A stretch of 64,000 nt of DNA from Azospirillaceae bacterium (GTDB taxonomy: Bacteria > Pseudomonadota > Alphaproteobacteria > Azospirillales > Azospirillaceae), in the NCBI GenBank assembly GCA_028283825.1, contig JAPWJW010000003.1, positions 2,232,501 through 2,296,500 on the forward strand, given 5' to 3'. This document shows, piece by piece, positions 1 through 64,000 of this stretch. Positions within the stretch are counted from its first letter, which is position 1; each line of letters begins with the position of its first letter. The position numbers were made by a program, and so were the translations under genes. The notes under the pieces are model-generated. The model had not been told where the DNA came from and searched no databases. It saw only the letters and a list, made by a program, of their open reading frames with translations.

Positions 1-362
1 GCACCAACAGCCGCATCGAAGACCTGCGCGCCGCCGCCAAGGTGGTGGAAGGCCGTCATGTGAAGGACGGCATCTATGCCATGGTGGTCCCGGGCTCCGG
101 CCTGGTGAAGGAACAGGCCGAGGCCGAGGGCCTGGACAAGGTGTTCGTGGCCGCCGGCTTCGATTGGCGTGAGCCCGGCTGCTCCATGTGCCTGGCCATG
201 AACGATGACAAGCTGAAGCCCGGCGAGCGTTGCGCCAGCACCTCCAACCGCAATTTCGAGGGCCGCCAGGGTCCCGGCGGCCGCACCCATCTGGTCAGCC
301 CGGAGATGGCCGCCGCCGCGGCCCTGACCGGAAAGCTGACGGACGTGCGTACGCTGAACTGA
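1..362 (+). CDS. leuC: 3-isopropylmalate dehydratase large subunit, 3' part
   Basis: This is the C-terminal part of the aconitase-family large subunit of isopropylmalate isomerase, which interconverts 2- and 3-isopropylmalate in leucine synthesis. The reading frame is open from base 3 and ends with TGA at 360-362. Family-typical pieces are visible: a [13 protein letters not shown] segment carrying two of the cysteine ligands of the [4Fe-4S] cluster, then [14 protein letters not shown] and a GGRTHLVSP stretch near the C terminus. The start lies outside the window. A strong hairpin follows the stop. Identification is confident. No small subunit (leuD) lies immediately downstream in this window. 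Confidence 0.95.
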
Positions 363-383
363 GCGGTTTCCGGTTTTCGATGG

Positions 384-424
384 CAACGGCGCGGCCCGTC
401 CCGGGGTCGCGCCGTTGTTATTTG
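384..424 (+). terminator. Rho-independent-like terminator after leuC
   Basis: A perfect 10-bp inverted repeat (CAACGGCGCG at 384-393 with CGCGCCGTTG at 408-417) has a 14-nt loop and is followed by a short T-rich run. It begins 21 bp after the leuC stop. Confidence 0.7.
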
Positions 425-496
425 GGGGCGGCTCTTCACATCGCGCGGAAGCGGCCGCATGCTGTCCATCCTGTCGAAAAGAACGGGGAGGACGGC

Positions 497-952
497 ATGG
501 CTTCGGAAGGTTTCAGCGGCGGTTGCCAGTGTGGCGCCGTGCGGTACAGCAGCACCATGGCGGCGGAGGGCGTGCACCTCTGCCATTGCCGCATGTGCCA
601 GCGGGCGGTGGGCAATCTCTTCGCCGCCCTGGCGGGCGTGCGGAAGGAGACGGTGACCTGGACCGGCCGGCCCAGCTTCTATGCCTCATCCTCGGTGGCG
701 GAGAGGGGATTCTGCGCCCAGTGCGGCACGCCCCTGTCCTTCGCCTATCCCGACAGCGACTGGATGAGCTTCACCATCGGCAGCCTGGATGAGCCCGAGG
801 CGGCGGTGCCGGAGGCGCAGTGCGGCGTGGAAAGCCGGCTGTCCTGGCTGGGCAAGCTGGACGGCCTGCCGGAGGAATACACTGACCCCACCAGCGATCG
901 CTTGCGCGACATGGAGAGCCGGCAGGCTTCCAATGAAAAGATCCGCTTCTGA
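497..952 (+). CDS. GFA / CENP-V family zinc-binding protein
   Basis: A 151-residue protein of the GFA family (named after glutathione-dependent formaldehyde-activating enzyme; most members have no proven substrate). Zinc-ligand cysteines are seen as GGCQCGAVRY near the N terminus, CHCRMCQ around residue 35, and CAQCGTPL around residue 75, the usual GFA pattern. The ATG at 497 is chosen because GGGGAG lies just upstream and the family fold starts directly after it; the longer open frame upstream has no similarity. It stands alone between the leuC terminator and the toxin-antitoxin pair. The family call is firm; the reaction is not known. Confidence 0.85.
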   Translation: MASEGFSGGCQCGAVRYSSTMAAEGVHLCHCRMCQRAVGNLFAALAGVRKETVTWTGRPSFYASSSVAERGFCAQCGTPLSFAYPDSDWMSFTIGSLDEPEAAVPEAQCGVESRLSWLGKLDGLPEEYTDPTSDRLRDMESRQASNEKIRF

Positions 953-964
953 AAGAACCGCAGC

Positions 965-1279
965 TTAGCCGGTTTTCTTCCGCTCATAATCGACATACGA
1001 TCGAAGGATGTTATTGATCTGGGTCTGGTACCGTGGGCCCCTGGATTTCAGGAAATCAACGATATCCCGATCAAGCCGCATCGTGACCGGCACTTTACCC
1101 GCGTTATCCATGATCTTGGCTTCGGACATCCAGCTTTGATCGGCAAAGGGGGCCGCATCCGGGTCCGTCTTGATGGCGGCCCGGATATCGGCATCGCTTA
1201 GCGCGTCAAACTCCGTCCAATCCGTCTTCGCCTTGTGCTGCATATCGAGAGAGCGCCGTGTAATACGTTCGCTGCTCAT
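965..1279 (-). CDS. brnA: BrnA-type antitoxin
   Basis: A 104-residue protein whose C-terminal half matches the BrnA antitoxin family. It has the KVPVTMRLDRDIVDFLK segment followed by a GPRYQTQINNILRSYVD helix, the ribbon-helix-helix DNA-binding part that usually also represses the operon. It overlaps the 3' end of the toxin gene upstream by 74 bp, and the two are read in the order toxin then antitoxin, as in known brnTA pairs. The ATG at 1279 is chosen over an earlier in-frame ATG at 1360 because the latter lies deep inside the toxin gene and adds no family sequence. Autoregulation is likely from the family but not shown here. Confidence 0.85.
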   Translation of the reverse strand: MSSERITRRSLDMQHKAKTDWTEFDALSDADIRAAIKTDPDAAPFADQSWMSEAKIMDNAGKVPVTMRLDRDIVDFLKSRGPRYQTQINNILRSYVDYERKKTG

Positions 1280-1517
1280 GGCTATCCGCCTTCCATGCTG
1301 AAATGATACGACGAACGTCGCCGCGATCCGTGTAAACACAACACACGACCCGTCCATCAAAGGTTCCTAAAGCGATAAATCGGCTTTCGCCATAGTCATG
1401 TCGGTTGTCTTCCCACTCTAATGTAAATCGTAAAAAGATATGAATTGCATCTTCGAATTTAATTTTATGTTTTCGATAATTTAGAACAGCCTTTTTCTCA
1501 TCCCACTCGAATTCCAT
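1206..1517 (-). CDS. brnT: BrnT-type toxin (ribonuclease family)
   Basis: A 103-residue protein of the BrnT family, RelE-like ribonuclease toxins that halt translation. The N-terminal FEWDEKKAVLNYRKH segment, the central GTFDGRVVCCVYTDR strand region and the IISAWKA motif near residue 75 are family features. In most members as I recall them the last motif reads IISARKA; here Trp replaces the Arg, which may weaken or abolish activity. An AAGGA ribosome site lies 9 nt before the ATG at 1517. The 5' half is clearly richer in A and T than the surroundings, which suggests transfer from elsewhere. The toxin stop lies inside brnA. Confidence 0.83.
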   Translation of the reverse strand: MEFEWDEKKAVLNYRKHKIKFEDAIHIFLRFTLEWEDNRHDYGESRFIALGTFDGRVVCCVYTDRGDVRRIISAWKADSHEQRTYYTALSRYAAQGEDGLDGV

Positions 1518-1584
1518 AATTTTCAGTCCTTGTTGGCGCCTTGGCCAGAATCTCCTCTGGGCGGCACTGGATGGCTTGGGTCAT
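1498..1584 (-). CDS. Possible 28-residue leader ORF before brnT
   Basis: A short frame starting ATG at 1584 has a good GGAGAG ribosome site 5 nt upstream and ends 20 bp inside the brnT start region. The product (starting MTQAIQCRPEEIL) matches nothing I recognise. The good ribosome site and the overlap are the only support; it could be a translational-coupling leader for brnT or chance. Confidence 0.3.
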   Translation of the reverse strand: MTQAIQCRPEEILAKAPTRTENYGIRVG

Positions 1585-1667
1585 GTCACTCTCCGTTCGA
1601 ATGGGGAAATGGACGATCCGGCAAGGCCGGAAGCCCTTGCCTCTATGGCTGATCTGAGCATAAGATG

Positions 1668-1677
1668 TGTACGTACA
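1668..1677. promoter_or_regulatory. Palindrome TGTACGTACA upstream of brnTA
   Basis: A perfect 10-bp palindrome about 150 bp upstream of brnT in an AT-richer patch. Such a site could be an operator, for example for the BrnA antitoxin, which represses its own operon in studied cases. Position and symmetry are the only evidence. Confidence 0.3.
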
Positions 1678-1708
1678 AAAGTAAATACGCCTGTTGGCGA
1701 ACGGGTCG

Positions 1709-2254
1709 TCACAGCCCCTCCACGGGGTTGGTGGCGGGGGCGAAGGGGTGGCCGGCGCGGATCGCATCCAGCCGCGCCTCATATTCCCGCAACGCCCAGT
1801 CGACGCTGGGGAAGGCCAGGTCGGTCCAGGGGATGTCGTCCCAGGCGAACAGCGCCACCTCCTGGCTTTCCGGGCCGGCGGCGATTTCCGGGTTCACCAG
1901 GCGGGCCAGGTAGATCAGTTGCACCTGGCTGATGCGGGGAATGTTGTAGACGGCCAGCAGGGGGCCGATGGCCAGGCGGGCGCCGGCCTCCTCCCACGCC
2001 TCGCGGGCCGCACCATCCTGCGTCGTCTCCGCCAGTTCCATGAAGCCGGCGGGCAGGGTCCAATAGCCGATGCGGGGCGGGATGGCGCGGCGGCACAGCA
2101 GGATGCGGTCTTCCCACAGGGCGACCGACCCCACCACGATCTTGGGATTGTCATAGGCGATGTAGCCGCAGTCCGGGCATACCAGCCGCTCCCGATCCTC
2201 CCCCGGCGGTACGGTCGTCACGCGGGGCCCGAACGTGGGCGCAGGCTCGGTCAT
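1709..2254 (-). CDS. NUDIX hydrolase with N-terminal zinc ribbon
   Basis: A 181-residue NUDIX family protein. The NUDIX box is intact around residues 72-94 (GFMELAE, then REAWEEAGA), matching GX5EX7REUXEEXGU, which binds the metal that cleaves nucleoside-diphosphate-linked substrates. An N-terminal [13 protein letters not shown] segment supplies half of a zinc ribbon, as in ADP-ribose or NADH pyrophosphatase-like members. The true substrate cannot be read from the sequence. The ATG at 2254 gives the usual length. It is read on the minus strand, separated from ptsN by a repeat element. Confidence 0.85.
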
Positions 2255-2345
2255 GGACGCTCTCCCGATTCCTTATCCGACCACTATAGCGGTCGGGCAA
2301 CCGAAACCAAGCCGCCCCAACGGAAGAGTTCACCCAGCGCGAAGC

Positions 2346-2443
2346 GTAGGACGCGACGGCGTCCGCCGGAGATTTCTGGGGAGCGGAGCGGACTGGAAAT
2401 CGAGGAAGCCAAGCCGGCGGATGCCGGCGCCCGGCGCCTGAGG
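2346..2443 (-). repeat. 3'-flanking repeat element, copy 1 (downstream of ptsN)
   Basis: About 98 bp related to the copies at 11003, 11135, 31959, 37600, 42146 and 51861. Shared pieces on the plus strand are CGCCGGAG, a TTTCCGGGGAG-like block, GGACTGGAAA, a short G/C-rich palindrome with GGATGCC, and GCGCCTGAGG. The GCGCCTGAGG end is nearest the ptsN stop at 2454, so in the sense of ptsN the element begins with CCTCAGGCGC. It contains two inverted repeats and no coding sequence. Confidence 0.75.
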
Positions 2444-2453
2444 GAAAACGCGG

Positions 2454-2954
2454 CTACGCCGCGTTGCTGGCTTCCGTGTGGGTCAGCAGGGCGTAGATGG
2501 CGTCGGCGGTGTCGGCGCCGCGCAGCTTTTCGCAGAACAGCGGGTTGCGCAGCATGCGCGATACCAGGGCCAGGGCCTTCAGGTGGTCGGCGCCGGCCGA
2601 TTCCGGGGCCAGCAGCAGGCAGATCAGGTCCACCGGCTGCTCATCGATGGAATCAAAGTCCACTGGCCGTTCCAGGCGGGCGAACAGGGCGCTGACCTTG
2701 GGCAGGGTGGGCAGTTTGCCGTGGGGGATGGCGATGCCACGCCCCACGCCGGTGGTGCCCAGGCGTTCCCGCTCCAGCAGCACATCGAAAATGGCGCGTT
2801 CCCCCTGGCCGGTCAGGTCGGCGGCGCGCTTGGCAAGTTCCTGGAGAACCTGCTTTTTTGAGGAAACCTTGAGGTTGGCGACAATGCCGTCCGGCCTGAG
2901 AAGCTCGATCATTGGCGTCAAAAGGAACTGGGACGGCATTGCCACCACACTCAT
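2454..2954 (-). CDS. ptsN: PTS IIA-like nitrogen-regulatory protein PtsN
   Basis: EIIA-Ntr, the final phosphoryl acceptor of the nitrogen phosphotransferase system, which regulates potassium transport, carbon storage and nitrogen metabolism in proteobacteria. The 166-residue frame has the IIA fold features: GVGRGIAIPHGKLP with the phosphorylated His around residue 78, and LLAPESAGADHLKALA in the C-terminal half. The start is uncertain: an internal ATG at 2912 (MIELLRPDGIV) would give the usual family N terminus and about 152 residues. It follows hpf and rpoN in the canonical alphaproteobacterial order, with a perfect hairpin in the hpf-ptsN spacer. Confidence 0.93.
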   Translation of the reverse strand: MSVVAMPSQFLLTPMIELLRPDGIVANLKVSSKKQVLQELAKRAADLTGQGERAIFDVLLERERLGTTGVGRGIAIPHGKLPTLPKVSALFARLERPVDFDSIDEQPVDLICLLLAPESAGADHLKALALVSRMLRNPLFCEKLRGADTADAIYALLTHTEASNAA

Positions 2955-2982
2955 TCACCGGTCTTGTCGTATGGCTTTTATA

Positions 2983-3013
2983 GGACGGAAAAGTTTACCC
3001 AACTTTTCCGTCC
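2983..3013 (-). promoter_or_regulatory. Perfect 13-bp inverted repeat between hpf and ptsN
   Basis: GGACGGAAAAGTT at 2983-2995 and AACTTTTCCGTCC at 3001-3013 flank a 5-nt loop, 29 bp before the ptsN ATG. No T-run follows on either strand, so it is not a classic terminator. It could be an RNA-processing or attenuation hairpin, or a dimeric operator. Confidence 0.5.
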
Positions 3014-3080
3014 AAACCCCAAACCCAGCTTCGGGCATCCCTGCTCCCAGGTCAATGGGGGTAGCCAACCGGCGGCACCA

Positions 3081-3728
3081 TTAATGGGTCTTGCCGTTGG
3101 CGGCGGGCTTGCCGTCGGACGGGTCCACCCAGCCAACATTGCCGTCGGGCCGGCGGTAGATCATGTTCAACTGCCCGTGCGCCCGGTTGCGGAACAGCAG
3201 GGCCGGCAGGTCGGCCAGATCCATGCGCATCACCGCTTCGCTGACCGTCAGCATGTCGATGTTGGTCTGCATTTCGGCGATGATCATGGGGTGGTGGCCG
3301 TCGGCGTGGCCATTCACGTGGGTCCCGTTCACCTCACCCCCGGCCGCCTCATCGGCGTCGTCGTCATGGGCGTCGGCGTTGATGATGTACTTGCGGGCGG
3401 GCACGGCGGCTTCCGCCTCGCCATGCACGCGTTGGTGATGGTCGCGTAATCGGCGTTTATAGCGTCGCAGCCGCTTGGCGACGCGCTCGGCCGCCTCATC
3501 GAAGGCCGGATAGGGTTCCGTGGCCTCGGCATAGGCTTGCAGGACGATGCCACGCCCGACATGGGCCTGGATATCCGCCTTGTAGAGGTGCGCCTCGCGC
3601 GACAGCACGACGGTTGCCTCCAACGGATTGCTGAAATATTTCTCCACCAACCCAGTCAATGAGGTCTCGACATGGGTGCGCAGGGACTCGCCAACGTCTA
3701 GCTGCTTGCCTTTGACGATTATATGCAT
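3081..3728 (-). CDS. hpf: Long-form ribosome hibernation promoting factor
   Basis: A 215-residue S30AE-family protein. The N-terminal domain (about 1-105, starting MHIIVKGKQLDVG) binds in the ribosomal decoding region. A linker rich in Asp, Gly and His (about 118-150) leads to a C-terminal dimerisation domain (about 155-205) with the typical ALLFRNRAHGQLNMIYRRPDG stretch, shown here as ALLFRN..QLNMIYRR. This is the long HPF that forms 100S dimers of inactive ribosomes in stationary phase. It lies directly after rpoN with 134 bp between them, matching the conserved rpoN-hpf-ptsN order. Confidence 0.93.
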   Translation of the reverse strand: MHIIVKGKQLDVGESLRTHVETSLTGLVEKYFSNPLEATVVLSREAHLYKADIQAHVGRGIVLQAYAEATEPYPAFDEAAERVAKRLRRYKRRLRDHHQRVHGEAEAAVPARKYIINADAHDDDADEAAGGEVNGTHVNGHADGHHPMIIAEMQTNIDMLTVSEAVMRMDLADLPALLFRNRAHGQLNMIYRRPDGNVGWVDPSDGKPAANGKTH

Positions 3729-3862
3729 GGCCTGTCCGTCTCGCTTGGTTGGAAGCCAGGAGTGGCGGCGGCGTGTGCCTTGCCGTCGGCCTTTAATACG
3801 GCCCGCGGCCGGCCAGGGCGTTGATTTAGCCGGCCATCATGCGTCGTGCACCGAACGCATCA

Positions 3863-5407
3863 TCAGATCCCAAGGGCCTTCTCCCGGCGACGCTGGACTG
3901 AGGAAGGGATCTTCATGGCTTCACGATACTTGGCGACCGTCCGCCGTGCAATGTCGATCCCCTCATCCCTAAGGATCTCGACCAACCGGTCATCCGACAG
4001 GATCTCATCCGCCTTTTCCGCGTCGATCAGGACTTTTATGCGGTAGCGCACCGCCTCGGCGGAGTGCGAGGCCTGGCCGTCCGCCCCGGAAATGGCTGAT
4101 GTAAAAAAGTATTTCAGTTCGAACAGGCCGCGCGGCGTGGCCATGAACTTGTTGGTCGTCACGCGGCTGACGGTGCTTTCGTGCATGCCGATCGCTTCCG
4201 CTATATCCCTAAGGATAAGGGGTCGCAGGAACTGCAGGCCGTGCAGGAAAAAGGCGTCCTGCTGACGCACGATCTCCGTCGCCACCTTCAGGATGGTGTT
4301 GGCGCGCTGGTGCAGCGACTTCACCAGCCAGCTGGCCGACTGGAACTGTTCGGTCAGGTATTCCTTGTCCTGCTTGTTGCGGGCGGAACCCTGGATGCGG
4401 GCGTAGTAGCGCTGGTTGACCAGCACCCGGGGCAGGGTGTCGCTGTTCAGCTCCACCAGCCAGCCGCCGCCGGGCTGGGCCCGCATCATGATGTCCGGCA
4501 CCACGGTCTGCACCGGCTCATGGTCGAAGGCCAGCGCCGGTTTGGGATTCAGCGCCTTGATCTCCGACACCATGTCGGACAGGTCCTCGGCATCGACCTG
4601 GCAGACCTTCAGCAGGGCCGGGACGTTGCGGGCGGCCAGCAGGGGCAGGTTGTCCAGCAAGGCCTGCATGCAGGGGTCCAGCCGGTCCAGCTCACGCAGC
4701 TGCAGGGCTAAACATTCCTTCAGCGAGCGGGCGAAGATGCCGACCGGGTCCAGGCGCTGCAATCGTTCCAGGACCGACAGGATCTGCTGTTCGGTGCAGC
4801 CCAGCTGGTCACCGACCAGGGCGACATCGCCGGTGAAGTAGCCGGCCTCGTCCAGGTAATCCATCAGTGCGAACGCCACCATGCGATCCAGCGGATCGAC
4901 GATGTCCATGGTGATCTGTTCGGTCAGATGGTCGCGCAGCGACACGGTGCCGGACAGCGTCTGTTCGAACGAGCCATCATCGTCGTCGAAGCTGCCGCCC
5001 CGGCCGGACCAGGATCCGAAGGCTTCCCCCTCGCCACCGCCCTCACGCAACTCCGCAGCCATGTCCACGGCGCTGGAATTGGTCCAGACGTTCTCAAAGT
5101 CGGTATCCAGCGGCGCGTCGCTGGACGGGCCCAACCGGTCTGAGGAGGTGAGGTCGGCGGTGTCGCGGACGGGCATGTCGTCGGCGCGCGCGACCGGATC
5201 CTCGCGGTCCACCCCGTCCGGGGCCGGGTCGCGATTACGGTCACTATCGTCGCGTTCCAGGAGCGGGTTCTGCTCCATCTCACGATCGACGTAGTCGGCC
5301 AACTCCAGGTTAGACAGCTGCAACAGCTTGATTGCCTGTTGCAGCTGGGGAGTCATCACCAGCGCCTGGGTCTGCCGAAGATCGAGGCGTTGTTGAAGCG
5401 CCATCAC
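3863..5407 (-). CDS. rpoN: RNA polymerase sigma-54 factor
   Basis: A 514-residue sigma-54 that directs polymerase to -24/-12 promoters and needs enhancer-binding activators; in this group it controls nitrogen assimilation and often motility. Region I is the Gln- and Leu-rich N terminus (LQQRLDLRQTQALVMTPQLQ). An acidic, low-complexity region II spans about 60-140. Region III carries the core-binding part and the helix-turn-helix (around 380-410, with MHESTVSRVTTNK), and the RpoN box ARRTVAKYRE lies near residue 490. All key motifs are intact. It follows lptB with a 54-bp gap and precedes hpf. Confidence 0.97.
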   Translation of the reverse strand: MMALQQRLDLRQTQALVMTPQLQQAIKLLQLSNLELADYVDREMEQNPLLERDDSDRNRDPAPDGVDREDPVARADDMPVRDTADLTSSDRLGPSSDAPLDTDFENVWTNSSAVDMAAELREGGGEGEAFGSWSGRGGSFDDDDGSFEQTLSGTVSLRDHLTEQITMDIVDPLDRMVAFALMDYLDEAGYFTGDVALVGDQLGCTEQQILSVLERLQRLDPVGIFARSLKECLALQLRELDRLDPCMQALLDNLPLLAARNVPALLKVCQVDAEDLSDMVSEIKALNPKPALAFDHEPVQTVVPDIMMRAQPGGGWLVELNSDTLPRVLVNQRYYARIQGSARNKQDKEYLTEQFQSASWLVKSLHQRANTILKVATEIVRQQDAFFLHGLQFLRPLILRDIAEAIGMHESTVSRVTTNKFMATPRGLFELKYFFTSAISGADGQASHSAEAVRYRIKVLIDAEKADEILSDDRLVEILRDEGIDIARRTVAKYREAMKIPSSVQRRREKALGI

Positions 5408-5461
5408 CCGCCCGAATAAGAACTGTGGCCCGAAAGGGAAGTGCGCGATAAGCGCTTATAT

Positions 5462-6298
5462 TTACAGACTGAACCGTTCCCCCAGATACACACGGCGCAC
5501 GTCCTTGTGCGCCACGATCTCCGACGGTAGTCCCTCCATCAATACCATACCGTCGTGGAGAATGTATGCGCGATCAACGATGTCCAGGGTTTCGCGAACG
5601 TTGTGGTCGGTGATCAGCACACCGATGCCGCGGTCGCGCAAATGACTGACCAGTTCGCGGATGTCGTTGACGGCGATGGGGTCGATGCCGGCGAAGGGTT
5701 CGTCCAGCAGGATGAAGTTGGGGGCCGATGCCAGCGCGCGGGCGATTTCCACGCGACGGCGCTCACCACCCGACAGCGCCAGGGCGGAGGTGCGGCGCAA
5801 ATGGCTGATGGAGAATTCCGCCAGCAGCTCGTCCAGCGTGGCCTCGCGCTTGTCGCGATCCTGCTCCACCACTTCCAGCACGGCGCGGATGTTGTTCTCA
5901 ACCGACAGGCCGCGGAAGATCGAGGCCTCCTGCGGCAGATAGCCGATGCCCAGGCGCGCGCGGCGGTACATGGGCAGGTCGGTGACCTCCAGCCCGTCCA
6001 GCGTGATGGTGCCGTAATCGGGCATGATCAGCCCGGTCATGATGTAGAAGCTGGTGGTCTTGCCGGCGCCGTTGGGGCCCAGCAGGCCCACGACCTCGCC
6101 CCGGCGCACGCTGACGCTGACGTCGCGCAGCACGGGACGGCCCTTGTAGCTCTTGCCCAGCTTGGTCGCGGTCAGCCCGTTGTTGGGGTTGTCCGACACT
6201 AGGCGCGGACCGCCCTTGGCATCGTCCTTGGCCTTGGGTGCCGCAGGCACCTTGCCTTCGGGCGCCTTGGCGGTATCGGGGGTCTTGGCCGTGCTCAT
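5462..6298 (-). CDS. lptB: LPS export ABC transporter ATP-binding protein
   Basis: The cytoplasmic ATPase of the LptB2FG complex that extracts lipopolysaccharide from the inner membrane. In 278 residues it shows Walker [10 protein letters not shown] (about residue 75), signature [15 protein letters not shown] (about 175) and Walker [14 protein letters not shown] (about 196), followed by the switch His in [10 protein letters not shown]. An N-terminal extension of about 40 residues rich in Lys, Ala and Pro precedes the ABC fold, longer than in E. coli LptB. The ATG overlaps the lptA stop as ATGA, so the two are translationally coupled. Confidence 0.96.
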
Positions 6299-7354
6299 GG
6301 CTGTGCTCCGCCGCCGGGACCGGGCGTGCTGGTGGGGGGGGTGCCGGGGGCGGCGGGGGGCGGGTTGTTGGATTTCTTGGGCACCAGCACGCTGTGCACG
6401 CGCCCACCCTTCACCGTGTCGTCGGGCAGCATGCGGCTGACGCCCGTGGCGTTGTTGACCTCGGCCCGGTGGCCGTTCACCTGGTTCTGGCCCTGAGTCA
6501 GCTTCACATCGCCCGTCAGGATGGCGATGCGCGTCTTCACGTTATAGGTGCCTTCGCTGCCGCGGGCGATGTCCTTGGGCGTGACGATCAGCACGTTGCC
6601 CTTGGCGTCCATGCGCGTCATTTCCAGCTGCTTGGCGGCGTTCTGTTCCAGGATGCCCACCAGCACGTCGGCGCGGATACGGTCGCCCTTGTCGTTGATG
6701 GCGACGGCGTTGCCGCGCGCCACCATCAGCTGCTGCTGCTTCCAATATTCCAGGGTGTCCTTGGCGTAGACGGTGTCGGCGCGCGTGACCATGTGCAGGT
6801 GGTCGCCGGTCAGGACGGTCACGTCCTGGTCCACGTCATAGACGCCGTGGTCGCCGAACGCCTCCTGGCTGGGCGAGGCCATGTGCACCTGGCCGTCGGC
6901 GGCCATGCGGTACATCTCGGTCGAGCCGTCCTTGGTCTTGCGATAATACACGACCAGGGTGTCGCAATGCAGGGTGTCTTCCCCCCGGATCACGATGACA
7001 TGGCCGCGCGCCACGGCGGCCAACTGGTCGTCGTGCCATTCCATCGTCTCATCCGAGGTGATGTCGATGGCGCCGGTGGGCGATGGCGTCACCGCGGGCG
7101 GGTTGAAGGGCAGCAGGCCGGGTTCCCCCGCCACCAGGGGATTGACGGCCGGGGGGCTGGGCCGGCGCCGCCTTCTTGGGCTTGGGCGCCGCCGGCTTCG
7201 CGGGGGTGGCAGCAGAAGCCGCCGCCTCTTGCGCGCGGGAGGGCAGGGCGGTCGCCACCAGGGCGGATGCGCCCAGGACCAGCGTTCCCGTCACCAAGGC
7301 CGCCGTCCTGAAACCGGCTTTCCTCAAACCAACTGTCCTGGACCGGAACTTCAC
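6295..7354 (-). CDS. lptA: LPS transport periplasmic protein LptA (apparent frameshift)
   Basis: LptA forms the periplasmic bridge for lipopolysaccharide. The gene starts with GTG at 7354, overlapping the lptC stop, and has GGAGG 9 nt upstream. The first frame gives a signal peptide (hydrophobic core about 17-35, ending near ALPSRAQ) and an Ala/Pro/Lys-rich linker. At the run of six C on the coding strand (plus 7151-7156) the frame breaks. Removing one C joins [15 protein letters not shown] to the rest, which holds the OstA-like beta-jellyroll repeats (for example [41 protein letters not shown]) and a Pro-rich tail. The gene is normally essential, so a sequence error is more likely than a real mutation. 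Confidence 0.85.
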
Positions 7355-8220
7355 GGTTGCATGCCTCCGGTCCGCGCGGTCCCGGCCGGGGCCTTGCTGG
7401 TGGATGTGGTTGGGGGTTGGACGGTGGGCGCCTTGCGCGCCGTCGCCGGCTGGGGCGTCTTTTGCGGGGGGGGCGCCTGGGGCGGCTGGGCGCCGTCCAC
7501 CGGCTTGCGTTCCTTCTCCATCAGGCGCAGGCGCGCCTTGCCGGTGAAGACGATGGTGTCGCCCTTGTCGGTCATGCGGAAGCCGCCGGCGTCGATGTCG
7601 CCGAACGGGCCCTGGCCGGCCACGCGCGCGTTGCTCCAGGCGAGGTTCTTGTTGGTGTCCACTTCCGCCTTGTCGGTCGTGAACTCATAACCATGGTCGT
7701 GGAACAGCGTGACCCTTCCTTCCAGCGTCAGGTGGCCGGACTGCTTGTCGTACCGCCCGGTGTCCCCGTTCAGGGTCACCCACTGTCCACTCTTTAACGT
7801 GATCTCGGCTTCCGGCGAAACAAGATCGATCAGGTTTTCCTGATTGCTCTCCTGCATGGCGCGGTCGGCGCGCACCTCCACGGGGCGATCGGTCTTGTCC
7901 GTGCCCAGGAAATGGGCGTCCAGCATCTCCAGCTGGCCATTGCCGGGGTCGGCCTGCCGGGGCTGCGTGGTCTCCTTGATCAGGGGCCACAGCGCGATGG
8001 CGGCGATGGTCAGGCCCGCCAGGGTGGGCAGCACCACCTTGGCCTGGTTTACCCGCCGAGTGTGGCGGGCGCTGGCCCAGCCGCCGCGGGTGGTGGCCGC
8101 CGGCGGCGCGGACGCGGCCTTGTCGGGGGAAGCGGAACCGGCCGGCGTCGCCGGCTGCCGAATCCCGCCCGCGTCGCCGTTCTGGGCGCCGGGGCTTTCT
8201 GGGGTGGGGGGCAGGGTCAT
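7351..8220 (-). CDS. lptC: LPS export protein LptC
   Basis: A membrane-anchored protein linking the LptBFG transporter to LptA. From the ATG at 8220 it is 289 residues: a Pro/Ala-rich cytoplasmic N terminus of about 65 residues, one transmembrane helix (about 68-88, KVVLPTLAGLTIAAIALWP), and a periplasmic LptC/OstA-type beta domain with repeats such as GRYDKQSGHLTLEGRVTL and ANARVAGQGPFGDIDA-like segments. A Pro-rich tail of about 50 residues follows, longer than in E. coli. An upstream in-frame ATG at 8259 is possible. The stop overlaps the lptA GTG, and the order lptC-lptA-lptB supports the call. Confidence 0.88.
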   Translation of the reverse strand: MTLPPTPESPGAQNGDAGGIRQPATPAGSASPDKAASAPPAATTRGGWASARHTRRVNQAKVVLPTLAGLTIAAIALWPLIKETTQPRQADPGNGQLEMLDAHFLGTDKTDRPVEVRADRAMQESNQENLIDLVSPEAEITLKSGQWVTLNGDTGRYDKQSGHLTLEGRVTLFHDHGYEFTTDKAEVDTNKNLAWSNARVAGQGPFGDIDAGGFRMTDKGDTIVFTGKARLRLMEKERKPVDGAQPPQAPPPQKTPQPATARKAPTVQPPTTSTSKAPAGTARTGGMQP

Positions 8221-8445
8221 GGTTCCACGGGGTCTGGCCGCCAATTGTGGCGTGGGCATGTCCGGGCGGTGGTCTGGGACGGCGATCCGGCCGCCCCGAC
8301 ACCACCGCCGGTTTGATGCAATCTAACTGAGCCGCGATTCCACGGTCAAATCGTCATGCACCGTCCCGTTTTCCAGGGGGCACGTCCGCGACCCACCCAT
8401 GCGGTCGGCATGGGCGGGCCGGGAAGGTGTCGCCCCGGGGGTAAA

Positions 8446-9060
8446 TCAGTGGGCGAAAATGTCGGGTTCGTCCCAACCGGCCAGGTCCAGCAGGGCGCGG
8501 TGCGGCAGGAAGCGGAAGCAGGCGTCGGCCAGTTCCGTCCGGCCTTCGCGCGCCAGCACGGCGTCGAACTTGGCCTTGATCTCATGCAGGTACAGCACGT
8601 CGGAGGCGGCGTACTTCAGCTGTTCGGCCGTCAGTTCCTCAGCACCCCAGTCGGACGACTGCTGCTGTTTGGACAGTTCCACGCCCAGCACGTCGCGGCA
8701 CAGATCCTTCAGGCCGTGGCGGTCGGTGTAGGTGCGTACCAGCTTGGACGCGATCTTGGTGCAGTAGACCGGCGCGGTCACCACGCCCAGGTACTTGTTC
8801 AGCACGGCGATGTCGAAGCGCGCGAAATGGAACAGCTTCAGCTGGGCCGGGTTGGTCAGCAGGCGCTTCAGGTTGGGTGCGTCATATTGGCCCTGGCGCA
8901 GTTGCACCAGATGGCAGCGGCCGTCGCCGGACGACAGCTGCACCAGGCACAGCCGGTCGCGGTGCGGGTTCAGGCCCATGGTTTCGGTATCGATGGCCAC
9001 CACCGGGCCCAGGTCCAGGCCGTCGGGCAAATCGCCGTCATAAAGATCGATGGGCATCAT
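8446..9060 (-). CDS. RNase D-type 3'-5' exonuclease
   Basis: A short (about 204-residue) DEDD-family exonuclease of the alphaproteobacterial type lacking the HRDC domains of E. coli RNase D. Motif I is AIDTETMGLNPH (DxE), motif II lies around FHFARFDIAVLNKYL, and motif III contains YAASDVLYLHEIK (YxxxD). These are the metal-binding acidic residues. Two adjacent ATG codons at 9060 and 9057 are served by an AAGGA site; 9060 is used here. It probably trims tRNA or other small RNA 3' ends, and it sits just downstream of two tRNA-Leu genes on the same strand. Confidence 0.87.
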   Translation of the reverse strand: MMPIDLYDGDLPDGLDLGPVVAIDTETMGLNPHRDRLCLVQLSSGDGRCHLVQLRQGQYDAPNLKRLLTNPAQLKLFHFARFDIAVLNKYLGVVTAPVYCTKIASKLVRTYTDRHGLKDLCRDVLGVELSKQQQSSDWGAEELTAEQLKYAASDVLYLHEIKAKFDAVLAREGRTELADACFRFLPHRALLDLAGWDEPDIFAH

Positions 9061-9108
9061 ACCGGTCCTTTTGCTGAGGCTGAAGAAAGCGGGGCCCAGA
9101 AACGCCGC

Positions 9109-9143
9109 GGGCCGCCGGCGTTCCATCGGAACAACGGCGGCCC
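9109..9143 (-). terminator. Terminator-like hairpin after tRNA-Leu copy 1
   Basis: The stem GGGCCGCCG/CGGCGGCCC encloses an inner GTTCC/GGAAC stem, 25 bp downstream of the tRNA. Compared with the copy at 9470-9503, one base pair has changed on both sides of the stem (C-G to T-A), which shows the structure is kept. Only a weak T-run follows. Confidence 0.65.
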
Positions 9144-9167
9144 TGCGACCTTAAACCCACGCTGTAT

Positions 9168-9254
9168 TGGTGCCCAGGAGAAGACTCGAACTTCCACGAC
9201 ATTTCTGCCACAGGTACCTGAAACCTGCGCGTCTACCAATTCCGCCACCTGGGC
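9168..9254 (-). tRNA. tRNA-Leu (anticodon CAG), copy 1
   Basis: An 87-nt class II tRNA with encoded CCA. The acceptor stem GCCCAGG pairs with CCTGGGC. The D arm contains AATTGGTAGACGC. The anticodon stem CAGGT/ACCTG encloses the loop TTCAGGT, anticodon CAG. A long variable arm follows and the T loop is GTTCGAGTC. The sequence is identical to the gene at 9529-9615. Confidence 0.97.
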
Positions 9255-9267
9255 AGCGCGGGCCGCC

Positions 9268-9296
9268 TAGATACGATTGCCGGCGGGGGCTGTCAA
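9268..9296 (-). promoter_or_regulatory. Sigma-70 promoter of tRNA-Leu copy 1
   Basis: TTGACA (9291-9296) and TATCTA (9268-9273) on the minus strand are separated by exactly 17 bp, about 14 bp before the mature tRNA 5' end. The same arrangement is conserved in the second unit. Confidence 0.85.
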
Positions 9297-9469
9297 CACC
9301 CTTCTTTTGGCTTTTTCCATTTTTCTTAAGGGCGACCACGAAGGCGGAAAGGGCGCGCGCGATCATGCGGATTGTCCGCCCGGTCGGGCGTCCCGGTTCG
9401 GCATCCGGTGCGTGCAAGAATAAAATGCGGCGGGGAGGGGCCGGTCCAAGCAGGGCCCAGAAACGCCGC

Positions 9470-9503
9470 GGGCCGCTGTGTTCCATCGGAACATCAGCGG
9501 CCC
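9470..9503 (-). terminator. Terminator-like hairpin after tRNA-Leu copy 2
   Basis: The stem GGGCCGCTG/CAGCGGCCC has a one-base bulge and an inner TGTTCC/GGAACA stem. It shows a compensatory base change relative to the hairpin at 9109-9143. Confidence 0.65.
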
Positions 9504-9528
9504 TGCGACCTTAAACCCGCGCTGCAAT

Positions 9529-9615
9529 TGGTGCCCAGGAGAAGACTCGAACTTCCACGACATTTCTGCCACAGGTACCTGAAACCTGCGCGTCTACCAA
9601 TTCCGCCACCTGGGC
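9529..9615 (-). tRNA. tRNA-Leu (anticodon CAG), copy 2
   Basis: An 87-nt class II tRNA with encoded CCA and anticodon CAG, identical in sequence to the gene at 9168-9254. Confidence 0.97.
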
Positions 9616-9628
9616 AGCGCGGGCCGCT

Positions 9629-9657
9629 TAAGTACGATTCCGGACTTGCCCTGTCAA
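9629..9657 (-). promoter_or_regulatory. Sigma-70 promoter of tRNA-Leu copy 2
   Basis: TTGACA (9652-9657), a 17-bp spacer and TACTTA (9629-9634) on the minus strand lie 13 bp before the mature tRNA. The -35 box and spacing match copy 1. Confidence 0.85.
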
Positions 9658-9935
9658 CGTTCTTCTTTTGGGTTCGTGCAAAATTTTTCAGGCGCCCCTC
9701 GCCACGCTCTTCTCTTCGCATGTATGCGCCCGCGGGCGCGCAGCCCAGGGGCGTCGCGGGTGGCGTTCCAAGCGCCTAGCCCTGGCCCGCCGGCTTCGTT
9801 ATAAGCTTGTGGCATCAGCCGCATTCGGCTTCGGACGGGCGCCCGCATGCGCCGCTGTCCGGCATATCGCCGAATGCTATCTCCCGGTGGGTAACCCCGG
9901 GGCCGGTTTTGATCGTGGGCAGAGGGTCTAATAGG

Positions 9936-10943
9936 ATGGGCACTAGCATTCGTATCGCCACCGTGTTCGGCGGGGCCGGCTTCATCGGCCGCCATGTCAT
10001 CCGCCGCCTGGCCAGGACGGGCTGCATCATCCGCGTGCCCGCCCGCCACCCGGGCGAGGCCGCCTTCCTGAAGACCAACGGCGCCGTGGGCCAGATCGTC
10101 CCCATGGCCGTGGACATCGCCGACGATGCCTCCGTCGCCCGCGCCATCGAGGGCGCCGACCTGGTCATCAACCTGATGGGCATCCTGGCCGAGTCCGGCC
10201 GCCGCCAGCGTTTCGACCTGGTGCATGGCGAGGGCCCCGGCCGCATCGCCCGCCTGGCCAAGGGCGCCGATGTCGCCCGCCTGATCCATGTGTCGGCCTT
10301 GGGCGCCGACGCCGGCTCCCGTTCCGCCTACGCCCGCAGCAAGGCGGCGGGTGAGCAGGCGGTGCGCGCCGTGTTCCCCGAGGCGACGATCCTGCGCCCC
10401 AGCGTGATCTTCGGGCCCGAGGACAACTTCTTCAACCGCTTCGCCGGCATGGCGGCCCGCCTGCCGTTCGTGCCGCTGATCGGCGGCGGTTCCACCCGCT
10501 TCCAGCCGGTCTATGTCGGTGACGTGGCCGATGCCATCATCAATGCCGCGCTGAACACCGGTGCCGAGGGCAAGACGTTCGAGCTGGGCGGCCCGCGCGC
10601 CTACAGCTTCCGTGAACTGGTGCAACTGACCCTGGACCTGACCGGCCGCAAGACGCGCCTGGTGTCCCTGCCCTGGGGGTTGGCCAGCCTGCAGGCCACC
10701 TTCCTGGAACTGGTGCCCGGCAAGCCGCTGACCCGCGACCAGGTCACCCTGCTGAAGTCCGACAACGTGCTGTCCGGCAAGCTGCCGGGCCTGGCCGACC
10801 TGGGTGTCACGCCCACTGCGGCCGAGGTGATCCTGCCCACCTACCTGGACCGTTTCCAGGTCAACGGCCGTTTCGACACCTACCGCCAGGGCCCGTCCCT
10901 GCCGCAACTGACCCGCATCGACGCCCACGGCCAGCACCACTGA
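9936..10943 (+). CDS. NDUFA9-like atypical SDR / NAD(P)-dependent epimerase family
   Basis: A 335-residue extended-type Rossmann protein of the complex-I NDUFA9 subunit-like family that is common in alphaproteobacteria. The N-terminal cofactor motif is TVFGGAGFIGRHVIRRL. A VSALGA segment precedes the SAYARSKAAGE stretch (YxxxK-like), followed by ATILRPSVIFGPEDNFFNRF and FQPVYVGDVADAI. The ATG at 9936 is the start that gives the family N terminus; a longer upstream frame has no similarity. A cofactor-binding or quinone-related role is inferred from the family. Its upstream region is shared with the divergent tRNA-Leu genes. Confidence 0.85.
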   Translation: MGTSIRIATVFGGAGFIGRHVIRRLARTGCIIRVPARHPGEAAFLKTNGAVGQIVPMAVDIADDASVARAIEGADLVINLMGILAESGRRQRFDLVHGEGPGRIARLAKGADVARLIHVSALGADAGSRSAYARSKAAGEQAVRAVFPEATILRPSVIFGPEDNFFNRFAGMAARLPFVPLIGGGSTRFQPVYVGDVADAIINAALNTGAEGKTFELGGPRAYSFRELVQLTLDLTGRKTRLVSLPWGLASLQATFLELVPGKPLTRDQVTLLKSDNVLSGKLPGLADLGVTPTAAEVILPTYLDRFQVNGRFDTYRQGPSLPQLTRIDAHGQHH

Positions 10944-10962
10944 GCCAGCCCGCGTTTCCAAT

Positions 10963-11000
10963 AAAAAGGGCGCCTCCCTCGCGGGATGGCGCCTTTTTTT
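10963..11000 (+). terminator. Rho-independent terminator
   Basis: GGCGCC at 10969-10974 pairs with GGCGCC at 10988-10993, preceded by an A-run and followed by seven T. It lies 20 bp after the NDUFA9-like gene. The A-run and T-run make it usable from both strands, so it may also end uppP transcripts. Confidence 0.85.
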
Positions 11001-11002
11001 AT

Positions 11003-11119
11003 CCTCACGCCGCTATAGGCCGCGACTGCGGCCGCCGGAGCTTTCCGGGGAGCCGCAGGCGGACTGGAAAGGGAGGACGCCCGAGGGCCGGATGGCCCGC
11101 CGGCGCCTGAGGAATACTT
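11003..11119 (-). repeat. 3'-flanking repeat element, copy 2
   Basis: A 117-bp element nearly identical to the adjacent copy at 11135-11251 (offset 132 bp). It starts CCTCACGCCGCT and ends GCGCCTGAGGAATACTT on the plus strand. It is the outer of two tandem copies downstream of uppP. Confidence 0.85.
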
Positions 11120-11134
11120 TGCCAGCGGCGTGAC

Positions 11135-11251
11135 CCTCACGCCGCTGTAGGCCGCGACTGCGGCCGCCGGACCTTTCCGGGGAGCCGCAGGCGGACTGGA
11201 AAGGGAGGACAGCCAAGGGCCGGATGGCCCGCCGGCGCCTGAGGAATACTT
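11135..11251 (-). repeat. 3'-flanking repeat element, copy 3 (touches the uppP stop)
   Basis: A 117-bp copy whose GCGCCTGAGG end runs into the uppP stop codon at 11250-11252. In the sense of uppP the order is stop, CCTCAGGCGCC, palindrome GGGCCATCCGGCCC, then a TTTCCAGTCCGCC block and a CCGGCGGCCGCAG block. Confidence 0.85.
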
Positions 11252-12065
11252 AAAGGTACACCATGCCCAGCACGACGGCGCCCAGGGCCCAGCAATAGAA
11301 GGCGAAGGGGCGCATGGCGTCGACTTCGTTGCGCTTGAACCAGCGCATCAGGGCCCAGACGGCGATCAGGGCGCAGACGCCGGCCACGGCACCGCCGATC
11401 AGGCCGCTCTGGATCACGTCCGGGTCGGCCTGGCGCAGCATCTTGGGCACCACCAGCAGGCTGGCGCCCAGGATGATGGGGGTGGCCAGCAGCATGGAGA
11501 AGCGCGCCGCCTCTTCATGTTTCAGGCCGGCCCAGAAGCCCGCCACCATGCTGGCGCCGGAGCGGGAGAAGCCGGGGATCAGGGCCAGCGACTGGGCCAG
11601 GCCGATCATCAGCGCCTGGCCGAAGCCCAGCTCCGCCAGGGTGCGGTCGCCCCGTCCCCGCAGCCGCTCGCCAAAGAACAGCAGGACGCCGTTGACGATC
11701 AGGAAAAAGGCGGCGCTGGCCGGGTCGCTGAAGACGGCGCGCAGCACCTTCTCGAACGCCAGGCCAAGCACGGCGGCGGGGATGGTGCCGACGATAAGCA
11801 AGGCCAGCACGCGGCGATCCTCGCCGCCCTTGATCACGCCGACCAGCAGGTTGACCCAATCCCGCCAGAAGAACACCAGCAGGGCCGCGGCCGTGCCCAG
11901 GTGCAGCATCACCAGATAGGGCAGGAAGTGCTCCTTAAGGAAGGCCTGGTCCAGGTCCCAGCCCAGCAGGAAGGGGGTCAACACCCCGTGCGCCACGCTG
12001 CTGATGGGGAAGAGCTCGGTGATGCCCTGGATGATCGCGAAGATCAGGGTCTGCAAAAAAGACAT
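11250..12065 (-). CDS. uppP: Undecaprenyl-diphosphate phosphatase
   Basis: A 271-residue multi-pass membrane protein of the UppP/BacA family. It recycles the undecaprenyl carrier lipid used for peptidoglycan and other envelope polymers, and confers bacitracin tolerance when overproduced. The two conserved motifs are present: QGITELFPISSVAH near residue 13 (the Glu-rich motif) and PGFSRSGASM near residue 165 (the Ser/Arg phosphatase motif). Several hydrophobic segments of about 20 residues fill the rest. A tandem pair of repeats lies directly after it. It faces the gltD promoter region across a 608-bp gap. Confidence 0.95.
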   Translation of the reverse strand: MSFLQTLIFAIIQGITELFPISSVAHGVLTPFLLGWDLDQAFLKEHFLPYLVMLHLGTAAALLVFFWRDWVNLLVGVIKGGEDRRVLALLIVGTIPAAVLGLAFEKVLRAVFSDPASAAFFLIVNGVLLFFGERLRGRGDRTLAELGFGQALMIGLAQSLALIPGFSRSGASMVAGFWAGLKHEEAARFSMLLATPIILGASLLVVPKMLRQADPDVIQSGLIGGAVAGVCALIAVWALMRWFKRNEVDAMRPFAFYCWALGAVVLGMVYL

Positions 12066-12673
12066 GGCGCCTCAACGTCTAGGGGCGGTTGGCGGTCGGA
12101 TGGGGCCGCACCCAAAGGGCGGCAGCCTGCTTATAGCAGCGGGGCGCGAAGCCGGCGACAGCCGGCTGGCGCCGGCAGTGCCGTGGAGTGATAGCGTCTC
12201 TTAATTAGATATTCTTTTTATTTCAATATGATGAATGATACTAGTACACAAACGGTACCAATGAGAGTGGCGTTTGAGTCCCTCCGTCACCGCTTTTCCA
12301 CACGGGAGTCCATGGGGTGGGGACATAAAGGTCAGCTATACTGACTCAATGAGAAAAAAGTACTGGAGGCATAGGCTGAATCGACTTATATGAACACGGC
12401 ACACCCGCTTGCGCGTAAGGGCGTGACCCTGGGTCCGGTTCCCAACGGCGGACCTGAGGCGTCATGATCCGGCATCGCCGCCCGTTCCATCGGGCCGGCG
12501 CCGGGCGGGAGGGGACTGCCCCGGGCATCCGGCCGCCGCATCGGCCGGGTGCATACGGGGGGGGGGCGCCCCGAAAACGTGCCCCCTGAGAGGTGCCCGG
12601 GGGATTGTTCAGGAATGGGATTGCCGGCCCCGGGTTGTCACACCCCGGCCGGATAGACACGAGGATCAAGGCC
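12066..12673. other. 608-bp intergenic region upstream of gltD
   Basis: No convincing gene is present. The uppP-proximal part is GC-rich. About 12190-12270 is markedly AT-rich (for example TTAATTAGATATTC) and the flanks are ordinary. A perfect 5-bp inverted repeat, GTCAGCTATACTGAC, lies at 12331-12345, followed by GAGAAAAAAG. A run of ten G occupies 12557-12566. A 27-codon frame beginning ATG at 12265 has no ribosome site. The region probably contains the gltD-gltB promoter, but I see no clear -24/-12 or -35/-10 pair. Confidence 0.5.
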
Positions 12674-14123
12674 ATGGCGCAGAAGCAGCAGATGCTCCAG
12701 TTCGTCCACACGGACCAACAGATGCCCGACAAACGGGAACCCGCACTGCGCCGGCAGGACTTCGATGAGATTTATGCGCGTTTCGCCGATGACCAGGCGA
12801 CCACCCAGGCTTCGCGCTGCTCCCAATGCGGGGTGCCTTTCTGCCAGGTGCACTGCCCCGTCTCCAACAACATCCCCGACTGGCTGAAGCTGACGGCCGA
12901 AGGCCGCCTGGAAGAGGCCTACGAGGTGTCGCAGGCCACCAACAACTTCCCGGAAATCTGCGGCCGCATCTGCCCGCAGGACCGCCTGTGCGAAGGCAAC
13001 TGCACCATCGAGCAGTCGACCCACGGCACGGTCACCATCGGGGCGGTGGAGAAGTACATCACCGATACCGCCTGGGAACGCGGCTGGGTGAAGCCCGCCG
13101 TGCCGGTGCGGGAACGGACGCAAAGCGTGGGCATCATCGGCGCCGGCCCGGCCGGGCCTGGCCGCCGCCGACCAGCTGCGCCGCCGCGGCTACCAGGTGC
13201 ATGTCTACGACCGCTATGACCGCGTCGGCGGCCTGCTGATCTACGGTATCCCCGGCTTCAAGCTGGAAAAGGAAGTGGTGGAGCGCCGGGCCAAGCTGCT
13301 GGCCGATGCCGGCGTCGTCTTCCACTTAGGCTTCGAGGTTGGCCGCCACGCCACCCTGACCTCGCTGCGCGCCCGGCACGACGCCATCCTGATCGCCACC
13401 GGCGTCTATAAGGCGCGTGAGCTTGAGGCGCCGGGCAGTGGTGCTGACGGCATCGTCCCCGCCCTGGACTACCTGACCGCCAGCAACCGCACCGGCCTGG
13501 GCGACACCGTGGTCGACTATCAGACCGGCCGCCTGAACGCCAAGGACAAGAACGTCGTCGTCATCGGCGGCGGCGACACCGCCATGGATTGCGTGCGCAC
13601 CGCCATCCGCCAGGGGGCGAAGTCGGTGAAGTGCCTGTACCGCCGCAACCGCGCCAACATGCCGGGCAGCCAGCGCGAGGTGGCGCATGCCGAGGAAGAG
13701 GGCGTGGAGTTCGTGTGGCAGGCCGCCCCCGACGCCTTCCTGGGCGACCGGCAGGTGACGGGCGTGCGCGCCCACCGCATGCACATGGGCGTGGCCGACG
13801 CCTCCGGCCGCCAGACGCCGCAGGCCATCGAGGGGTCCGCCTTCACCCTGGAGGCCGAACTGGTGATCAAAGCCCTGGGTTTCGATCCGGAGGACCTGCC
13901 CACCCTGTTCGGGGAACCGGGCCTGAAGGTCAGCCGCTGGGGCACCGTGATGGCCGACCCGCGCAGCCTGATGACCAACCTGGAGGGCGTGTTTGCCGCC
14001 GGCGACATCGTGCGCGGCGCGTCCCTGGTGGTCTGGGGCATCCGCGACGGCCGCGACGCCGCCGTCGGCATCCATAACTACATCACCGCCCGCGCCGCCG
14101 CCGGCGCCATGGCCGCAGAGTAA
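12674..14123 (+). CDS. gltD: Glutamate synthase small (beta) subunit (apparent frameshift)
   Basis: The FAD- and NADPH-binding subunit of glutamate synthase; electrons from NADPH pass through it to GltB. The N terminus carries the cysteine motifs for [4Fe-4S] clusters: CSQCGVPFCQVHCP around residue 49 and ICPQDRLCEGNC around residue 97. The FAD motif GAGPAG lies near residue 157. There the frame breaks at a run of three G near 13159-13161: removing one G gives GAGPAGLAAADQLRRRGYQV and continues in the second frame from about 13165. The NADPH site (VVVIGGGDTAMDCVR) and AAGDIVRGASLVVW follow. The gene ends 15 bp before gltB. A one-base sequence error is the likely cause. Confidence 0.88.
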
Positions 14124-14138
14124 GGGGGAGTTCCAGAG

Positions 14139-18701
<4,563 letters not shown>

Positions 18702-18830
18702 CGTCCTTTCCCAATCGGGCGTCGCCGGATGGCGGCGCCCGGGTGAAGGGAGCCCCACAAAGAGGGACGAAGAAGAGGGGACAAGGGCCGGGTCCGTCAG
18801 GATCGCGAGCCCCCGCCCCCCGCAAACGGG

Positions 18831-18862
18831 ACCGCCGCCGGATCGCTCCGGCGGCGGTTTTT
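18831..18862 (+). terminator. Rho-independent terminator after gltB
   Basis: ACCGCCGCCGGA at 18831-18842 pairs perfectly with TCCGGCGGCGGT at 18847-18858 across a TCGC loop, followed by a T-run. The T-run touches the stop codon of the convergent gene at 18862. Confidence 0.9.
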
Positions 18863-19947
18863 TATTGGGCCGGCGGTTCGCCGGTCTGGGGGCGGTTAAG
18901 CGCCGGGCCGGTGGTCTGGAAAATGGCGCCGCCCTGGTGGGTGAAGTACATCAGGTTCTGGCTGCGGGCGACCAGCACATGGTGGGCCCGCAGGAAATCG
19001 GCACCCAGCAACATCTCGATCCGGTTGTCCGGATGGTCGGACAGGCGGGTGCCGGTGTTGAGGTGTTCCGTCGGCGTGTACATGCGGCCGACGCGCAGCT
19101 TGGCGTGCTGCACCGTCTCATCCCCCACCGCCACGCTGTCGAACACCGCCAGCCATTCCTGGAAGGACCGGCCGGCCACGCCCACGGCCTTGTCCGCCTC
19201 CGTCACGCCGGGGCTGTCCGGGGTGATGCCGGCCCGCGCCGCGGCCTTCAGCGACAGCAGCGAGTGTGAGGCGCCGCTGTCCACGATGGCGTGCACCCGT
19301 TGGCCGTTCACCGCCACGTGGATGTTGATGTAGGCATTGCCGGCGGTGGCGGGCTCTACCTCCGCCAGCAGGGCGTCCTTGCTCCATTGCGCCAGATAGG
19401 TCTTCTCGCAGCCTTGGGCGCGGTAGAGAGTCAGCGCGCCATGGGCCAGGTCGATGTCCAGGTCATAGGGACCCAGCACGTCCTCGCCCAACAGGCCCAC
19501 CACGGGAATGCCGTCCTTGCCGGCACCGCCCATATCGGCGGCCCCAACGGCGACGTGCCATTCCTGGATGGTCTGGTCGCCCAGGGTGAACTTGGCGATA
19601 TTGGCGCCCCGCATGCCGGTGACACCGTCCACACCCACCAGGCGCGCGGTGTTGATGCTGACCATGTCCACCGACGGCAAGGCCAGCTTCGACGCCTGGT
19701 CAACGAACAGGGTGGTGGCGAAGGCGCCGGTATCCAGCAGGAAATAGACCGGGGTGTCGTTGACCTCCGCCCGGACCAGCGGTTGGAAGCCGTCCATAAC
19801 CACCGGCAGGGTGTTGATCTTGGCGACCTTGCACGCCTCTGCGGCGTTGGCGGTTGTCGCCACCATGGTGCTGCTCACTGTCAAGGCCGCCATTGCCGGC
19901 ATGGCCGAGGCGATCGCCATCGCCCACACCATCGTTCTCGTTGTCAC
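18862..19947 (-). CDS. Exported two-lobed retropepsin-like aspartyl protease, array member 1
   Basis: A 361-residue protein and the last gene of a six-gene array. An N-terminal signal peptide (about 1-35) is followed by Cys in EACKVAK. Lobe 1 has the catalytic motif FLLDTGAFATT near residue 71 and a GLLGEDVLG motif near 150. Lobe 2 has AIVDSGASHSLL near residue 225 and a LLGADFLRAHHVLVA motif near 315. Both Asp-Thr/Ser-Gly motifs are intact, as in clan AA proteases. Two conserved cysteines (ACK and QGC) may pair in the periplasm. No function is known to me. It most resembles member 5. Confidence 0.8.
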   Translation of the reverse strand: MTTRTMVWAMAIASAMPAMAALTVSSTMVATTANAAEACKVAKINTLPVVMDGFQPLVRAEVNDTPVYFLLDTGAFATTLFVDQASKLALPSVDMVSINTARLVGVDGVTGMRGANIAKFTLGDQTIQEWHVAVGAADMGGAGKDGIPVVGLLGEDVLGPYDLDIDLAHGALTLYRAQGCEKTYLAQWSKDALLAEVEPATAGNAYINIHVAVNGQRVHAIVDSGASHSLLSLKAAARAGITPDSPGVTEADKAVGVAGRSFQEWLAVFDSVAVGDETVQHAKLRVGRMYTPTEHLNTGTRLSDHPDNRIEMLLGADFLRAHHVLVARSQNLMYFTHQGGAIFQTTGPALNRPQTGEPPAQ

Positions 19948-20070
19948 GCTTCAGGCCCCGCTTGTTACAGAACGCGACCGCCCGCGCGCGATACGCGCGT
20001 TTCAGGTGGTCGCTTCCTCTTCAACGGTGCCGATAGGCTTGCCCAGGCGCTTTGTTGTCGGGCTCCAGGC

Positions 20071-21138
20071 CTAAGCCCCGCCCCCCTGGCCGCAATCGCA
20101 GGTGCGCATCGGCTTTTGCAGGGAGAAGGCGGGGCCGCCTTCGTAGGTGAAGTAGACCTTGCGTTGGCTGAAGGCGACGTAGACGTGGTGGGCGCGCAGG
20201 AAGTCCGCGCCCAGCAACAGGTTCACGTCCCCAAGCGGCGCCTTCAACTGGCTTCCCGACCAGCCGCCGCTGAAGTCGCCGTAGATGTCCGAGATGCGCA
20301 GCTTGGCGTTGCGGATGGCCTCGTCACCGAGGGTCAGCGTGTCGAAGACGCCGACATGGCTTTCGACGGGCCCGTGGTCATACGTGGTGCCGGTGGGGGC
20401 CTGGCCATAATGGACGCCCGACGCGCGGGCCACCGCCGCGTCCAGCACCGAGACGGCGGCGCCGCTGTCCAGTTGTGCCGCGACCGGCCGGCCGTTGATC
20501 GCGATCTGCAGGCGGATGGCGTCGCGCCAGTTGGCGTGGCTGTCGTCCAGGGCGATGGCGCTGTAGGTCTTGGTCCAATAGGCCAGTTCCACCGCGTCGC
20601 AGCCTTCGGGCCGGTACAGGCTCAGCGCCTTGTGGGACAGGTCGAATTCGATGTCGTAGCCTTGCAGGAAATCCATGCCCAGGACGCCGACGATGTCAGG
20701 GTTGGCGGGAACGAAGTCATGCTGGCCGCTGACGTAGACGGCCACCCCCTGGCGGTGCCAGGTGCCCAGGTCCAGGCTGGCCAATGTCGCCTGCTTAATT
20801 CGGTCGCCGCCGTCCAGGCCGTACATCAGGGTATTCGCGTCCCGGGCGCCCAGGCCCAGACGGGCGGCGGCCGGCCGGCTGACCAGGCTGGCGAAGGCGC
20901 CGGTATCCACCAGGAAACGGACGGGCTTGCCATTGATGGTGGCGCTGGTCACCAGGCGGCCGCCTTCCAGGCTCAATGGCATGGTCCCGGACTTGGCGAA
21001 CACGCAGTCCGCCTGTGCGCCGCTGGCGCCGATGAGGGCCATGACGCCGGCGGCCGCCGTGGCCGTGAACCATCGTTTCACCAGGGACAACATCGACATC
21101 GTCTTCTCCATGCGCGGGCGCGCGGGGCAGGGGGTCAT
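20071..21138 (-). CDS. Exported two-lobed retropepsin-like aspartyl protease, array member 2
   Basis: A 355-residue paralogue. The signal peptide is followed by ADCVFAKSG. Lobe 1 has FLVDTGAFASLVS near residue 75 and VLGMDFLQGYDIEF near 150. Lobe 2 has AQLDSGAAVSVL near 225 and LLLGADFLRAHHVYVAFSQ near 315. Both catalytic Asp residues are present. Its ATG overlaps the stop of member 3 as ATGA, which implies co-translation; later ATG codons at 21111 and 21099 are alternative starts. A C-terminal tail rich in Cys, Gly and Gln (CDCGQGGGA) is unlike its neighbours. Confidence 0.8.
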   Translation of the reverse strand: MTPCPARPRMEKTMSMLSLVKRWFTATAAAGVMALIGASGAQADCVFAKSGTMPLSLEGGRLVTSATINGKPVRFLVDTGAFASLVSRPAAARLGLGARDANTLMYGLDGGDRIKQATLASLDLGTWHRQGVAVYVSGQHDFVPANPDIVGVLGMDFLQGYDIEFDLSHKALSLYRPEGCDAVELAYWTKTYSAIALDDSHANWRDAIRLQIAINGRPVAAQLDSGAAVSVLDAAVARASGVHYGQAPTGTTYDHGPVESHVGVFDTLTLGDEAIRNAKLRISDIYGDFSGGWSGSQLKAPLGDVNLLLGADFLRAHHVYVAFSQRKVYFTYEGGPAFSLQKPMRTCDCGQGGGA

Positions 21139-22262
21139 TGCTTGGGCTGCGGCGGCGGGTCGGCCATGGGCGGCTTGGCGTGAGGGCTGCCGCTGGCCGC
21201 GGTGGTGCCGTCGGGCCCCTGCACCAATGCAGGGCCGATGACCTGGAACACCGGTCCGCCGGCATAGGTGAAATATATCTTGCGCTGGCTGGACGCGATG
21301 TAGACGCGGTGGGACCGCAGGAAGTCGGCCCCCAGGTACAGGTCGGTGTCGCGGTAGGACGTCTGCAGCCGGCTGCCGACATAGGCCTCGCCCACCGCGC
21401 CATACAGATCGGTCAGGCGCAGCTTGGCATGGCGGATGTTCTCATCGCCGATGGCGAAGGTGTCGAAGACGCCGATGTGGGCGGGCACCAGATAGCCGTT
21501 GGCCCCGCGGATGGAACCGGCTTTTTCCGCATCGCCGTTGTTGACGTCCACGCCCAGGCGCCGGGCCACGCCCTCGTCCATCAGGGTGATGCTGGCGCCG
21601 CTGTCCAGTTCCGCATGCACGGGCTGGCCATTGACCGAGACGACCAGACGGATGTGGGAGCGGGAGCCCTGCATCTCCTCCATTTCCACCACGTTGTAGC
21701 TGTCGGACCAGTAGGCCAAGACCTTGCCGTCGCATCCCTCGGGCTTGTACAGGCTCAGCAGGTTGTCGTGGACATTGAATTCCATGTCATAGCGTTCCAG
21801 CAGGTCCATGCCGAGCATGCCCACCATGTCGCCGTCATTATCATTGCCATAGCCGCCGACATAGACCCGCACATCCTTGCCGTGCCAGGTGCCCAGTTCC
21901 AGCGTGTCCATGGTGGTCTGCAGCAGCCGGCTGGTGCCGTCCACGCCGATCATCTCCCCGCCGCCGTCCACCGCGCGCAGGCCCAGCCGGCCCAGCGCCG
22001 GTCGGTTGATAATGGACATCCAGGCGCCGGTATCGACCAGCATGTGCGCGGGCTTCCCGTTGATGACCACCTCAGCCAGCAGGCGGTTGCCGTCCTGCAC
22101 CAGGGGAATGGTGGCGACCTTGGCCAGCTTGCAGCCGGTGGCGGCCTGGGTGGGGGCGGACGCGGTTGAATAGACGGCGGCCAGGGCCACGCCCGCGACC
22201 GCCATTCGGATTTTCGCCAGACGCGCTTTTATCGGATATGGCCGTGCCCGCTGAGGATTCAT
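21135..22262 (-). CDS. Exported two-lobed retropepsin-like aspartyl protease, array member 3
   Basis: A 375-residue paralogue. A signal peptide (core about 20-36) is followed by TGCKLAKVATIPL. Lobe 1 has MLVDTGAWMSII near residue 72 and MLGMDLLERYDMEF near 150. The conserved KPEGCDG segment and a YWSDSYNV stretch follow. Lobe 2 has AELDSGASITLMDEG near 225 and LYLGADFLRSHRVYIASSQ near 320. Both catalytic motifs are intact. The tail (about 345-375) is Pro- and Lys-rich. It overlaps member 2 by four bases and is separated from member 4 by 90 bp containing a ten-G run. Confidence 0.8.
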   Translation of the reverse strand: MNPQRARPYPIKARLAKIRMAVAGVALAAVYSTASAPTQAATGCKLAKVATIPLVQDGNRLLAEVVINGKPAHMLVDTGAWMSIINRPALGRLGLRAVDGGGEMIGVDGTSRLLQTTMDTLELGTWHGKDVRVYVGGYGNDNDGDMVGMLGMDLLERYDMEFNVHDNLLSLYKPEGCDGKVLAYWSDSYNVVEMEEMQGSRSHIRLVVSVNGQPVHAELDSGASITLMDEGVARRLGVDVNNGDAEKAGSIRGANGYLVPAHIGVFDTFAIGDENIRHAKLRLTDLYGAVGEAYVGSRLQTSYRDTDLYLGADFLRSHRVYIASSQRKIYFTYAGGPVFQVIGPALVQGPDGTTAASGSPHAKPPMADPPPQPKQ

Positions 22263-22352
22263 GGCGCCCTTTCCCCCTGTCTGCGGTCCCCAATGAAATC
22301 TTATTGCAGTTTTGCGGACTCCGCATCGGGTGTCTTGGGGGGGGGGATCCCG

Positions 22353-23381
22353 TCAAGGGGGGCTTGCGATCACCGCTTGTGACGTGCCCGAGCCCCGAAG
22401 CTGGAACAGGGGGCCGCCCCCATAGGTGAAGTAGATTTTGCGCTGGCTGAAGGCGACCAGGACCCGGTGGGCCTTCAGGAAGTCCACACCCAAGTTCAGC
22501 CGAACGCCGTCGTTGTAGGTGGTTTTCAGCCGGCTGCCCACATACGCTTCGCCGCCCTTGAACAGGTCAACCACCCGTATCTTGGGGTGTTTGACGTTTT
22601 CATCACCGATGGCGATCGTGTCCAGCACGGCAAAATGATGGAACGTGGCGCCATCGGAAGGTGGATTGTCCAGGGCTTGGACCGCCAGGCCCAGATTTTG
22701 GGTCAAGCCTTCATCCAAGAGAGAGATGGCGTTGGATGTGTTGATCTGCGCGTGCACGACCTGGCCGTTCACCATGACCGGCAGGCGGATGCGGGCGCGC
22801 GGCGCCGGATCGTCATCCATTTCGGCCAGACTGTAGGTGTCGGACCAATAAGCCAGTTCGCTCTTCTCGCAGCCCAGCGGCTGGTACAGCGTCAGCAGAT
22901 TGTGCGCCAGGTCGAATTCCATGTCGTACTGGCCCAGCACGTTCATGCCCAAGACGCCGACGACATCATCACCGCCCCCAATTTCACCGATGGGACCGAT
23001 CCACAATTCGACGTTCGTGGCTTTCCAACTGCCGATTTCCAAGCTGTCGAAGGTGGTCTTGCGTATCTCAACCGAGCCATTCCGCGGCGCGGCATATTTG
23101 AGATCCGTTCCGTCCATCAGCCGCTCCAGGGCGTGGCTGCTGACGACGGTCGCATTGCTGGACGTGCCGATGACGAAACGGGCCGCCTTGCCGTTGATCT
23201 TGGCCTGGACCAGCAACGCGTTGCCGACGATCTCCAACGGCATGACGCCGGCTTTCAGCAACTGGCAACCCTGTTTGGCGGTGGGGGCCTCCTCCGCCCG
23301 GGAGGGCAGCCCCAGAACCATTGATGACAGACAAACCGCAAGCCCCATCACCCGGGCCAACGGCCCGTTCCCGATACGCAT
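22353..23381 (-). CDS. Retropepsin-like paralogue lacking both catalytic Asp, array member 4
   Basis: A 342-residue paralogue with a signal peptide, then KQGCQLLKAGVMPL. The sequence aligns along its whole length with its neighbours (PLGCEKSELAYWSDTY, NLGVDFLKAHRVLVAFSQ). The first catalytic motif is FVIGTSSNATVVSS, so the Asp-Thr-Gly is lost; the second is AQINTSNAISLLDEG, so Asp-Ser-Gly became Asn-Thr-Ser. The second-lobe tail motif has GVDF where the others have GADF. The frame is open and well conserved, so this is a maintained pseudo-protease and not a decaying gene. It is close to member 6. Confidence 0.8.
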   Translation of the reverse strand: MRIGNGPLARVMGLAVCLSSMVLGLPSRAEEAPTAKQGCQLLKAGVMPLEIVGNALLVQAKINGKAARFVIGTSSNATVVSSHALERLMDGTDLKYAAPRNGSVEIRKTTFDSLEIGSWKATNVELWIGPIGEIGGGDDVVGVLGMNVLGQYDMEFDLAHNLLTLYQPLGCEKSELAYWSDTYSLAEMDDDPAPRARIRLPVMVNGQVVHAQINTSNAISLLDEGLTQNLGLAVQALDNPPSDGATFHHFAVLDTIAIGDENVKHPKIRVVDLFKGGEAYVGSRLKTTYNDGVRLNLGVDFLKAHRVLVAFSQRKIYFTYGGGPLFQLRGSGTSQAVIASPP

Positions 23382-23559
23382 CGCTAAATCCCCGCATCAC
23401 CCGTTTATCGGGCTTTGGGCGGCATGATACGCGCGTGAATTGCGGGCGTGCACATATTTTCTGCGCGCCAATCGCCGATTTATATTAGGAAAAATGCAAT
23501 TAATGGCGCGGTGGCGCGGCCGAGGCCCGGGTTGGGATCGCTTGGGGCCGTCGGGGAAT

Positions 23560-24660
23560 TCATGATCCACCATCCTTGTCCGGTGGCGGGCCGGCCGGTA
23601 TCGCGTCCCCCGCCGGCTCCGCGCCCGTGGCGGCCGGTGCCTCGGGCCGTGGGGTGTCCGTCTGGAAGACGGGGCCGCCAATGTAGCTGAGATAGAGCTT
23701 GCCCTGGCTGTGTGCGATCAGCACGTGGTGGGCGCGCAGGAAATCGGCGCCCAGCAGCATCTCCGTATCGATCACCTGGCTGGCGAGGCGCGACCCGCTC
23801 CACGTTATGGTGTCGTGCTTGAAGATGTCGCCGAAGCGCATCTTGGGATGGCGGATGGTTTCATCGCCGATGGTGAAACTGTCGAACCGGCCGATCCATA
23901 CCGCTTCCCGGGCCGCGCCGATGCCTGTGGTGTGGCCGGCTGCCGTCACGCCCGCGCTTTCCGGCGTGACGCCCAGGCGGCCCGCGTCGTCCTTGGTCAG
24001 GATGGAATAATAGGCGCCGGAATCCAGTTCGGCCAGGATCGGCTCGCCGTTGATCAGGACCTTGGGGCGGATGTGGGGGTTGTTGATACCGACCGTGGGA
24101 AAATCCGCGACCGTGTAGGCCCCGGTCCAGGGCAGCAGATCCACGCCGTCGCAGTCGTGGGCCTGGTAGAAAAACATCTGCCCATGCGACAGGTCCATCT
24201 CCACGTCGAAATGGCGCAGGAAATCCTCGCCCAGAAGGCCGGCGACCTTGACGGGGGTGCCATCGTTGCCGGGGGCGCCGACCACGTTCAGGCGCAGATC
24301 ATGAAGGGTCGCCTGATCCAGGGTCAGCGTTTCCAGCGTGGTCGACATGATCTTGCTTTCACCACCGACACCGTAGGCGGTGGCACCCTGGACGATGCCC
24401 AACGGTAAACCCAGCTTCTCCGCCGCGCTGCGGAACAGCATGCTGGCGAAGGCGCCGGAATCGATCAGGAACTGCACCGGCTGGCCGTTGATGCTGCCGT
24501 CCACCAGGGGGCGGTTGCCCTCCATCTTGACCGGCAGGCTGGCCACCTTGACGAACTGGCATTTTGTTTCCGCCGCGGCGGGCGCCGCCAGCAGTATCAG
24601 CGCGCACGTGCCCAGCGCGCTGGCCAGGCGTCCAATTCCAGAATCCATCACCATCTTCAC
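23560..24660 (-). CDS. Exported two-lobed retropepsin-like aspartyl protease, array member 5
   Basis: A 366-residue paralogue. A signal peptide (core about 14-30) is followed by TKCQFVKVASLPV. Lobe 1 has FLIDSGAFASMLF near residue 70 and LLGEDFLRHFDVEMDL near 150. Lobe 2 has AELDSGAYYSILTKD near 220 and MLLGADFLRAHHVLIAHSQ near 315. Both catalytic motifs are intact, with Ser in place of Thr in lobe 1. The spacing and the VTPESAGVTAAG stretch match member 1. A GGGGGTG ribosome site lies just before the ATG. The tail is rich in Pro, Ala and Gly. Confidence 0.8.
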   Translation of the reverse strand: MKMVMDSGIGRLASALGTCALILLAAPAAAETKCQFVKVASLPVKMEGNRPLVDGSINGQPVQFLIDSGAFASMLFRSAAEKLGLPLGIVQGATAYGVGGESKIMSTTLETLTLDQATLHDLRLNVVGAPGNDGTPVKVAGLLGEDFLRHFDVEMDLSHGQMFFYQAHDCDGVDLLPWTGAYTVADFPTVGINNPHIRPKVLINGEPILAELDSGAYYSILTKDDAGRLGVTPESAGVTAAGHTTGIGAAREAVWIGRFDSFTIGDETIRHPKMRFGDIFKHDTITWSGSRLASQVIDTEMLLGADFLRAHHVLIAHSQGKLYLSYIGGPVFQTDTPRPEAPAATGAEPAGDAIPAGPPPDKDGGS

Positions 24661-24785
24661 CCCCAGGGGCCTGTCACAACTCTCACGGCGAGTTCATACT
24701 ATTGCAACCAGTGTGGTGGGGAAGTCTGTTCACCACACGCGTATTGGTGTTCGTTCAGGGGCCGGGCCCTGTCCGGTGATTGGCC

Positions 24786-25856
24786 TTATTTACGGGATAC
24801 GCCCGTTTCCGACACCGCATCGATCTCGCGGCCGCTGGTCAACTCCGGCCCGACGGTCTGGAAGATGGGGCCGCCTTCGTAGGTGAAGTAGATTTTGCGC
24901 TGGCTGAAAGCGACGTACAGGCGGTGGGATTTCAGGAAATCCACACCCAGGGACAGCGGGACATGGTCGCGACCGTACGAGACCTTCTGCAACTGACCCG
25001 CCCAGACCGATGACTGCTTGTACAGGTCGGAAACGCGAAGCTTGGCGTGGCGGACCGCCTCGTCGCCGATCGCCAACGTGTCCAGCATAGCGACCGGGCC
25101 GTGCGTGGCCTTGGCCTGGTCGTCGGCCAAGCTTTCGGCGGCGGGTTGCACCACCTCTGCCCCCAATTGCCGGGCCAGCCCCTGGTCCAGGTGGCTGATC
25201 GACACGCCGCTGGCCAATTGCGCCCGCACTTGCTGGCCGTTCAGGGTGGCCAGCAGGCGGATATGGGCGCGCGGCGCGTTGTCGGCGTCCATTTCCGCCA
25301 GGCTGTAGTTGTTGGACCAATAGGCCAGTTCCGCCGTCTCGCACCCCTGCGGCTGGTACAGCACGATCTGTTTGTGCCCGACGTCGAACTCCACGTCGAA
25401 CTTGCCCAGGATATCCATGCCCAGTAGGCCGACCACGTCGTATTGGTCGGACAGGGTGCCATACAGGCCTGAGAGGATGCGCACGTCCTTGGCGGACCAG
25501 TCCCCCAGGTCCAGGGTGTCCAGGGTCATCCAGTCCAGGCTGAAATATTCGGGCGGCAATACCTTGGTCCGGGAGGGCTGGCCCAGTTGGGCCAGTGCCT
25601 GCACGCTGATGACTGAGACGTTGCTGCCAGTGACAACGCGGAAATAGGCCGGCTTGCCGTTGACCTGCGCCTTCACCAGCAGGGAATTGCCGTCCAATTC
25701 CAGGGGAAGCGTGCCGACTTTGAGCAGCTTGCAGCCGCCGGTCGCCGCAGGGGCGTCGGCAAGGGCGGGAAATGAGAGGCCAAGGCCGACGATAGACAGC
25801 AGTGCTGCGGCAACAAGACGCCGACTCCGATAGGCAAAAGCGATCACGGAACTCAT
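24786..25856 (-). CDS. Retropepsin-like paralogue lacking both catalytic Asp, array member 6
   Basis: A 356-residue paralogue and the first gene of the array. A signal peptide (core about 13-32) is followed by GGCKLLKVGTLPL. The first catalytic motif is FRVVTGSNVSVIS (Asp replaced by Val) and the second is AQLASGVSISHLDQG (Asp replaced by Ala), so both catalytic residues are missing while the surrounding fold is kept (LLGMDILGKFDVEFD, SLGVDFLKSHRLYVAFSQ). The ATG at 25856 sits directly after AGAGGGG. A GTG three codons later at 25847 has better spacing and may be the real start. It lies 107 bp downstream of glpK. Confidence 0.78.
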   Translation of the reverse strand: MSSVIAFAYRSRRLVAAALLSIVGLGLSFPALADAPAATGGCKLLKVGTLPLELDGNSLLVKAQVNGKPAYFRVVTGSNVSVISVQALAQLGQPSRTKVLPPEYFSLDWMTLDTLDLGDWSAKDVRILSGLYGTLSDQYDVVGLLGMDILGKFDVEFDVGHKQIVLYQPQGCETAELAYWSNNYSLAEMDADNAPRAHIRLLATLNGQQVRAQLASGVSISHLDQGLARQLGAEVVQPAAESLADDQAKATHGPVAMLDTLAIGDEAVRHAKLRVSDLYKQSSVWAGQLQKVSYGRDHVPLSLGVDFLKSHRLYVAFSQRKIYFTYEGGPIFQTVGPELTSGREIDAVSETGVSRK

Positions 25857-25963
25857 CCCCCTCTAACGTCCCCGCCAGGAGGGATAGCCATAAAGAGGTA
25901 AGTCTCGCAACGGCCTATTTGCAGAAATTGTTCGCTGAATTGCCTGTAATAGGAGATTCGCAC

Positions 25964-27451
25964 TTAAGCGCTGCGCACCCGCGCCACGGCGCGCTGCCAG
26001 CCGTCGTACAGGCGCTCCCGCGCGGCCGGGTCGGCGGCCGCTTCGAACCGCCGCTCCTCCCGCCACAGGCCGGAGATGGCGTCCAGCGAGGGGAACAGGC
26101 CGACGGCCAGTCCGGCCAGGAACGCGGCCCCCAAGGCGGTGGTCTCGGTCACCAGGGGGCGCTCCACCGTCAGGTCCAGCTGGTCGGCCAGGAACTGCAT
26201 CAGCCAATCGTTGGCGACCATGCCGCCGTCGACGCGCAGGGCCGTCAGCTCACAGCCGCTGTCGGCGGCCATGGCGGTCATCAGATCGCGGGTCTGGTAG
26301 CAGACCGACTCCAGCGCCGCGCGCACGATGTGGCTGACGCCGCTGTCGCGGGTCAGGCCCAGGATGGCGCCCCGGGCGTCGGGGTCCCAATAGGGGGCGC
26401 CCAGGCCGGTGAAGGCCGGCACCAGATAGACGCCGCCGGTGTCGGCCAGCGCCTGGGCGTGGGCCTGGCTGCTGGCGGCGTCGGGGATCAGGCCCAGGCC
26501 GTCGCGCAGCCACTGCACGGCCGCACCCGCCACGAAGATCGACCCTTCCAGCGCGAAGCTGGCGCGGCCGTCCAGGCGATAGGCCAGGGTGGTCAGCAGG
26601 CGGTGGGTGGAAGGGCGCGGCCGGTCGCCGATGTTCATCAGGGCGAAGCAGCCGGTGCCATAGGTGCTCTTGATCATGCCGGGCGCCAGGCAGGCCTGGC
26701 CGATGGCGGCCGCCTGCTGGTCGCCCGCCATGCCGGCGATGGGGATGGGCCGGCCCAGCAGCGATGCCTCCGCCACGCCGAAGATTCCGGCATTGTCGCG
26801 CACCTGGGGCAGGATGGCCGCCGGGATGCCGAACAGGCGCAGCAGCTCCGGGTTCCAATCCTGGGTGTGCAGGTCGTACAGCAGGGTGCGGGCGGCGTTG
26901 GTGGCGTCGGTGGCGTGCACCGCCCCGCCGGTCAGCCGCCACAGCAGGAAACAGTCGATGGTGCCGAAGCACAGCTGTCCGGCCTCGGCCTTCGTCCGCG
27001 CGCCCGGCACCGTGTCCAGGATCCAGGCCAGCTTGGTGGCGGAGAAATAGGGGTCCAGCAGCAGGCCGGTGCGGGCCCGCACCAGGTTCTCCGCCCCCTC
27101 GCGCCGCAGGGTCTGGCACAGGCCGGACGTGCGCCGGTCCTGCCAGACGATGGCGGGGTGCAGGGCCTCACCCGTCGCCCTGTCCCACACCAAGGTGGTC
27201 TCACGCTGGTTGGTGATGCCGATGGCGGCCACGCGGGTCACGTCCACGCGCGCCTTTTCCACCGCCCCTCGGCAGACGGCCACGGTGTCGCGCCAGATGT
27301 CCTCCGGGTCATGCTCCACCTGGCCGTCGCCGGGGTAGTGCTGGGGCAGTTCGCGTTGCGCCGTGGCCAGGGGGCGGCCCTGCGCGTCAAACAGGATGGC
27401 GCGGGTCGAGGTGGTGCCCTGGTCGATGGCCAGAATCAGGTCGGCGGTCAT
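25964..27451 (-). CDS. glpK: Glycerol kinase
   Basis: A 495-residue FGGY-family kinase that phosphorylates glycerol to sn-glycerol-3-phosphate. The N-terminal phosphate-binding motif is [21 protein letters not shown] lies near residue 105, and the C-terminal FGGY signature region contains [19 protein letters not shown] and [17 protein letters not shown]. The ATG at 27451 is chosen because GGGAGGGG precedes it and the family N terminus begins there. No glpF or glpD lies nearby. The retropepsin-like array starts just downstream on the same strand, so read-through from glpK is possible. Confidence 0.97.
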
Positions 27452-27919
27452 GAACGGCCCCTCCCGCAAGGGTCTTGTTATGCCAAGGTTTCGCCGGCGA
27501 CGGTGCGTCGCACGGGCTACCCCTGTCAACCGCACCCTGTCGGCCGTGCCGGTAAAAAAGCTATCCAGAAGGGGGGAAAAAACGCCTGAGAAACGGGGTT
27601 GACGCGGAACTGTAACAGGTGCACGCTTTGTCTTACCGAAGCACTCAGGAGGGTTCAGAACCCAGATAAACCCACCACCTCAGGTAAATCTTCGAATGCA
27701 ATCAGTATTCGATGTGTTGCCCGTAACCAGGAGGGTGTGTCAAATCATGACTCCACCGACGCATATTGTCTGAGCTGTGTGACAGCTCCTGCACTTATAG
27801 CGATTGTGAGCGCCGACTTTAATCGGTGTATCGCTCGATGGACTATCTGAGCTTCGCTGAAGCCGAACAGAACCCCCGTAGCCCTGACCGGCGCGGGGGT
27901 TCGCTTTTTGGGGATTGGC
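27452..27919 (+). other. 468-bp intergenic region with hairpins; possible small RNA
   Basis: The region lies between the glpK start and the end of the P-loop ATPase gene, both on the minus strand. From about 27600 the base composition is less GC-rich. It holds an AGGAGG followed 10 nt later by an 8-codon frame (ATG 27747 to TGA), then a GAGCTG/CAGCTC hairpin at 27772-27788, an AGCTTC/GAAGC hairpin near 27850, and a terminator whose T-run is on the plus strand. No protein-like frame is convincing. A plus-strand small RNA or leader is possible. Confidence 0.4.
27870..27909 (+). terminator. Terminator with plus-strand T-run
   Basis: GAACCCCCG at 27870-27878 pairs with CGGGGGTTC at 27894-27902, with an inner GCC/GGC extension, followed by GCTTTTT. 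It also lies 18 bp past the stop of the minus-strand ATPase gene, but on that strand no T-run follows. Confidence 0.75.
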
Positions 27920-28477
27920 TCAAGGCCGGATGACATCTTCCCGGCCCAGTTCCGCCAGCACGAAATCGGCCCGGGCCGCCACCGGTACCTTGGGCAGGAT
28001 GGCCACGGTGTAGCCCAACGCGGGCAGGGCGCGTTCCAGCCGTTCATATTCGGCCACCGCCGCGTCCAGTCCATGCCGGCGCTCCGCATCCGGGGTATGG
28101 ATCTCCGGCCAGGGCGGTGCCAGGAACACCGTGCGGTGATAGGGGTGTGCCCGCGCCAGCGGCGCCAACACCACCTGTCCCGTCAGGCTTTCCAGGGCGG
28201 CGGCCGCGTCGATCAATCCGCGGTCGAAAAACACCCATCCGGCCGGTGCCGTCGCGGCGGCGGCCCTGTCCGCCAGGGCCATGTCGATGGCGCGCCGGGC
28301 GAAGGCCGCCGGGTCCACCCAGGGCAGGGCCCGTTCGCCGCCGGCCAGTTCCTGGCGCACGATGCGGCGGCCGGGTTCTTCCACCACCGCATGACCCCGG
28401 GCCTGGAGTTCCGCCAGGAGGGTGGACTTGCCACCGCCGGAACAGCCCGTGATCAGAACGAAACGGTTGCCGTCCAT
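27920..28477 (-). CDS. P-loop ATPase of the AAA_28 type
   Basis: A 185-residue nucleotide-binding protein. The Walker A motif is GCSGGGKST near residue 12, followed by a VVEEPGRRIVRQEL segment and WVFFDRGLIDAAAAL (Walker B region), as in AAA_28 proteins related to small nucleotide or nicotinamide-riboside kinases. The ATG at 28477 is chosen over one at 28495 because AGGA lies 7 nt before it. No substrate can be assigned. The gene stands alone, divergent from the metallopeptidase gene. Confidence 0.78.
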   Translation of the reverse strand: MDGNRFVLITGCSGGGKSTLLAELQARGHAVVEEPGRRIVRQELAGGERALPWVDPAAFARRAIDMALADRAAAATAPAGWVFFDRGLIDAAAALESLTGQVVLAPLARAHPYHRTVFLAPPWPEIHTPDAERRHGLDAAVAEYERLERALPALGYTVAILPKVPVAARADFVLAELGREDVIRP

Positions 28478-28566
28478 AAGAGTGTCCTCATGCATATGGG
28501 GGTGCGTTGGATGGCCGGACCCCTTATATAGGTGGGTAAGGGATCGGCCGGTTTGCGGCCGGCCAG

Positions 28567-29394
28567 ATGAGGGTTTCGAGGGGCCGGACCATGGGGTTGA
28601 TGGGCCTGTTGCGCGGAATGGGGCTGCCGGCCCCGAAGAAACCGGCGCCCAAGACCAGAACCAGGGTCACGGCCCGTCCGGCGGCACCGGTCAAGGTCAG
28701 CCTGTTGCGCATCACCGGCATTGATGAGCCGGTGGAGGTGCGGCGCAGCCCGCGCGCCCGGCGCCTGTCGCTGAAGGTCGACACCGCCACCGACACGGTG
28801 CGGGTGACGGTACCGCCCCGGGTGGCGGATGCGGAGATCGCGGGTTTCGTCGGCCGGCACCTGGACTGGGTTCATGCCCGGCTGGCCGCCCTGCCACCGC
28901 GCCAGCCGTTCACCGACGGCATGGTGCTACCCCTGCTGGGCCGGTCGCCGGTGATCATCCATGACCCCAGCCGCCGCACCGGCGCCCGCCTGGTCGCGGG
29001 CGAAGGGGGACTGGAACTGCGCGTGGGCGGCGATTTGGACTTCCTGAACCGCCGCGTCACCGATTTCCTGAAGGCGGAGGCGCGTCGCCACCTGTCGGCG
29101 CTGACGGCGGAGACGGCGGCACGGGCGGGCTTGCGCGCCAGCGCGGTCACGGTGCGCGACACCCGCAGCCGCTGGGGCAGCTGTTCCGCCACCGGCCGCA
29201 TCAGTTATTCCTGGCGCCTGATCCTGGCGCCGCCGCCCATCGTCGCCTATGTCGTGGCGCATGAGGTGGCACACCTTCAGGAAATGAACCACGGGCCCAA
29301 GTTCTGGGTGCTGTGTGAAAGACTGGCCGGCGACGTTGACCGCCCGCGCGCCTGGCTGAAAAGCCACGGCACCCGCCTGCACCGCTACGGCTAA
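28567..29394 (+). CDS. YgjP-like zinc metallopeptidase (DUF45)
   Basis: A 275-residue protein of the M48-related YgjP/DUF45 family. The zinc motif is HEVAHLQEMNHG near residue 236 (HExxH plus the third His seven residues later), preceded by the conserved DTRSRWGSCSATGRISYSWRL, shown here as SRWGSCS..ISYSWRL. Three possible ATG starts occur within the first 12 codons; the family fold begins well after them, so the start is uncertain by a few residues. The function of the family is poorly known. The stop overlaps the end of the convergent GST gene. Confidence 0.87.
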   Translation: MRVSRGRTMGLMGLLRGMGLPAPKKPAPKTRTRVTARPAAPVKVSLLRITGIDEPVEVRRSPRARRLSLKVDTATDTVRVTVPPRVADAEIAGFVGRHLDWVHARLAALPPRQPFTDGMVLPLLGRSPVIIHDPSRRTGARLVAGEGGLELRVGGDLDFLNRRVTDFLKAEARRHLSALTAETAARAGLRASAVTVRDTRSRWGSCSATGRISYSWRLILAPPPIVAYVVAHEVAHLQEMNHGPKFWVLCERLAGDVDRPRAWLKSHGTRLHRYG

Positions 29395-30035
29395 TTCCGC
29401 CGACGGCGAAAGGCCTCCAGCGCCTGTTCCATCTCCTTCGCGATGGGGGCGACCAGCGGATGGCCGCTGTAGGCGGCCCACAGGCCGGCCAGCAGGGGAC
29501 GCTTCTCCAGCATGTCCACCGCGCTGTACAGCGGCAGGAACCGTTCCAGGAAGATCAGCGTCGGCACCAGGGCGCAGTCGGCGAAGGTCAGGCTGGCCCC
29601 GCGCGGCGGGTGCAGCGGGCCCCGTCCGGCCACCACCTCCAGCGCGTCCAGCCCGCGGGTCAGTTCCGCCAGGCGGGCGGGGGCGCCGTTGTCGGTCGGC
29701 TGCGCCATGACGGCCAGCAGTGGCGGCAGCACGTACAGATCCAGCAGGCGCGACACCGTGCGTTGCACGGCCCGGGGGCCGGGTGCGGCCGGCATCAGGG
29801 CGGGCGCGGGGAACGCATCCTCCAAAAATTCACAAATGACGGCGGATTCCAGGATATAGCCGCCGTCGATCTCCAGCACGGGTGTCTTGCCCAGGGGATT
29901 GATGGCCAGGAAGGCCGCCGATTTCTGGCCGCCCGGCGGATCCTCAAGGGAAATCGGCAGGCCCTTGGCGCGGATGGCCAGGACGACCCGGGCGACGTAG
30001 GGCGACAGCGCGCTGCCGTAAAGCTTCAAGGGCAT
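29391..30035 (-). CDS. Glutathione S-transferase family protein
   Basis: A protein of about 215 residues with an N-terminal thioredoxin-like GST domain (KLYGSALSPYVARVVLAI, then NPLGKTPVLEIDGGYILESAVICEFLE) and an all-helical C-terminal domain. The NPLGKTPVL and ESAVICEFLE motifs bind glutathione. The start is unclear: an AGGAGG lies directly against the ATG at 30035, so the TTG at 30029, six bases from that site, may be the true start and would give the usual GST N terminus. The substrate is unknown. Confidence 0.85.
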   Translation of the reverse strand: MPLKLYGSALSPYVARVVLAIRAKGLPISLEDPPGGQKSAAFLAINPLGKTPVLEIDGGYILESAVICEFLEDAFPAPALMPAAPGPRAVQRTVSRLLDLYVLPPLLAVMAQPTDNGAPARLAELTRGLDALEVVAGRGPLHPPRGASLTFADCALVPTLIFLERFLPLYSAVDMLEKRPLLAGLWAAYSGHPLVAPIAKEMEQALEAFRRRRN

Positions 30036-30116
30036 CCTCCTGCGACCATAGGACGGGCCTGGCACCTGGTCTTGCCGGTGGCGATGGGCCGGCCTTTGCG
30101 ACTATGGTCGGTCATT

Positions 30117-30689
30117 ATGTCGCTGAACGCCACCCTGCCTCTGCCGGACATCACGGGGCCCATCCCGTCGGCCGATCTGCCCGACGGGCCGATCGCCCAT
30201 GCCTACGCGTGGTGGCGGGGGCTGGGGGGCGGCATCGACGCGCCATCCTCGGCCGGCCTGGACCTGGCGTCGGTGCCCGACAGCTTCCTGCCCTACTTCG
30301 CCCTGACCACCGCCTACCGGCCCGACGGCCGGATCCAGGTGGTGTTCTGCGGCTCGCTGTCCGCGCTGGCCGCCGGCAGCGACCCCACCGGCCGTTATTT
30401 CAATGAGTTCTATCCGCCGGAGATGCTGGAGGCGGCGCTGGGTTTCCAGGCGGCGGTCGCGCGCGATGGCCAGCCCGTCTTCTGCCGCGACCAACTGGGC
30501 ACGGATGAGGGCGTGATGTACCACGTTCCCCGCCTGGGCCTGCCCTTCCAGGGGCCGGACGGCGCCCTGGATCGGGTGGCGATCATCATGCATTACCAAC
30601 CGACGCCGCAGAACTTCAAGGTGCGCCTGCGCACCCTGCAGGACCGGTCCCGCTTGCTGCGCCGTGAGCTGTGGCTGGTGGTGCCCTGA
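30117..30689 (+). CDS. PAS_5-type PAS-domain protein
   Basis: A 190-residue protein that resembles the PAS_5 (PF07310-type) family common in Rhodospirillales. It has an N-terminal AHAYAWWRGL segment, then LPYFALTTAYRPDGRIQVVFCG and a DPTGRYFNEFYPPEMLE stretch typical of this family. There is no output domain, so it probably senses or scaffolds, but no partner is visible. The ATG at 30117 is the first codon after an unrelated open frame. It is divergent from the GST gene; the TAXI gene follows after a short gap. Function unknown. Confidence 0.72.
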   Translation: MSLNATLPLPDITGPIPSADLPDGPIAHAYAWWRGLGGGIDAPSSAGLDLASVPDSFLPYFALTTAYRPDGRIQVVFCGSLSALAAGSDPTGRYFNEFYPPEMLEAALGFQAAVARDGQPVFCRDQLGTDEGVMYHVPRLGLPFQGPDGALDRVAIIMHYQPTPQNFKVRLRTLQDRSRLLRRELWLVVP

Positions 30690-30835
30690 GAGGGGCCCTC
30701 GGTGTCAATTGTGCAACTGCGGCATTCAAGCGTTGCGGGTGCCGTACCATTGGCGCAATGATTGAACCCAGGGGCACTGCCGTCCGGACCCGCCGCCCCG
30801 GGTCCCGCAGCGCCCTTCACCCAAGGATCAAGCCC

Positions 30836-31927
30836 GTGTCCGAGGCCCGCACCACCCGGCTTAACGACCCGTCTTCACGCGGGCCCGGCCGGCGGCGCGT
30901 GCTGGCCGGATCGCTGGGGGCGCTGGCCGCCGCCGGGCTGGGCCTGGGCGGCGGTGTCGGGCGGCCCCGGGCCGAATCCATCCGTTTCCTGACCATCGGC
31001 ACCGGCACCACCGGCGGCACCTATTTCCCCATCGGCGGCATCCTGGCCAACGCCATCAGCAACCCGCCGGGCTCCCCCGGCTGTGACCGGGGCGGCAGTT
31101 GCGGCGTGCCGGGCGTGATTGCGGTGGCGCAGACCACCTCCGGTGCGGTGGAGAATATCGAGGCGCTGCGGGCCGCGCGGTATGAGACGGGGCTGGTGCA
31201 GGCCGACATCGGCTTCCTGGCGTACAAGGCCAAGGGCCCCTACGCCAGCAAGCCGCCCTTCACCGAACTGCGGGCGCTGGCCAATTTGTACAGCGAGACG
31301 GTGCACCTGATGGTGCGCGGTGACAGCCCCATCAAGACGGTGAACGACCTGAAGGGCCGCCGCGTGGCCCTGGGCGAGAAGGGGTCCGGCACCCTGCCCA
31401 CCGCCCTGCTGATCCTGCAGGCGCACGATCTGTCGGAAAAGACGGTGCAGCCCTTCTACCTCAACCCCGGCACGGCGGGCGACCGCCTGGCCACGGGGGA
31501 ACTGGACGCCTTTTTCATCATCGGCGGTTATCCCCTGCCGGCGGTGGCCGACCTGGCGGCGCGCCTGCCGGTGCGCCTGATCTCCATCATCGACGCGCGC
31601 CTGCCCCGGCTCAGCCCCGGCCTGCCGCTGTTCACCGAAACCCTGATCGGCGGCGATGGCGCCTATGTCGGCGTGCCGGAGACCAAGACCTTGGGCGTGG
31701 GCGCCCAATGGCTGACCACCACCGCCCTGACGGATGAGTTGGCCTACGGCATCGTCAAGGCGCTGTGGCATCCCGCCACCCACCGCCTGCTGGTGGCGGG
31801 CTATTCGCGTGGTGATGCCATCCGCAAAGAGGCGGCGCTGACCGGCCTGTCCGTGCCCCTGCACCCCGGCGCGGCGCGGTACTACCGCGAGCAGGGCTTC
31901 GACGTGACCCTGGCCACGTCGGGGTAA
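30836..31927 (+). CDS. TAXI-type TRAP transporter solute-binding protein
   Basis: A periplasmic receptor of the TAXI family, which usually hands organic acids or amino acids to a fused TRAP permease. An RRRVLAGSLGALAAAGL stretch near residue 20 looks like a Tat signal. The mature part starts RFLTIGTGTTGGTYFPIGG, the family hallmark, and shows VAQTTSGAVENIEALRA and VALGEKGSGTLPTA. The GTG at 30836 is preferred because AAGGA lies 9 nt before it; an ATG at 30758 is an alternative. No TRAP permease gene is adjacent, so it may work with a permease elsewhere. Confidence 0.87.
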   Translation: MSEARTTRLNDPSSRGPGRRRVLAGSLGALAAAGLGLGGGVGRPRAESIRFLTIGTGTTGGTYFPIGGILANAISNPPGSPGCDRGGSCGVPGVIAVAQTTSGAVENIEALRAARYETGLVQADIGFLAYKAKGPYASKPPFTELRALANLYSETVHLMVRGDSPIKTVNDLKGRRVALGEKGSGTLPTALLILQAHDLSEKTVQPFYLNPGTAGDRLATGELDAFFIIGGYPLPAVADLAARLPVRLISIIDARLPRLSPGLPLFTETLIGGDGAYVGVPETKTLGVGAQWLTTTALTDELAYGIVKALWHPATHRLLVAGYSRGDAIRKEAALTGLSVPLHPGAARYYREQGFDVTLATSG

Positions 31928-31958
31928 GCATCGGTTACGATGCTTTAGGCCCCTCCCC

Positions 31959-32048
31959 TAGGCCGCCGGAGGTTTCCGGGGAGCCGCAGGCTGACTGGAA
32001 ACCGAGGATAGCCCAGCGGCCGGATGGCCGCGCCCGGCGCCTGAGGGG
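31959..32048 (-). repeat. 3'-flanking repeat element, copy 4 (downstream of a GST gene)
   Basis: About 90 bp with GGCCGCCGGAGG, TTTCCGGGGAGCCGCAGG, GACTGGAAA, the palindrome GCGGCCGGATGGCCGC and GCGCCTGAGGGG. The last block lies 12 bp from the stop of the GST gene at 32061. Confidence 0.85.
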
Positions 32049-32060
32049 AAACGAAAGTAC

Positions 32061-32723
32061 TTAGTCCAACAACATATCCAGAACCAAGGTCTCCTTGGCC
32101 GCGTCCGCGCGCCAGTCCTTCATGGCGGGCAGGGCCTCCAGCGCCGCGACGTAGGCCTTGGACGTATCTGTCAAGGCGACGCCCCAGGTCTGGAAGCGGG
32201 TGGCGACCGGGGCGTACATGGCGTCGGCGATGGTGAAGGTGCCGAACAGGAAGGGGCCGCCGTAACGGCCCAGGCAGTCGGCCCAGATGGCCTGGATGCG
32301 GGCGATGTCGCCGGCGGCCTTGGCCACCCGCTCCGGCCGGTCGATGGTGCGGCCCAAATCCATGAACAGGTTGCGACGCACGTCCATGAAGCCGGAATGC
32401 ATCTCGGCCGCGACGGACCGCGCGTGCGCACGGACGGGGCGCTCCTGGGGCCAAAGATGGGCGTCGGGGGCCAACTCGGCCACATATTCGCAGATGGCCA
32501 GGCTGTCCCACACCGTGACATCGCCGCCTTGCGCGCGGTGGATCAGGGACGGCACCTTGCCGGCGGGGCTGTGTTCCAGCATGCGCGCCTTGCTGTCCGG
32601 CTGGCGCAGGGGGATGACCACCTCCTCGAACGCCAACCCGGCATGGCGTATCGCCAGATAGGGCCGCAGCGACCAGGATGAATAGGTCTTGCTGCCCAGG
32701 ATCAGGGTCAGGTCGGCGGACAT
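32061..32723 (-). CDS. Glutathione S-transferase family protein
   Basis: A 220-residue GST. The N-terminal domain begins MSADLTLILGSKTYSSWSLR, with SSWSLRPYLA resembling the Ser-containing active-site loop of maleylacetoacetate isomerase-like and bacterial GSTs. AGKVPSLIH and VWDSLAICEYVAE form the glutathione site. The C-terminal domain is helical (FLFGTFTIADAMYAPVATRF). The ATG at 32723 matches the family start; the much longer open frame upstream overlaps the divergent aminopeptidase gene and shows no similarity. Physiological substrate unknown. Confidence 0.88.
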   Translation of the reverse strand: MSADLTLILGSKTYSSWSLRPYLAIRHAGLAFEEVVIPLRQPDSKARMLEHSPAGKVPSLIHRAQGGDVTVWDSLAICEYVAELAPDAHLWPQERPVRAHARSVAAEMHSGFMDVRRNLFMDLGRTIDRPERVAKAAGDIARIQAIWADCLGRYGGPFLFGTFTIADAMYAPVATRFQTWGVALTDTSKAYVAALEALPAMKDWRADAAKETLVLDMLLD

Positions 32724-32865
32724 GGTTGGTGGGCTCCCGGAAGATGGTCGGGCGCCAAGGTAGCGTGGCCTTAGCCATAAGGAAACGTCGGCGGGGTTTG
32801 AAACCGTCCGCCGGATGTGGAACCCTGCGCTCCAACATTCTTCCGAGGCCGAAAGGGTTCCTCCC

Positions 32866-34263
32866 GTGCTGTCCTGTTTCCTGGCCGAGAAGGCCGCCGA
32901 TACCGTCACCCTGATCCCCGTGCGCAAAGACGGGTTGGACGCCTGGTTGGAAAAGGCCGGTGCCGCCACGGCCGCCTGGGTGCGCAGCGTGGGTTTCACC
33001 GCCGAGCCGGGCACGACGTCCCTGCTGCCGTCACCTGAGGGCCGGTTGGATCGCGTGCTGGTGGGCGTGGGTGAAAGCCTGGATTTGTGGAGCTTCGCCG
33101 GCCTGCCCACCACTTTGCCCTCGGACAAGGGCAATGCCAGCTACGCCCTGGATGACAGCCTGAGTCCTGAACAGGCGACGGCGGCAGCATCCGGCTGGGC
33201 GCTGGCCAGCTATCGTTTCACCCGCTATCGCAAGCCCACCAAGGAACTGCCGCGCCTTGTGCTGCCGGCCGGCGCCGATGCGGCGGCCATCGACAGCCTG
33301 GCCCGCGCCGTCTACCTGGTGCGCGACCTGATCAACACCCCGGCGGAGGATCTGGGCCCGTCGGATCTGGCCAAGGCGGCGCAGGATTTGGGCGCCGAGT
33401 TTGGTGCCGCCGTGTCGGTGATCGCCGGTGACGACCTGCTGGCCGCCAACTATCCCACCGTGCATGCCGTGGGCCGGGCGGCGGCCAAGGCGCCCTGCCT
33501 GATCGACCTCACCTGGGGCGATGCCACCCATCCGCTGGTCTGCCTGGTGGGCAAGGGTGTGTGCTTCGACAGCGGCGGCCTGGACATCAAGCCGGCGGCC
33601 GGCATGCTGCTGATGAAGAAGGACATGGGCGGTGCCGCCCACGTGCTGGGCCTGGCGCGGCTGGTGATGGCGGCCAAGCTGCCGGTGCGGCTGCGCGTGC
33701 TGGTGCCGGCGGTGGAAAACGCCATCGCGGGCAACGCCTTCCGCCCCATGGACATCATCACCACCCGCAAGGGCCTGACGGTGGAGATCGGCAACACCGA
33801 TGCCGAGGGCCGGCTGATCCTGTGCGATGCGCTGGCGGAGGCCGACAGCGCCAAGCCGGCGCTGATCCTGGACTTCGCCACCCTGACCGGGGCGGCCCGC
33901 ATCGCGCTGGGCACCGACCTGCCGGCCCTGTTCGCCAATGACGACCAATTGGCCGACGACATCCTGGCAGGCGCCAAGGAAACCGGCGACCCATTGTGGC
34001 GCCTGCCGCTGTGGCAGGGTTACGCCAAGCAGTTGGACAGCAAGATCGCCGACCTGAACAACGCGCCCGGCGGCGGTTATGGTGGCGCCATCACGGCGGC
34101 CCTCTACCTGGAACGGTTCGTGTCCAAGGGCACCCCCTGGGCGCACATCGACCTGATGGCCTGGAACACCGCCAGCCGCCCCGGCCGCCCCGAAGGGGGG
34201 GAGGCGATGGGCCTGCGCGCCTGCTTCGCCATGCTCAGTCGGCGCTATCCGACCCAGTTGTGA
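32866..34263 (+). CDS. M17 leucyl aminopeptidase family protein
   Basis: A two-metal M17 peptidase removing N-terminal residues from peptides. The catalytic domain shows GKGVCFDSGGLDIKPAAGM (metal-binding Asp), the Lys/Met-rich LLMKKDMGGAAH and NTDAEGRLILCDAL (metal-binding Asp and Glu, active-site Arg), all intact. The first third is the poorly conserved N-terminal domain. A GTG at 32866 with AAAGGG upstream gives 465 residues and is preferred to the ATG at 32815. It is read divergently from the GST gene. Likely cytosolic and housekeeping. Confidence 0.93.
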   Translation: MLSCFLAEKAADTVTLIPVRKDGLDAWLEKAGAATAAWVRSVGFTAEPGTTSLLPSPEGRLDRVLVGVGESLDLWSFAGLPTTLPSDKGNASYALDDSLSPEQATAAASGWALASYRFTRYRKPTKELPRLVLPAGADAAAIDSLARAVYLVRDLINTPAEDLGPSDLAKAAQDLGAEFGAAVSVIAGDDLLAANYPTVHAVGRAAAKAPCLIDLTWGDATHPLVCLVGKGVCFDSGGLDIKPAAGMLLMKKDMGGAAHVLGLARLVMAAKLPVRLRVLVPAVENAIAGNAFRPMDIITTRKGLTVEIGNTDAEGRLILCDALAEADSAKPALILDFATLTGAARIALGTDLPALFANDDQLADDILAGAKETGDPLWRLPLWQGYAKQLDSKIADLNNAPGGGYGGAITAALYLERFVSKGTPWAHIDLMAWNTASRPGRPEGGEAMGLRACFAMLSRRYPTQL

Positions 34264-34379
34264 TGCGGTTTTCAGCGCCATTCAGGATTTTTCAGGGAGC
34301 GTTTCAGGACTTTCCTGCGTGCCGTCGGTCATAGAGGGACATTGCTGGCGCTTCGCCCGGCAGACTGACGGGGAAAGCC

Positions 34380-34994
34380 ATGAAGACCATAAGAAACCTC
34401 GCCGCCGCCATGATGGTTCTGGCGGTCCCCGCCTTCGGGCAGGAGCGGCAGTCCGGGATGCAGGGGCCGGACAGTTTGCCCGCTGGCGTCTATGAGATCG
34501 ACAGCAAGGAAACGCTGGTCCGCTACGGCACCGTTCACATGGGTTTCAATGAATTCTGGGGCACCTTCCCCGGCGCCACCGGAACGCTCACCATCAATCC
34601 AAAAATGGTCGACGCCGCCAAGCTGGACGTCATGGTGCCGGTGGCCATGGTCGAGACGACCAACCAGGAACTGAACGGCGCCCTGGTATCCGACACGTTC
34701 TTCGACGCCAAGAACTACCCATCCATGCACTTCGTTTCGACTGAAGTCATGCGCACCGGGGCCGCGACGGCCAAGGTGACGGGTAATTTGACGATGCATG
34801 GGGTGACAAGGCCAGTGGTGCTCGACGTTACATTCAACGCGGCGGGTCCCAACGCCTTTGATGCCAAACTGTTGACCGCCGGCTTCAAGGCGGTGGGCAT
34901 GGTCAACCGGTCGGACTTCGGTCTGGGCAAGTGGGTACCCATCGTCAGCGATGCCACCAGCATCACCATCAGCGTCGCCTTTGTGAAGAAATAG
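34380..34994 (+). CDS. YceI family periplasmic protein
   Basis: A 204-residue protein with a signal peptide (about 1-20, ending near AVPAFGQ) and a YceI lipocalin-like beta barrel that in characterised members binds isoprenoid-type lipids. Typical pieces are GVYEIDSKETLVRYGTVHMG, SDTFFDAKNYPSMHF, GNLTMHGVTRPVVLDV and MVNRSDFGLGKW. The exact ligand is unknown. The next gene, a membrane-linked transcription regulator, follows after about 110 bp on the same strand. Confidence 0.9.
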   Translation: MKTIRNLAAAMMVLAVPAFGQERQSGMQGPDSLPAGVYEIDSKETLVRYGTVHMGFNEFWGTFPGATGTLTINPKMVDAAKLDVMVPVAMVETTNQELNGALVSDTFFDAKNYPSMHFVSTEVMRTGAATAKVTGNLTMHGVTRPVVLDVTFNAAGPNAFDAKLLTAGFKAVGMVNRSDFGLGKWVPIVSDATSITISVAFVKK

Positions 34995-35107
34995 GCGCCG
35001 CATTTCATGGTGCGGTCATGGCGCAGGGGATGATAGATGCGATAGGGTGTCCGGGTGGGCCGATGGGCCCGTCCCAAGACATCTTGGGCATCAAGAGTGC
35101 CGGCGCC

Positions 35108-36019
35108 ATGGCGAACGCTCAAGACACCCCAGCGGCCCCTATCACGGCCAAAACGGTGCGTATCGGCGCCTGGACTGTCGATCCCGCCGCCTGCCAACTC
35201 AGCCGGCAGGGGGAGACGGTGCGGGTGGAGGAGCGCATTTTACGGGTTCTGCTGGCGTTGGCGGCACGTCCCGGCGAAACCGTGACCAGTGATGACCTGC
35301 TGGAGCAGGCTTGGTCCGGGACCATCGTCACGCAGGACTCGGTCTATCAGGCCATCGCTGCGCTACGCCGGCTGTTGGGCGATGATCCGCGCAATCCCAG
35401 CTACATCGCGACGGTTCCCCGCCGGGGCTATCGGCTGGTGGCGATGGTCGCACAGGTGCATGCCACCTCCGTGAGCGTGCCGCCGGATCACCAATCCGGC
35501 CCGCCGCTGAGCCGCCCACGTGAAGGCCGGCGGCACGCGCTTTGGGGGGCGATCGGTTTGGCACTGCTGGTGGGCTTGGGCCTGGCCTTCCTGATTCCCC
35601 GCACCGGGCCGTCGGCCGTGGCGGCACCGGCCTCGCTAGCCGTTCTGCCCTTTCTCGACCTGACGAGTCAGGCGATGGCGGAGGAGTATTTCGCCGACGG
35701 CATGACTGAGGAACTGATCGACAAGCTGAGCAAGGTCGCCGGCTTCCAGGTGCCGCCACCTACGGCATCCTTCTCTTTCAAGGGTAGCAAGATGCCATTG
35801 GGCGCTATCGCCCAGACCCTGAACGTCGCCTATCTCTTGGACGGTAGCGTGCGCCGGGCTGGCCCCAAGCTGCGCGTTGCCGCGCGGCTGGTGCGGGCAC
35901 GGGATGGCTTCGTCGTTTGGTCTGGCACCTATGACCGGTCATCGGATGATGTGCTGAAAATCCAGGATGATGTCGCCGAAGAGATCGCGAAGGCGCTCGC
36001 GGGCTGTTGCCGGAGTTAA
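35108..36019 (+). CDS. CadC-like membrane-anchored winged-helix regulator
   Basis: About 303 residues. The N terminus is an OmpR/PhoB-type winged helix (about 15-105, with LLALAARPGETVTSDDLLEQ, QDSVYQAIAALRRLLGDD and TVPRRGYRLV). One transmembrane helix follows (ALWGAIGLALLVGLGLAFLI). The periplasmic part is the TolB/FlgO-like domain often found in such regulators (LAVLPFLDLTS, YFADGMTEELIDKLSK, YLLDGSVRR, LKIQDDVAEEIAKAL). It lacks the TPR region seen in longer relatives and ends shortly after. ATG codons at 35063 and 35108 are both possible starts. It may sense an envelope signal; its targets are unknown. Confidence 0.82.
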   Translation: MANAQDTPAAPITAKTVRIGAWTVDPAACQLSRQGETVRVEERILRVLLALAARPGETVTSDDLLEQAWSGTIVTQDSVYQAIAALRRLLGDDPRNPSYIATVPRRGYRLVAMVAQVHATSVSVPPDHQSGPPLSRPREGRRHALWGAIGLALLVGLGLAFLIPRTGPSAVAAPASLAVLPFLDLTSQAMAEEYFADGMTEELIDKLSKVAGFQVPPPTASFSFKGSKMPLGAIAQTLNVAYLLDGSVRRAGPKLRVAARLVRARDGFVVWSGTYDRSSDDVLKIQDDVAEEIAKALAGCCRS

Positions 36020-36206
36020 GCGTGCCATTGTGGCGGCATCGGCGGCATAAACTGCGCGCTTGGCGCCACAGCTACCCCAAAAGAGGTGTCAGGCTCTTGC
36101 CGCTGTCCTTGATCTTCGGCACACTGCCCCCGCAGTTGTGGGTGGCCGATACGCTGCCGGAACAACGGGACGGCCGGAACGGCATTTCCGGGATGCGGGG
36201 GGCATC

Positions 36207-36686
36207 ATGTCGCGTAACCTTGAAGCCCTGGAGCTTTGGCGCGGGGCGCTGGTGGCCAGCGTGCGGGCGGCCAGCCCGGATCTCTCTGCGCGCCAGCTGG
36301 CCTTGCTGCTGACCGTCTACATGACCCCGCCGCCTCATACCGTGCGCGGCCTGGCCGCGACGCTGAACGTTTCCAAGCCCGCCATCACCCGCGCGCTCGA
36401 CCGGCTGGGTCGCCTGGGCTTCACCAAGCGCAAGCGCGATGCCGAGGATCGGCGCAACGTCCTGGTCCAGCGCACGGTCAAGGGTTCCGTCTTCCTGCAT
36501 GAGTTCGGGCAGATGGTGATCGATGCCGGTGCCGTGCAGGGCGCCCTGGACGGGGCGAAGGCGCTTGGGGCAAAGTCCGTCGGGGCGGCGGCCCGTCCGG
36601 CGTCGGCCGGGACGGCGCCCGTGCCCCCGGGGACCGCTGCCGGCCCCGGTCCATCAACTGCGGAGCCGGTGTCCGCACCGGTATGA
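36207..36686 (+). CDS. MarR-type winged-helix regulator
   Basis: A 159-residue protein. A winged helix fills residues about 15-105: ARQLALLLTVYM, HTVRGLAATLNVSKPAITRALDRLGRLG as the recognition helix region, and KRDAEDRRNVLVQRT as the wing. The C-terminal 45 residues are Ala/Pro/Gly-rich and probably unstructured. The ATG at 36207, following a G-rich stretch, gives the family start. It precedes the NlpC/P60 gene by nine bases, so they are likely co-transcribed. The ligand and operator are not known. Confidence 0.82.
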   Translation: MSRNLEALELWRGALVASVRAASPDLSARQLALLLTVYMTPPPHTVRGLAATLNVSKPAITRALDRLGRLGFTKRKRDAEDRRNVLVQRTVKGSVFLHEFGQMVIDAGAVQGALDGAKALGAKSVGAAARPASAGTAPVPPGTAAGPGPSTAEPVSAPV

Positions 36687-36695
36687 TTTGAGCCC

Positions 36696-37565
36696 ATGTC
36701 CAGCAAGTCCAAGACCACGCCGGCCCTCGACCCGCGCGTGAATCCTTACCGTTCCGATCTGGCGTCCGCCCACCTCTACGGCAAGGTGACGGCGGAACGG
36801 TACGTCGATGGCGTGCCCTGCCAGGTGCGCGCCGGCTACGTCAGCCTGAAGGAGGAACCGACCGTCACCGCCCGCCAGTCCAGCCAGCTGCTGTTCGGCG
36901 AGGTGTTCACGGTGCTGGAGGAAAAGGACGGCTGGGTCTGGGGCCAGAACGCCACCGACGGGTATGTCGGCTATCTGCAGCTGGAGGCCCTGGATGATGA
37001 GTTGGCGGAGCCGACGCACAAGCTGACGGCGCTGCGCAGCTTCTTCCATCCCGAGCCCGACCTGAAGACCCCGCCGCTGGACATGATCAGCCTGGGCACG
37101 CCCCTGTGCGTGGTGGAGGTGGAGAACGGCTTTGCCGGCGTGGCCGGTGGCGGCTGGGTCCCCCTGGTGCATGTGGCGGAAATCGGGTCGGTGACGGCTG
37201 ACCCGGTGGACACGGCCCTGCGCTTTCTCGGCACACCTTATCTCTGGGGCGGCCGCACCAGTATCGGCATCGACTGTTCCGGCCTGATCCAGCTGGCGCT
37301 GGACGCCGCCGGCCTGCCCTGCCCGCGTGACAGCGACCAACAGCAGGCGGCCCTGGGCACCCTGGTTTCGGCCGACGGCGTGGGCCATGCCTACCAACGC
37401 GGCGACCTGGTGTTCTTCCCCGGCCATGTCGGCATCATGGCCGACGCGACCGACCTGATCCACGCCAACGCCCACCACATGGCCACGGTCAGCGAACCCC
37501 TGGCCGACGTGCTGGCCCGCGCCGGTGCGGGCAAGGGCGTCACTGCCGTGAAGCGGCTGGGGTGA
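36696..37565 (+). CDS. NlpC/P60 family cysteine peptidase with SH3-like region
   Basis: A 289-residue peptidoglycan-type endopeptidase. Residues about 45-110 form bacterial SH3-like segments (VTARQSSQLLFGEVFTVLEE, WVWGQNATDGYVGYL). The catalytic domain starts near 165 with FLGTPYLWGGRTS and carries the nucleophile Cys in GIDCSGLIQLALDAAGL, His in FPGHVGIM and a further His in HANAHHM. There is no signal peptide, as in other alphaproteobacterial members of this group, so how it reaches its substrate is unclear. It follows the MarR gene by 9 bp. Confidence 0.88.
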   Translation: MSSKSKTTPALDPRVNPYRSDLASAHLYGKVTAERYVDGVPCQVRAGYVSLKEEPTVTARQSSQLLFGEVFTVLEEKDGWVWGQNATDGYVGYLQLEALDDELAEPTHKLTALRSFFHPEPDLKTPPLDMISLGTPLCVVEVENGFAGVAGGGWVPLVHVAEIGSVTADPVDTALRFLGTPYLWGGRTSIGIDCSGLIQLALDAAGLPCPRDSDQQQAALGTLVSADGVGHAYQRGDLVFFPGHVGIMADATDLIHANAHHMATVSEPLADVLARAGAGKGVTAVKRLG

Positions 37566-37572
37566 TCTTAAG

Positions 37573-37597
37573 CCAGCGGCATGATTGATGCCGCTGG
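37573..37597 (+). terminator. Perfect hairpin after the NlpC/P60 gene
   Basis: CCAGCGGCAT and ATGCCGCTGG flank GATTG, 7 bp past the stop. There is no T-run, so it may be a weak or Rho-assisted terminator. Confidence 0.5.
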
Positions 37598-37599
37598 TA

Positions 37600-37692
37600 G
37601 CCCGCGACGGCGGGCGCCGCAGCTTTCCGGGGAGCGTCAGCGAACTGGAAAGCGAGGATGGCAAGGGCGCGGATGCGCCCGCCCGCAGGGCA
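37600..37692 (-). repeat. 3'-flanking repeat element, copy 5
   Basis: About 93 bp with CCGCGACGGCGGGCGCCG, GCTTTCCGGGGAGCG, GAACTGGAAAGCGAGGATG, and the palindrome GGGCGCGGATGCGCCC. It is more diverged at the gene-proximal end, which faces the stop at 37704. Confidence 0.75.
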
Positions 37693-37703
37693 TACGAAAC
37701 CCC

Positions 37704-38637
37704 TCAATATCCCCGCGTCCGGTCCACCAGGTTGACCAGCGGCTGGCCGGCGGCCAGCCGCTTCAGGCCGCCCACCACCTGTTCCACCGCCGTGCGCGCC
37801 TGGGTGATGGCGGCGACGTGGGGGGTGATGGTCACCTTGGGATGCGTCCAGAACGGGTGGTCGTCCGGCAGCGGCTCGGTGCGGAACACGTCCAGGGTGG
37901 CGCCGGCCAGATGGCCGTCGTCCAGGGCCGCCAGCAGATCCTCCTCCACCATGTGCCGGCCGCGGGCGGCGTTGATGACCACGGCACCCTTGGGCAACTG
38001 GGCGAACAGCCGGGCGTCCAGGATGTTCTCCGTGTCCGGCGTCAGGGGCAGCAGGCAGACCAGGATTTCGGTGCGCGCCAGGAAGGGCGCCAGGCCGTCG
38101 GTCCCGTGGAAGGTCTGGATGCCGTCCAGGGTCTTGGGCGACCGGCTCCACCCGGCCCACGTCGAAGCGCAAGGCCTTCAGGGCGTTGGCCGCGTCGCTG
38201 CCCAGCGCTCCTAAGCCCAGGATGCCCACCTTGCGTTCCCGCGCCAGGTGTTGGTGGGTCAGCTGCTTCCACACGCCGTCGCGCTGCTGCGCCTCGAACA
38301 GGGGGGCGTCGCGGTGCCAGCGCAGGACGTGCAGGCAGATGTATTCCGTCATGCCCTCGGTCAGGCCCGGTTCCACCATGCGCACCAGCGGCAGGTCGGG
38401 CAGGGTGTCGTCCGCCAGCAGGGCGTCGACGCCGGCCCCCAGCGAGAAGATGACCTTCAGATTGGGCAGGGTGGCCAGCAGGCCGGCCGGCGGCTTCCAC
38501 ACCAAGGCATAGTCGATCTCCGCCGGGTCGCCCGTCTCATGCGGCCACACCCTGACCGCCATGTCCGGCAACTGCGCTTTCAACTCGGCCACCCAATCGG
38601 CGGCGTGGTCATGGGCGGAGACGAACAGCAAGGCCAT
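37704..38637 (-). CDS. D-2-hydroxyacid dehydrogenase family protein (apparent frameshift)
   Basis: An NAD(P)-dependent oxidoreductase of the GhrA/glyoxylate-hydroxypyruvate reductase type. The first frame shows FSLGAGVDALLADDTLP, WKQLTHQHL and the cofactor motif GILGLGALGSDAA near residue 140. The frame then breaks at a GGG run on the coding strand near plus 38150-38160; dropping one G gives RFDVAGWSRSPKTLDG and the frame that continues with PKGAVVINAARGRHMVEEDL, the catalytic-domain hallmark, to the stop at 37704. Corrected length is about 311 residues. Probably a base-call error. It is the last of three minus-strand genes after kdsB and the prephenate dehydratase. Confidence 0.8.
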
Positions 38638-38698
38638 GGTTTTGATCCCGTTTTATGATCAGGCGTATTTCCGTGAAGAAGGTGGTGGGGCGGGACCC

Positions 38699-39583
38699 TT
38701 AGTCCTGCCCGTCGTCGCGCTGGCTGCTTTCTGAACGGAAGGGGTGGGCGGGGTAGACGCCCAGGATCTTCAGTTCGCGGGCGAAGAAATCCAGCTCCTC
38801 CAGCGCCAGGCGCAGGGGCCGGTCCTCGGGATGGCCCTCCACGTCGGCATAGAACTGGGTGGAGGTGAAACGGCCGCCCACCATGTAGCTTTCCAGCTTG
38901 GTCATGTTGACGCCGTTGGTGGCGAAGCCGCCCATGGCCTTGTACAGGGCCGCCGGCACGCTGCGCACCCGGAAGACGAAGCTGGTGATGGTGGGGCCGT
39001 TGCCGCGCGGCGCCGGCTTGGGCTCCCGCGACAGCACCAGGAAGCGCGTGGTGTTGTGGGCCGCGTCCTCGATGCCGCGCGCCAGGATCTCCAGGCCGTA
39101 GATCTGGGCCGCCAGGTCGGACGCGATGGCCGCTTGGGTGGGGTCGTTCCAGGTCGCCACGTCGGCGGCGGCGCCGGCGGTGTCGGCATGGGCCACGGGG
39201 GCCAGCCCATGGTCGCGCAGATAGCCCCGGCATTGCGACAGCGCCTGGATATGGGAATGCACCTTGCGCAAGCCCTGGATGGTCGCCCCCTTGGGCGCCA
39301 CCAGGCAATGGACCACGCGTTGGAAATGTTCCCCAATGATATGCAGGCCGCCCTGGGGCAGCAGATGGTGCATGTCGGCGACGCGGCCGGCCACCGAGTT
39401 CTCGATGGGGATCATGGCCAGGCGGGCCTGGCCCCCGGTCACGGCGGCGAAGGCATCCTCGAACGAATGGCAGGGCAGGGGCGCCATATCGGGAAAGACC
39501 TGGCGGCAGGCCAGGTCGGAATTGGCGCCGGGCGCCCCCTGATAGGCGATGGTGTTGTTGGCGTCCTGCCCATTACTCGACAT
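38699..39583 (-). CDS. pheA: Prephenate dehydratase
   Basis: Monofunctional prephenate dehydratase converting prephenate to phenylpyruvate in phenylalanine synthesis. From the ATG at 39583 it has 294 residues. The catalytic domain shows IAYQGAPGANSD, MIPIENSVAGRVADMH and the NTTRFLVLSRE motif with the conserved Thr-Arg-Phe. The C-terminal ACT domain (about 205-285) contains VPAALYKAMGGFATNGVNMTKLES-type sequence, the probable phenylalanine feedback site. An ATG at 39670 would add 29 residues without similarity. It lies between kdsB and the hydroxyacid dehydrogenase on the minus strand. Confidence 0.94.
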   Translation of the reverse strand: MSSNGQDANNTIAYQGAPGANSDLACRQVFPDMAPLPCHSFEDAFAAVTGGQARLAMIPIENSVAGRVADMHHLLPQGGLHIIGEHFQRVVHCLVAPKGATIQGLRKVHSHIQALSQCRGYLRDHGLAPVAHADTAGAAADVATWNDPTQAAIASDLAAQIYGLEILARGIEDAAHNTTRFLVLSREPKPAPRGNGPTITSFVFRVRSVPAALYKAMGGFATNGVNMTKLESYMVGGRFTSTQFYADVEGHPEDRPLRLALEELDFFARELKILGVYPAHPFRSESSQRDDGQD

Positions 39584-39687
39584 GCGCGGCTGCTTCCCCA
39601 GGCTTGGCGTCGTTGATTCCGCCTGATCGGACCACGACGGCGCCGGTTTTAGAACCGGGCGGATTCGCAAGGGTCGGATGTGTCGCC

Positions 39688-40452
39688 TCAGCCGTGGCCC
39701 AGCAGCGCCCGCGCCCGCTCCAGATCCTCGGCCGTGTCCACGCCCAGCGGCACGGCATCGACCACCGCCACCTCGATGCGCATGCCGTTGGCCAGCGCCC
39801 GCAACTGCTCCAGCTTTTCGCGCTGTTCCAACGCCGCCGGCGGCAGGGCCACGAAGCGGGCCAGCGCGTCGCGGCGATAGGCGTACAGGCCGATGTGGTG
39901 ATAGTGCGGGCCGGCACCCGAGGGTGCGGTGGTGCGGGTGAAATACAGGGCGCGGCCCACGCGGGCGCCCGGCGCCAGTTCCACCACCGCCTTCACCACG
40001 TTGGGGTTGTGTCGCTCCTCCTCCACCGTGATCTCCACCGCCAGGGTGGCGATATCGACCTGCGCGTTGGCCAGGGGACCGAAGACGGCGCGCACCGTGG
40101 CCGGCTCCACCGTCGGCAGGTCGCCCTGAACGTTGACCACGGCATCATACTTGCCGTCCGGGTCCACCTGGCGCAGCGCCTCATAAATCCGGTCGGAGCC
40201 GGAGGGGTGGTCCGGGTCGGTCAGCACCGCCTGGCCGCCCGCGTCCCGCACCGCTTCCACGATTTCCTTCTCGGCCGCCGCCACCAGCACCGGGCCGATG
40301 TCCGCCTCTGCCGCGCGCCGCCACACCTGCACGATCATGGGCGCGCCAGCGATGTCGGCCAGCGGCTTGTTGGGCAGGCGGGTGGACGCCAGGCGCGCCG
40401 GGATGATGACGATGGGCGATTTGGGGGCGGCACCGATGGGGGCGGAAGACAT
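39688..40452 (-). CDS. kdsB: 3-deoxy-manno-octulosonate cytidylyltransferase
   Basis: Activates Kdo to CMP-Kdo for lipopolysaccharide inner-core synthesis. The 254-residue protein starts with [18 protein letters not shown] (nucleotide-binding loop), followed by [24 protein letters not shown] and the C-terminal [17 protein letters not shown] segment, all typical. It precedes prephenate dehydratase on the minus strand by about 100 bp. The KdsB product feeds the envelope pathway that also uses the lpt genes earlier in the window. Confidence 0.96.
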
Positions 40453-40721
40453 TCGTGGGCCCTACGATTTGATCTGGCTCATGGCGGGGGCAGGCGTGCG
40501 ACATTTACCTCCCGTGGTCAAGCCGGTTTCCAGCCGGGGCATGGGATCTATCTTGCCCTGGTTGAACAGGCCGCTTATCGTCGCCCGTAACTGGGAGAAT
40601 GATGGCCGGACCAACGCGGCCCCGGGCATCGACAAGCGTCACCACCTGACGTTAACCTAACGCCAGGCACCATAACCATCACGCGAACCGCACGCAGCGT
40701 GGGACATGAGGGCTTGATCTG

Positions 40722-41264
40722 ATGGCGGGTAGCTTACTCAATAAGATAGTCATGGCCGTTCTGCTGGGGGTGCTGGTCGCCCTATTGGCGGGGTTCATCG
40801 CCCAGAAGGTCGTGCATCCGACCATGTTGGCCGAAAACGTCTACAAGATCGAAGGGGCGGAGGCTGCCGCCCCCGCCGGTGGCGGCGAGCCGGCGGCACC
40901 CGCCAAGCCCGACCCGGTGTCGCCCCTGCTGGCCAGCGCCGACGCCGCCAATGGCGCCAAGCTGACCAAGGTCTGCCAGGCCTGCCACACCTTCGACAAG
41001 GGCGGCCCGGCCAAGGTGGGGCCCAACCTGTGGGGCATCATCGGCAACAAGCAGGGCCACATGGAAGGCTTCGCCTATTCCGACGCCATCAAGAAGCTGG
41101 GCGGCACCTGGGACTATGAAAAGCTGAACGAGTTCCTGACCAGCCCCAAGGCTTACGCGCCCGGCACCAAGATGACCTTCGCCGGCTTCAAGGCCGTGAA
41201 GGACCGCGCCGACGTCATCGCTTTCCTGCGCAGCCAGGCCGACAGCCCGGCCCCGCTGCCCTGA
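40722..41264 (+). CDS. Membrane-anchored c-type cytochrome (CycM-like)
   Basis: A 180-residue class I cytochrome c. The N terminus has one uncleaved membrane helix (about 9-28), then an Ala/Pro-rich linker (about 45-68). The haem motif is CQACH near residue 86, followed by GPNLWGIIGNKQGHMEGFAYSD and the axial Met in GTKMTFAGFK near residue 150. This layout matches the membrane cytochrome c552/cytochrome c2-like proteins that carry electrons from the bc1 complex to terminal oxidases in alphaproteobacteria. GAGGG lies upstream of the ATG. A good terminator follows. Confidence 0.92.
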   Translation: MAGSLLNKIVMAVLLGVLVALLAGFIAQKVVHPTMLAENVYKIEGAEAAAPAGGGEPAAPAKPDPVSPLLASADAANGAKLTKVCQACHTFDKGGPAKVGPNLWGIIGNKQGHMEGFAYSDAIKKLGGTWDYEKLNEFLTSPKAYAPGTKMTFAGFKAVKDRADVIAFLRSQADSPAPLP

Positions 41265-41303
41265 GGGCATAGGGTAAGACCTCGGGTTTGAGGTATAGAC
41301 AAG

Positions 41304-41332
41304 GGGCGGTCCCATCCGGGGCCGCCCTTTTT
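41304..41332 (+). terminator. Rho-independent terminator after the cytochrome gene
   Basis: A 10-bp stem (41304-41313 with 41318-41327, one G-T pair) has an ATCC loop and is followed by five T. It ends only 18 bp before the hisN-type start codon. Confidence 0.9.
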
Positions 41333-41349
41333 CCATGCAGGAAGCTCCC

Positions 41350-42141
41350 ATGACCACGCAGCCGCCGCCCGTGCCGGAAGACCTGATTGCCCTCGCCCAC
41401 CGCATGGCCGAGTCGGCAGGCGCTGTCATCCGCCGCTATTTCCGGGCGGACGTGGAAATCGACGCCAAGTCCAACCTGACGCCGGTCACCATCGCCGACC
41501 GCCAGGCGGAAGAGGCCCTGCGCGCCATCCTGGCCGCTGAGCGCCCCGATGACGGCATCCTGGGTGAGGAATTAGGGACCCACGGCCTGGACCGCGAATA
41601 CGTCTGGGTGCTGGACCCCATCGACGGCACCAAGAGTTTCATGACCGGCCGGCCCATCTTCGGCACCCTGATTGGCCTGCTGCGCCACGGCCGCCCGGTG
41701 CTGGGTGTCATCGACCAACCCATCCTGGGCGAACGCTGGATCGGCGGTGTCGGCCATCCCACCCGCTTCAACGGGAAACCGGTGCGCACCCGCGCCTGTC
41801 CCACCCTGGCCGAATCGACGCTGACCACCACCAGCCCCGACATGTTCAAGGGGGAGGAGGCGGAGCGTTTCGCCCGGTTGAAGGCCGCGTCGCGCTACGT
41901 CGTCTACGGCAGCGATTGCTACGGTTACGCCCAGGTGGCCAACGGCTGGCTGGACATGTCGGTGGAACGCGATCTGGCGCCCTGGGACTGGGTCGCCCTG
42001 GTGCCGGTGGTCGAGGGCGCCGGTGGCCGCATGACCGACTGGCAGGGCCGCGACCTGGTGCTGGGCGCGGTGGGCGAGGTGGTGGCCTCCGGCGACGCGC
42101 GTGCGCACGCCGAGGCCCTCGCCATCATGGGTGGTTTTTAG
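41350..42141 (+). CDS. hisN: Inositol-monophosphatase family phosphatase, HisN-type
   Basis: A 263-residue Mg-dependent phosphatase, most like the histidinol-phosphatases (HisN) of the inositol monophosphatase family that complete the penultimate histidine step in organisms lacking the HisB phosphatase. Metal-binding motifs are intact: GEELG near residue 77, DPIDGTKSF near residue 93, and APWDWVALVPVVEGAGG near residue 214. The ATG at 41350 is preferred to that at 41335 because AGGAAG lies just before it and overlaps the earlier ATG region. A general inositol- or sugar-phosphatase role cannot be excluded. Confidence 0.85.
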   Translation: MTTQPPPVPEDLIALAHRMAESAGAVIRRYFRADVEIDAKSNLTPVTIADRQAEEALRAILAAERPDDGILGEELGTHGLDREYVWVLDPIDGTKSFMTGRPIFGTLIGLLRHGRPVLGVIDQPILGERWIGGVGHPTRFNGKPVRTRACPTLAESTLTTTSPDMFKGEEAERFARLKAASRYVVYGSDCYGYAQVANGWLDMSVERDLAPWDWVALVPVVEGAGGRMTDWQGRDLVLGAVGEVVASGDARAHAEALAIMGGF

Positions 42142-42145
42142 TTCG

Positions 42146-42246
42146 CCCTCAGGCGGCGGGCGCGGCCATCCGGCCGCTTGCCTCATCCTCGGTTTCCAGT
42201 CCGCCTTCGGCTCCCCAGAACCTCCGGCGGCCGCAGTCGCGGCCTA
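42146..42246 (+). repeat. 3'-flanking repeat element, copy 6 (downstream of hisN, inverted)
   Basis: About 100 bp on the opposite strand from copies 1-5. It starts CCCTCAGGCGGCGGGCG just after the hisN stop and has the palindrome GCGGCCATCCGGCCGC, then CGGTTTCCAGTCCGCC, GGCTCCCCAGAA and CTCCGGCGGCCGCAGTCGCG. The end nearest the gene is the same as in the other copies. Confidence 0.85.
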
Positions 42247-42268
42247 GGAACAAAAAAACTGGCGGCGA

Positions 42269-43198
42269 TCAGCCCTCTTCCAGCCAATCCTCGATCAGGC
42301 GGCGGGCGATGCTGTCGGGGCCGGGCAGGCGGAAGCTGCCGTCCGGCGGGCTGCGCTTGGCGGCGGCTGCTGCCACTTCATCCCGCGTGAACCAGCGCGC
42401 GTCCTCCAACTCATCCAGGTCCACCTTGACCTCGGTGCTTAGGGCCCGCGCGTGGAAACCCAGCATGAGGGACGACGGGAAGGGCCAGGGCTGGGACGAC
42501 TGATAACGCACGTCGGTGACCGACACGCCAGCCTCCTCCATCACCTCGCGGGCCACCGCCTCTTCCAGGCTTTCGCCCGGCTCAACGAAGCCGGCCAGGG
42601 TGGAATACATGCCGGCCGCGAAACGCGACTGCCGGCCCAGCAGGACGCGGTCGCCGTCATGCACCAGCATGATCACGGCCGGGTCGGTGCGGGGGAAGTG
42701 CATGGTGGCGCAGGCCGGGTTGGTGCAGCGGCGGACATGCCCGCCCTCCACCACCTCGGTGACGGAGCCGCAGACGCCGCAGAAACGGTGGCGCTGGTGC
42801 CAGAACAGCAGGCCGCGGGCATAGGCGAACAGGCTGGCCGTGGGGCGGTCCACCAGGTGCGCCAGGGTGCGCAGTTCCGTGGGCGTGCCCAGGCCCAGAA
42901 GGTCGGGATGGCCTTCCTCCAGCCCCGACAGGTCGACCGCGAAATAGGCGATCTCGCCCTCGACGCCCAGGAAGGCCGGGGCGGCGCCCTCGCGCCACCA
43001 GGGCGTGGCCGGGTCCAGGAAGGCCGGCAGGGGGCCGGCATCGCCCTGGCTGACCAGGAACTGGCCGCGCCAGACGCCGACGAAGCGGCTGTCGGGTGCC
43101 GCCAGGCGCTGGGCCAGCCAATCGGCCTGCTTGCGGAAGACCGTGGCGCGGTCCAGGCCGGCGCCGGTGTAGAAGTTTTTCTGGGACCGGTTCGTCAT
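42269..43198 (-). CDS. nudC: NAD(+)/NADH pyrophosphatase-type NUDIX hydrolase
   Basis: About 309 residues. An N-terminal domain precedes a four-Cys zinc ribbon (FCGVCG and CTNPAC near residues 140-160), then the NUDIX box GFVEPGESLEEAVAREVMEEAGV near residue 205, shown here as GFVEPGE..REVMEEAGV. The SQPWPFPSSLM motif after the box is the hallmark of NudC, which cleaves NADH and, in E. coli, removes NAD caps from RNA. The ATG at 43198 is chosen; upstream in-frame ATG codons at 43207 and 43264 exist. It is read away from the SRP RNA gene. Confidence 0.93.
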   Translation of the reverse strand: MTNRSQKNFYTGAGLDRATVFRKQADWLAQRLAAPDSRFVGVWRGQFLVSQGDAGPLPAFLDPATPWWREGAAPAFLGVEGEIAYFAVDLSGLEEGHPDLLGLGTPTELRTLAHLVDRPTASLFAYARGLLFWHQRHRFCGVCGSVTEVVEGGHVRRCTNPACATMHFPRTDPAVIMLVHDGDRVLLGRQSRFAAGMYSTLAGFVEPGESLEEAVAREVMEEAGVSVTDVRYQSSQPWPFPSSLMLGFHARALSTEVKVDLDELEDARWFTRDEVAAAAAKRSPPDGSFRLPGPDSIARRLIEDWLEEG

Positions 43199-43295
43199 GA
43201 TCACCATTGGTCTCATGAAGGACGCCGGGGCGACAAGGGGGCGGCCGGTCGCGGGCCCGCGCATGGGCGACGGTGCGGCCTTGCCGCCTTTTCAC

Positions 43296-43324
43296 TTGCC
43301 ATGGGGTGGGCCCATGCCGATATA
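43296..43324 (+). promoter_or_regulatory. Promoter of the SRP RNA gene
   Basis: TTGCCA (43296-43301), a 17-bp spacer and GATATA (43319-43324) place the expected start about 7 bp downstream, at the 5' end of the SRP RNA near 43331. Confidence 0.7.
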
Positions 43325-43330
43325 TGGCGG

Positions 43331-43430
43331 CGGGAGGTTGGCGGCGGACGTGTCCCTCGCCAACCCGGTCAGGTCCGGAAGGAAGCAGCCGTAACGAGTT
43401 TCGGCGCGGGTCGCATGTCCAGCCTCCCAC
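43331..43430 (+). ncRNA. ffs: Signal recognition particle RNA (4.5S)
   Basis: About 100 nt. The conserved apical domain GGTCAGGTCCGGAAGGAAGC followed by AGCCGTAA is present, with the GGAA tetraloop and the asymmetric loop that bind Ffh. The ends pair: GGGAGGTTGG at the 5' end with CCAGCCTCCC at the 3' end. It lies just before dnaX, a common arrangement in alphaproteobacteria. End positions are estimated from the pairing. Confidence 0.95.
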
Positions 43431-43507
43431 CTCAAAAAATCGAAAGCCGCGCGCCCGGCGCCTGATCCGCCGGTCGCCCGTCAGCGCCGGAAGGGTCAAG
43501 CGATCCC

Positions 43508-45442
43508 GTGACCGATCAAATCACGCTTTCCCCCGCCGCCGAGCTGTCCCCGTCCTCCGGGGGCGCCGTCTATCGCGTGTTGGCGCGCAAGTACCGTCCC
43601 CGCAATTTCGATGAGCTGATCGGCCAGGATGCCCTGGTGCGCACCCTGCGCAACGCCATCCAGTCGGGGCGCATCCACCAGGCCTACATGCTGACCGGCG
43701 TGCGCGGCGTGGGCAAGACCACCACCGCCCGCATCATCGCCCGCGCCCTGAACTGCGTCGGGCCGGACGGCAAGGGCGGCCCCACCGTCAGCCCCTGCGG
43801 CGTGTGTGAGCAGTGCGTGTCCATCGCCCAGGACCGCAACGTCGATGTCATCGAGATGGACGCCGCCAGCAACACCTCGGTCGACAACATCCGTGAGATC
43901 ATCGAGGGCGTGCGCTATGCCCCGGCCGGCGCCCGCTATAAAGTCTATGTGATCGACGAGGTCCACATGCTGTCGCGCAGCGCGTTCAACGCGCTGCTGA
44001 AGACGCTGGAGGAACCGCCGCCGCACGTGAAGTTCGTCTTCGCCACCACCGAGATCCGCAAGGTGCCGGTGACGGTGCTGTCGCGCTGCCAGCGTTTCGA
44101 TTTGCGCCGGGTGGACCAGGGCACCTTGCAGGCCCATTTCGACCGGATCGCCCAGCAGGAATCGGTGCCGGTGGAGGCGGAGGCCTTGAGCCTGATCGCC
44201 CGCGCCGCCGATGGTTCCGTGCGTGACGGCCTGTCGCTGCTGGACCAGGCCATCGCCTTGGGCGGCGGCAATGTGACGGGCCAGCAGGTCCGCGACATGC
44301 TGGGCCTGGCCGACCGCACCCTGGTGGTCGACCTGTTCGAATCGACCCTCTCGGGCCGGCCGGCCGACGCGCTGGCCATCCTGGACGACCTGCATAAGCG
44401 TGGCGCCGACCCGGTGGTGATCGCGCAGGACCTGCTGGACTTCACCCATTTCCTGACCCGCGCCCGCGTGGTGCCCGGCACCGCCCAGGATCAGGGCATC
44501 CCGGAGATGGAGCGGGTGCGCGGCGGCGACCTGGCGTCCAAGCTGGGCATGCCGGCGCTGGCCCGCGCCTGGCAAATCCTGCTGAAGGGCTTGGCGGAGG
44601 TGCAGCAGGCGCCGGTGCCCATGCAGGCCCTGGAAATGGTGCTGATCCGCCTGGCTTACGCCGCCGACCTGCCCAACCCCGGCGACCTGGTGCGCAAGGT
44701 GATGGAAGGCGGGGAGATCGGCCGCGGCGGTGCCCCCAATGGCGGCGGTGGCGCGCCTACGGGCGGCAATGGCGGTGGCGCCACGGCGCGCGGCTCCATG
44801 ATGGCCGGCGGCACGTCCAACGGCGGTGGCGCCCCCATGGCGGTGCTGCGCGGTGGCCTGGCGGGTGCGGTGCAGATGGCGCCGGCACCCACCCCCGCCC
44901 CGGTGGTCGAGCCGGCCCTGCCGCCGGCCAACCCGCAAAACTTCCGTGAGGTGGCGGAGCTGTTCGGCGCCCGGCGCGAGGGCATGATCCAGGGCAACCT
45001 GCTGAGCATGGTCCACCTGGTGAAGTTCGAACCGGGCTTGATCGAGTTGCGGCCCACCAACATGGCCATGCCCAACCTGGCGGGCCAGGTGGGCAAGATG
45101 CTGACGGAATGGACCGGCCGGCGCTGGATGGTCACCGTTTCCGGCGCGCCGGGCGAGGCGACGCTCAGCGACCAGGACCGCGCGGCGGAGAACCGCGCCC
45201 GTGACCAGGCGGCGAACAGCCCGGTGGTGCAGGCCCTGCTGGCGGCCTTCCCCGGCGCCAAGATGGGCACCGTGCGCGACCTGGACCAGGTGGCCGCCGC
45301 CGTCGCCGCGAAGGCGGCGGAAGAGGCCGCCCTCGCACCCGCCTTCCCTTCTTACGGCGATGGCGGTATGGATGCCCCCGACAACCCGTTTTTCGACGCG
45401 CCGCCCGACATGGGCGAAGGCGACTGGGAAGGAGATTTTTAG
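43508..45442 (+). CDS. dnaX: DNA polymerase III subunit gamma/tau
   Basis: The 644-residue clamp-loader ATPase. Walker A is GVRGVGKTTTAR near residue 62; a zinc module with CGVCEQC lies near residue 100; Walker B and the following DEVHMLSRSAFNALLKTLEEPP region (seen as DEVHMLS..LLKTLEEPP) lie near 155; sensor 1 is FATTEIRKVPVTVLSRCQRF-like. A Gly/Asn-rich linker (about 405-450) leads to the C-terminal DnaX/tau domain. The start is GTG at 43508 with GGAAGGG upstream. It overlaps no neighbour and is followed after 3 bp by ybaB, so the two form an operon. Confidence 0.97.
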   Translation: MTDQITLSPAAELSPSSGGAVYRVLARKYRPRNFDELIGQDALVRTLRNAIQSGRIHQAYMLTGVRGVGKTTTARIIARALNCVGPDGKGGPTVSPCGVCEQCVSIAQDRNVDVIEMDAASNTSVDNIREIIEGVRYAPAGARYKVYVIDEVHMLSRSAFNALLKTLEEPPPHVKFVFATTEIRKVPVTVLSRCQRFDLRRVDQGTLQAHFDRIAQQESVPVEAEALSLIARAADGSVRDGLSLLDQAIALGGGNVTGQQVRDMLGLADRTLVVDLFESTLSGRPADALAILDDLHKRGADPVVIAQDLLDFTHFLTRARVVPGTAQDQGIPEMERVRGGDLASKLGMPALARAWQILLKGLAEVQQAPVPMQALEMVLIRLAYAADLPNPGDLVRKVMEGGEIGRGGAPNGGGGAPTGGNGGGATARGSMMAGGTSNGGGAPMAVLRGGLAGAVQMAPAPTPAPVVEPALPPANPQNFREVAELFGARREGMIQGNLLSMVHLVKFEPGLIELRPTNMAMPNLAGQVGKMLTEWTGRRWMVTVSGAPGEATLSDQDRAAENRARDQAANSPVVQALLAAFPGAKMGTVRDLDQVAAAVAAKAAEEAALAPAFPSYGDGGMDAPDNPFFDAPPDMGEGDWEGDF

Positions 45443-45445
45443 GCG

Positions 45446-45769
45446 ATGAAAAACATCGGCCAGATGATGAAGCAGGCCCAGCAGATGCAGGCCAAGATGC
45501 AGGAAATGCAGGGCAAGCTGGGCGAGATCGAGGCCGGCGGCCAGGCGGGCGCCGGCATGGTCAGCGTCGTGGTCAACGGCAAGGGCGAGCTGAAGAAGGT
45601 GAAGCTCGACAAGTCCGTCGTCGACCCCGAGGAGATCGAGGTGCTGGAGGATCTGCTGATCGCCGCCTTCAACGACGCCAAGGCCAAGGTCGAGGCGCAT
45701 ATCGCCGAAGAGACCAACAAGCTGATGGGCGGCCTGAAGCTGCCCCCGGGCATGAAGCTGCCGTTCTGA
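45446..45769 (+). CDS. YbaB/EbfC family nucleoid-associated protein
   Basis: A 107-residue DNA-binding protein. The N terminus is rich in Met and Gln (MMKQAQQMQAKMQEMQGK), as in the family, followed by the beta-strand segment VNGKGELKKVKLDKS and VEDLLIAAFNDAK-like helix. Typical dnaX-ybaB-recR order, with a 3-bp gap to dnaX. It probably acts as a dimer that coats or bends DNA. Confidence 0.96.
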   Translation: MKNIGQMMKQAQQMQAKMQEMQGKLGEIEAGGQAGAGMVSVVVNGKGELKKVKLDKSVVDPEEIEVLEDLLIAAFNDAKAKVEAHIAEETNKLMGGLKLPPGMKLPF

Positions 45770-45796
45770 TCGGCGGCGACATCCTGTTGACGTTTT

Positions 45797-45834
45797 GAAA
45801 GGCCGGCCCGGTCATCGGGGCCGGCCTTTCTTTA
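45797..45834 (+). terminator. Rho-independent terminator between ybaB and recR
   Basis: A 13-bp stem GAAAGGCCGGCCC/GGGCCGGCCTTTC is followed by TTTA. It separates recR from dnaX-ybaB, which are often co-transcribed in other bacteria. Confidence 0.85.
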
Positions 45835-45862
45835 TGAGCCCATAGTCCCTATCTTGGGGCCC

Positions 45863-46471
45863 ATGATCGGCCCTGAAATCGACCGCCTGATACAGCTGTT
45901 GTCGCGCCTGCCGGGCCTGGGCCCGCGCTCGGCCCGCCGCGCCGCCCTGCACCTGATCAAGAAGCGCGACCAGCTGATGGAACCGCTGGCGGAGGCGTTG
46001 GCCGCCGCCGCCGCCCGCATCGTCACCTGTCCCGTCTGCGGCAACCTGGACACGGCCGCCCCCTGCGGCGTCTGCCGCGACCTGGCGCGCGACCGCACGA
46101 CGCTGTGCGTGGTGGAGGAGGTGGGCGACCTCTGGGCCCTGGAACGTACGGGCGCCTATCGTGGCCTCTACCACGTGCTGGGCGGCACCCTGTCGGCCCT
46201 GGATGGCATCGGCCCCGACGACCTGGCGGTCCCAGGATTGCTGGCCCGCGCCGCGCAAGGGGCGGACGGCGCGCCCGTGCGCGAGGTCATCCTGGCGCTG
46301 AACGCCACCGCCGGCGGCCAGACCACCGCCCACTACCTGACCGACCGCCTGTCCGGCCTGAACCTGACCATCACCCGCCTGGCCCACGGCGTGCCGGTGG
46401 GGGGGGAGTTGGATTACCTGGACGACGGCACCCTCACCGCCGCGTTACGGGCGCGCCGGACGCTGGGGTGA
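45863..46471 (+). CDS. recR: Recombination mediator RecR
   Basis: A 202-residue protein of the RecFOR/RecOR pathway that loads RecA at gaps. The N-terminal helix-hairpin-helix is [16 protein letters not shown], the zinc finger CPVCGN..CGVCRD lies near residues 57-72, and the Toprim domain (about 80-175) starts with [14 protein letters not shown]. The ATG at 45863 gives the usual [10 protein letters not shown] start. The 3' end overlaps the convergent exported-protein gene by 27 bp. Confidence 0.96.
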
Positions 46472-46972
46472 GGCCTTCGTCTTGGCCACGTCGGCAAGCT
46501 TGAATCGATAGGCCAATTCTACCCGGGTCTCCAAGGTGCCGCTTCCGGGCTTGAGCGGCAGGCATCGCCAATGGTGGGATCGGGCGGCCACCAGGATCGC
46601 CTCCTCCAACCGCTCGTGACCGCTGCTTTTGCGGATCATCGCCTCCGATATCCAGCCATCCGCATCGCAGCGCGCGGAAAAAACCACGCGGCCTTCCTCC
46701 TTCAGCGCGATTGATCGCCGGGGATAGCGGGGTGGCGCCTTCCCGAAGGAAGAAACGTCAATACGTGCCGTCGGTGGCGGGCCGGCGTCAGCGTCTGGAG
46801 GAGGAAGATAGACGCCAGGGGATATACTGGGCTTGATCACGAGCCGTTCGATTGGCCGGACAGGCGCAAACACCGCTTCGCCCGCCCACGTGGGTTTGGG
46901 CTTGGTCGCCGGCCAGCAGATGGCCACCATCAGCAGGCCACTGACGACCGCGTGTCCGGTGCTGGTGCGCAT
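46445..46972 (-). CDS. Exported protein with one Cys-containing TonB-C-like domain
   Basis: A 175-residue protein. The N terminus has a hydrophobic stretch (about 7-20, [15 protein letters not shown]) that may be a signal or anchor. A Pro-rich segment precedes a single TonB-C-like domain (about 85-160): [27 protein letters not shown], seen as [16 protein letters not shown] then ARCDADG, and [27 protein letters not shown] lies before the ATG at 46972. It is the last gene of a five-gene minus-strand cluster. No ExbB/ExbD genes are near, so a true TonB role is unlikely. Confidence 0.7.
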
Positions 46973-47073
46973 GATGTCCCCCCGCCATGCATGACGATCC
47001 GATGGTTGCAGAATTTTATCGGCTTGTCGCGGATGGTTTGGCACGCCGGGGCGCCTGATTACTGCGCCGGCCT

Positions 47074-47451
47074 CTACTTGAGCGCGTAGTGATACGCAAA
47101 GGGGATCCATGACGCGATGGGCTGCCCTGTCGCGGGATCAAGGGCGGGAAAACAGCGGGAGGGCGCCACCATGGCCAGGGTGGCGTTGTCCAGGCGCTTG
47201 TAGCCGGTGCTTACCAGGATCTTGCTGTCCGTGATATGGCCGTCGGCGTTGCACAACGCGCTTGCCTTTACATCCCCTTCCTCTCCCAGCCGAATGGATT
47301 CGTTGGGATATTCACGGATGAATGTCGACTTCAGGTCGAATTGGGCGACGGTCCTGTCGGCGGGGGCCGTGATGGGCTTGGCCGGTGCCGCACACGCGGC
47401 CGCCAGCAGAAGCAGGCAGAGGGTGGCGGCTTTTTCGGGTCGGGTTTTCAT
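47074..47451 (-). CDS. Lipoprotein-like protein with one Cys-containing TonB-C-like domain
   Basis: A 125-residue protein. The N terminus LCLLLLAAACAAP resembles a lipobox with Cys near residue 20, so it may be lipid-anchored. A single domain covers about 45-115: REYPNESIRLGEEGDVKASALCNADG (start YPNESIRLGEEG), then VSTGYKRLDNATLAM and SRCFPALDP. The position of the two domain cysteines matches the other cluster members. The ATG at 47451 gives the signal sequence; the longer upstream frame overlaps the next gene and has no support. Confidence 0.7.
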   Translation of the reverse strand: MKTRPEKAATLCLLLLAAACAAPAKPITAPADRTVAQFDLKSTFIREYPNESIRLGEEGDVKASALCNADGHITDSKILVSTGYKRLDNATLAMVAPSRCFPALDPATGQPIASWIPFAYHYALK

Positions 47452-47480
47452 GGTTCTGGCTGGTTTCGCGCTGTGGTGGC

Positions 47481-48497
47481 TCAGGGGCGGGTGAAAACAT
47501 AACGGTAGAGCCCCCAGGCGGGCACGACGCCCCGATACTCCCGCGTCAGCATGCAGCGCCACGTGCCACTGCCGGCGGCGGCCAGCATCGCGGCCTCCAG
47601 GTTGGGCCGGGTGGATGGGCGCGTCAGCTGGACATCCGTCACCTTGCCGTCCAGGCCGCACAGGAACCGGACGGTGACGGGGCCCTCCTCCTTGGCCGCC
47701 AGTGCCGCCTCGGGGTAGGCCGGCGGGGTGAAGCTTTCCGGATCCAGTATCGCGCCCAGCTTTAATGAGGCTGAGGTGGGCGGTCCGTCCGCCTGGGCGC
47801 TGGCGGTGTGTTCCGTCGGGGAAAAGACGCCGAAGCGCCAGCGCATGGGCACCCAGGTGGCGAATGGGGCCTGGGTGCCCCGATCCTGGCCCGGCGTGCA
47901 ATGCCACTGGCCGGCCCTGGCGGCCTGCACCACCGCCTCGTCGAAGGCCGGTGCCCCGCTGGGCAGCATGATTTCCGCATCCGTGATCTGGCCGTTTTCC
48001 CCGCACAGCAGGGCGGAGGCGACAATGGTGTTGCTGTGATCGCCGTGAAACTCGTGAACGGGATAGCGGGGCGAATACTTCAATATGGAAGCCCAATCCA
48101 GCGCCGGCAGCACCTTGCCGGCATCCAGCTTGAACCGGTAACGGAAGCTGATCTCGCCGGCGACCGGGGCGTGCGTGGCCGGATCCTGGCCGGGGATGCA
48201 GCGCAGGGTGGCGCTGGAGGCCAGCACCGCGTTGTCCAGGTGCTCAAAGCCGCTGCTTTCGGTCACCTTGGGATCGCTTGTCCGTCCGTCAGCTTGGCAC
48301 TGCACGGTGATGGTGACCCGCCCCTCCTCCCCCTGGTCACGGGAGGCGGCGGGATAGTCCGGCGGTGTGAAGGTGGCGGCATCGATCCGGCCCTTGGCGG
48401 GATCGTTCGCCGCACCGGCATCGGCCCAAGCGGGGGCGGCGATTACGGCCACGAGGCAGAGGGCGGCGATACAGACCCTGAAATGATCGGTGCGCAT
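47481..48497 (-). CDS. Exported protein with three Cys-containing TonB-C-like domains
   Basis: A 338-residue protein with a signal peptide (about 1-25, ending PAWADAG). Three domains are seen at about 35-105, 130-205 and 250-325. Each has a proline-tyrosine start (PPDYPAAS, SPRYPVHE, PPAYPEAA), a first Cys in a strand followed by a DG or NG turn (VQCQADG, LLCGENG, FLCGLDG), an SSG or related turn, and a second Cys in RCIPG, WHCTPG or WRCML. The repeat structure and cysteines indicate tandem duplication of one domain. Function unknown. Confidence 0.72.
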   Translation of the reverse strand: MRTDHFRVCIAALCLVAVIAAPAWADAGAANDPAKGRIDAATFTPPDYPAASRDQGEEGRVTITVQCQADGRTSDPKVTESSGFEHLDNAVLASSATLRCIPGQDPATHAPVAGEISFRYRFKLDAGKVLPALDWASILKYSPRYPVHEFHGDHSNTIVASALLCGENGQITDAEIMLPSGAPAFDEAVVQAARAGQWHCTPGQDRGTQAPFATWVPMRWRFGVFSPTEHTASAQADGPPTSASLKLGAILDPESFTPPAYPEAALAAKEEGPVTVRFLCGLDGKVTDVQLTRPSTRPNLEAAMLAAAGSGTWRCMLTREYRGVVPAWGLYRYVFTRP

Positions 48498-48520
48498 GGA
48501 TCCCGGCGGTCAATCGGTCA

Positions 48521-49234
48521 TTATTTGAAGGTGTAGCGATAGAAGCCCCAGGCCTCCATCGGCGCCTTGGTCGTGCTGTCCGTCCCGGGAAGGCATCGCC
48601 AACCTCCCCCTTGCGCGGCCGCCACCAGGGCGTCCGTCAACGCGGGCGCGGTGCCGGGGGAGGACAGGGGTTCGGCCCGTATGATCTTCCCGTCCACGCC
48701 GCACAGGAAACGGATGGCCGCCTGCCCCGGCTCATGGGGGGCCGCGGCCTGCCCGGGATAGGGTGGGGGCGTGAAGCTTTGTGGGTCCAGTACCGCGCCG
48801 ATATGGGCGTAGGGGGCGGATCCATCTTCCGGGGCGGATGGGGTGGATGTGTCCGGCCGCCCCAATCTGAAGTGATAACGGAATGCCCCCCAGGCGGCGA
48901 ACGGCTTCTGGGTCGCCAGGTTCAGTCCGGGCGTGCACCGCCACCGGTTCGCCTTGGCCCCCTGTTCCACCGACGCATCCAGGCGTGGAAAACCGCTGGA
49001 CACCATGACTTGGCCGTCCGTGATATGGCCATCCTCATCACACAGCATGGCGACGGCGACCGCGCCCTGTTCCCCCTGCCTGACCGAGGCGCTCGGGTAG
49101 ATGGGCTGCCATTTGGTAAAACTGACGGCGTCCAGCTTCGGCGGTGTCTTGGGGTCCGGTGCCGGTGGCGGGCCACCGGCGGCGCAGGCGGCGGTCAGCA
49201 ACAGGATAGGAAAGGGAAGAAGGTTGGGCCGCAT
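48521..49234 (-). CDS. Lipoprotein-like protein with two Cys-containing TonB-C-like domains
   Basis: A 237-residue protein. The N terminus LLLTAACAAGG looks like a lipobox. The first domain (about 33-105) has YPSASVRQGEQGAVAVAMLC then DEDGHITDG and NRWRCTPG; the second (about 150-225) has PPPYPGQAAAP, IRFLCGVDGKI and GGGWRCLPG. Both domain cysteines are conserved. A short gap (23 bp) separates it from the three-domain gene, consistent with one transcript. Function unknown. Confidence 0.72.
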   Translation of the reverse strand: MRPNLLPFPILLLTAACAAGGPPPAPDPKTPPKLDAVSFTKWQPIYPSASVRQGEQGAVAVAMLCDEDGHITDGQVMVSSGFPRLDASVEQGAKANRWRCTPGLNLATQKPFAAWGAFRYHFRLGRPDTSTPSAPEDGSAPYAHIGAVLDPQSFTPPPYPGQAAAPHEPGQAAIRFLCGVDGKIIRAEPLSSPGTAPALTDALVAAAQGGGWRCLPGTDSTTKAPMEAWGFYRYTFK

Positions 49235-49398
49235 CGGGGCATCTGCAAAGCGAAGGAAGCGCTGATAGTTGCAAAAGCAGATTGGCTTGTCGCGCCCTAA
49301 GCGGCATCTCCGCGATAATCACCGCGCGGACTCCCCCAGGCGGCGATAGCGTTCCCCTTGATCGGTTGGCGGCGGGCGATGGCGACCGCCCCCGACCG

Positions 49399-51123
49399 TC
49401 ATGGCGTTGGACCGGCATAGGGGAAGAAGCCCCAGGACTCCATGGGCGCCCCGCTCTCGGGGTTGTGGTAGGGCAAGCAGTGCCATTTGCCGGAGCGTGC
49501 CTGGGCCATCAGATCGGCGTCCAGGCGCGGGTCGCCGGAACTGCGGAATAGGTCGGCGTCCAGGATGCGGCCGCTGGCGCCGCAGCGGAAGCGCAGCCAG
49601 GCCTTGGGCCGGCTGCGCTGGGGGCCCGGCGCGTCGGGCGGCGGCAGGACGGACTGCGGGTCCAGGACGGCCCCCATGGGCACGGGCTCCAGCCGGGGCT
49701 CCGTTTCCGGGCCGCCGAAGCGTTGCTTCACCGCGATCCAGGTGGCGACGGCCACACCCGTGGAACGCAGGCGTGCCGGATAGCAGCGCCATAGGCCCGA
49801 GTTGGTGGCGGCCAGGAACGCCGCGTCCAGATCCGGATGGCCGCTGCCTTCCAACAGCACGTTGTCCAGCAAGGTCCCCTCGGGGCCGCACAGGCTGGCG
49901 ACGGTCAGACTGGCCGTGGTGTCCTTCGGCCATCCCTTGGTTGGGAAGGCCGGTGGGGCGGCCAGCGCGGATCGGAAATCGATCAGGGGTGCATCCCCCG
50001 GCTGCGGCGGCGTCGGCCCCAGCTGGAAATTGACCTCGTGGAAACCGGGCGCCACCTGGATGCGGCTGGTGGCGCGTGACGCCGCGGGCACGCATCGCGC
50101 CTCGGCGGACCGCAGGGTGGCCAGCACCGCCGCGTCCAGGCGGGGGTGGCCGGAGGATTGGGTGATCTTGAAATCACCCAGCCGCTCGTTCACGCCGCAG
50201 AGGAAACTGACGATCACCCGGCCCTCTTCGCCGGCCTGGGCGGCATCGATGGTGTAGTCGGCACGGCGGAGGGTGCTGGGGTCGATTTCGGCGGTATCCA
50301 CGTCAGGAGCGTCCGCGTCAGGGGCGGTGAAGGAAAGCCGGTCGAAGCCCCAGGATTCCATAGGCTGGTGGTCGTCGGGCCGCTTGGAGGGAGAGCAGCG
50401 CCAGGCGCCCGCCTGCGCCGCCGCCAGGACCGCGGCGTCAAGGTGGGGGTGCACGGAGGTGGCGGCCGGCTGGGTCAGTTGCGCGTCCAGCACGCGGCCG
50501 TCGGTACCGCACAGGAACTTGAAGGGCACGTTGCCGCGCTCCCGCGTCGGCAGGGCGTCGGCGGGGTAGGGGGGCGGGATGACGGTGTCGTCGTCGATGC
50601 GGGCACCCAGCGCCGGTCGCGGCGGGGGTGTGGGCCCTGGCACAGCGGAGGGGGCGCCCAGGGGGCCGCCGGGCGCGACATCGGGCGGGGGCGCCGCCCC
50701 GTCCTTCCGGTCCCGCAGCTTGAAGGAGTAACGCACCGTGATCCAGGCGGGTCTGGTCTGGGGAACGGCACCGGGCATGCAGCGCCATTTTCCGCTTTCC
50801 GCCGCCGCCAAGGCGGCCGCGTCCAGCCGGTCCGAACCGCTGCCGTCCATCATCTCGGCATCCGTGACCCGTCCATCCGGCATGCACAGCAGTGCCACGG
50901 TGACCGTGCCCGTTTCCCCCTGGTGTGCCGCCACCCAGGGAAACGACGGAACCGCCCGCATCAGCGACGCCGGGTCCAGCTTGGGGCCGTCGGCGGCCAG
51001 GGGGGCGTTGTGATCGACATGCGACGGCGGTGCCGTGGTCGGCGGTCCGGCATGCTGGGCACAACCGGCCAGCAGGAGCAGGGTGGGCAAGGTCGGAAGG
51101 CGACGACGACTGGGGAGACGCAT
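49399..51123 (-). CDS. Lipoprotein-like protein with five Cys-containing TonB-C-like domains
   Basis: A 574-residue protein and the first gene of the cluster. The N terminus LPTLLLLAGCAQ is a lipobox with Cys near residue 21. Five domains follow at about 45-120, 165-240, 265-340, 370-445 and 480-560, each with the first Cys in a strand (ALLCMPDG, FLCGTDG, FLCGVNE, SLCGPEG, FRCGASG) and a second Cys (WRCMPG, WRCSPS, ARCVPA, WRCYPA, WHCLPY). The longer open frame upstream of the ATG at 51123 has no support. A multi-domain envelope scaffold or binding protein is possible. Confidence 0.72.
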   Translation of the reverse strand: MRLPSRRRLPTLPTLLLLAGCAQHAGPPTTAPPSHVDHNAPLAADGPKLDPASLMRAVPSFPWVAAHQGETGTVTVALLCMPDGRVTDAEMMDGSGSDRLDAAALAAAESGKWRCMPGAVPQTRPAWITVRYSFKLRDRKDGAAPPPDVAPGGPLGAPSAVPGPTPPPRPALGARIDDDTVIPPPYPADALPTRERGNVPFKFLCGTDGRVLDAQLTQPAATSVHPHLDAAVLAAAQAGAWRCSPSKRPDDHQPMESWGFDRLSFTAPDADAPDVDTAEIDPSTLRRADYTIDAAQAGEEGRVIVSFLCGVNERLGDFKITQSSGHPRLDAAVLATLRSAEARCVPAASRATSRIQVAPGFHEVNFQLGPTPPQPGDAPLIDFRSALAAPPAFPTKGWPKDTTASLTVASLCGPEGTLLDNVLLEGSGHPDLDAAFLAATNSGLWRCYPARLRSTGVAVATWIAVKQRFGGPETEPRLEPVPMGAVLDPQSVLPPPDAPGPQRSRPKAWLRFRCGASGRILDADLFRSSGDPRLDADLMAQARSGKWHCLPYHNPESGAPMESWGFFPYAGPTP

Positions 51124-51343
51124 GGAGCCAACGGCGGAAGGGAAGGTGTTCGCGATGGTTGCAAAAATTGCTTGCGCTGTCGCGCACCAATCACTGGTTT
51201 GACGTTCCGGCCCTGGTCCACCGCATACCGCCCCGCCGCAACCCGGCCCTTGCCCCAGCGGTCGGCATCCCCTATCTCGCAAGGCGACAAGCGTTTATAC
51301 TTGGCGCCCGCATCTGTTCGCCGCCCTATCTGGACACGACCCC

Positions 51344-51853
51344 ATGGCCTTATTGCCCATCCTGACCGTTCCCGACGCCCGCCTGAAGAAGAAGGCCGCC
51401 CCCATCGCCAATGTCGACGGCCGCGTCGTGAAGCTGATGGATGACATGCTGGAGACCATGTACAAGGCCCCCGGCATCGGCCTGGCTGCCCCGCAGATCG
51501 GTCTGCTGGAACGCATCATCGTCGTGGACGTGTCGGAGCATAAGGAAGGGGCGAAGGAGCCCATCGCCATGGCGAATCCGGAGCTGCTGTGGCTGTCGGA
51601 CGAAACCTGCGTCCATAATGAGGGCTGCCTGTCCATTCCCGAGGTCTACGCCGACGTGGTGCGGCCGACGCAGATCCGCGTGCGCTACGTCGACCGCGCC
51701 GGCAGCGTGCAGGAACGCGACTGCGACGACCTGCTGGCCCGCTGCATCCAGCATGAGGTCGATCACCTGAACGGCGTGCTGTTCATCGACCATCTGTCCT
51801 CGCTGAAGCGCAACATGATCATGCGCAAGATGACCAAGGCGGCGAAGGGTTAA
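51344..51853 (+). CDS. def: Peptide deformylase
   Basis: A 169-residue metalloenzyme that removes the formyl group from nascent protein N termini. The three motifs are intact: GIGLAAPQIG near residue 45, EGCLSIP near residue 93 (metal-binding Cys) and QHEVDHLNG near residue 136 (two metal-binding His and the catalytic Glu). It heads def-fmt-truA on the plus strand. The gap to fmt contains a repeat element. Confidence 0.97.
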   Translation: MALLPILTVPDARLKKKAAPIANVDGRVVKLMDDMLETMYKAPGIGLAAPQIGLLERIIVVDVSEHKEGAKEPIAMANPELLWLSDETCVHNEGCLSIPEVYADVVRPTQIRVRYVDRAGSVQERDCDDLLARCIQHEVDHLNGVLFIDHLSSLKRNMIMRKMTKAAKG

Positions 51854-51860
51854 TCCCGTT

Positions 51861-51950
51861 CCCTCAAGCGCCGGGCGCGGCCGTCCGGCCGCTTGGGCTT
51901 GTCCTCGCTCCGCCCTGCGGTGCTCACTCCGGGGCCCGCGGTCGCTGGCC
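51861..51950 (+). repeat. 3'-flanking repeat element, copy 7 (downstream of def)
   Basis: About 90 bp, in the same orientation as copy 6. It starts CCCTCAAGCGCCGGGCGCGG 8 bp after the def stop, then CCGTCCGGCCGCT, GTCCTCGCTCCGCCCTGCGG, a diverged CTCACTCCGGGG block and CCGCGGTCGC. It is the most diverged copy and lies inside the def-fmt operon. Confidence 0.7.
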
Positions 51951-51980
51951 TGAAAACTCGGTTGCACTTCTGAGGCCGCC

Positions 51981-52907
51981 ATGACCCGCCTGCGCCTTGC
52001 CTTCATGGGCACGCCCGACTTTTCCGTTCCGGTGCTAGACGCCCTGGTGGATGCCGGGCATGAGATCGCCTGCGTCTATAGCCAGCCGCCGCGCCCCGCC
52101 GGCCGGGGGCACAAGGAACAGCTGACGCCGGTGCATGCCCGCGCCCAGGCCCTGGGCCTGCCGGTGCGCACGCCCCGCACCCTGCGTAATGAGCAGGCGC
52201 AGGGTGAGTTCCGCGACCTGGGCCTGGATGCCGCCGTGGTGGTGGCCTATGGCCTGATCCTGCCGCAGCCGGTGCTGGACGCGCCGCGCCTGGGCTGCCT
52301 GAACATCCATGCCTCCCTGCTGCCGCGCTGGCGCGGGGCGGCCCCCATCCAGCGCGCCGTCCTGGCCGGCGATGCGGAAAGCGGCGTCACCATCATGCAG
52401 ATGGAGGCCGGGCTGGACACCGGCCCCATGCTGCTGGAGGAGCGTGTCGCCATCACCCCGCACATGACCGCCAGCCAGTTGCACGACACCCTGTCGCCCA
52501 TGGGCGCCCGGCTGATCGTCACGGCGCTGGACCGGCTGAACGCCGGTGACCTGCCCGCCACGGTGCAGCCGGAGGCGGGCGTGACCTACGCCGCCAAGCT
52601 GGCCAAGGAGGAAGGGCGCCTGGATTTCACCAAGCCCGCCACCGAGCTGGACCGCCAGGTGCGGGCGCTGACCCCCTGGCCCGGCACCTGGTTCGAGGCG
52701 GGTGCTGAGAAGATCAAGGTGCTGGCGGCGGAGCCTGTGGCCGGCACCGGTGCGCCCGGCACCTTGCTGGATGCCGACCTGACCGTGGCCTGTGGCGAGG
52801 GCGCCCTGCGCCTCATCACCGTGCAGCGGCCGGGCAAGGGCCCCGTTGAGGGGGCCGCCTTCCTGCGCGGCTTCCCGCACGCCGTGGGCGGCCGGATCGC
52901 CGACTGA
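51981..52907 (+). CDS. fmt: Methionyl-tRNA formyltransferase
   Basis: A 308-residue enzyme that formylates initiator Met-tRNA. The N-terminal domain begins [18 protein letters not shown] and has the formyl-transferase core [20 protein letters not shown] (catalytic Asn, His and later Asp in GLDTGPML). The C-terminal domain is the tRNA-binding OB-like part ([11 protein letters not shown]). It precedes truA with a 1-bp gap. Confidence 0.97.
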
Positions 52908-52908
52908 C

Positions 52909-53649
52909 ATGGCCCGCTGGAAACTTACCGTCGAATATGACGGCCGGCCCTACCAGGGCTGGCAGTTGCAGCCGCACGGCCCCTCCGTCCAGGCCTGCCT
53001 GGAGGAAGCCATCCGCCGCTTCTCGGGTGAGGTGGTGCGGGTGCATGCCGCCGGCCGCACCGACGCCGGTGTCCACGCCCTGGGCCAGGTCTGCCATTTC
53101 GACCTGGAGAAGCCCACCAAGGCCGACACCGTGCGCGACGCCCTGAACTTCCACCTGCGGCCCGAACCCATCGCCGTGGTGAGGGTGGAGGCGGTGGACG
53201 ACGACTTCCACGCCCGCCTGTCCTGCAAGGGCCGCGCCTATCTCTACCGCATCGTCAACCGTCGGGCACCGCTGGCGCTGGATATCGGCCGCGCCTGGCA
53301 TGTGCTGGTCCCGCTGGATGCCGAGGCCATGAACGAAGGTGCCCAGCGCCTGGTAGGCCATCACGATTTCACCAGCTTCCGCGCCAGCCTCTGCCAGGCC
53401 AAAAGCCCGGTGAAGACGCTGAACCTGTTGACCGTCACCCGCGTGGGCGAGGAGATCCACATGGTGGCCCGCGCCCGCTCCTTCCTGCACCACCAGATCC
53501 GCAACATGATCGGCACCCTGCGCCAGGTGGGTGAGGGCAAGTGGACGCCGGATGATGTCACCCAGGCGCTGGAGGCGCGCAACCGCGCCGCCGCCGGCCA
53601 GACGGCGCCACCCGACGGGCTCTATTTCACTGAGGCGTGGTACGAGTAG
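52909..53649 (+). CDS. truA: tRNA pseudouridine(38-40) synthase
   Basis: A 246-residue enzyme that makes pseudouridine at positions 38-40 of the tRNA anticodon arm. The start [19 protein letters not shown] is typical, the catalytic Asp lies in [14 protein letters not shown] near residue 50, and the C-terminal [19 protein letters not shown] stretch (seen as [13 protein letters not shown]) is conserved. The ATG follows the fmt stop by one base, so it is translationally coupled. It converges on the minus-strand gene at 53668. Confidence 0.97.
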
Positions 53650-53667
53650 CCACCGGATCCGGCCACC

Positions 53668-54576
53668 TCACTCCCCGGATCGGAGGGGGGGCCATGGCGC
53701 CCCTCCGTAATGCACGAAATCCGCGTCCGGCAGATTGCGCAGCGTGCTGTTTTCGATCAGGCGTTCGGCGAAGTCGTGGGTCTTCTGTTCGACATCGCGA
53801 ATGGTGGCCGCCTGCTCCTCCTTGGCGTCGGGGGGCGTTTCCTCGTGGGTCCGGGCCAGGTCCTCGGCGTCCTCGGCATAATCGCTGATGTACCCGAAGA
53901 TATCCTTGTGGGACGCCATCGTGTTGTCGTGGCGGGCGTATGAACCGAAATTCAGGTTGGTGAAGTGCTCCGCCACCGGCGGTCCACGCTTGATGCCATC
54001 CAGGTCGGCGTACCCGTTCGCCAATTCCGACATCACCTGGGCGTACCGCCCTTCCAGGGTGACGTGGGTGTTGTTGTCCAGGGTGTAGCGCTGGAAATCG
54101 GCTTCCTCTTCCTGGTCCTCATCGGCCACATGGACGTGTGAGGGGCGACCCCCGCCATCCTCATCGCCGAAATAATCGGGACGTGCCTGGATGTTGATCC
54201 GGCCCTGCGGCTCATTGTTGGCCGCGTCCCTGGAGAGGTGGACATAGGTGCTGGGATCGGTGGAGTCGATGATCTCCATGCTTTTGTTGAAGAAGATGTT
54301 GTTGGCGTTGTCCCGGTCATAGATTGAGGTCGTCCGATCCGCCCGCTGCACGACGGGCCGCGCCGGCGCGGCCATCCGTTGCAGCGCCATTCCATCGCCC
54401 GTTCGCGCGTTCAGCCGCTGGGACAGGTCGCGCAGATCACGCACGTGGGCGCCATCGTTGAGCTGGGTGGCCAGCCGCTGCAACGCCGGGGCATGTCCCG
54501 CCATTGACGCCGCCGCGCCATCCTGGCGGGGGGACACGGCGCGTGCCTCCACCCTATGCTGACGATCAGCGTGCAT
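53668..54576 (-). CDS. Orphan protein with eCIS-cargo-like N terminus
   Basis: A 302-residue protein I cannot assign to a known function. The N-terminal ~70 residues (ALQRLATQLNDGAHVRDLRD, then LSQRLNARTGDGMALQRMAA and VVQRA) resemble the short leucine/glutamine/arginine-rich targeting segments of proteins loaded into extracellular contractile injection systems, often next to DUF4157. The rest is acidic, with many Asp, Glu and His, and contains no signal peptide, membrane helix or recognised catalytic motif. An AGGA site lies 8 nt before the ATG. It sits between truA and the dapD-dapE operon, with no tail or sheath genes nearby. Confidence 0.45.
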   Translation of the reverse strand: MHADRQHRVEARAVSPRQDGAAASMAGHAPALQRLATQLNDGAHVRDLRDLSQRLNARTGDGMALQRMAAPARPVVQRADRTTSIYDRDNANNIFFNKSMEIIDSTDPSTYVHLSRDAANNEPQGRINIQARPDYFGDEDGGGRPSHVHVADEDQEEEADFQRYTLDNNTHVTLEGRYAQVMSELANGYADLDGIKRGPPVAEHFTNLNFGSYARHDNTMASHKDIFGYISDYAEDAEDLARTHEETPPDAKEEQAATIRDVEQKTHDFAERLIENSTLRNLPDADFVHYGGAPWPPLRSGE

Positions 54577-54653
54577 GGATCATCCTCGTCCACAGTCCGT
54601 GGTCCAAGGACGATATACCATCCGTAATTACGCGTAATGGGGGAAAATCGGAC

Positions 54654-55256
54654 TCAGCCCGCCACCAGCGGCCCGCGCACCAGGGTGCTCACCAGGTCGC
54701 TGGTGATGATGTCCAGGAAGACGAAGCCGGTAGCCGTCAGCCAGCCGCTGCCCAGCACCGCCCGGAACACGTAGGCCTCATAGAACAGGCTCCACAGGAA
54801 GGCCGTGACCTGCACGGCCGCCGCGGCCGGCGTGGACAGCACGCCGCTGTGGGCGAAGGCCATGACGGGCAGCATCACCGCCAGGATGGTGACACTGGCC
54901 CAGTTGGACGCGGCCACGAATTGTGGGAACTGGGCGCGGCTGCCGCGCACGGCCAGGATGCGGTCCGCCATCAGCAGATAGGCCAGCGTGGCGATGACGA
55001 AATTCAGCAAGGCGGCCGGCACCGCCTGGATCAGGGGGGCCGAGGGCAGGGCGGGGGAACCGTCCAGCGGCGGCAGGGGATGGCCCATCCATCGCTCAAC
55101 CGTGTCCAGCGCCACGGCACCCGGCAGCAGCAGGACCATGGTCCAGAAACTGCGCAGCGCGCCGGCACGATCCGTCGGGAACAGGCTGGCTGCCGTCCGG
55201 TCCAGGAAGGCCAGGCGGATGGCGCCGGCCAGGCCGCGTCCCCAATCCCGCATCAT
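54654..55256 (-). CDS. Multi-pass membrane protein of unknown function
   Basis: A 200-residue hydrophobic protein with about five likely membrane segments (for example [65 protein letters not shown] and [17 protein letters not shown]), in the style of Yip1-like or other small integral proteins found beside dapE in related genomes. The ATG overlaps the dapE stop as ATGA, so it is part of the dapD-dapE operon. No function can be stated. Confidence 0.75.
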
Positions 55257-56440
55257 GCGGCCTTCGTCCCGGTTGCCGCGAACCAGTCGGCCAGCACGCG
55301 GCCGTAGATGTCGGTCAGCCGCACCAGGTCATCGACCACGATGTGTTCGTCCACCTTGTGCATGCTGGCGCCCACGCCGCCGAACTCCACCACCGGGCAA
55401 TGGTTCTTGATGAAGCGGGCGTCCGACGTGCCGCCGCTGGTGCTGAGTTCCGGGGCCAGGCCCGTCACCGATTGAACCGCCTGCGAAACGATCCCGCTCA
55501 ATTGCCCCGGCGGGGTCAGGAAGGCATCGCCGCTGACCGCCACCTTCACATCCCAGGTACCGCCCACGTCCGCCAGGACGCCGCGCACCCGGGCCTCCAG
55601 GCTGGTGGGGGTGTGCAGGTCGTTGAAGCGGATGTTGAGGACGGCGGTGCCCTTGGCCGGGATGATGTTGGTGGTGGGGTTGCCCACGTCGATGGTGGTG
55701 ATTTGCAGGCTGCTGGGCTGGAAATGGGGCGTGCCCTCGTCCAGCGGTTCGCCCGACAGGCGGGCCAGCGCCTGGGCCAGGCGGGGCAGGGGGTTGTCAG
55801 CCAGGTGGGGATAGGCCACGTGGCCCTGGGCGCCCAGGCTGGTGAGGGTGAAGGTGACGCTGCCGCGCCGGCCGATCTTCATCATCTGGCCCAGCGTCTG
55901 CGGGTTGGTGGGCTCCCCCACCAGGCAGGCGTCCAACGCCTCCCCCCTCTCCTGCAACCAGCCCAGCACCTTGCGGGTACCGTTGATGGACGGTCCTTCC
56001 TCATCTCCGGTGATCAGCAGGCTGACGCTGCCGGTCGTGGGCAATCCTGCGGCCTGATGCCGGGCGAAAGCGGCGATAAAGGCGGCGATGGCGCCCTTCA
56101 TGTCCGAAGCGCCCCGGCCGAACAGCCGGCCGTCGATGATGTCGCCGGCGAAGGGCCCCACGCTCCACGCCGCCTCATCCCCCGCCGGCACCACGTCGGT
56201 GTGGCCGGCGAAGCAGAAGTTGGGGCCGTCGGTGCCGAGGCGGGCGTACAGGTTCTCCACCGGTGCGGTACCCTCCTCCGTGAAGGTCAGGCGGTGGCAG
56301 GTGAAGCCCAGATCCTCCAGCACCCCCTGCAATATCCCCAGCGCGCCGGCGTCGGCGGGCGTGACGCTGGCGCAGCGGATCAACGCCTGCGCCAGGGCCA
56401 CGGGGTCGGCGGCATCGACGGCCGGAGAGGCGGCACCCAT
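55253..56440 (-). CDS. dapE: Succinyl-diaminopimelate desuccinylase
   Basis: A 395-residue M20-family di-zinc enzyme in lysine and meso-diaminopimelate synthesis. Metal ligands: [13 protein letters not shown] (His and Asp) near residue 78, [14 protein letters not shown] (bridging Asp) near residue 110, [12 protein letters not shown] (catalytic Glu and metal Glu) near residue 145, and the C-terminal His in [11 protein letters not shown] near residue 362. A dimerisation domain (about 190-300) lies between. It follows dapD by 5 bp. The substrate is inferred from the neighbouring dapD. Confidence 0.97.
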
Positions 56441-56445
56441 CAGGA

Positions 56446-57288
56446 TCAGTCCCGCAGCAGGTCGTTGATCGAGGTCTTGGCCCGGGTCTGCTCATCCACG
56501 CGCTTGACGATGACGGCGCAGTAGAGGCTGGGGCCGGGGGTGCCGTCGGGGAAGGGCTTGCCGGGCAGGCTGCCGGGCACGACGACGGAATATGCCGGCA
56601 CGCGGCCCACGAACACCTCGCCCGTGGCGCGGTCGACGATCTTGGTGCTGGCGCCGATGTAGACGCCCATGGACAGGACGGCACCTTCCTCGATCACCAC
56701 GCCCTCGACCACCTCGGACCGGGCGCCGATGAAGCAGTTGTCCTCGATGATCACCGGGCCGGCCTGCAAAGGCTCCAGCACGCCACCGATACCGACGCCA
56801 CCGGACAGGTGGACGTTGGCGCCGATCTGGGCGCAGGAACCGACGGTGGCCCAGGTGTCCACCATGGTGCCCTTACCGACGCGGGCGCCGATGTTGACGA
56901 AGCTGGGCATCAGCACCACGCCGGGGGCGATGTAGGCGCTGCGGCGCACGATGGCGCCGGGCACGGCGCGGAAGCCGGCGGCCTTGAAGCGGGTGTCGTC
57001 CCAGCCCTCGAACTTGGTGGGCACCTTGTCGAACCAGGTGCTGCCGCCCGGCGCGCCGGGCACAGGCGCGCTGTCGGTCAGGCGGAAGGACAGCAGCACG
57101 GCCTTCTTCAGCCACTGGTTCACCACCCAGGCGCCGTCCACCTTCTCCGCCACGCGCAACTCACCGGCGTCCAGCGCGGACAGGGCGGCCTCCACCGCGT
57201 CGCGCACCGCACCCTTGGTGCTGGCGTTCAGGGTGTCGCGGGCCTCCCAGGCCTGTTCGATTTGGGACTGCAGATCGGTGGCGGTCAT
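56446..57288 (-). CDS. dapD: 2,3,4,5-tetrahydropyridine-2,6-dicarboxylate N-succinyltransferase
   Basis: A 280-residue left-handed beta-helix acyltransferase that uses succinyl-CoA to make N-succinyl-2-amino-6-oxopimelate for the lysine/peptidoglycan pathway. The hexapeptide repeats are seen around residues 120-210 ([59 protein letters not shown]). The N-terminal helical domain ends near residue 110. It is the first gene of the dapD-dapE-membrane protein operon and is separated from the 5'-nucleotidase by about 200 bp. Confidence 0.97.
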
Positions 57289-57483
57289 CGTGGGCGTCGT
57301 CCGGATGGCGCTTGAAAGCGGCTTGGCAGGCGGGGCTGCGGATGGGCTGGATGTCCTGGCGCAGACGCACCCGGGCGGGGGGACAATGGCGGGCCGATTC
57401 GCCCCCTGTCAACGCCCCGCGGTGTCAGGCCAGACCCGACTTTGGTCCAGTGGGCAACTGTTCGGCGCGCGGATTGTCCGCGC

Positions 57484-58239
57484 TCAAGCCCCGCGCAGTT
57501 CCGCCGCCAGTTGCGCCAGCCAAGCGGACACGTCGGTGATGCGGTGGTGCACATAGGCCGGCACTTCGCCCTTGGCCGCCGGATTGGGCAGGGAGAAGGG
57601 GCTGCCAGTGTCCACGAACACGGTGGCCATGCCCAGGGCCGCCGCCGGTTCCAGGTTGCGGGCGATATCCTCCACCATCACCGCCCGTGTGGGGTCGATG
57701 CCGTGCAGCGACAGCAGGGTGTGGTAGGGGGCGGCCTCCGGCTTGGGTGTGTAGTCGGCGGCCACGATGTCGTAGACGGCATGGAAATGGTCCGACACGC
57801 CCAGGCGGCGCATGACGTTGTCGGCATGGCCGGCCGACCCGTTGGTGTAGATGATCTTGCGCCCCGGCAGGGCGGCCAGGCTTTCCGCCATGCCCGGCTG
57901 GGGCAGGATGGCGGTGACGTCGATATCGTGGACGTAATCCAGGAAGGCGCCCGGCTCCACCCCGTGGTTCAGCATCAGGCCGCGCAGGCTGGTGCCGTAC
58001 TGGCGGAAATAATCCTTCTGCAACCGCCGCGCGGCGTCGGCGTCCAGGCCCAGGGCGCGGGCGATGTAGGCGCCGATGCGCACGTCGATCTGGGCGAACA
58101 GGTTGCACGCGGCCGGGTACAGCGTGTTGTCCAGGTCGAAGATCCAGGTATCGACATGGCCGAACGGGTGGTCCGTGGCGGCGGCCTGGGCGGCGGCGGT
58201 GGCGGTTTTCTGCGGATCGCTCATCATGGGTTTGAACAT
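57484..58239 (-). CDS. HAD-superfamily pyrimidine 5'-nucleotidase
   Basis: About 251 residues. The HAD motifs are FDLDNTLYP near residue 32 (nucleophile Asp), IIYTNGSAGHADN near residue 117 (motif II), a Lys in ADYTPKPEAAP, and MVEDIARNLEPAAALG (motif IV Asp). This matches the pyrimidine 5'-nucleotidase group found next to dapD/dapE in alphaproteobacteria. The ATG at 58239 is one of four close candidate starts (58239, 58227, 58224 and an upstream ATG at 58356) with no strong ribosome site. It is divergent from the diguanylate cyclase gene. Confidence 0.87.
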   Translation of the reverse strand: MFKPMMSDPQKTATAAAQAAATDHPFGHVDTWIFDLDNTLYPAACNLFAQIDVRIGAYIARALGLDADAARRLQKDYFRQYGTSLRGLMLNHGVEPGAFLDYVHDIDVTAILPQPGMAESLAALPGRKIIYTNGSAGHADNVMRRLGVSDHFHAVYDIVAADYTPKPEAAPYHTLLSLHGIDPTRAVMVEDIARNLEPAAALGMATVFVDTGSPFSLPNPAAKGEVPAYVHHRITDVSAWLAQLAAELRGA

Positions 58240-58459
58240 GGGCCCGTCTGCACGGATGAGCAAGCGCCGCCGACGGCCCCTTGGCCATGCCAGCGCCGGT
58301 GGTGCAACCCTATCCCGACGCGGTGCCGCCTGCCCGTCCGGGCCAGTTGCCGCCACCGGGGGACTAGGCTACTCCTTTTGTCGGGTATCTTTTGCGCTAA
58401 GGGGTTGCAGCGCCCCGCAGCACGGATGCCCAAGCATGCGGAAAAGGGACGGCAGCGGC

Positions 58460-60184
58460 ATGGATTTCGATCATGACGATACCCGGCCGGTCCCGACGGG
58501 GCCGGCGGATGCATCCGGCGTCACGGGTGTCCAGTCCTTGCTGGACGGCTGGGCGGGGCCCGGGTTGCTGGTCGATGCCCAGGGGCGGATCGCCGCCGCC
58601 AACGGTCCGGGTGCCGCCCTGCTGCTGCGCGACGATGGCTGGGTGGGCCAGTTGACCGACTGGGTGGCCGACGGCAATGCCCTGCTGCCGGGCACCCACT
58701 CCAGCCCCCTGCTCGACCATGAGGTGGTGGAATGGGCCCCCATGGCCCTGCCATCCGGCGACTATCTCCTGCTGGGCCGCATGGCCACGCTGGAACGCCG
58801 CCTGCGCCAGGCGCTGACGGAATCGCGCCAGCGCTATAAGGACCTGGTGGAAATCTCCAGCGACTTCGCCTGGGAAACCGGTGCCGACGGGCGGTTCGCC
58901 TTCGTCTCGCCGGCCGGTGCCATCGGCTATCGCCCGGACGACCTGGTCGGCCGCCATCCGACCGACTTCCTGCTGCCGGAATTCGACGACGGCCTGTCGC
59001 CGTTCGAGACGCGCCAGCCCATCGAGCGCGTGGAGGTCTGGTTGCGCGCCGCCGATGGCCGGCCCGCCTGCCTGATTTCCTCCGCCTTGCCGCTGACGGG
59101 GCCGGATGGGCAATGGACGGGTGCGCGCGGCGCCTGCCGCGACATCACCGAGGCGCGGCTGCGGGCCATGGAACTGGCCCAGGTGCGCCTGCGCGAACAG
59201 TATCTGGGCTATATCGTCTCCTCCACCCGCGATGACGTCGATCCCGCCCGCACGCTGGAAATCGCGGCCGGCGTGGCGGTGAACGCCACCGGCGCCAACG
59301 GTTCCGCCCTGCGCGCGCGGGTTGAGGGTACGGACGACTATGTGCCCCTGGGCCTGATCGAGACCATGCCGCCGGCGTTGGCCGAGGCGCTGGCCGAACT
59401 GCCCCGCCGGGCGGCGGAAAGCGCCACGCCGGTGACCGACCGCGCGGTCGGTTTCGACGTCATGGCCGCCCGCACCCTGTTCCGGCATGAGGTCAACGGC
59501 GCCGTCCTGGTCTGGCGCCCGACGCAAGAAGGGGGTTCCGGGCACGGCTGGTCGGACGATGACCTGTCCATGGCGCGCACCATCGCCGACCATGTCGGTG
59601 CCGCCATCGCCCAGGCCCGCTATCAGGAACGGCTGAAGACCCTGTCGGAACGCGACGGCCTGACGGGCCTGTACAACCGTCGCACCGTCATGGACTTGCT
59701 GGACCAGCGCCTGTCGACCAAGACGGGCGGCACCTCCGCCCTGCTGTATTTCGACCTGGACAACTTCAAGGCCGTGAACGACCTGCGCGGCCACACGGCG
59801 GGCGACGACGTGCTGCGCGCCGTGGGCGACCTGCTGCGCCGCATGGCCCGCATCGGCGATCTGGCCGGCCGCCTGGGCGGCGACGAATTCGTGCTGTGGG
59901 TGGACCGGGTGGACGAAGCCCAGGCCCTGTCGGTGGCCGACCGGCTGTTGCGTGAGGCGGCGGAATTCCTGCGCCCGCTGTCGTCGGGGCCGGACAAGCC
60001 GCTGGGCGTGTCGGTGGGGGTCGCCGTGCATCGCGGCGGGGCGGGCGAACCGGTCCAAGGCCTGGTGGATCGCGGCGACCAGGGCATGTATGCAGCCAAG
60101 CGCCTGGGCAAGGGGCACCGCACGCTGTCGCCCGCCTATGAGGCCGGGCTGGAAACAAGTGAAGGGGAAGAGGGTAAGACGTGA
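58460..60184 (+). CDS. PAS-GAF-like diguanylate cyclase
   Basis: A 574-residue cytosolic sensor enzyme expected to make cyclic di-GMP. A non-conserved N-terminal region (about 1-125) is followed by a PAS domain (about 130-240, ISSDFAWETGADGRFAFVSP), a GAF-like region (about 260-400) and a GGDEF domain (about 400-565). The active site is intact: FDLDNFKAVND, AGRLGGDEF near residue 473 and the inhibitory I-site RIGD five residues upstream. A start at 58436 is also possible. Its stop overlaps the next start, so the two products are coupled. Confidence 0.92.
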   Translation: MDFDHDDTRPVPTGPADASGVTGVQSLLDGWAGPGLLVDAQGRIAAANGPGAALLLRDDGWVGQLTDWVADGNALLPGTHSSPLLDHEVVEWAPMALPSGDYLLLGRMATLERRLRQALTESRQRYKDLVEISSDFAWETGADGRFAFVSPAGAIGYRPDDLVGRHPTDFLLPEFDDGLSPFETRQPIERVEVWLRAADGRPACLISSALPLTGPDGQWTGARGACRDITEARLRAMELAQVRLREQYLGYIVSSTRDDVDPARTLEIAAGVAVNATGANGSALRARVEGTDDYVPLGLIETMPPALAEALAELPRRAAESATPVTDRAVGFDVMAARTLFRHEVNGAVLVWRPTQEGGSGHGWSDDDLSMARTIADHVGAAIAQARYQERLKTLSERDGLTGLYNRRTVMDLLDQRLSTKTGGTSALLYFDLDNFKAVNDLRGHTAGDDVLRAVGDLLRRMARIGDLAGRLGGDEFVLWVDRVDEAQALSVADRLLREAAEFLRPLSSGPDKPLGVSVGVAVHRGGAGEPVQGLVDRGDQGMYAAKRLGKGHRTLSPAYEAGLETSEGEEGKT

Positions 60185-61425
60185 TGGGCGGACTGGATTA
60201 CGATACCGCCAAGAAGTTGGCCTCCAGCGCGGACATGTCCGACCGGCGCTACGTCGCCGCGCGCGCGGACGTGCAGCCGGAAATCCTGTACCTGCTGGCC
60301 TCGGACCAGAGTGCCGACGTGCGGGTGGTGATCGCGCGCAACGACGCGACGCCGCGCCAGGCCGACATGATGCTGTCCACCGACGTGGACGAACGGGTGC
60401 GCACCGGCCTGGCCGGCAAGATCGCGGCCCTGGTGCCCACCCTGTCGGCCGACAGGGTGGGGCAGATCGAACGCATGACCCTGCAGATCCTGGAAACGCT
60501 GGCGCGCGACCGCGCGGTGGCGGTGCGGGGCGTCATGGTGGCGGCGCTGAAGGACCTGCCCAACGCGCCCCCGTCCGTCATCCAGCAGTTGGCCCGCGAC
60601 CTGGACAGCAGCATCTCCGGCCCGGTGCTGCGCCATTCCCCCATCCTGACCGACGACGATTTGCTGGAGATCATCGCCGGCGCGCCGGAGGATGACCGCC
60701 TGTGCGCCATCGCGGAGCGCGCGGACGTCAGTGTCGCGGTGTCCGACGCCATCGTGCAGACGGAACGCGAATCGGCGGTGGCCAGCCTGCTGGGCAACGC
60801 CAGCGCCCAGATTCGGGAAGAGACGCTGGACCGCATCCTGGACATGGCGCCCAAGCATGAGCCCTGGCACGCCCCCCTGGTGCGCCGTCCCCACTTGCCG
60901 CCGGCGGCAGCCGCCCGCATCGCCGGCTTCGTCACCGACACGCTGGTGACCGTGCTGCAAAGCCGCACCGACCTGCCGCTGGAAACCCGCAAGGCCATCA
61001 CCCAGGCGGTGCACCAGCGCCTGCCGGCCAAGGCCAACGGCAACGGCGACGCCCTGGTGGAGGAAGAGGAATCCAAGGAGCGACCCGCCGACCGTGCCCG
61101 GCGCCTGCACAAGGAAAAGAAGCTGACGGAGGATGTGGTGACCTCGGCCCTGGGCCAGGGGGATCGCGGCTTCGTCCTGGCGGCCCTGGCGCTGCTGTCC
61201 GGCTTGCCCCAGCCCATCGTGGAAAAGATCATCGCCGGCCAAAGCCCGCGCGGCGTCACCGCCCTGTGCTGGAAGGCGACGCTGAGCATGCGCACCGCCC
61301 GCCAGGTGCAGATGCGCCTGGCCCAAATCCCGCCGTCCAACGTGCTGAACGCCCGCGAGGGCACCAAGTACCCCATGACGGATGATGAGATGAAGTGGCA
61401 GCTGGAGTTCTTTGGCGTGGAGTGA
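60184..61425 (+). CDS. DUF2336 family protein
   Basis: A 413-residue soluble, helix-rich protein of the DUF2336 family, found mainly in alphaproteobacteria. The N terminus (YDTAKKLASSADMSDRRYVA, ARADVQPEILYLLASD, VRVVIARNDATP) shows HEAT-like helical repeats; a charged segment near residue 300 (EEEESKERPADRARRLHKEK) separates a C-terminal helical part. No catalytic motif is evident. The ATG at 60184 overlaps the TGA of the diguanylate cyclase (TGATG); a GTG at 60181 is also possible. The coupling suggests a c-di-GMP-related job. Function unknown. Confidence 0.85.
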   Translation: MGGLDYDTAKKLASSADMSDRRYVAARADVQPEILYLLASDQSADVRVVIARNDATPRQADMMLSTDVDERVRTGLAGKIAALVPTLSADRVGQIERMTLQILETLARDRAVAVRGVMVAALKDLPNAPPSVIQQLARDLDSSISGPVLRHSPILTDDDLLEIIAGAPEDDRLCAIAERADVSVAVSDAIVQTERESAVASLLGNASAQIREETLDRILDMAPKHEPWHAPLVRRPHLPPAAAARIAGFVTDTLVTVLQSRTDLPLETRKAITQAVHQRLPAKANGNGDALVEEEESKERPADRARRLHKEKKLTEDVVTSALGQGDRGFVLAALALLSGLPQPIVEKIIAGQSPRGVTALCWKATLSMRTARQVQMRLAQIPPSNVLNAREGTKYPMTDDEMKWQLEFFGVE

Positions 61426-61450
61426 CCGGGCGCCACGATCTTCAGAAAAC

Positions 61451-61492
61451 AAAAGCGCCGGGTGGATCGCTCCGCCCGGCGCTTTGCTTTTC
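61451..61492. terminator. Bidirectional terminator between the DUF2336 gene and argB
   Basis: AAAGCGCCGGG at 61452-61462 pairs with CCCGGCGCTTT at 61475-61485. T-rich stretches follow on both strands, so it can end both convergent transcripts. Confidence 0.85.
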
Positions 61493-61509
61493 CTGGTCGG
61501 CGGATCGGC

Positions 61510-62557
<1,048 letters not shown>

Positions 62558-62580
62558 TCACGGGGCGGGGCGGCCCAAGG

Positions 62581-63246
62581 TTACGGGTTGGCCAGGGCCG
62601 CCAGCGAGGCCCGCAGTTCCGGCACGCCCTCGCCCGTCTCGCTGCTGGTGAACAGCACTTCGGGATGGGCGGCAGGATGCTTTTTCAGGGCGCCGGCCGT
62701 GGCGGCGTGGACGTGGTTCAGCGCCAGGCGGGTCAGCTTGTCGGTCTTGGTCAGCACCACCTGATAGACCACGGCGGCGTTGTCCAGCATGTCCATGACC
62801 TCCATGTCGATGGGCTTGAACCCATGGCGGCTGTCGATCAGCAGGCAGCAGCGGCGGAGCGTCACCCGGCCCTTGAGGTAGGATCGGACGAAGTCGTTCC
62901 AGGCCGCCACCTTCTCCTTGCTTTCCTTGGCGTAGCCGTAGCCCGGCATGTCCACCAGCGACAGCCGGTCGCCCAGGTCGAAGAAGTTCAGCTGCTGTGT
63001 CCGGCCGGGGGTGTGGGAGGTGCGGGCCAAAGTCTTGCGCCCCGTCAGCGCGTTCACCAGGCTGGACTTGCCCACGTTGGACCGGCCGGCGAAGGCCACC
63101 TCCGGCAGGTTCTGCGGCGGCAGGTCGCCCTGGGCCGCGGCCCCCCACTTGAACTCGCACTCCTTGGCGAACAGCAGGCGGCCGGTTTCCAGCGCCTCCG
63201 GCGTGATGGGGGACAGGGTGGGCAGGGGGGGAAGCTCGCGGGCCAT
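62581..63246 (-). CDS. engB: Ribosome-biogenesis GTPase EngB/YihA
   Basis: A 221-residue GTPase needed for cell division and 50S subunit assembly. G1 is AGRSNVGKSSLVNAL near residue 54, G2 lies near TSHTPGRTQQLNF, G3 is DMPGYGYAK, and G4 is TKTD near residue 168. It lies on the minus strand after yidC, matching the conserved yidC-engB-argB order of alphaproteobacteria. Confidence 0.97.
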   Translation of the reverse strand: MARELPPLPTLSPITPEALETGRLLFAKECEFKWGAAAQGDLPPQNLPEVAFAGRSNVGKSSLVNALTGRKTLARTSHTPGRTQQLNFFDLGDRLSLVDMPGYGYAKESKEKVAAWNDFVRSYLKGRVTLRRCCLLIDSRHGFKPIDMEVMDMLDNAAVVYQVVLTKTDKLTRLALNHVHAATAGALKKHPAAHPEVLFTSSETGEGVPELRASLAALANP

Positions 63247-63274
63247 GGGCCTTACTTTCTATCTCTACTCAAGG

Positions 63275-63310
63275 TTCAGGGGCATGGAACGGCGGTTCCA
63301 TGCCCCTGAA
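63275..63310. other. Perfect 16-bp hairpin between yidC and engB
   Basis: TTCAGGGGCATGGAAC at 63275-63290 and GTTCCATGCCCCTGAA at 63295-63310 flank a 4-nt loop. No T-run follows on either strand. It may stall polymerase or mark RNA processing between the two genes. Confidence 0.6.
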
Positions 63311-63409
63311 GGATCGTGCTCTTCCGTGAGGTGGGGCCGCGCCATCACTGGTCAAGGCCCCACCAGCCGCCTGAGGCCCGCTGATGGGTTACCATCAGCG
63401 GGAACTGGA

Positions 63410-64000
63410 TCACGTCGGCTTCACGCCCATGCGGCGCATCAGGACGTACTGCTGCGTCACGCTGAACAGGTTGGACCACACGTAGTAGATCACCAGGCCG
63501 GCGGGCAGGGAGCCCATCATCCAGGTGAAGACCAGCGGCATGGTCATCATCACCTTCTGCTGCGTCGGGTCCATGCCCGGGGCGGGCGTCATCTTCTGCA
63601 GCAGGAACATGGTGCAGCCCAGCAGGATGGGCCAGACGCCCAGGTGCAGGAAGAGGGGCGGGGTGAAGGGCAGCAGGCCGAACAGGTTGAACACCGTCGT
63701 CGGGTCAGGCGCCGAAAGGTCGTGGATCCAGCCGAAGAAGGGCGCGTGCCGCATCTCGATGGTGATCGACAGCACCTTGTACAGCGACCAGAAGATCGGC
63801 ATCTGGATCAGCACCGGCAGGCAGCCGGTCATGGGGTTGGCGCCTTCCTTCTTGTACAGCGCCATCATCTCCAGCGACGCCTTCTGCTTGTCGTCGCCGG
63901 CGGCCTTGCGGATGGCCTCCACCTGCGGCTGCAGCTTCTTCATGCGGGCGGCGCTGCGGAACTGCTTCTGCGCCAGCGGGAACATGATGCCGCGCAGGCA
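63410..64000 (-). CDS. yidC: Membrane protein insertase YidC, C-terminal part
   Basis: The conserved insertase domain of YidC, which inserts and folds inner-membrane proteins with or without SecYEG. The frame is open to the window edge. Visible are the cytoplasmic loop helices ([17 protein letters not shown] and [18 protein letters not shown]), then membrane segments starting [34 protein letters not shown] and [25 protein letters not shown] (beginning [10 protein letters not shown]). The N-terminal periplasmic domain and the substrate-cavity Arg lie outside. It precedes engB on the minus strand. Confidence 0.96.

Follow-up and report, generated by a model that had tools for sequence, protein, structure and literature searches.

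A tandem array of two-lobed retropepsin-like proteins in Nitrospirillum, probably exported, with predicted peptidases beside pseudopeptidases

Exported retropepsin-like peptidases have been described in Pseudomonas aeruginosa as RloA1-3, and the available part of that report (PMC12239564) shows several points of likeness to the array analyzed here: export (probable in the array), a DTGA-type active site, several paralogues per genome, and, in the periplasmic RloA members, a disulfide (also probable in the array). On the other hand, RloA is presented in the same part as a single-lobe protein that forms a homodimer and is placed in a Pfam zinc-protease class, whereas the array has both lobes in one chain and contains dead paralogues; the zinc-protease-named Pfam family used for RloA gave no match in the six proteins at an E-value of 1 or better. 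The pepsin family (A1), which includes bacterial pepsin homologues according to the available parts of two reports (PMC2761423; shewasin, PMC4814920), resembles the array in its bilobed single chain with one Asp per lobe, and pepsin is thought to stem from a retropepsin-like half that was duplicated and fused, as stated in the part available of the former (PMC2761423). The pepsin model PF00026 gave no match in the six proteins at an E-value of 1 or better, and was matched weakly (7e-4) by one of 123 family members; unlike in pepsin, both lobes of the array proteins still match the same Pfam models. Among the open-access matches listed (title and start of abstract), no paper was found on the array, on bilobed bacterial retropepsins, or on bacterial retropepsin pseudoenzymes.

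Gene array and architecture of the encoded proteins

The window, a stretch of 64,000 nucleotides, belongs to a genome of Nitrospirillum. As proposed in the initial annotation (six adjacent minus-strand genes of 342-375 codons), six intact minus-strand ORFs of 361, 355, 375, 342, 366, and 356 codons were found at positions 18862-25856 (Table 1). The spacing within the array ranged up to 178 bases from a 4-base overlap, which was that of the longest ORF of P0002 with the end of P0003; P0002 might instead start at a later ATG (21111). A scan for promoters and terminators yielded none above shuffled sequences (0 vs 1.3 and 2 vs 4.8), and a tRNA-Phe call inside P0005 was rejected, with no Rfam match there at gathering scores. 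At its low-coordinate end, the array is flanked by genes for an oxidoreductase and for glutamate synthase; those at the high-coordinate end encode an FGGY kinase, an AAA protein, a YgjP-like protein, and a GST-like protein. None of these six flanking ORFs is a retroelement gene, and the claim that such genes are lacking stands for these six, which were the ORFs scanned.

Table 1. Genes of the array, with the positions of the active-site motifs or of their counterparts.
Gene	Coordinates	Strand	Lobe 1	Lobe 2	Assignment	Remark
P0006	24786..25856	(-)	VTG 25626-25634 (codon 75)	ASG 25206-25214 (codon 215)	bilobed pseudopeptidase, probably exported	transcribed first in array
P0005	23560..24660	(-)	DSG 24454-24462	DSG 24016-24024	predicted bilobed aspartic peptidase, probably exported	
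P0004	22353..23381	(-)	GTS 23160-23168 (codon 72)	NTS 22734-22742 (codon 214)	bilobed pseudopeptidase, probably exported	
P0003	21135..22262	(-)	DTG 22026-22034	DSG 21597-21605	predicted bilobed aspartic peptidase, probably exported	
P0002	20071..21138	(-)	DTG 20899-20907	DSG 20461-20469	predicted bilobed aspartic peptidase, probably exported	
P0001	18862..19947	(-)	DTG 19726-19734	DSG 19273-19281	predicted bilobed aspartic peptidase, probably exported	last gene of array

Two PF13650 stretches and two PF13975 stretches were detected in each protein, and the gathering scores of both families were exceeded by all six, with best E-values for PF13650 of 1e-11 to 1e-27; this retropepsin-like similarity is far beyond chance. 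The profile search therefore bore out two lobes per chain and, by sequence, membership of clan AA, both of which had been claimed. In the six-protein alignment, the sequences were 33-38% identical to the first one. A total of 137 distinct members of the family were found, and 128 of these covered at least 270 of the 360 positions of the two-lobe model. The other nine were dropped before counting; they include two L098 fragments, two rows from L107 (DSA/DTG), and L105 (STG/ATG), which would raise the double-dead count by one. Alignment A2 (123 of 126 rows, 73 of which form A3) had a mean column identity of 30%, and PF13650/PF13975 was matched by all 123 members (E 0.001 or better). Structure prediction, which had been suggested as a check, gave confident two-lobe AlphaFold2 models, judged on confidence and secondary structure, for live P0003 (pLDDT 87.6, pTM 0.86) and dead P0004 (pLDDT 88.5, pTM 0.88).

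In a quick tree of 38 live proteins, based on few columns, the lobe-1 and lobe-2 sequences formed one clade each (support 96), and the two retropepsin-like lobes may go back to a single ancient event of lobe duplication or fusion. Among solved structures, the family profile matched the tethered or covalent HIV protease dimers 4ep2, 3nxe, and 2o40 (E 9e-7 to 4e-6), no one stretch of these matches being significant by itself. Since each chain carries two lobes, both Asp residues of the dyad would be supplied within one molecule, and the chain may be regarded as a natural analogue of a tethered HIV-protease dimer. A Cys before lobe 1, a Cys at the lobe boundary, and the closing segment LG-x-DFL-x-x-H were invariant in all six proteins, as previously noted. 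In the family, the Cys pair was complete in 125 of 128 members, both residues were absent in one, and in two others, one of which is a truncated record, only the first was not seen; the chain is probably stapled by a disulfide that links the N-terminal Cys to the interlobe-linker Cys. Of 127 members checked, 122, including all six array proteins, had a hydrophobic stretch ahead of the first Cys, and the claimed signal peptide is upheld to the extent of this proxy. The array proteins are probably exported to the periplasm in a Sec-dependent manner.

Loss of the catalytic Asp residues

The presence of Asp-Thr/Ser-Gly in both lobes of all six proteins, as given in the initial annotation, proved to be incorrect: the Asp dyad was complete in P0001, P0002, P0003, and P0005, and absent from P0004 (GTS/NTS) and P0006 (VTG/ASG), and the loop joining the lobe-1 motifs was shortened in the latter. 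Among the near-full-length members (n = 128, including the six), both Asp residues were found in 114, neither in 9, and one was lost in 5; no fewer than four changes in the double-dead state were needed to explain the tree, and this still held when the only branches relied on were those with support of 95 or higher. A Gly residue in lobe 1 (model column 102) was present in 109 of 114 live members but in one of nine double-dead members, and the corresponding numbers for a Gly in lobe 2 (model column 251) were 104 of 114 and one of nine. The lobe-2 Gly is missing from P0002 as well, a live member, so that its absence is not by itself a marker of a dead one. The Cys pair was kept in the double-dead members, and in the remaining 32 of the 34 most conserved columns, the live consensus was found in 253 of 283 double-dead cells (89%) vs 3409 of 3617 live cells (94%).

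The dN/dS values of dead orthologue pairs were 0.08-0.19 (six pairs, with sequences shared among pairs, by a simple counting method), and the dead orthologues look to be under purifying selection. A dead site together with such selection was found in two cases: P0006 and its relative in Azospirillum sp. B4 (82% identity, identical V/A residues, and dN/dS of 0.15), and a dead clade at a second Nitrospirillum locus, which persists in four genomes (dN/dS of 0.08-0.19). No orthologue of P0004 was seen among the six other Nitrospirillum genomes, and its dN/dS against the paralogue P0006 was 0.47. Double-dead genes are dispensable, since none was among the members extracted from two of the seven Nitrospirillum genomes (CBAmc and BR 11880).

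Distribution and neighboring genes

The family was represented by 7-11 copies in each of the seven genomes of Nitrospirillum searched (11 in that of the window), vs matches at 1e-10 in three of 28 other genomes of the bacterial family, in agreement with the lineage expansion suspected earlier; the host bacteria are plant-associated and are not known to be pathogens. The number of copies at the array site varied from 2 to 6 across the seven genomes. Because at most eight candidates were scored per genome in the class survey, copy numbers from this survey are lower bounds (8 vs 11 for the window's genome). Single or tandem relatives are found in Massilia and Caulobacterales, and plasmids of Sphingomonas and Novosphingobium (three records) carry distant ones (27-31% identity); mobile spread was considered and rejected.

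No convincing shared partner gene was found among the 40 widest neighbor clusters obtained by similarity clustering, and many of these clusters followed from within-genus synteny. In the RloA/RimB system, an ATP-grasp protein and an inactive transglutaminase are operon partners. The widest cluster, with 13 genes from five groups, was ABC-transporter-like by eye, and its members look mixed, that of L041 reading like an antisense frame; they were located 3 and 9 bases from the array at two Caulobacterales loci, and at the second Nitrospirillum locus the distance was ~0.9-1.0 kb. Genes of the second-widest cluster (12 genes, four groups) were 2-5 kb off in the six nearest cases shown. The neighbor genes were called by a simple GC-frame script that had a lower limit of 90 residues and mis-called some family genes, so that partners may have been overlooked; the clustered neighbors, none of which was a convincing partner, lend no genetic support to a role in regulation or envelope processing. 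The PADLOC candidate PDC-M08B matched all six proteins (1e-8 to 2e-13 for the live four, and weakly for the dead two); this was judged to be general homology, as expected for retropepsin-like lobes, and a defence origin was regarded as unlikely. A phage origin was rejected, PHROGs giving one weak match only (P0001).

Possible function and comparison with known systems

These results suggested that exported single-chain aspartic endopeptidases are mixed in the array with retained pseudopeptidases, probably peptide binders or regulators, and we give this reading a probability of about 0.6. It is supported by bilobed membership, the double Asp loss and its recurrence on the tree, the low dN/dS of dead orthologues, and the changing copy number at one site. 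P0001, P0002, P0003, and P0005 would cleave peptides or envelope proteins in the periplasm, probably with differing specificities. P0004 and P0006 probably keep the fold and have lost, in each lobe, both the Asp and the conserved Gly of the presumed flap region; they are most likely non-catalytic, and may bind or compete for the same peptide substrates or regulate the live paralogues. The earlier frame of an "envelope peptidase or peptide-binding system" was a fair one, and because there are four probable peptidases and two non-catalytic members, both halves of it fit at once.

That the dead pair represents decaying, functionless by-products of birth and death, within an array of redundant scavenging or housekeeping proteases, is unlikely. 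The variable copy number at the site, the missing orthologue of P0004, and the two genomes without a double-dead member among those extracted would all be compatible with decay, and dead copies are common after tandem duplication, but the ORFs of P0004 and P0006 are full length with a coding base composition (third-position GC of 0.79 and 0.82, respectively), dead relatives survive in B4 and at the second locus with low dN/dS, the non-catalytic conserved columns are mostly kept in double-dead rows, and the dead state requires at least four changes by the tree. A family that mainly binds and does not cut, live and dead members alike, forming an exported peptide- or protein-binding repertoire (for sensing, inhibitor capture, or an immunity-like role) that diversifies in arrays, appears less likely still. 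Such a role would suit the repeated loss of catalytic residues, the lack of a convincing partner gene among the clustered neighbors, and the divergence at one site: the best array match to P0003 showed 65-72% identity in five genomes and 39% in the sixth, vs 94-96% for glutamate synthase and 85-89% for the FGGY kinase in the array flanks, and P0001 and its CBAmc relative shared 48% identity with dN/dS of 0.63. However, these comparators are metabolic genes, and exported proteins often outpace metabolic enzymes in divergence; furthermore, since both Asp residues are kept in 114 of 128 members at a mean column identity of 30% (123 rows), catalysis is arguably the usual function. It is very improbable that the array is nothing special, consisting of ordinary members of the uncharacterized "aspartyl protease family protein" group: although the three plasmid relatives are so annotated and relatives in Massilia and Caulobacterales are single or tandem, the recurrent and retained loss of both Asp residues and the conserved Gly is left unaccounted for. 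This ordinary annotation is itself compatible with the preferred mixture of peptidases and pseudopeptidases.

TIGR02281 (clan AA "DTGA") was the top NCBIfam match of all six proteins; its cut-off of 57.95 bits was passed by one of them, P0003, as a whole protein (65.7 bits), and by no one stretch in the genome. This model describes one lobe (121 positions), whereas the array chains have two; Caulobacter PerP is presumably a periplasmic member of the same family. Retropepsins of family A2 (HIV type) are single-lobe chains that form homodimers, in contrast to two lobes per chain in all six array proteins. The best sequence match among solved structures was 9iy9 ("Exported protein", 3.5e-14), on which no paper was found by searching the open-access literature by code. 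It also has two retropepsin-like stretches per chain, but consists of 420 residues, with ~160 before lobe 1, and its second stretch is weak (i-Evalue 0.46). Rickettsia APRc (5c9b and 5c9d) and DDI1/DDI2 are retropepsin-like by sequence, as is the array, but their solved chains have 128-169 residues and one lobe. Because both halves of the bacterial chain still match the same one-lobe model, the family may be considered a natural case of a tethered retropepsin.

Catalytically dead aspartic-peptidase folds within expanded families are known in the pregnancy-associated glycoproteins, which belong to eukaryotic A1. Bla g 2, as described in the available part of the source (PMC9541408), is likewise dead as are P0004 and P0006, but is a member of the eukaryotic A1 family. 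The repeated double Asp loss beside live paralogues, with dead orthologues apparently kept, may provide a bacterial system for studying the roles of pseudopeptidases. At best tentatively, the live and double-dead paralogues might together form a diversifying, exported cut-or-hold repertoire, in which the access of the live members to substrate is governed by dead ones that serve as peptide-binding receptors or decoys. Bacteria would then have, on the basis of a natural tethered dimer of retropepsin, an equivalent of the expanded families of dead pepsin-like proteins found in animals.

The six-gene array and its catalytic residues

The array consists of six ORFs flanked by glutamate synthase at its low-coordinate end and by an FGGY carbohydrate kinase at its high-coordinate end, and is transcribed in the order P0006, P0005, P0004, P0003, P0002, and P0001. 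The two-lobed, retropepsin-like nature proposed in the initial annotation was confirmed by a profile search: all six proteins scored above the gathering cut-offs of PF13650 and PF13975, each in two stretches. Alignment of the six revealed several invariant elements: one Cys upstream of lobe 1, one Cys and one Trp close to where the lobes meet, and, closing lobe 2, the segment LG-x-DFL-x-x-H. On the other hand, an Asp motif, previously assigned to every lobe, was found only in P0001, P0002, P0003, and P0005 (D-[TS]-G in both lobes) when codons were read directly; the corresponding motifs were GTS (lobe 1) and NTS (lobe 2) in P0004, and VTG and ASG in P0006. In aspartic peptidases of the retropepsin clan, each lobe must contribute an Asp, a requirement also described in the introduction of PMC12239564; P0004 and P0006 are therefore predicted, from their codons, to be catalytically inactive. 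Members with both Asp, and those lacking both, are referred to as live and double-dead, respectively.

ARAGORN called a tRNA-Phe antisense within P0005, where Rfam gave nothing at gathering scores; this call is probably false. Candidate defence models of PADLOC (PDC-M08B) matched P0001-P0006, probably via the shared fold.

Coordinates of the array and of related features in other genomes
Feature	Sequence	Coordinates	Strand	Remark
Array P0001-P0006	Window	18862-25856	-	Six ORFs
tRNA-Phe call	Window	23842-23914	+	Rejected
PF13650 match	C1	958721		Outside the 11 proteins of the window's genome
Array of three	L102 (G048)	7506-10413		All without lobe-1 Asp only
Gene in second array	L101 (G048)	8380-9594		Same lobe-1 Asp loss
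Family member	L111 (G165)	330-1919		Pattern like G048 (IATG and DTA vs. IGTG and DSA); by eye, off the tree
Family member	L137 (G165)	1495-2457		Asp in both lobes
Massilia member	L059	15069-16616		Sel1 match in C-terminal tail
Massilia member	L065	12016-13548		Sel1 match in C-terminal tail
Massilia member	L052	8821-10389		Sel1 match in C-terminal tail
Family member	L098 (CBAmc)	7886-9572		Seemingly split across two frames
ABC-transporter-like	L068	1140-2174		By eye, near family member

Architecture and proposed mode of action

AlphaFold2 models of mature P0003 (pLDDT 87.6, pTM 0.86) and P0004 (pLDDT 88.5, pTM 0.88) were both confident, and in the former the strand order recurred, by eye, in both halves. 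The first lobes of 38 live proteins formed one group and the second lobes the other (support 96, from few columns), the pattern expected if the two lobes arose by one old duplication or fusion. Solved structures matched by the family profile included 9iy9, DDI1/2, APRc, and HIV protease dimers (tethered or covalent). A pepsin-like cleft in the bilobed chain is likely. Proteins of this type would be exported via the signal peptide (a hydrophobic stretch, taken as its proxy, was found in 122 of 127 members) and may be held by a disulfide between the N-terminal and interlobe Cys, which were both present in 125 of 128 members and both absent in one. Each chain would contain a single active site, with which live members may cut peptides or envelope proteins, and double-dead members may bind without cleavage. 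Neighbouring genes, clustered by similarity, gave no firm hint of a substrate; genes that look ABC-transporter-like by eye were seen near family members at a few loci, including the second Nitrospirillum locus, a family-gene site apart from the array, and this proximity may reflect paralogy or chance.

Recurrence and apparent retention of double-dead members

Among 137 distinct members, the 128 that covered 270 or more of the model's 360 positions were retained: 114 possessed both Asp, nine had lost both, four only that of lobe 1, and one only that of lobe 2 (Fisher 3.6e-10, with rows not independent). On a quick tree of the 128 rows with the two Asp columns removed, the double-dead label required four changes, a count that stayed the same when trust was restricted to branches supported at 95 or above, indicating four separate losses provided that Asp was never regained. 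P0004 and P0006 grouped with one protein of Azospirillum sp. B4 (support 87), one gene each at the second locus of four Nitrospirillum genomes formed another group (support 100), and two Massilia genomes contained single cases (L051 and L075). In all four of these Nitrospirillum genomes (L084, L087, L093, and L096), the double-dead gene was the first of three in transcription order, while the locus in the other three genomes of the genus contained two genes, both with both Asp. Of the five members lacking one Asp, four were found in G048 and the fifth in a Massilia genome; G165, which shares its genus code with G048, contains further members (Table).

Double-dead members look kept as well as recurrent. 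In the 32 most conserved other columns, the live consensus was found in 253 of 283 double-dead cells vs. 3409 of 3617 live cells, and dN/dS was 0.08-0.19 in six dead orthologue comparisons (with shared sequences), 0.07-0.63 in ten live comparisons, and 0.47 between the paralogues P0004 and P0006, all approximate values from a simple counting method at high synonymous divergence. The clearest exceptions were two Gly between the Asp and hhG motifs, in lobe 1 (109/114 live vs. 1/9 double-dead) and lobe 2 (104/114 vs. 1/9), which by position may lie in the flap region. Both were missing in P0004 and P0006, and live P0002 lacked that of lobe 2; in the P0004 model, the strand of the lobe-1 Gly region (58-66 in P0003) was not formed, within a lower-confidence stretch. 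That dead members are decaying, having no function of their own, appears unlikely. P0004 was seen in one genome only, and two of the seven genomes of the genus had no double-dead member among those extracted; both points count against the mode of action proposed above.

Distribution and relation to known proteins

Glutamate synthase adjoined the array in all six same-genus relatives and the FGGY kinase lay opposite in five, none being seen in the B4 stretch compared. Copies at this site numbered six (window), six (B4), five (iridis), three, three, three, and two. Identity between genomes was 94-96% for glutamate synthase and 85-89% for the kinase, whereas the best array match of P0003 was between 65 and 72% identical in five of the genomes and fell to 39% in BR 11622. 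Judged against these two flanking enzymes, the divergence shows turnover, not positive selection.

The lineage expansion suggested initially agreed with a copy-number survey: all seven genomes of the genus contained 7-11 members (two counts differed by one in G001 and G006 owing to split matches), that of the window having 11 (the array plus five at three places) and 22 PF13650 matches, one outside these proteins. Elsewhere in the family, 3 of 28 genomes had a match at 1e-10; in the class, 17 of 289 matched at 1e-25, including the window's genome. Relatives were found in Caulobacterales, Massilia, and betaproteobacterial assemblies (48 loci overall). Three of four full-length Massilia members scanned carried a C-terminal tail with a Sel1 match (one above the Pfam cut-off and two below), and the fourth none.

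With the terms searched, no paper in the open-access literature was found to describe bacterial retropepsins that are bilobed and have retained double-dead paralogues. The PF13650 and PF13975 domains and the annotation "aspartyl protease family protein" are already known, and single-lobe exported retropepsins have been characterized (PMC12239564).
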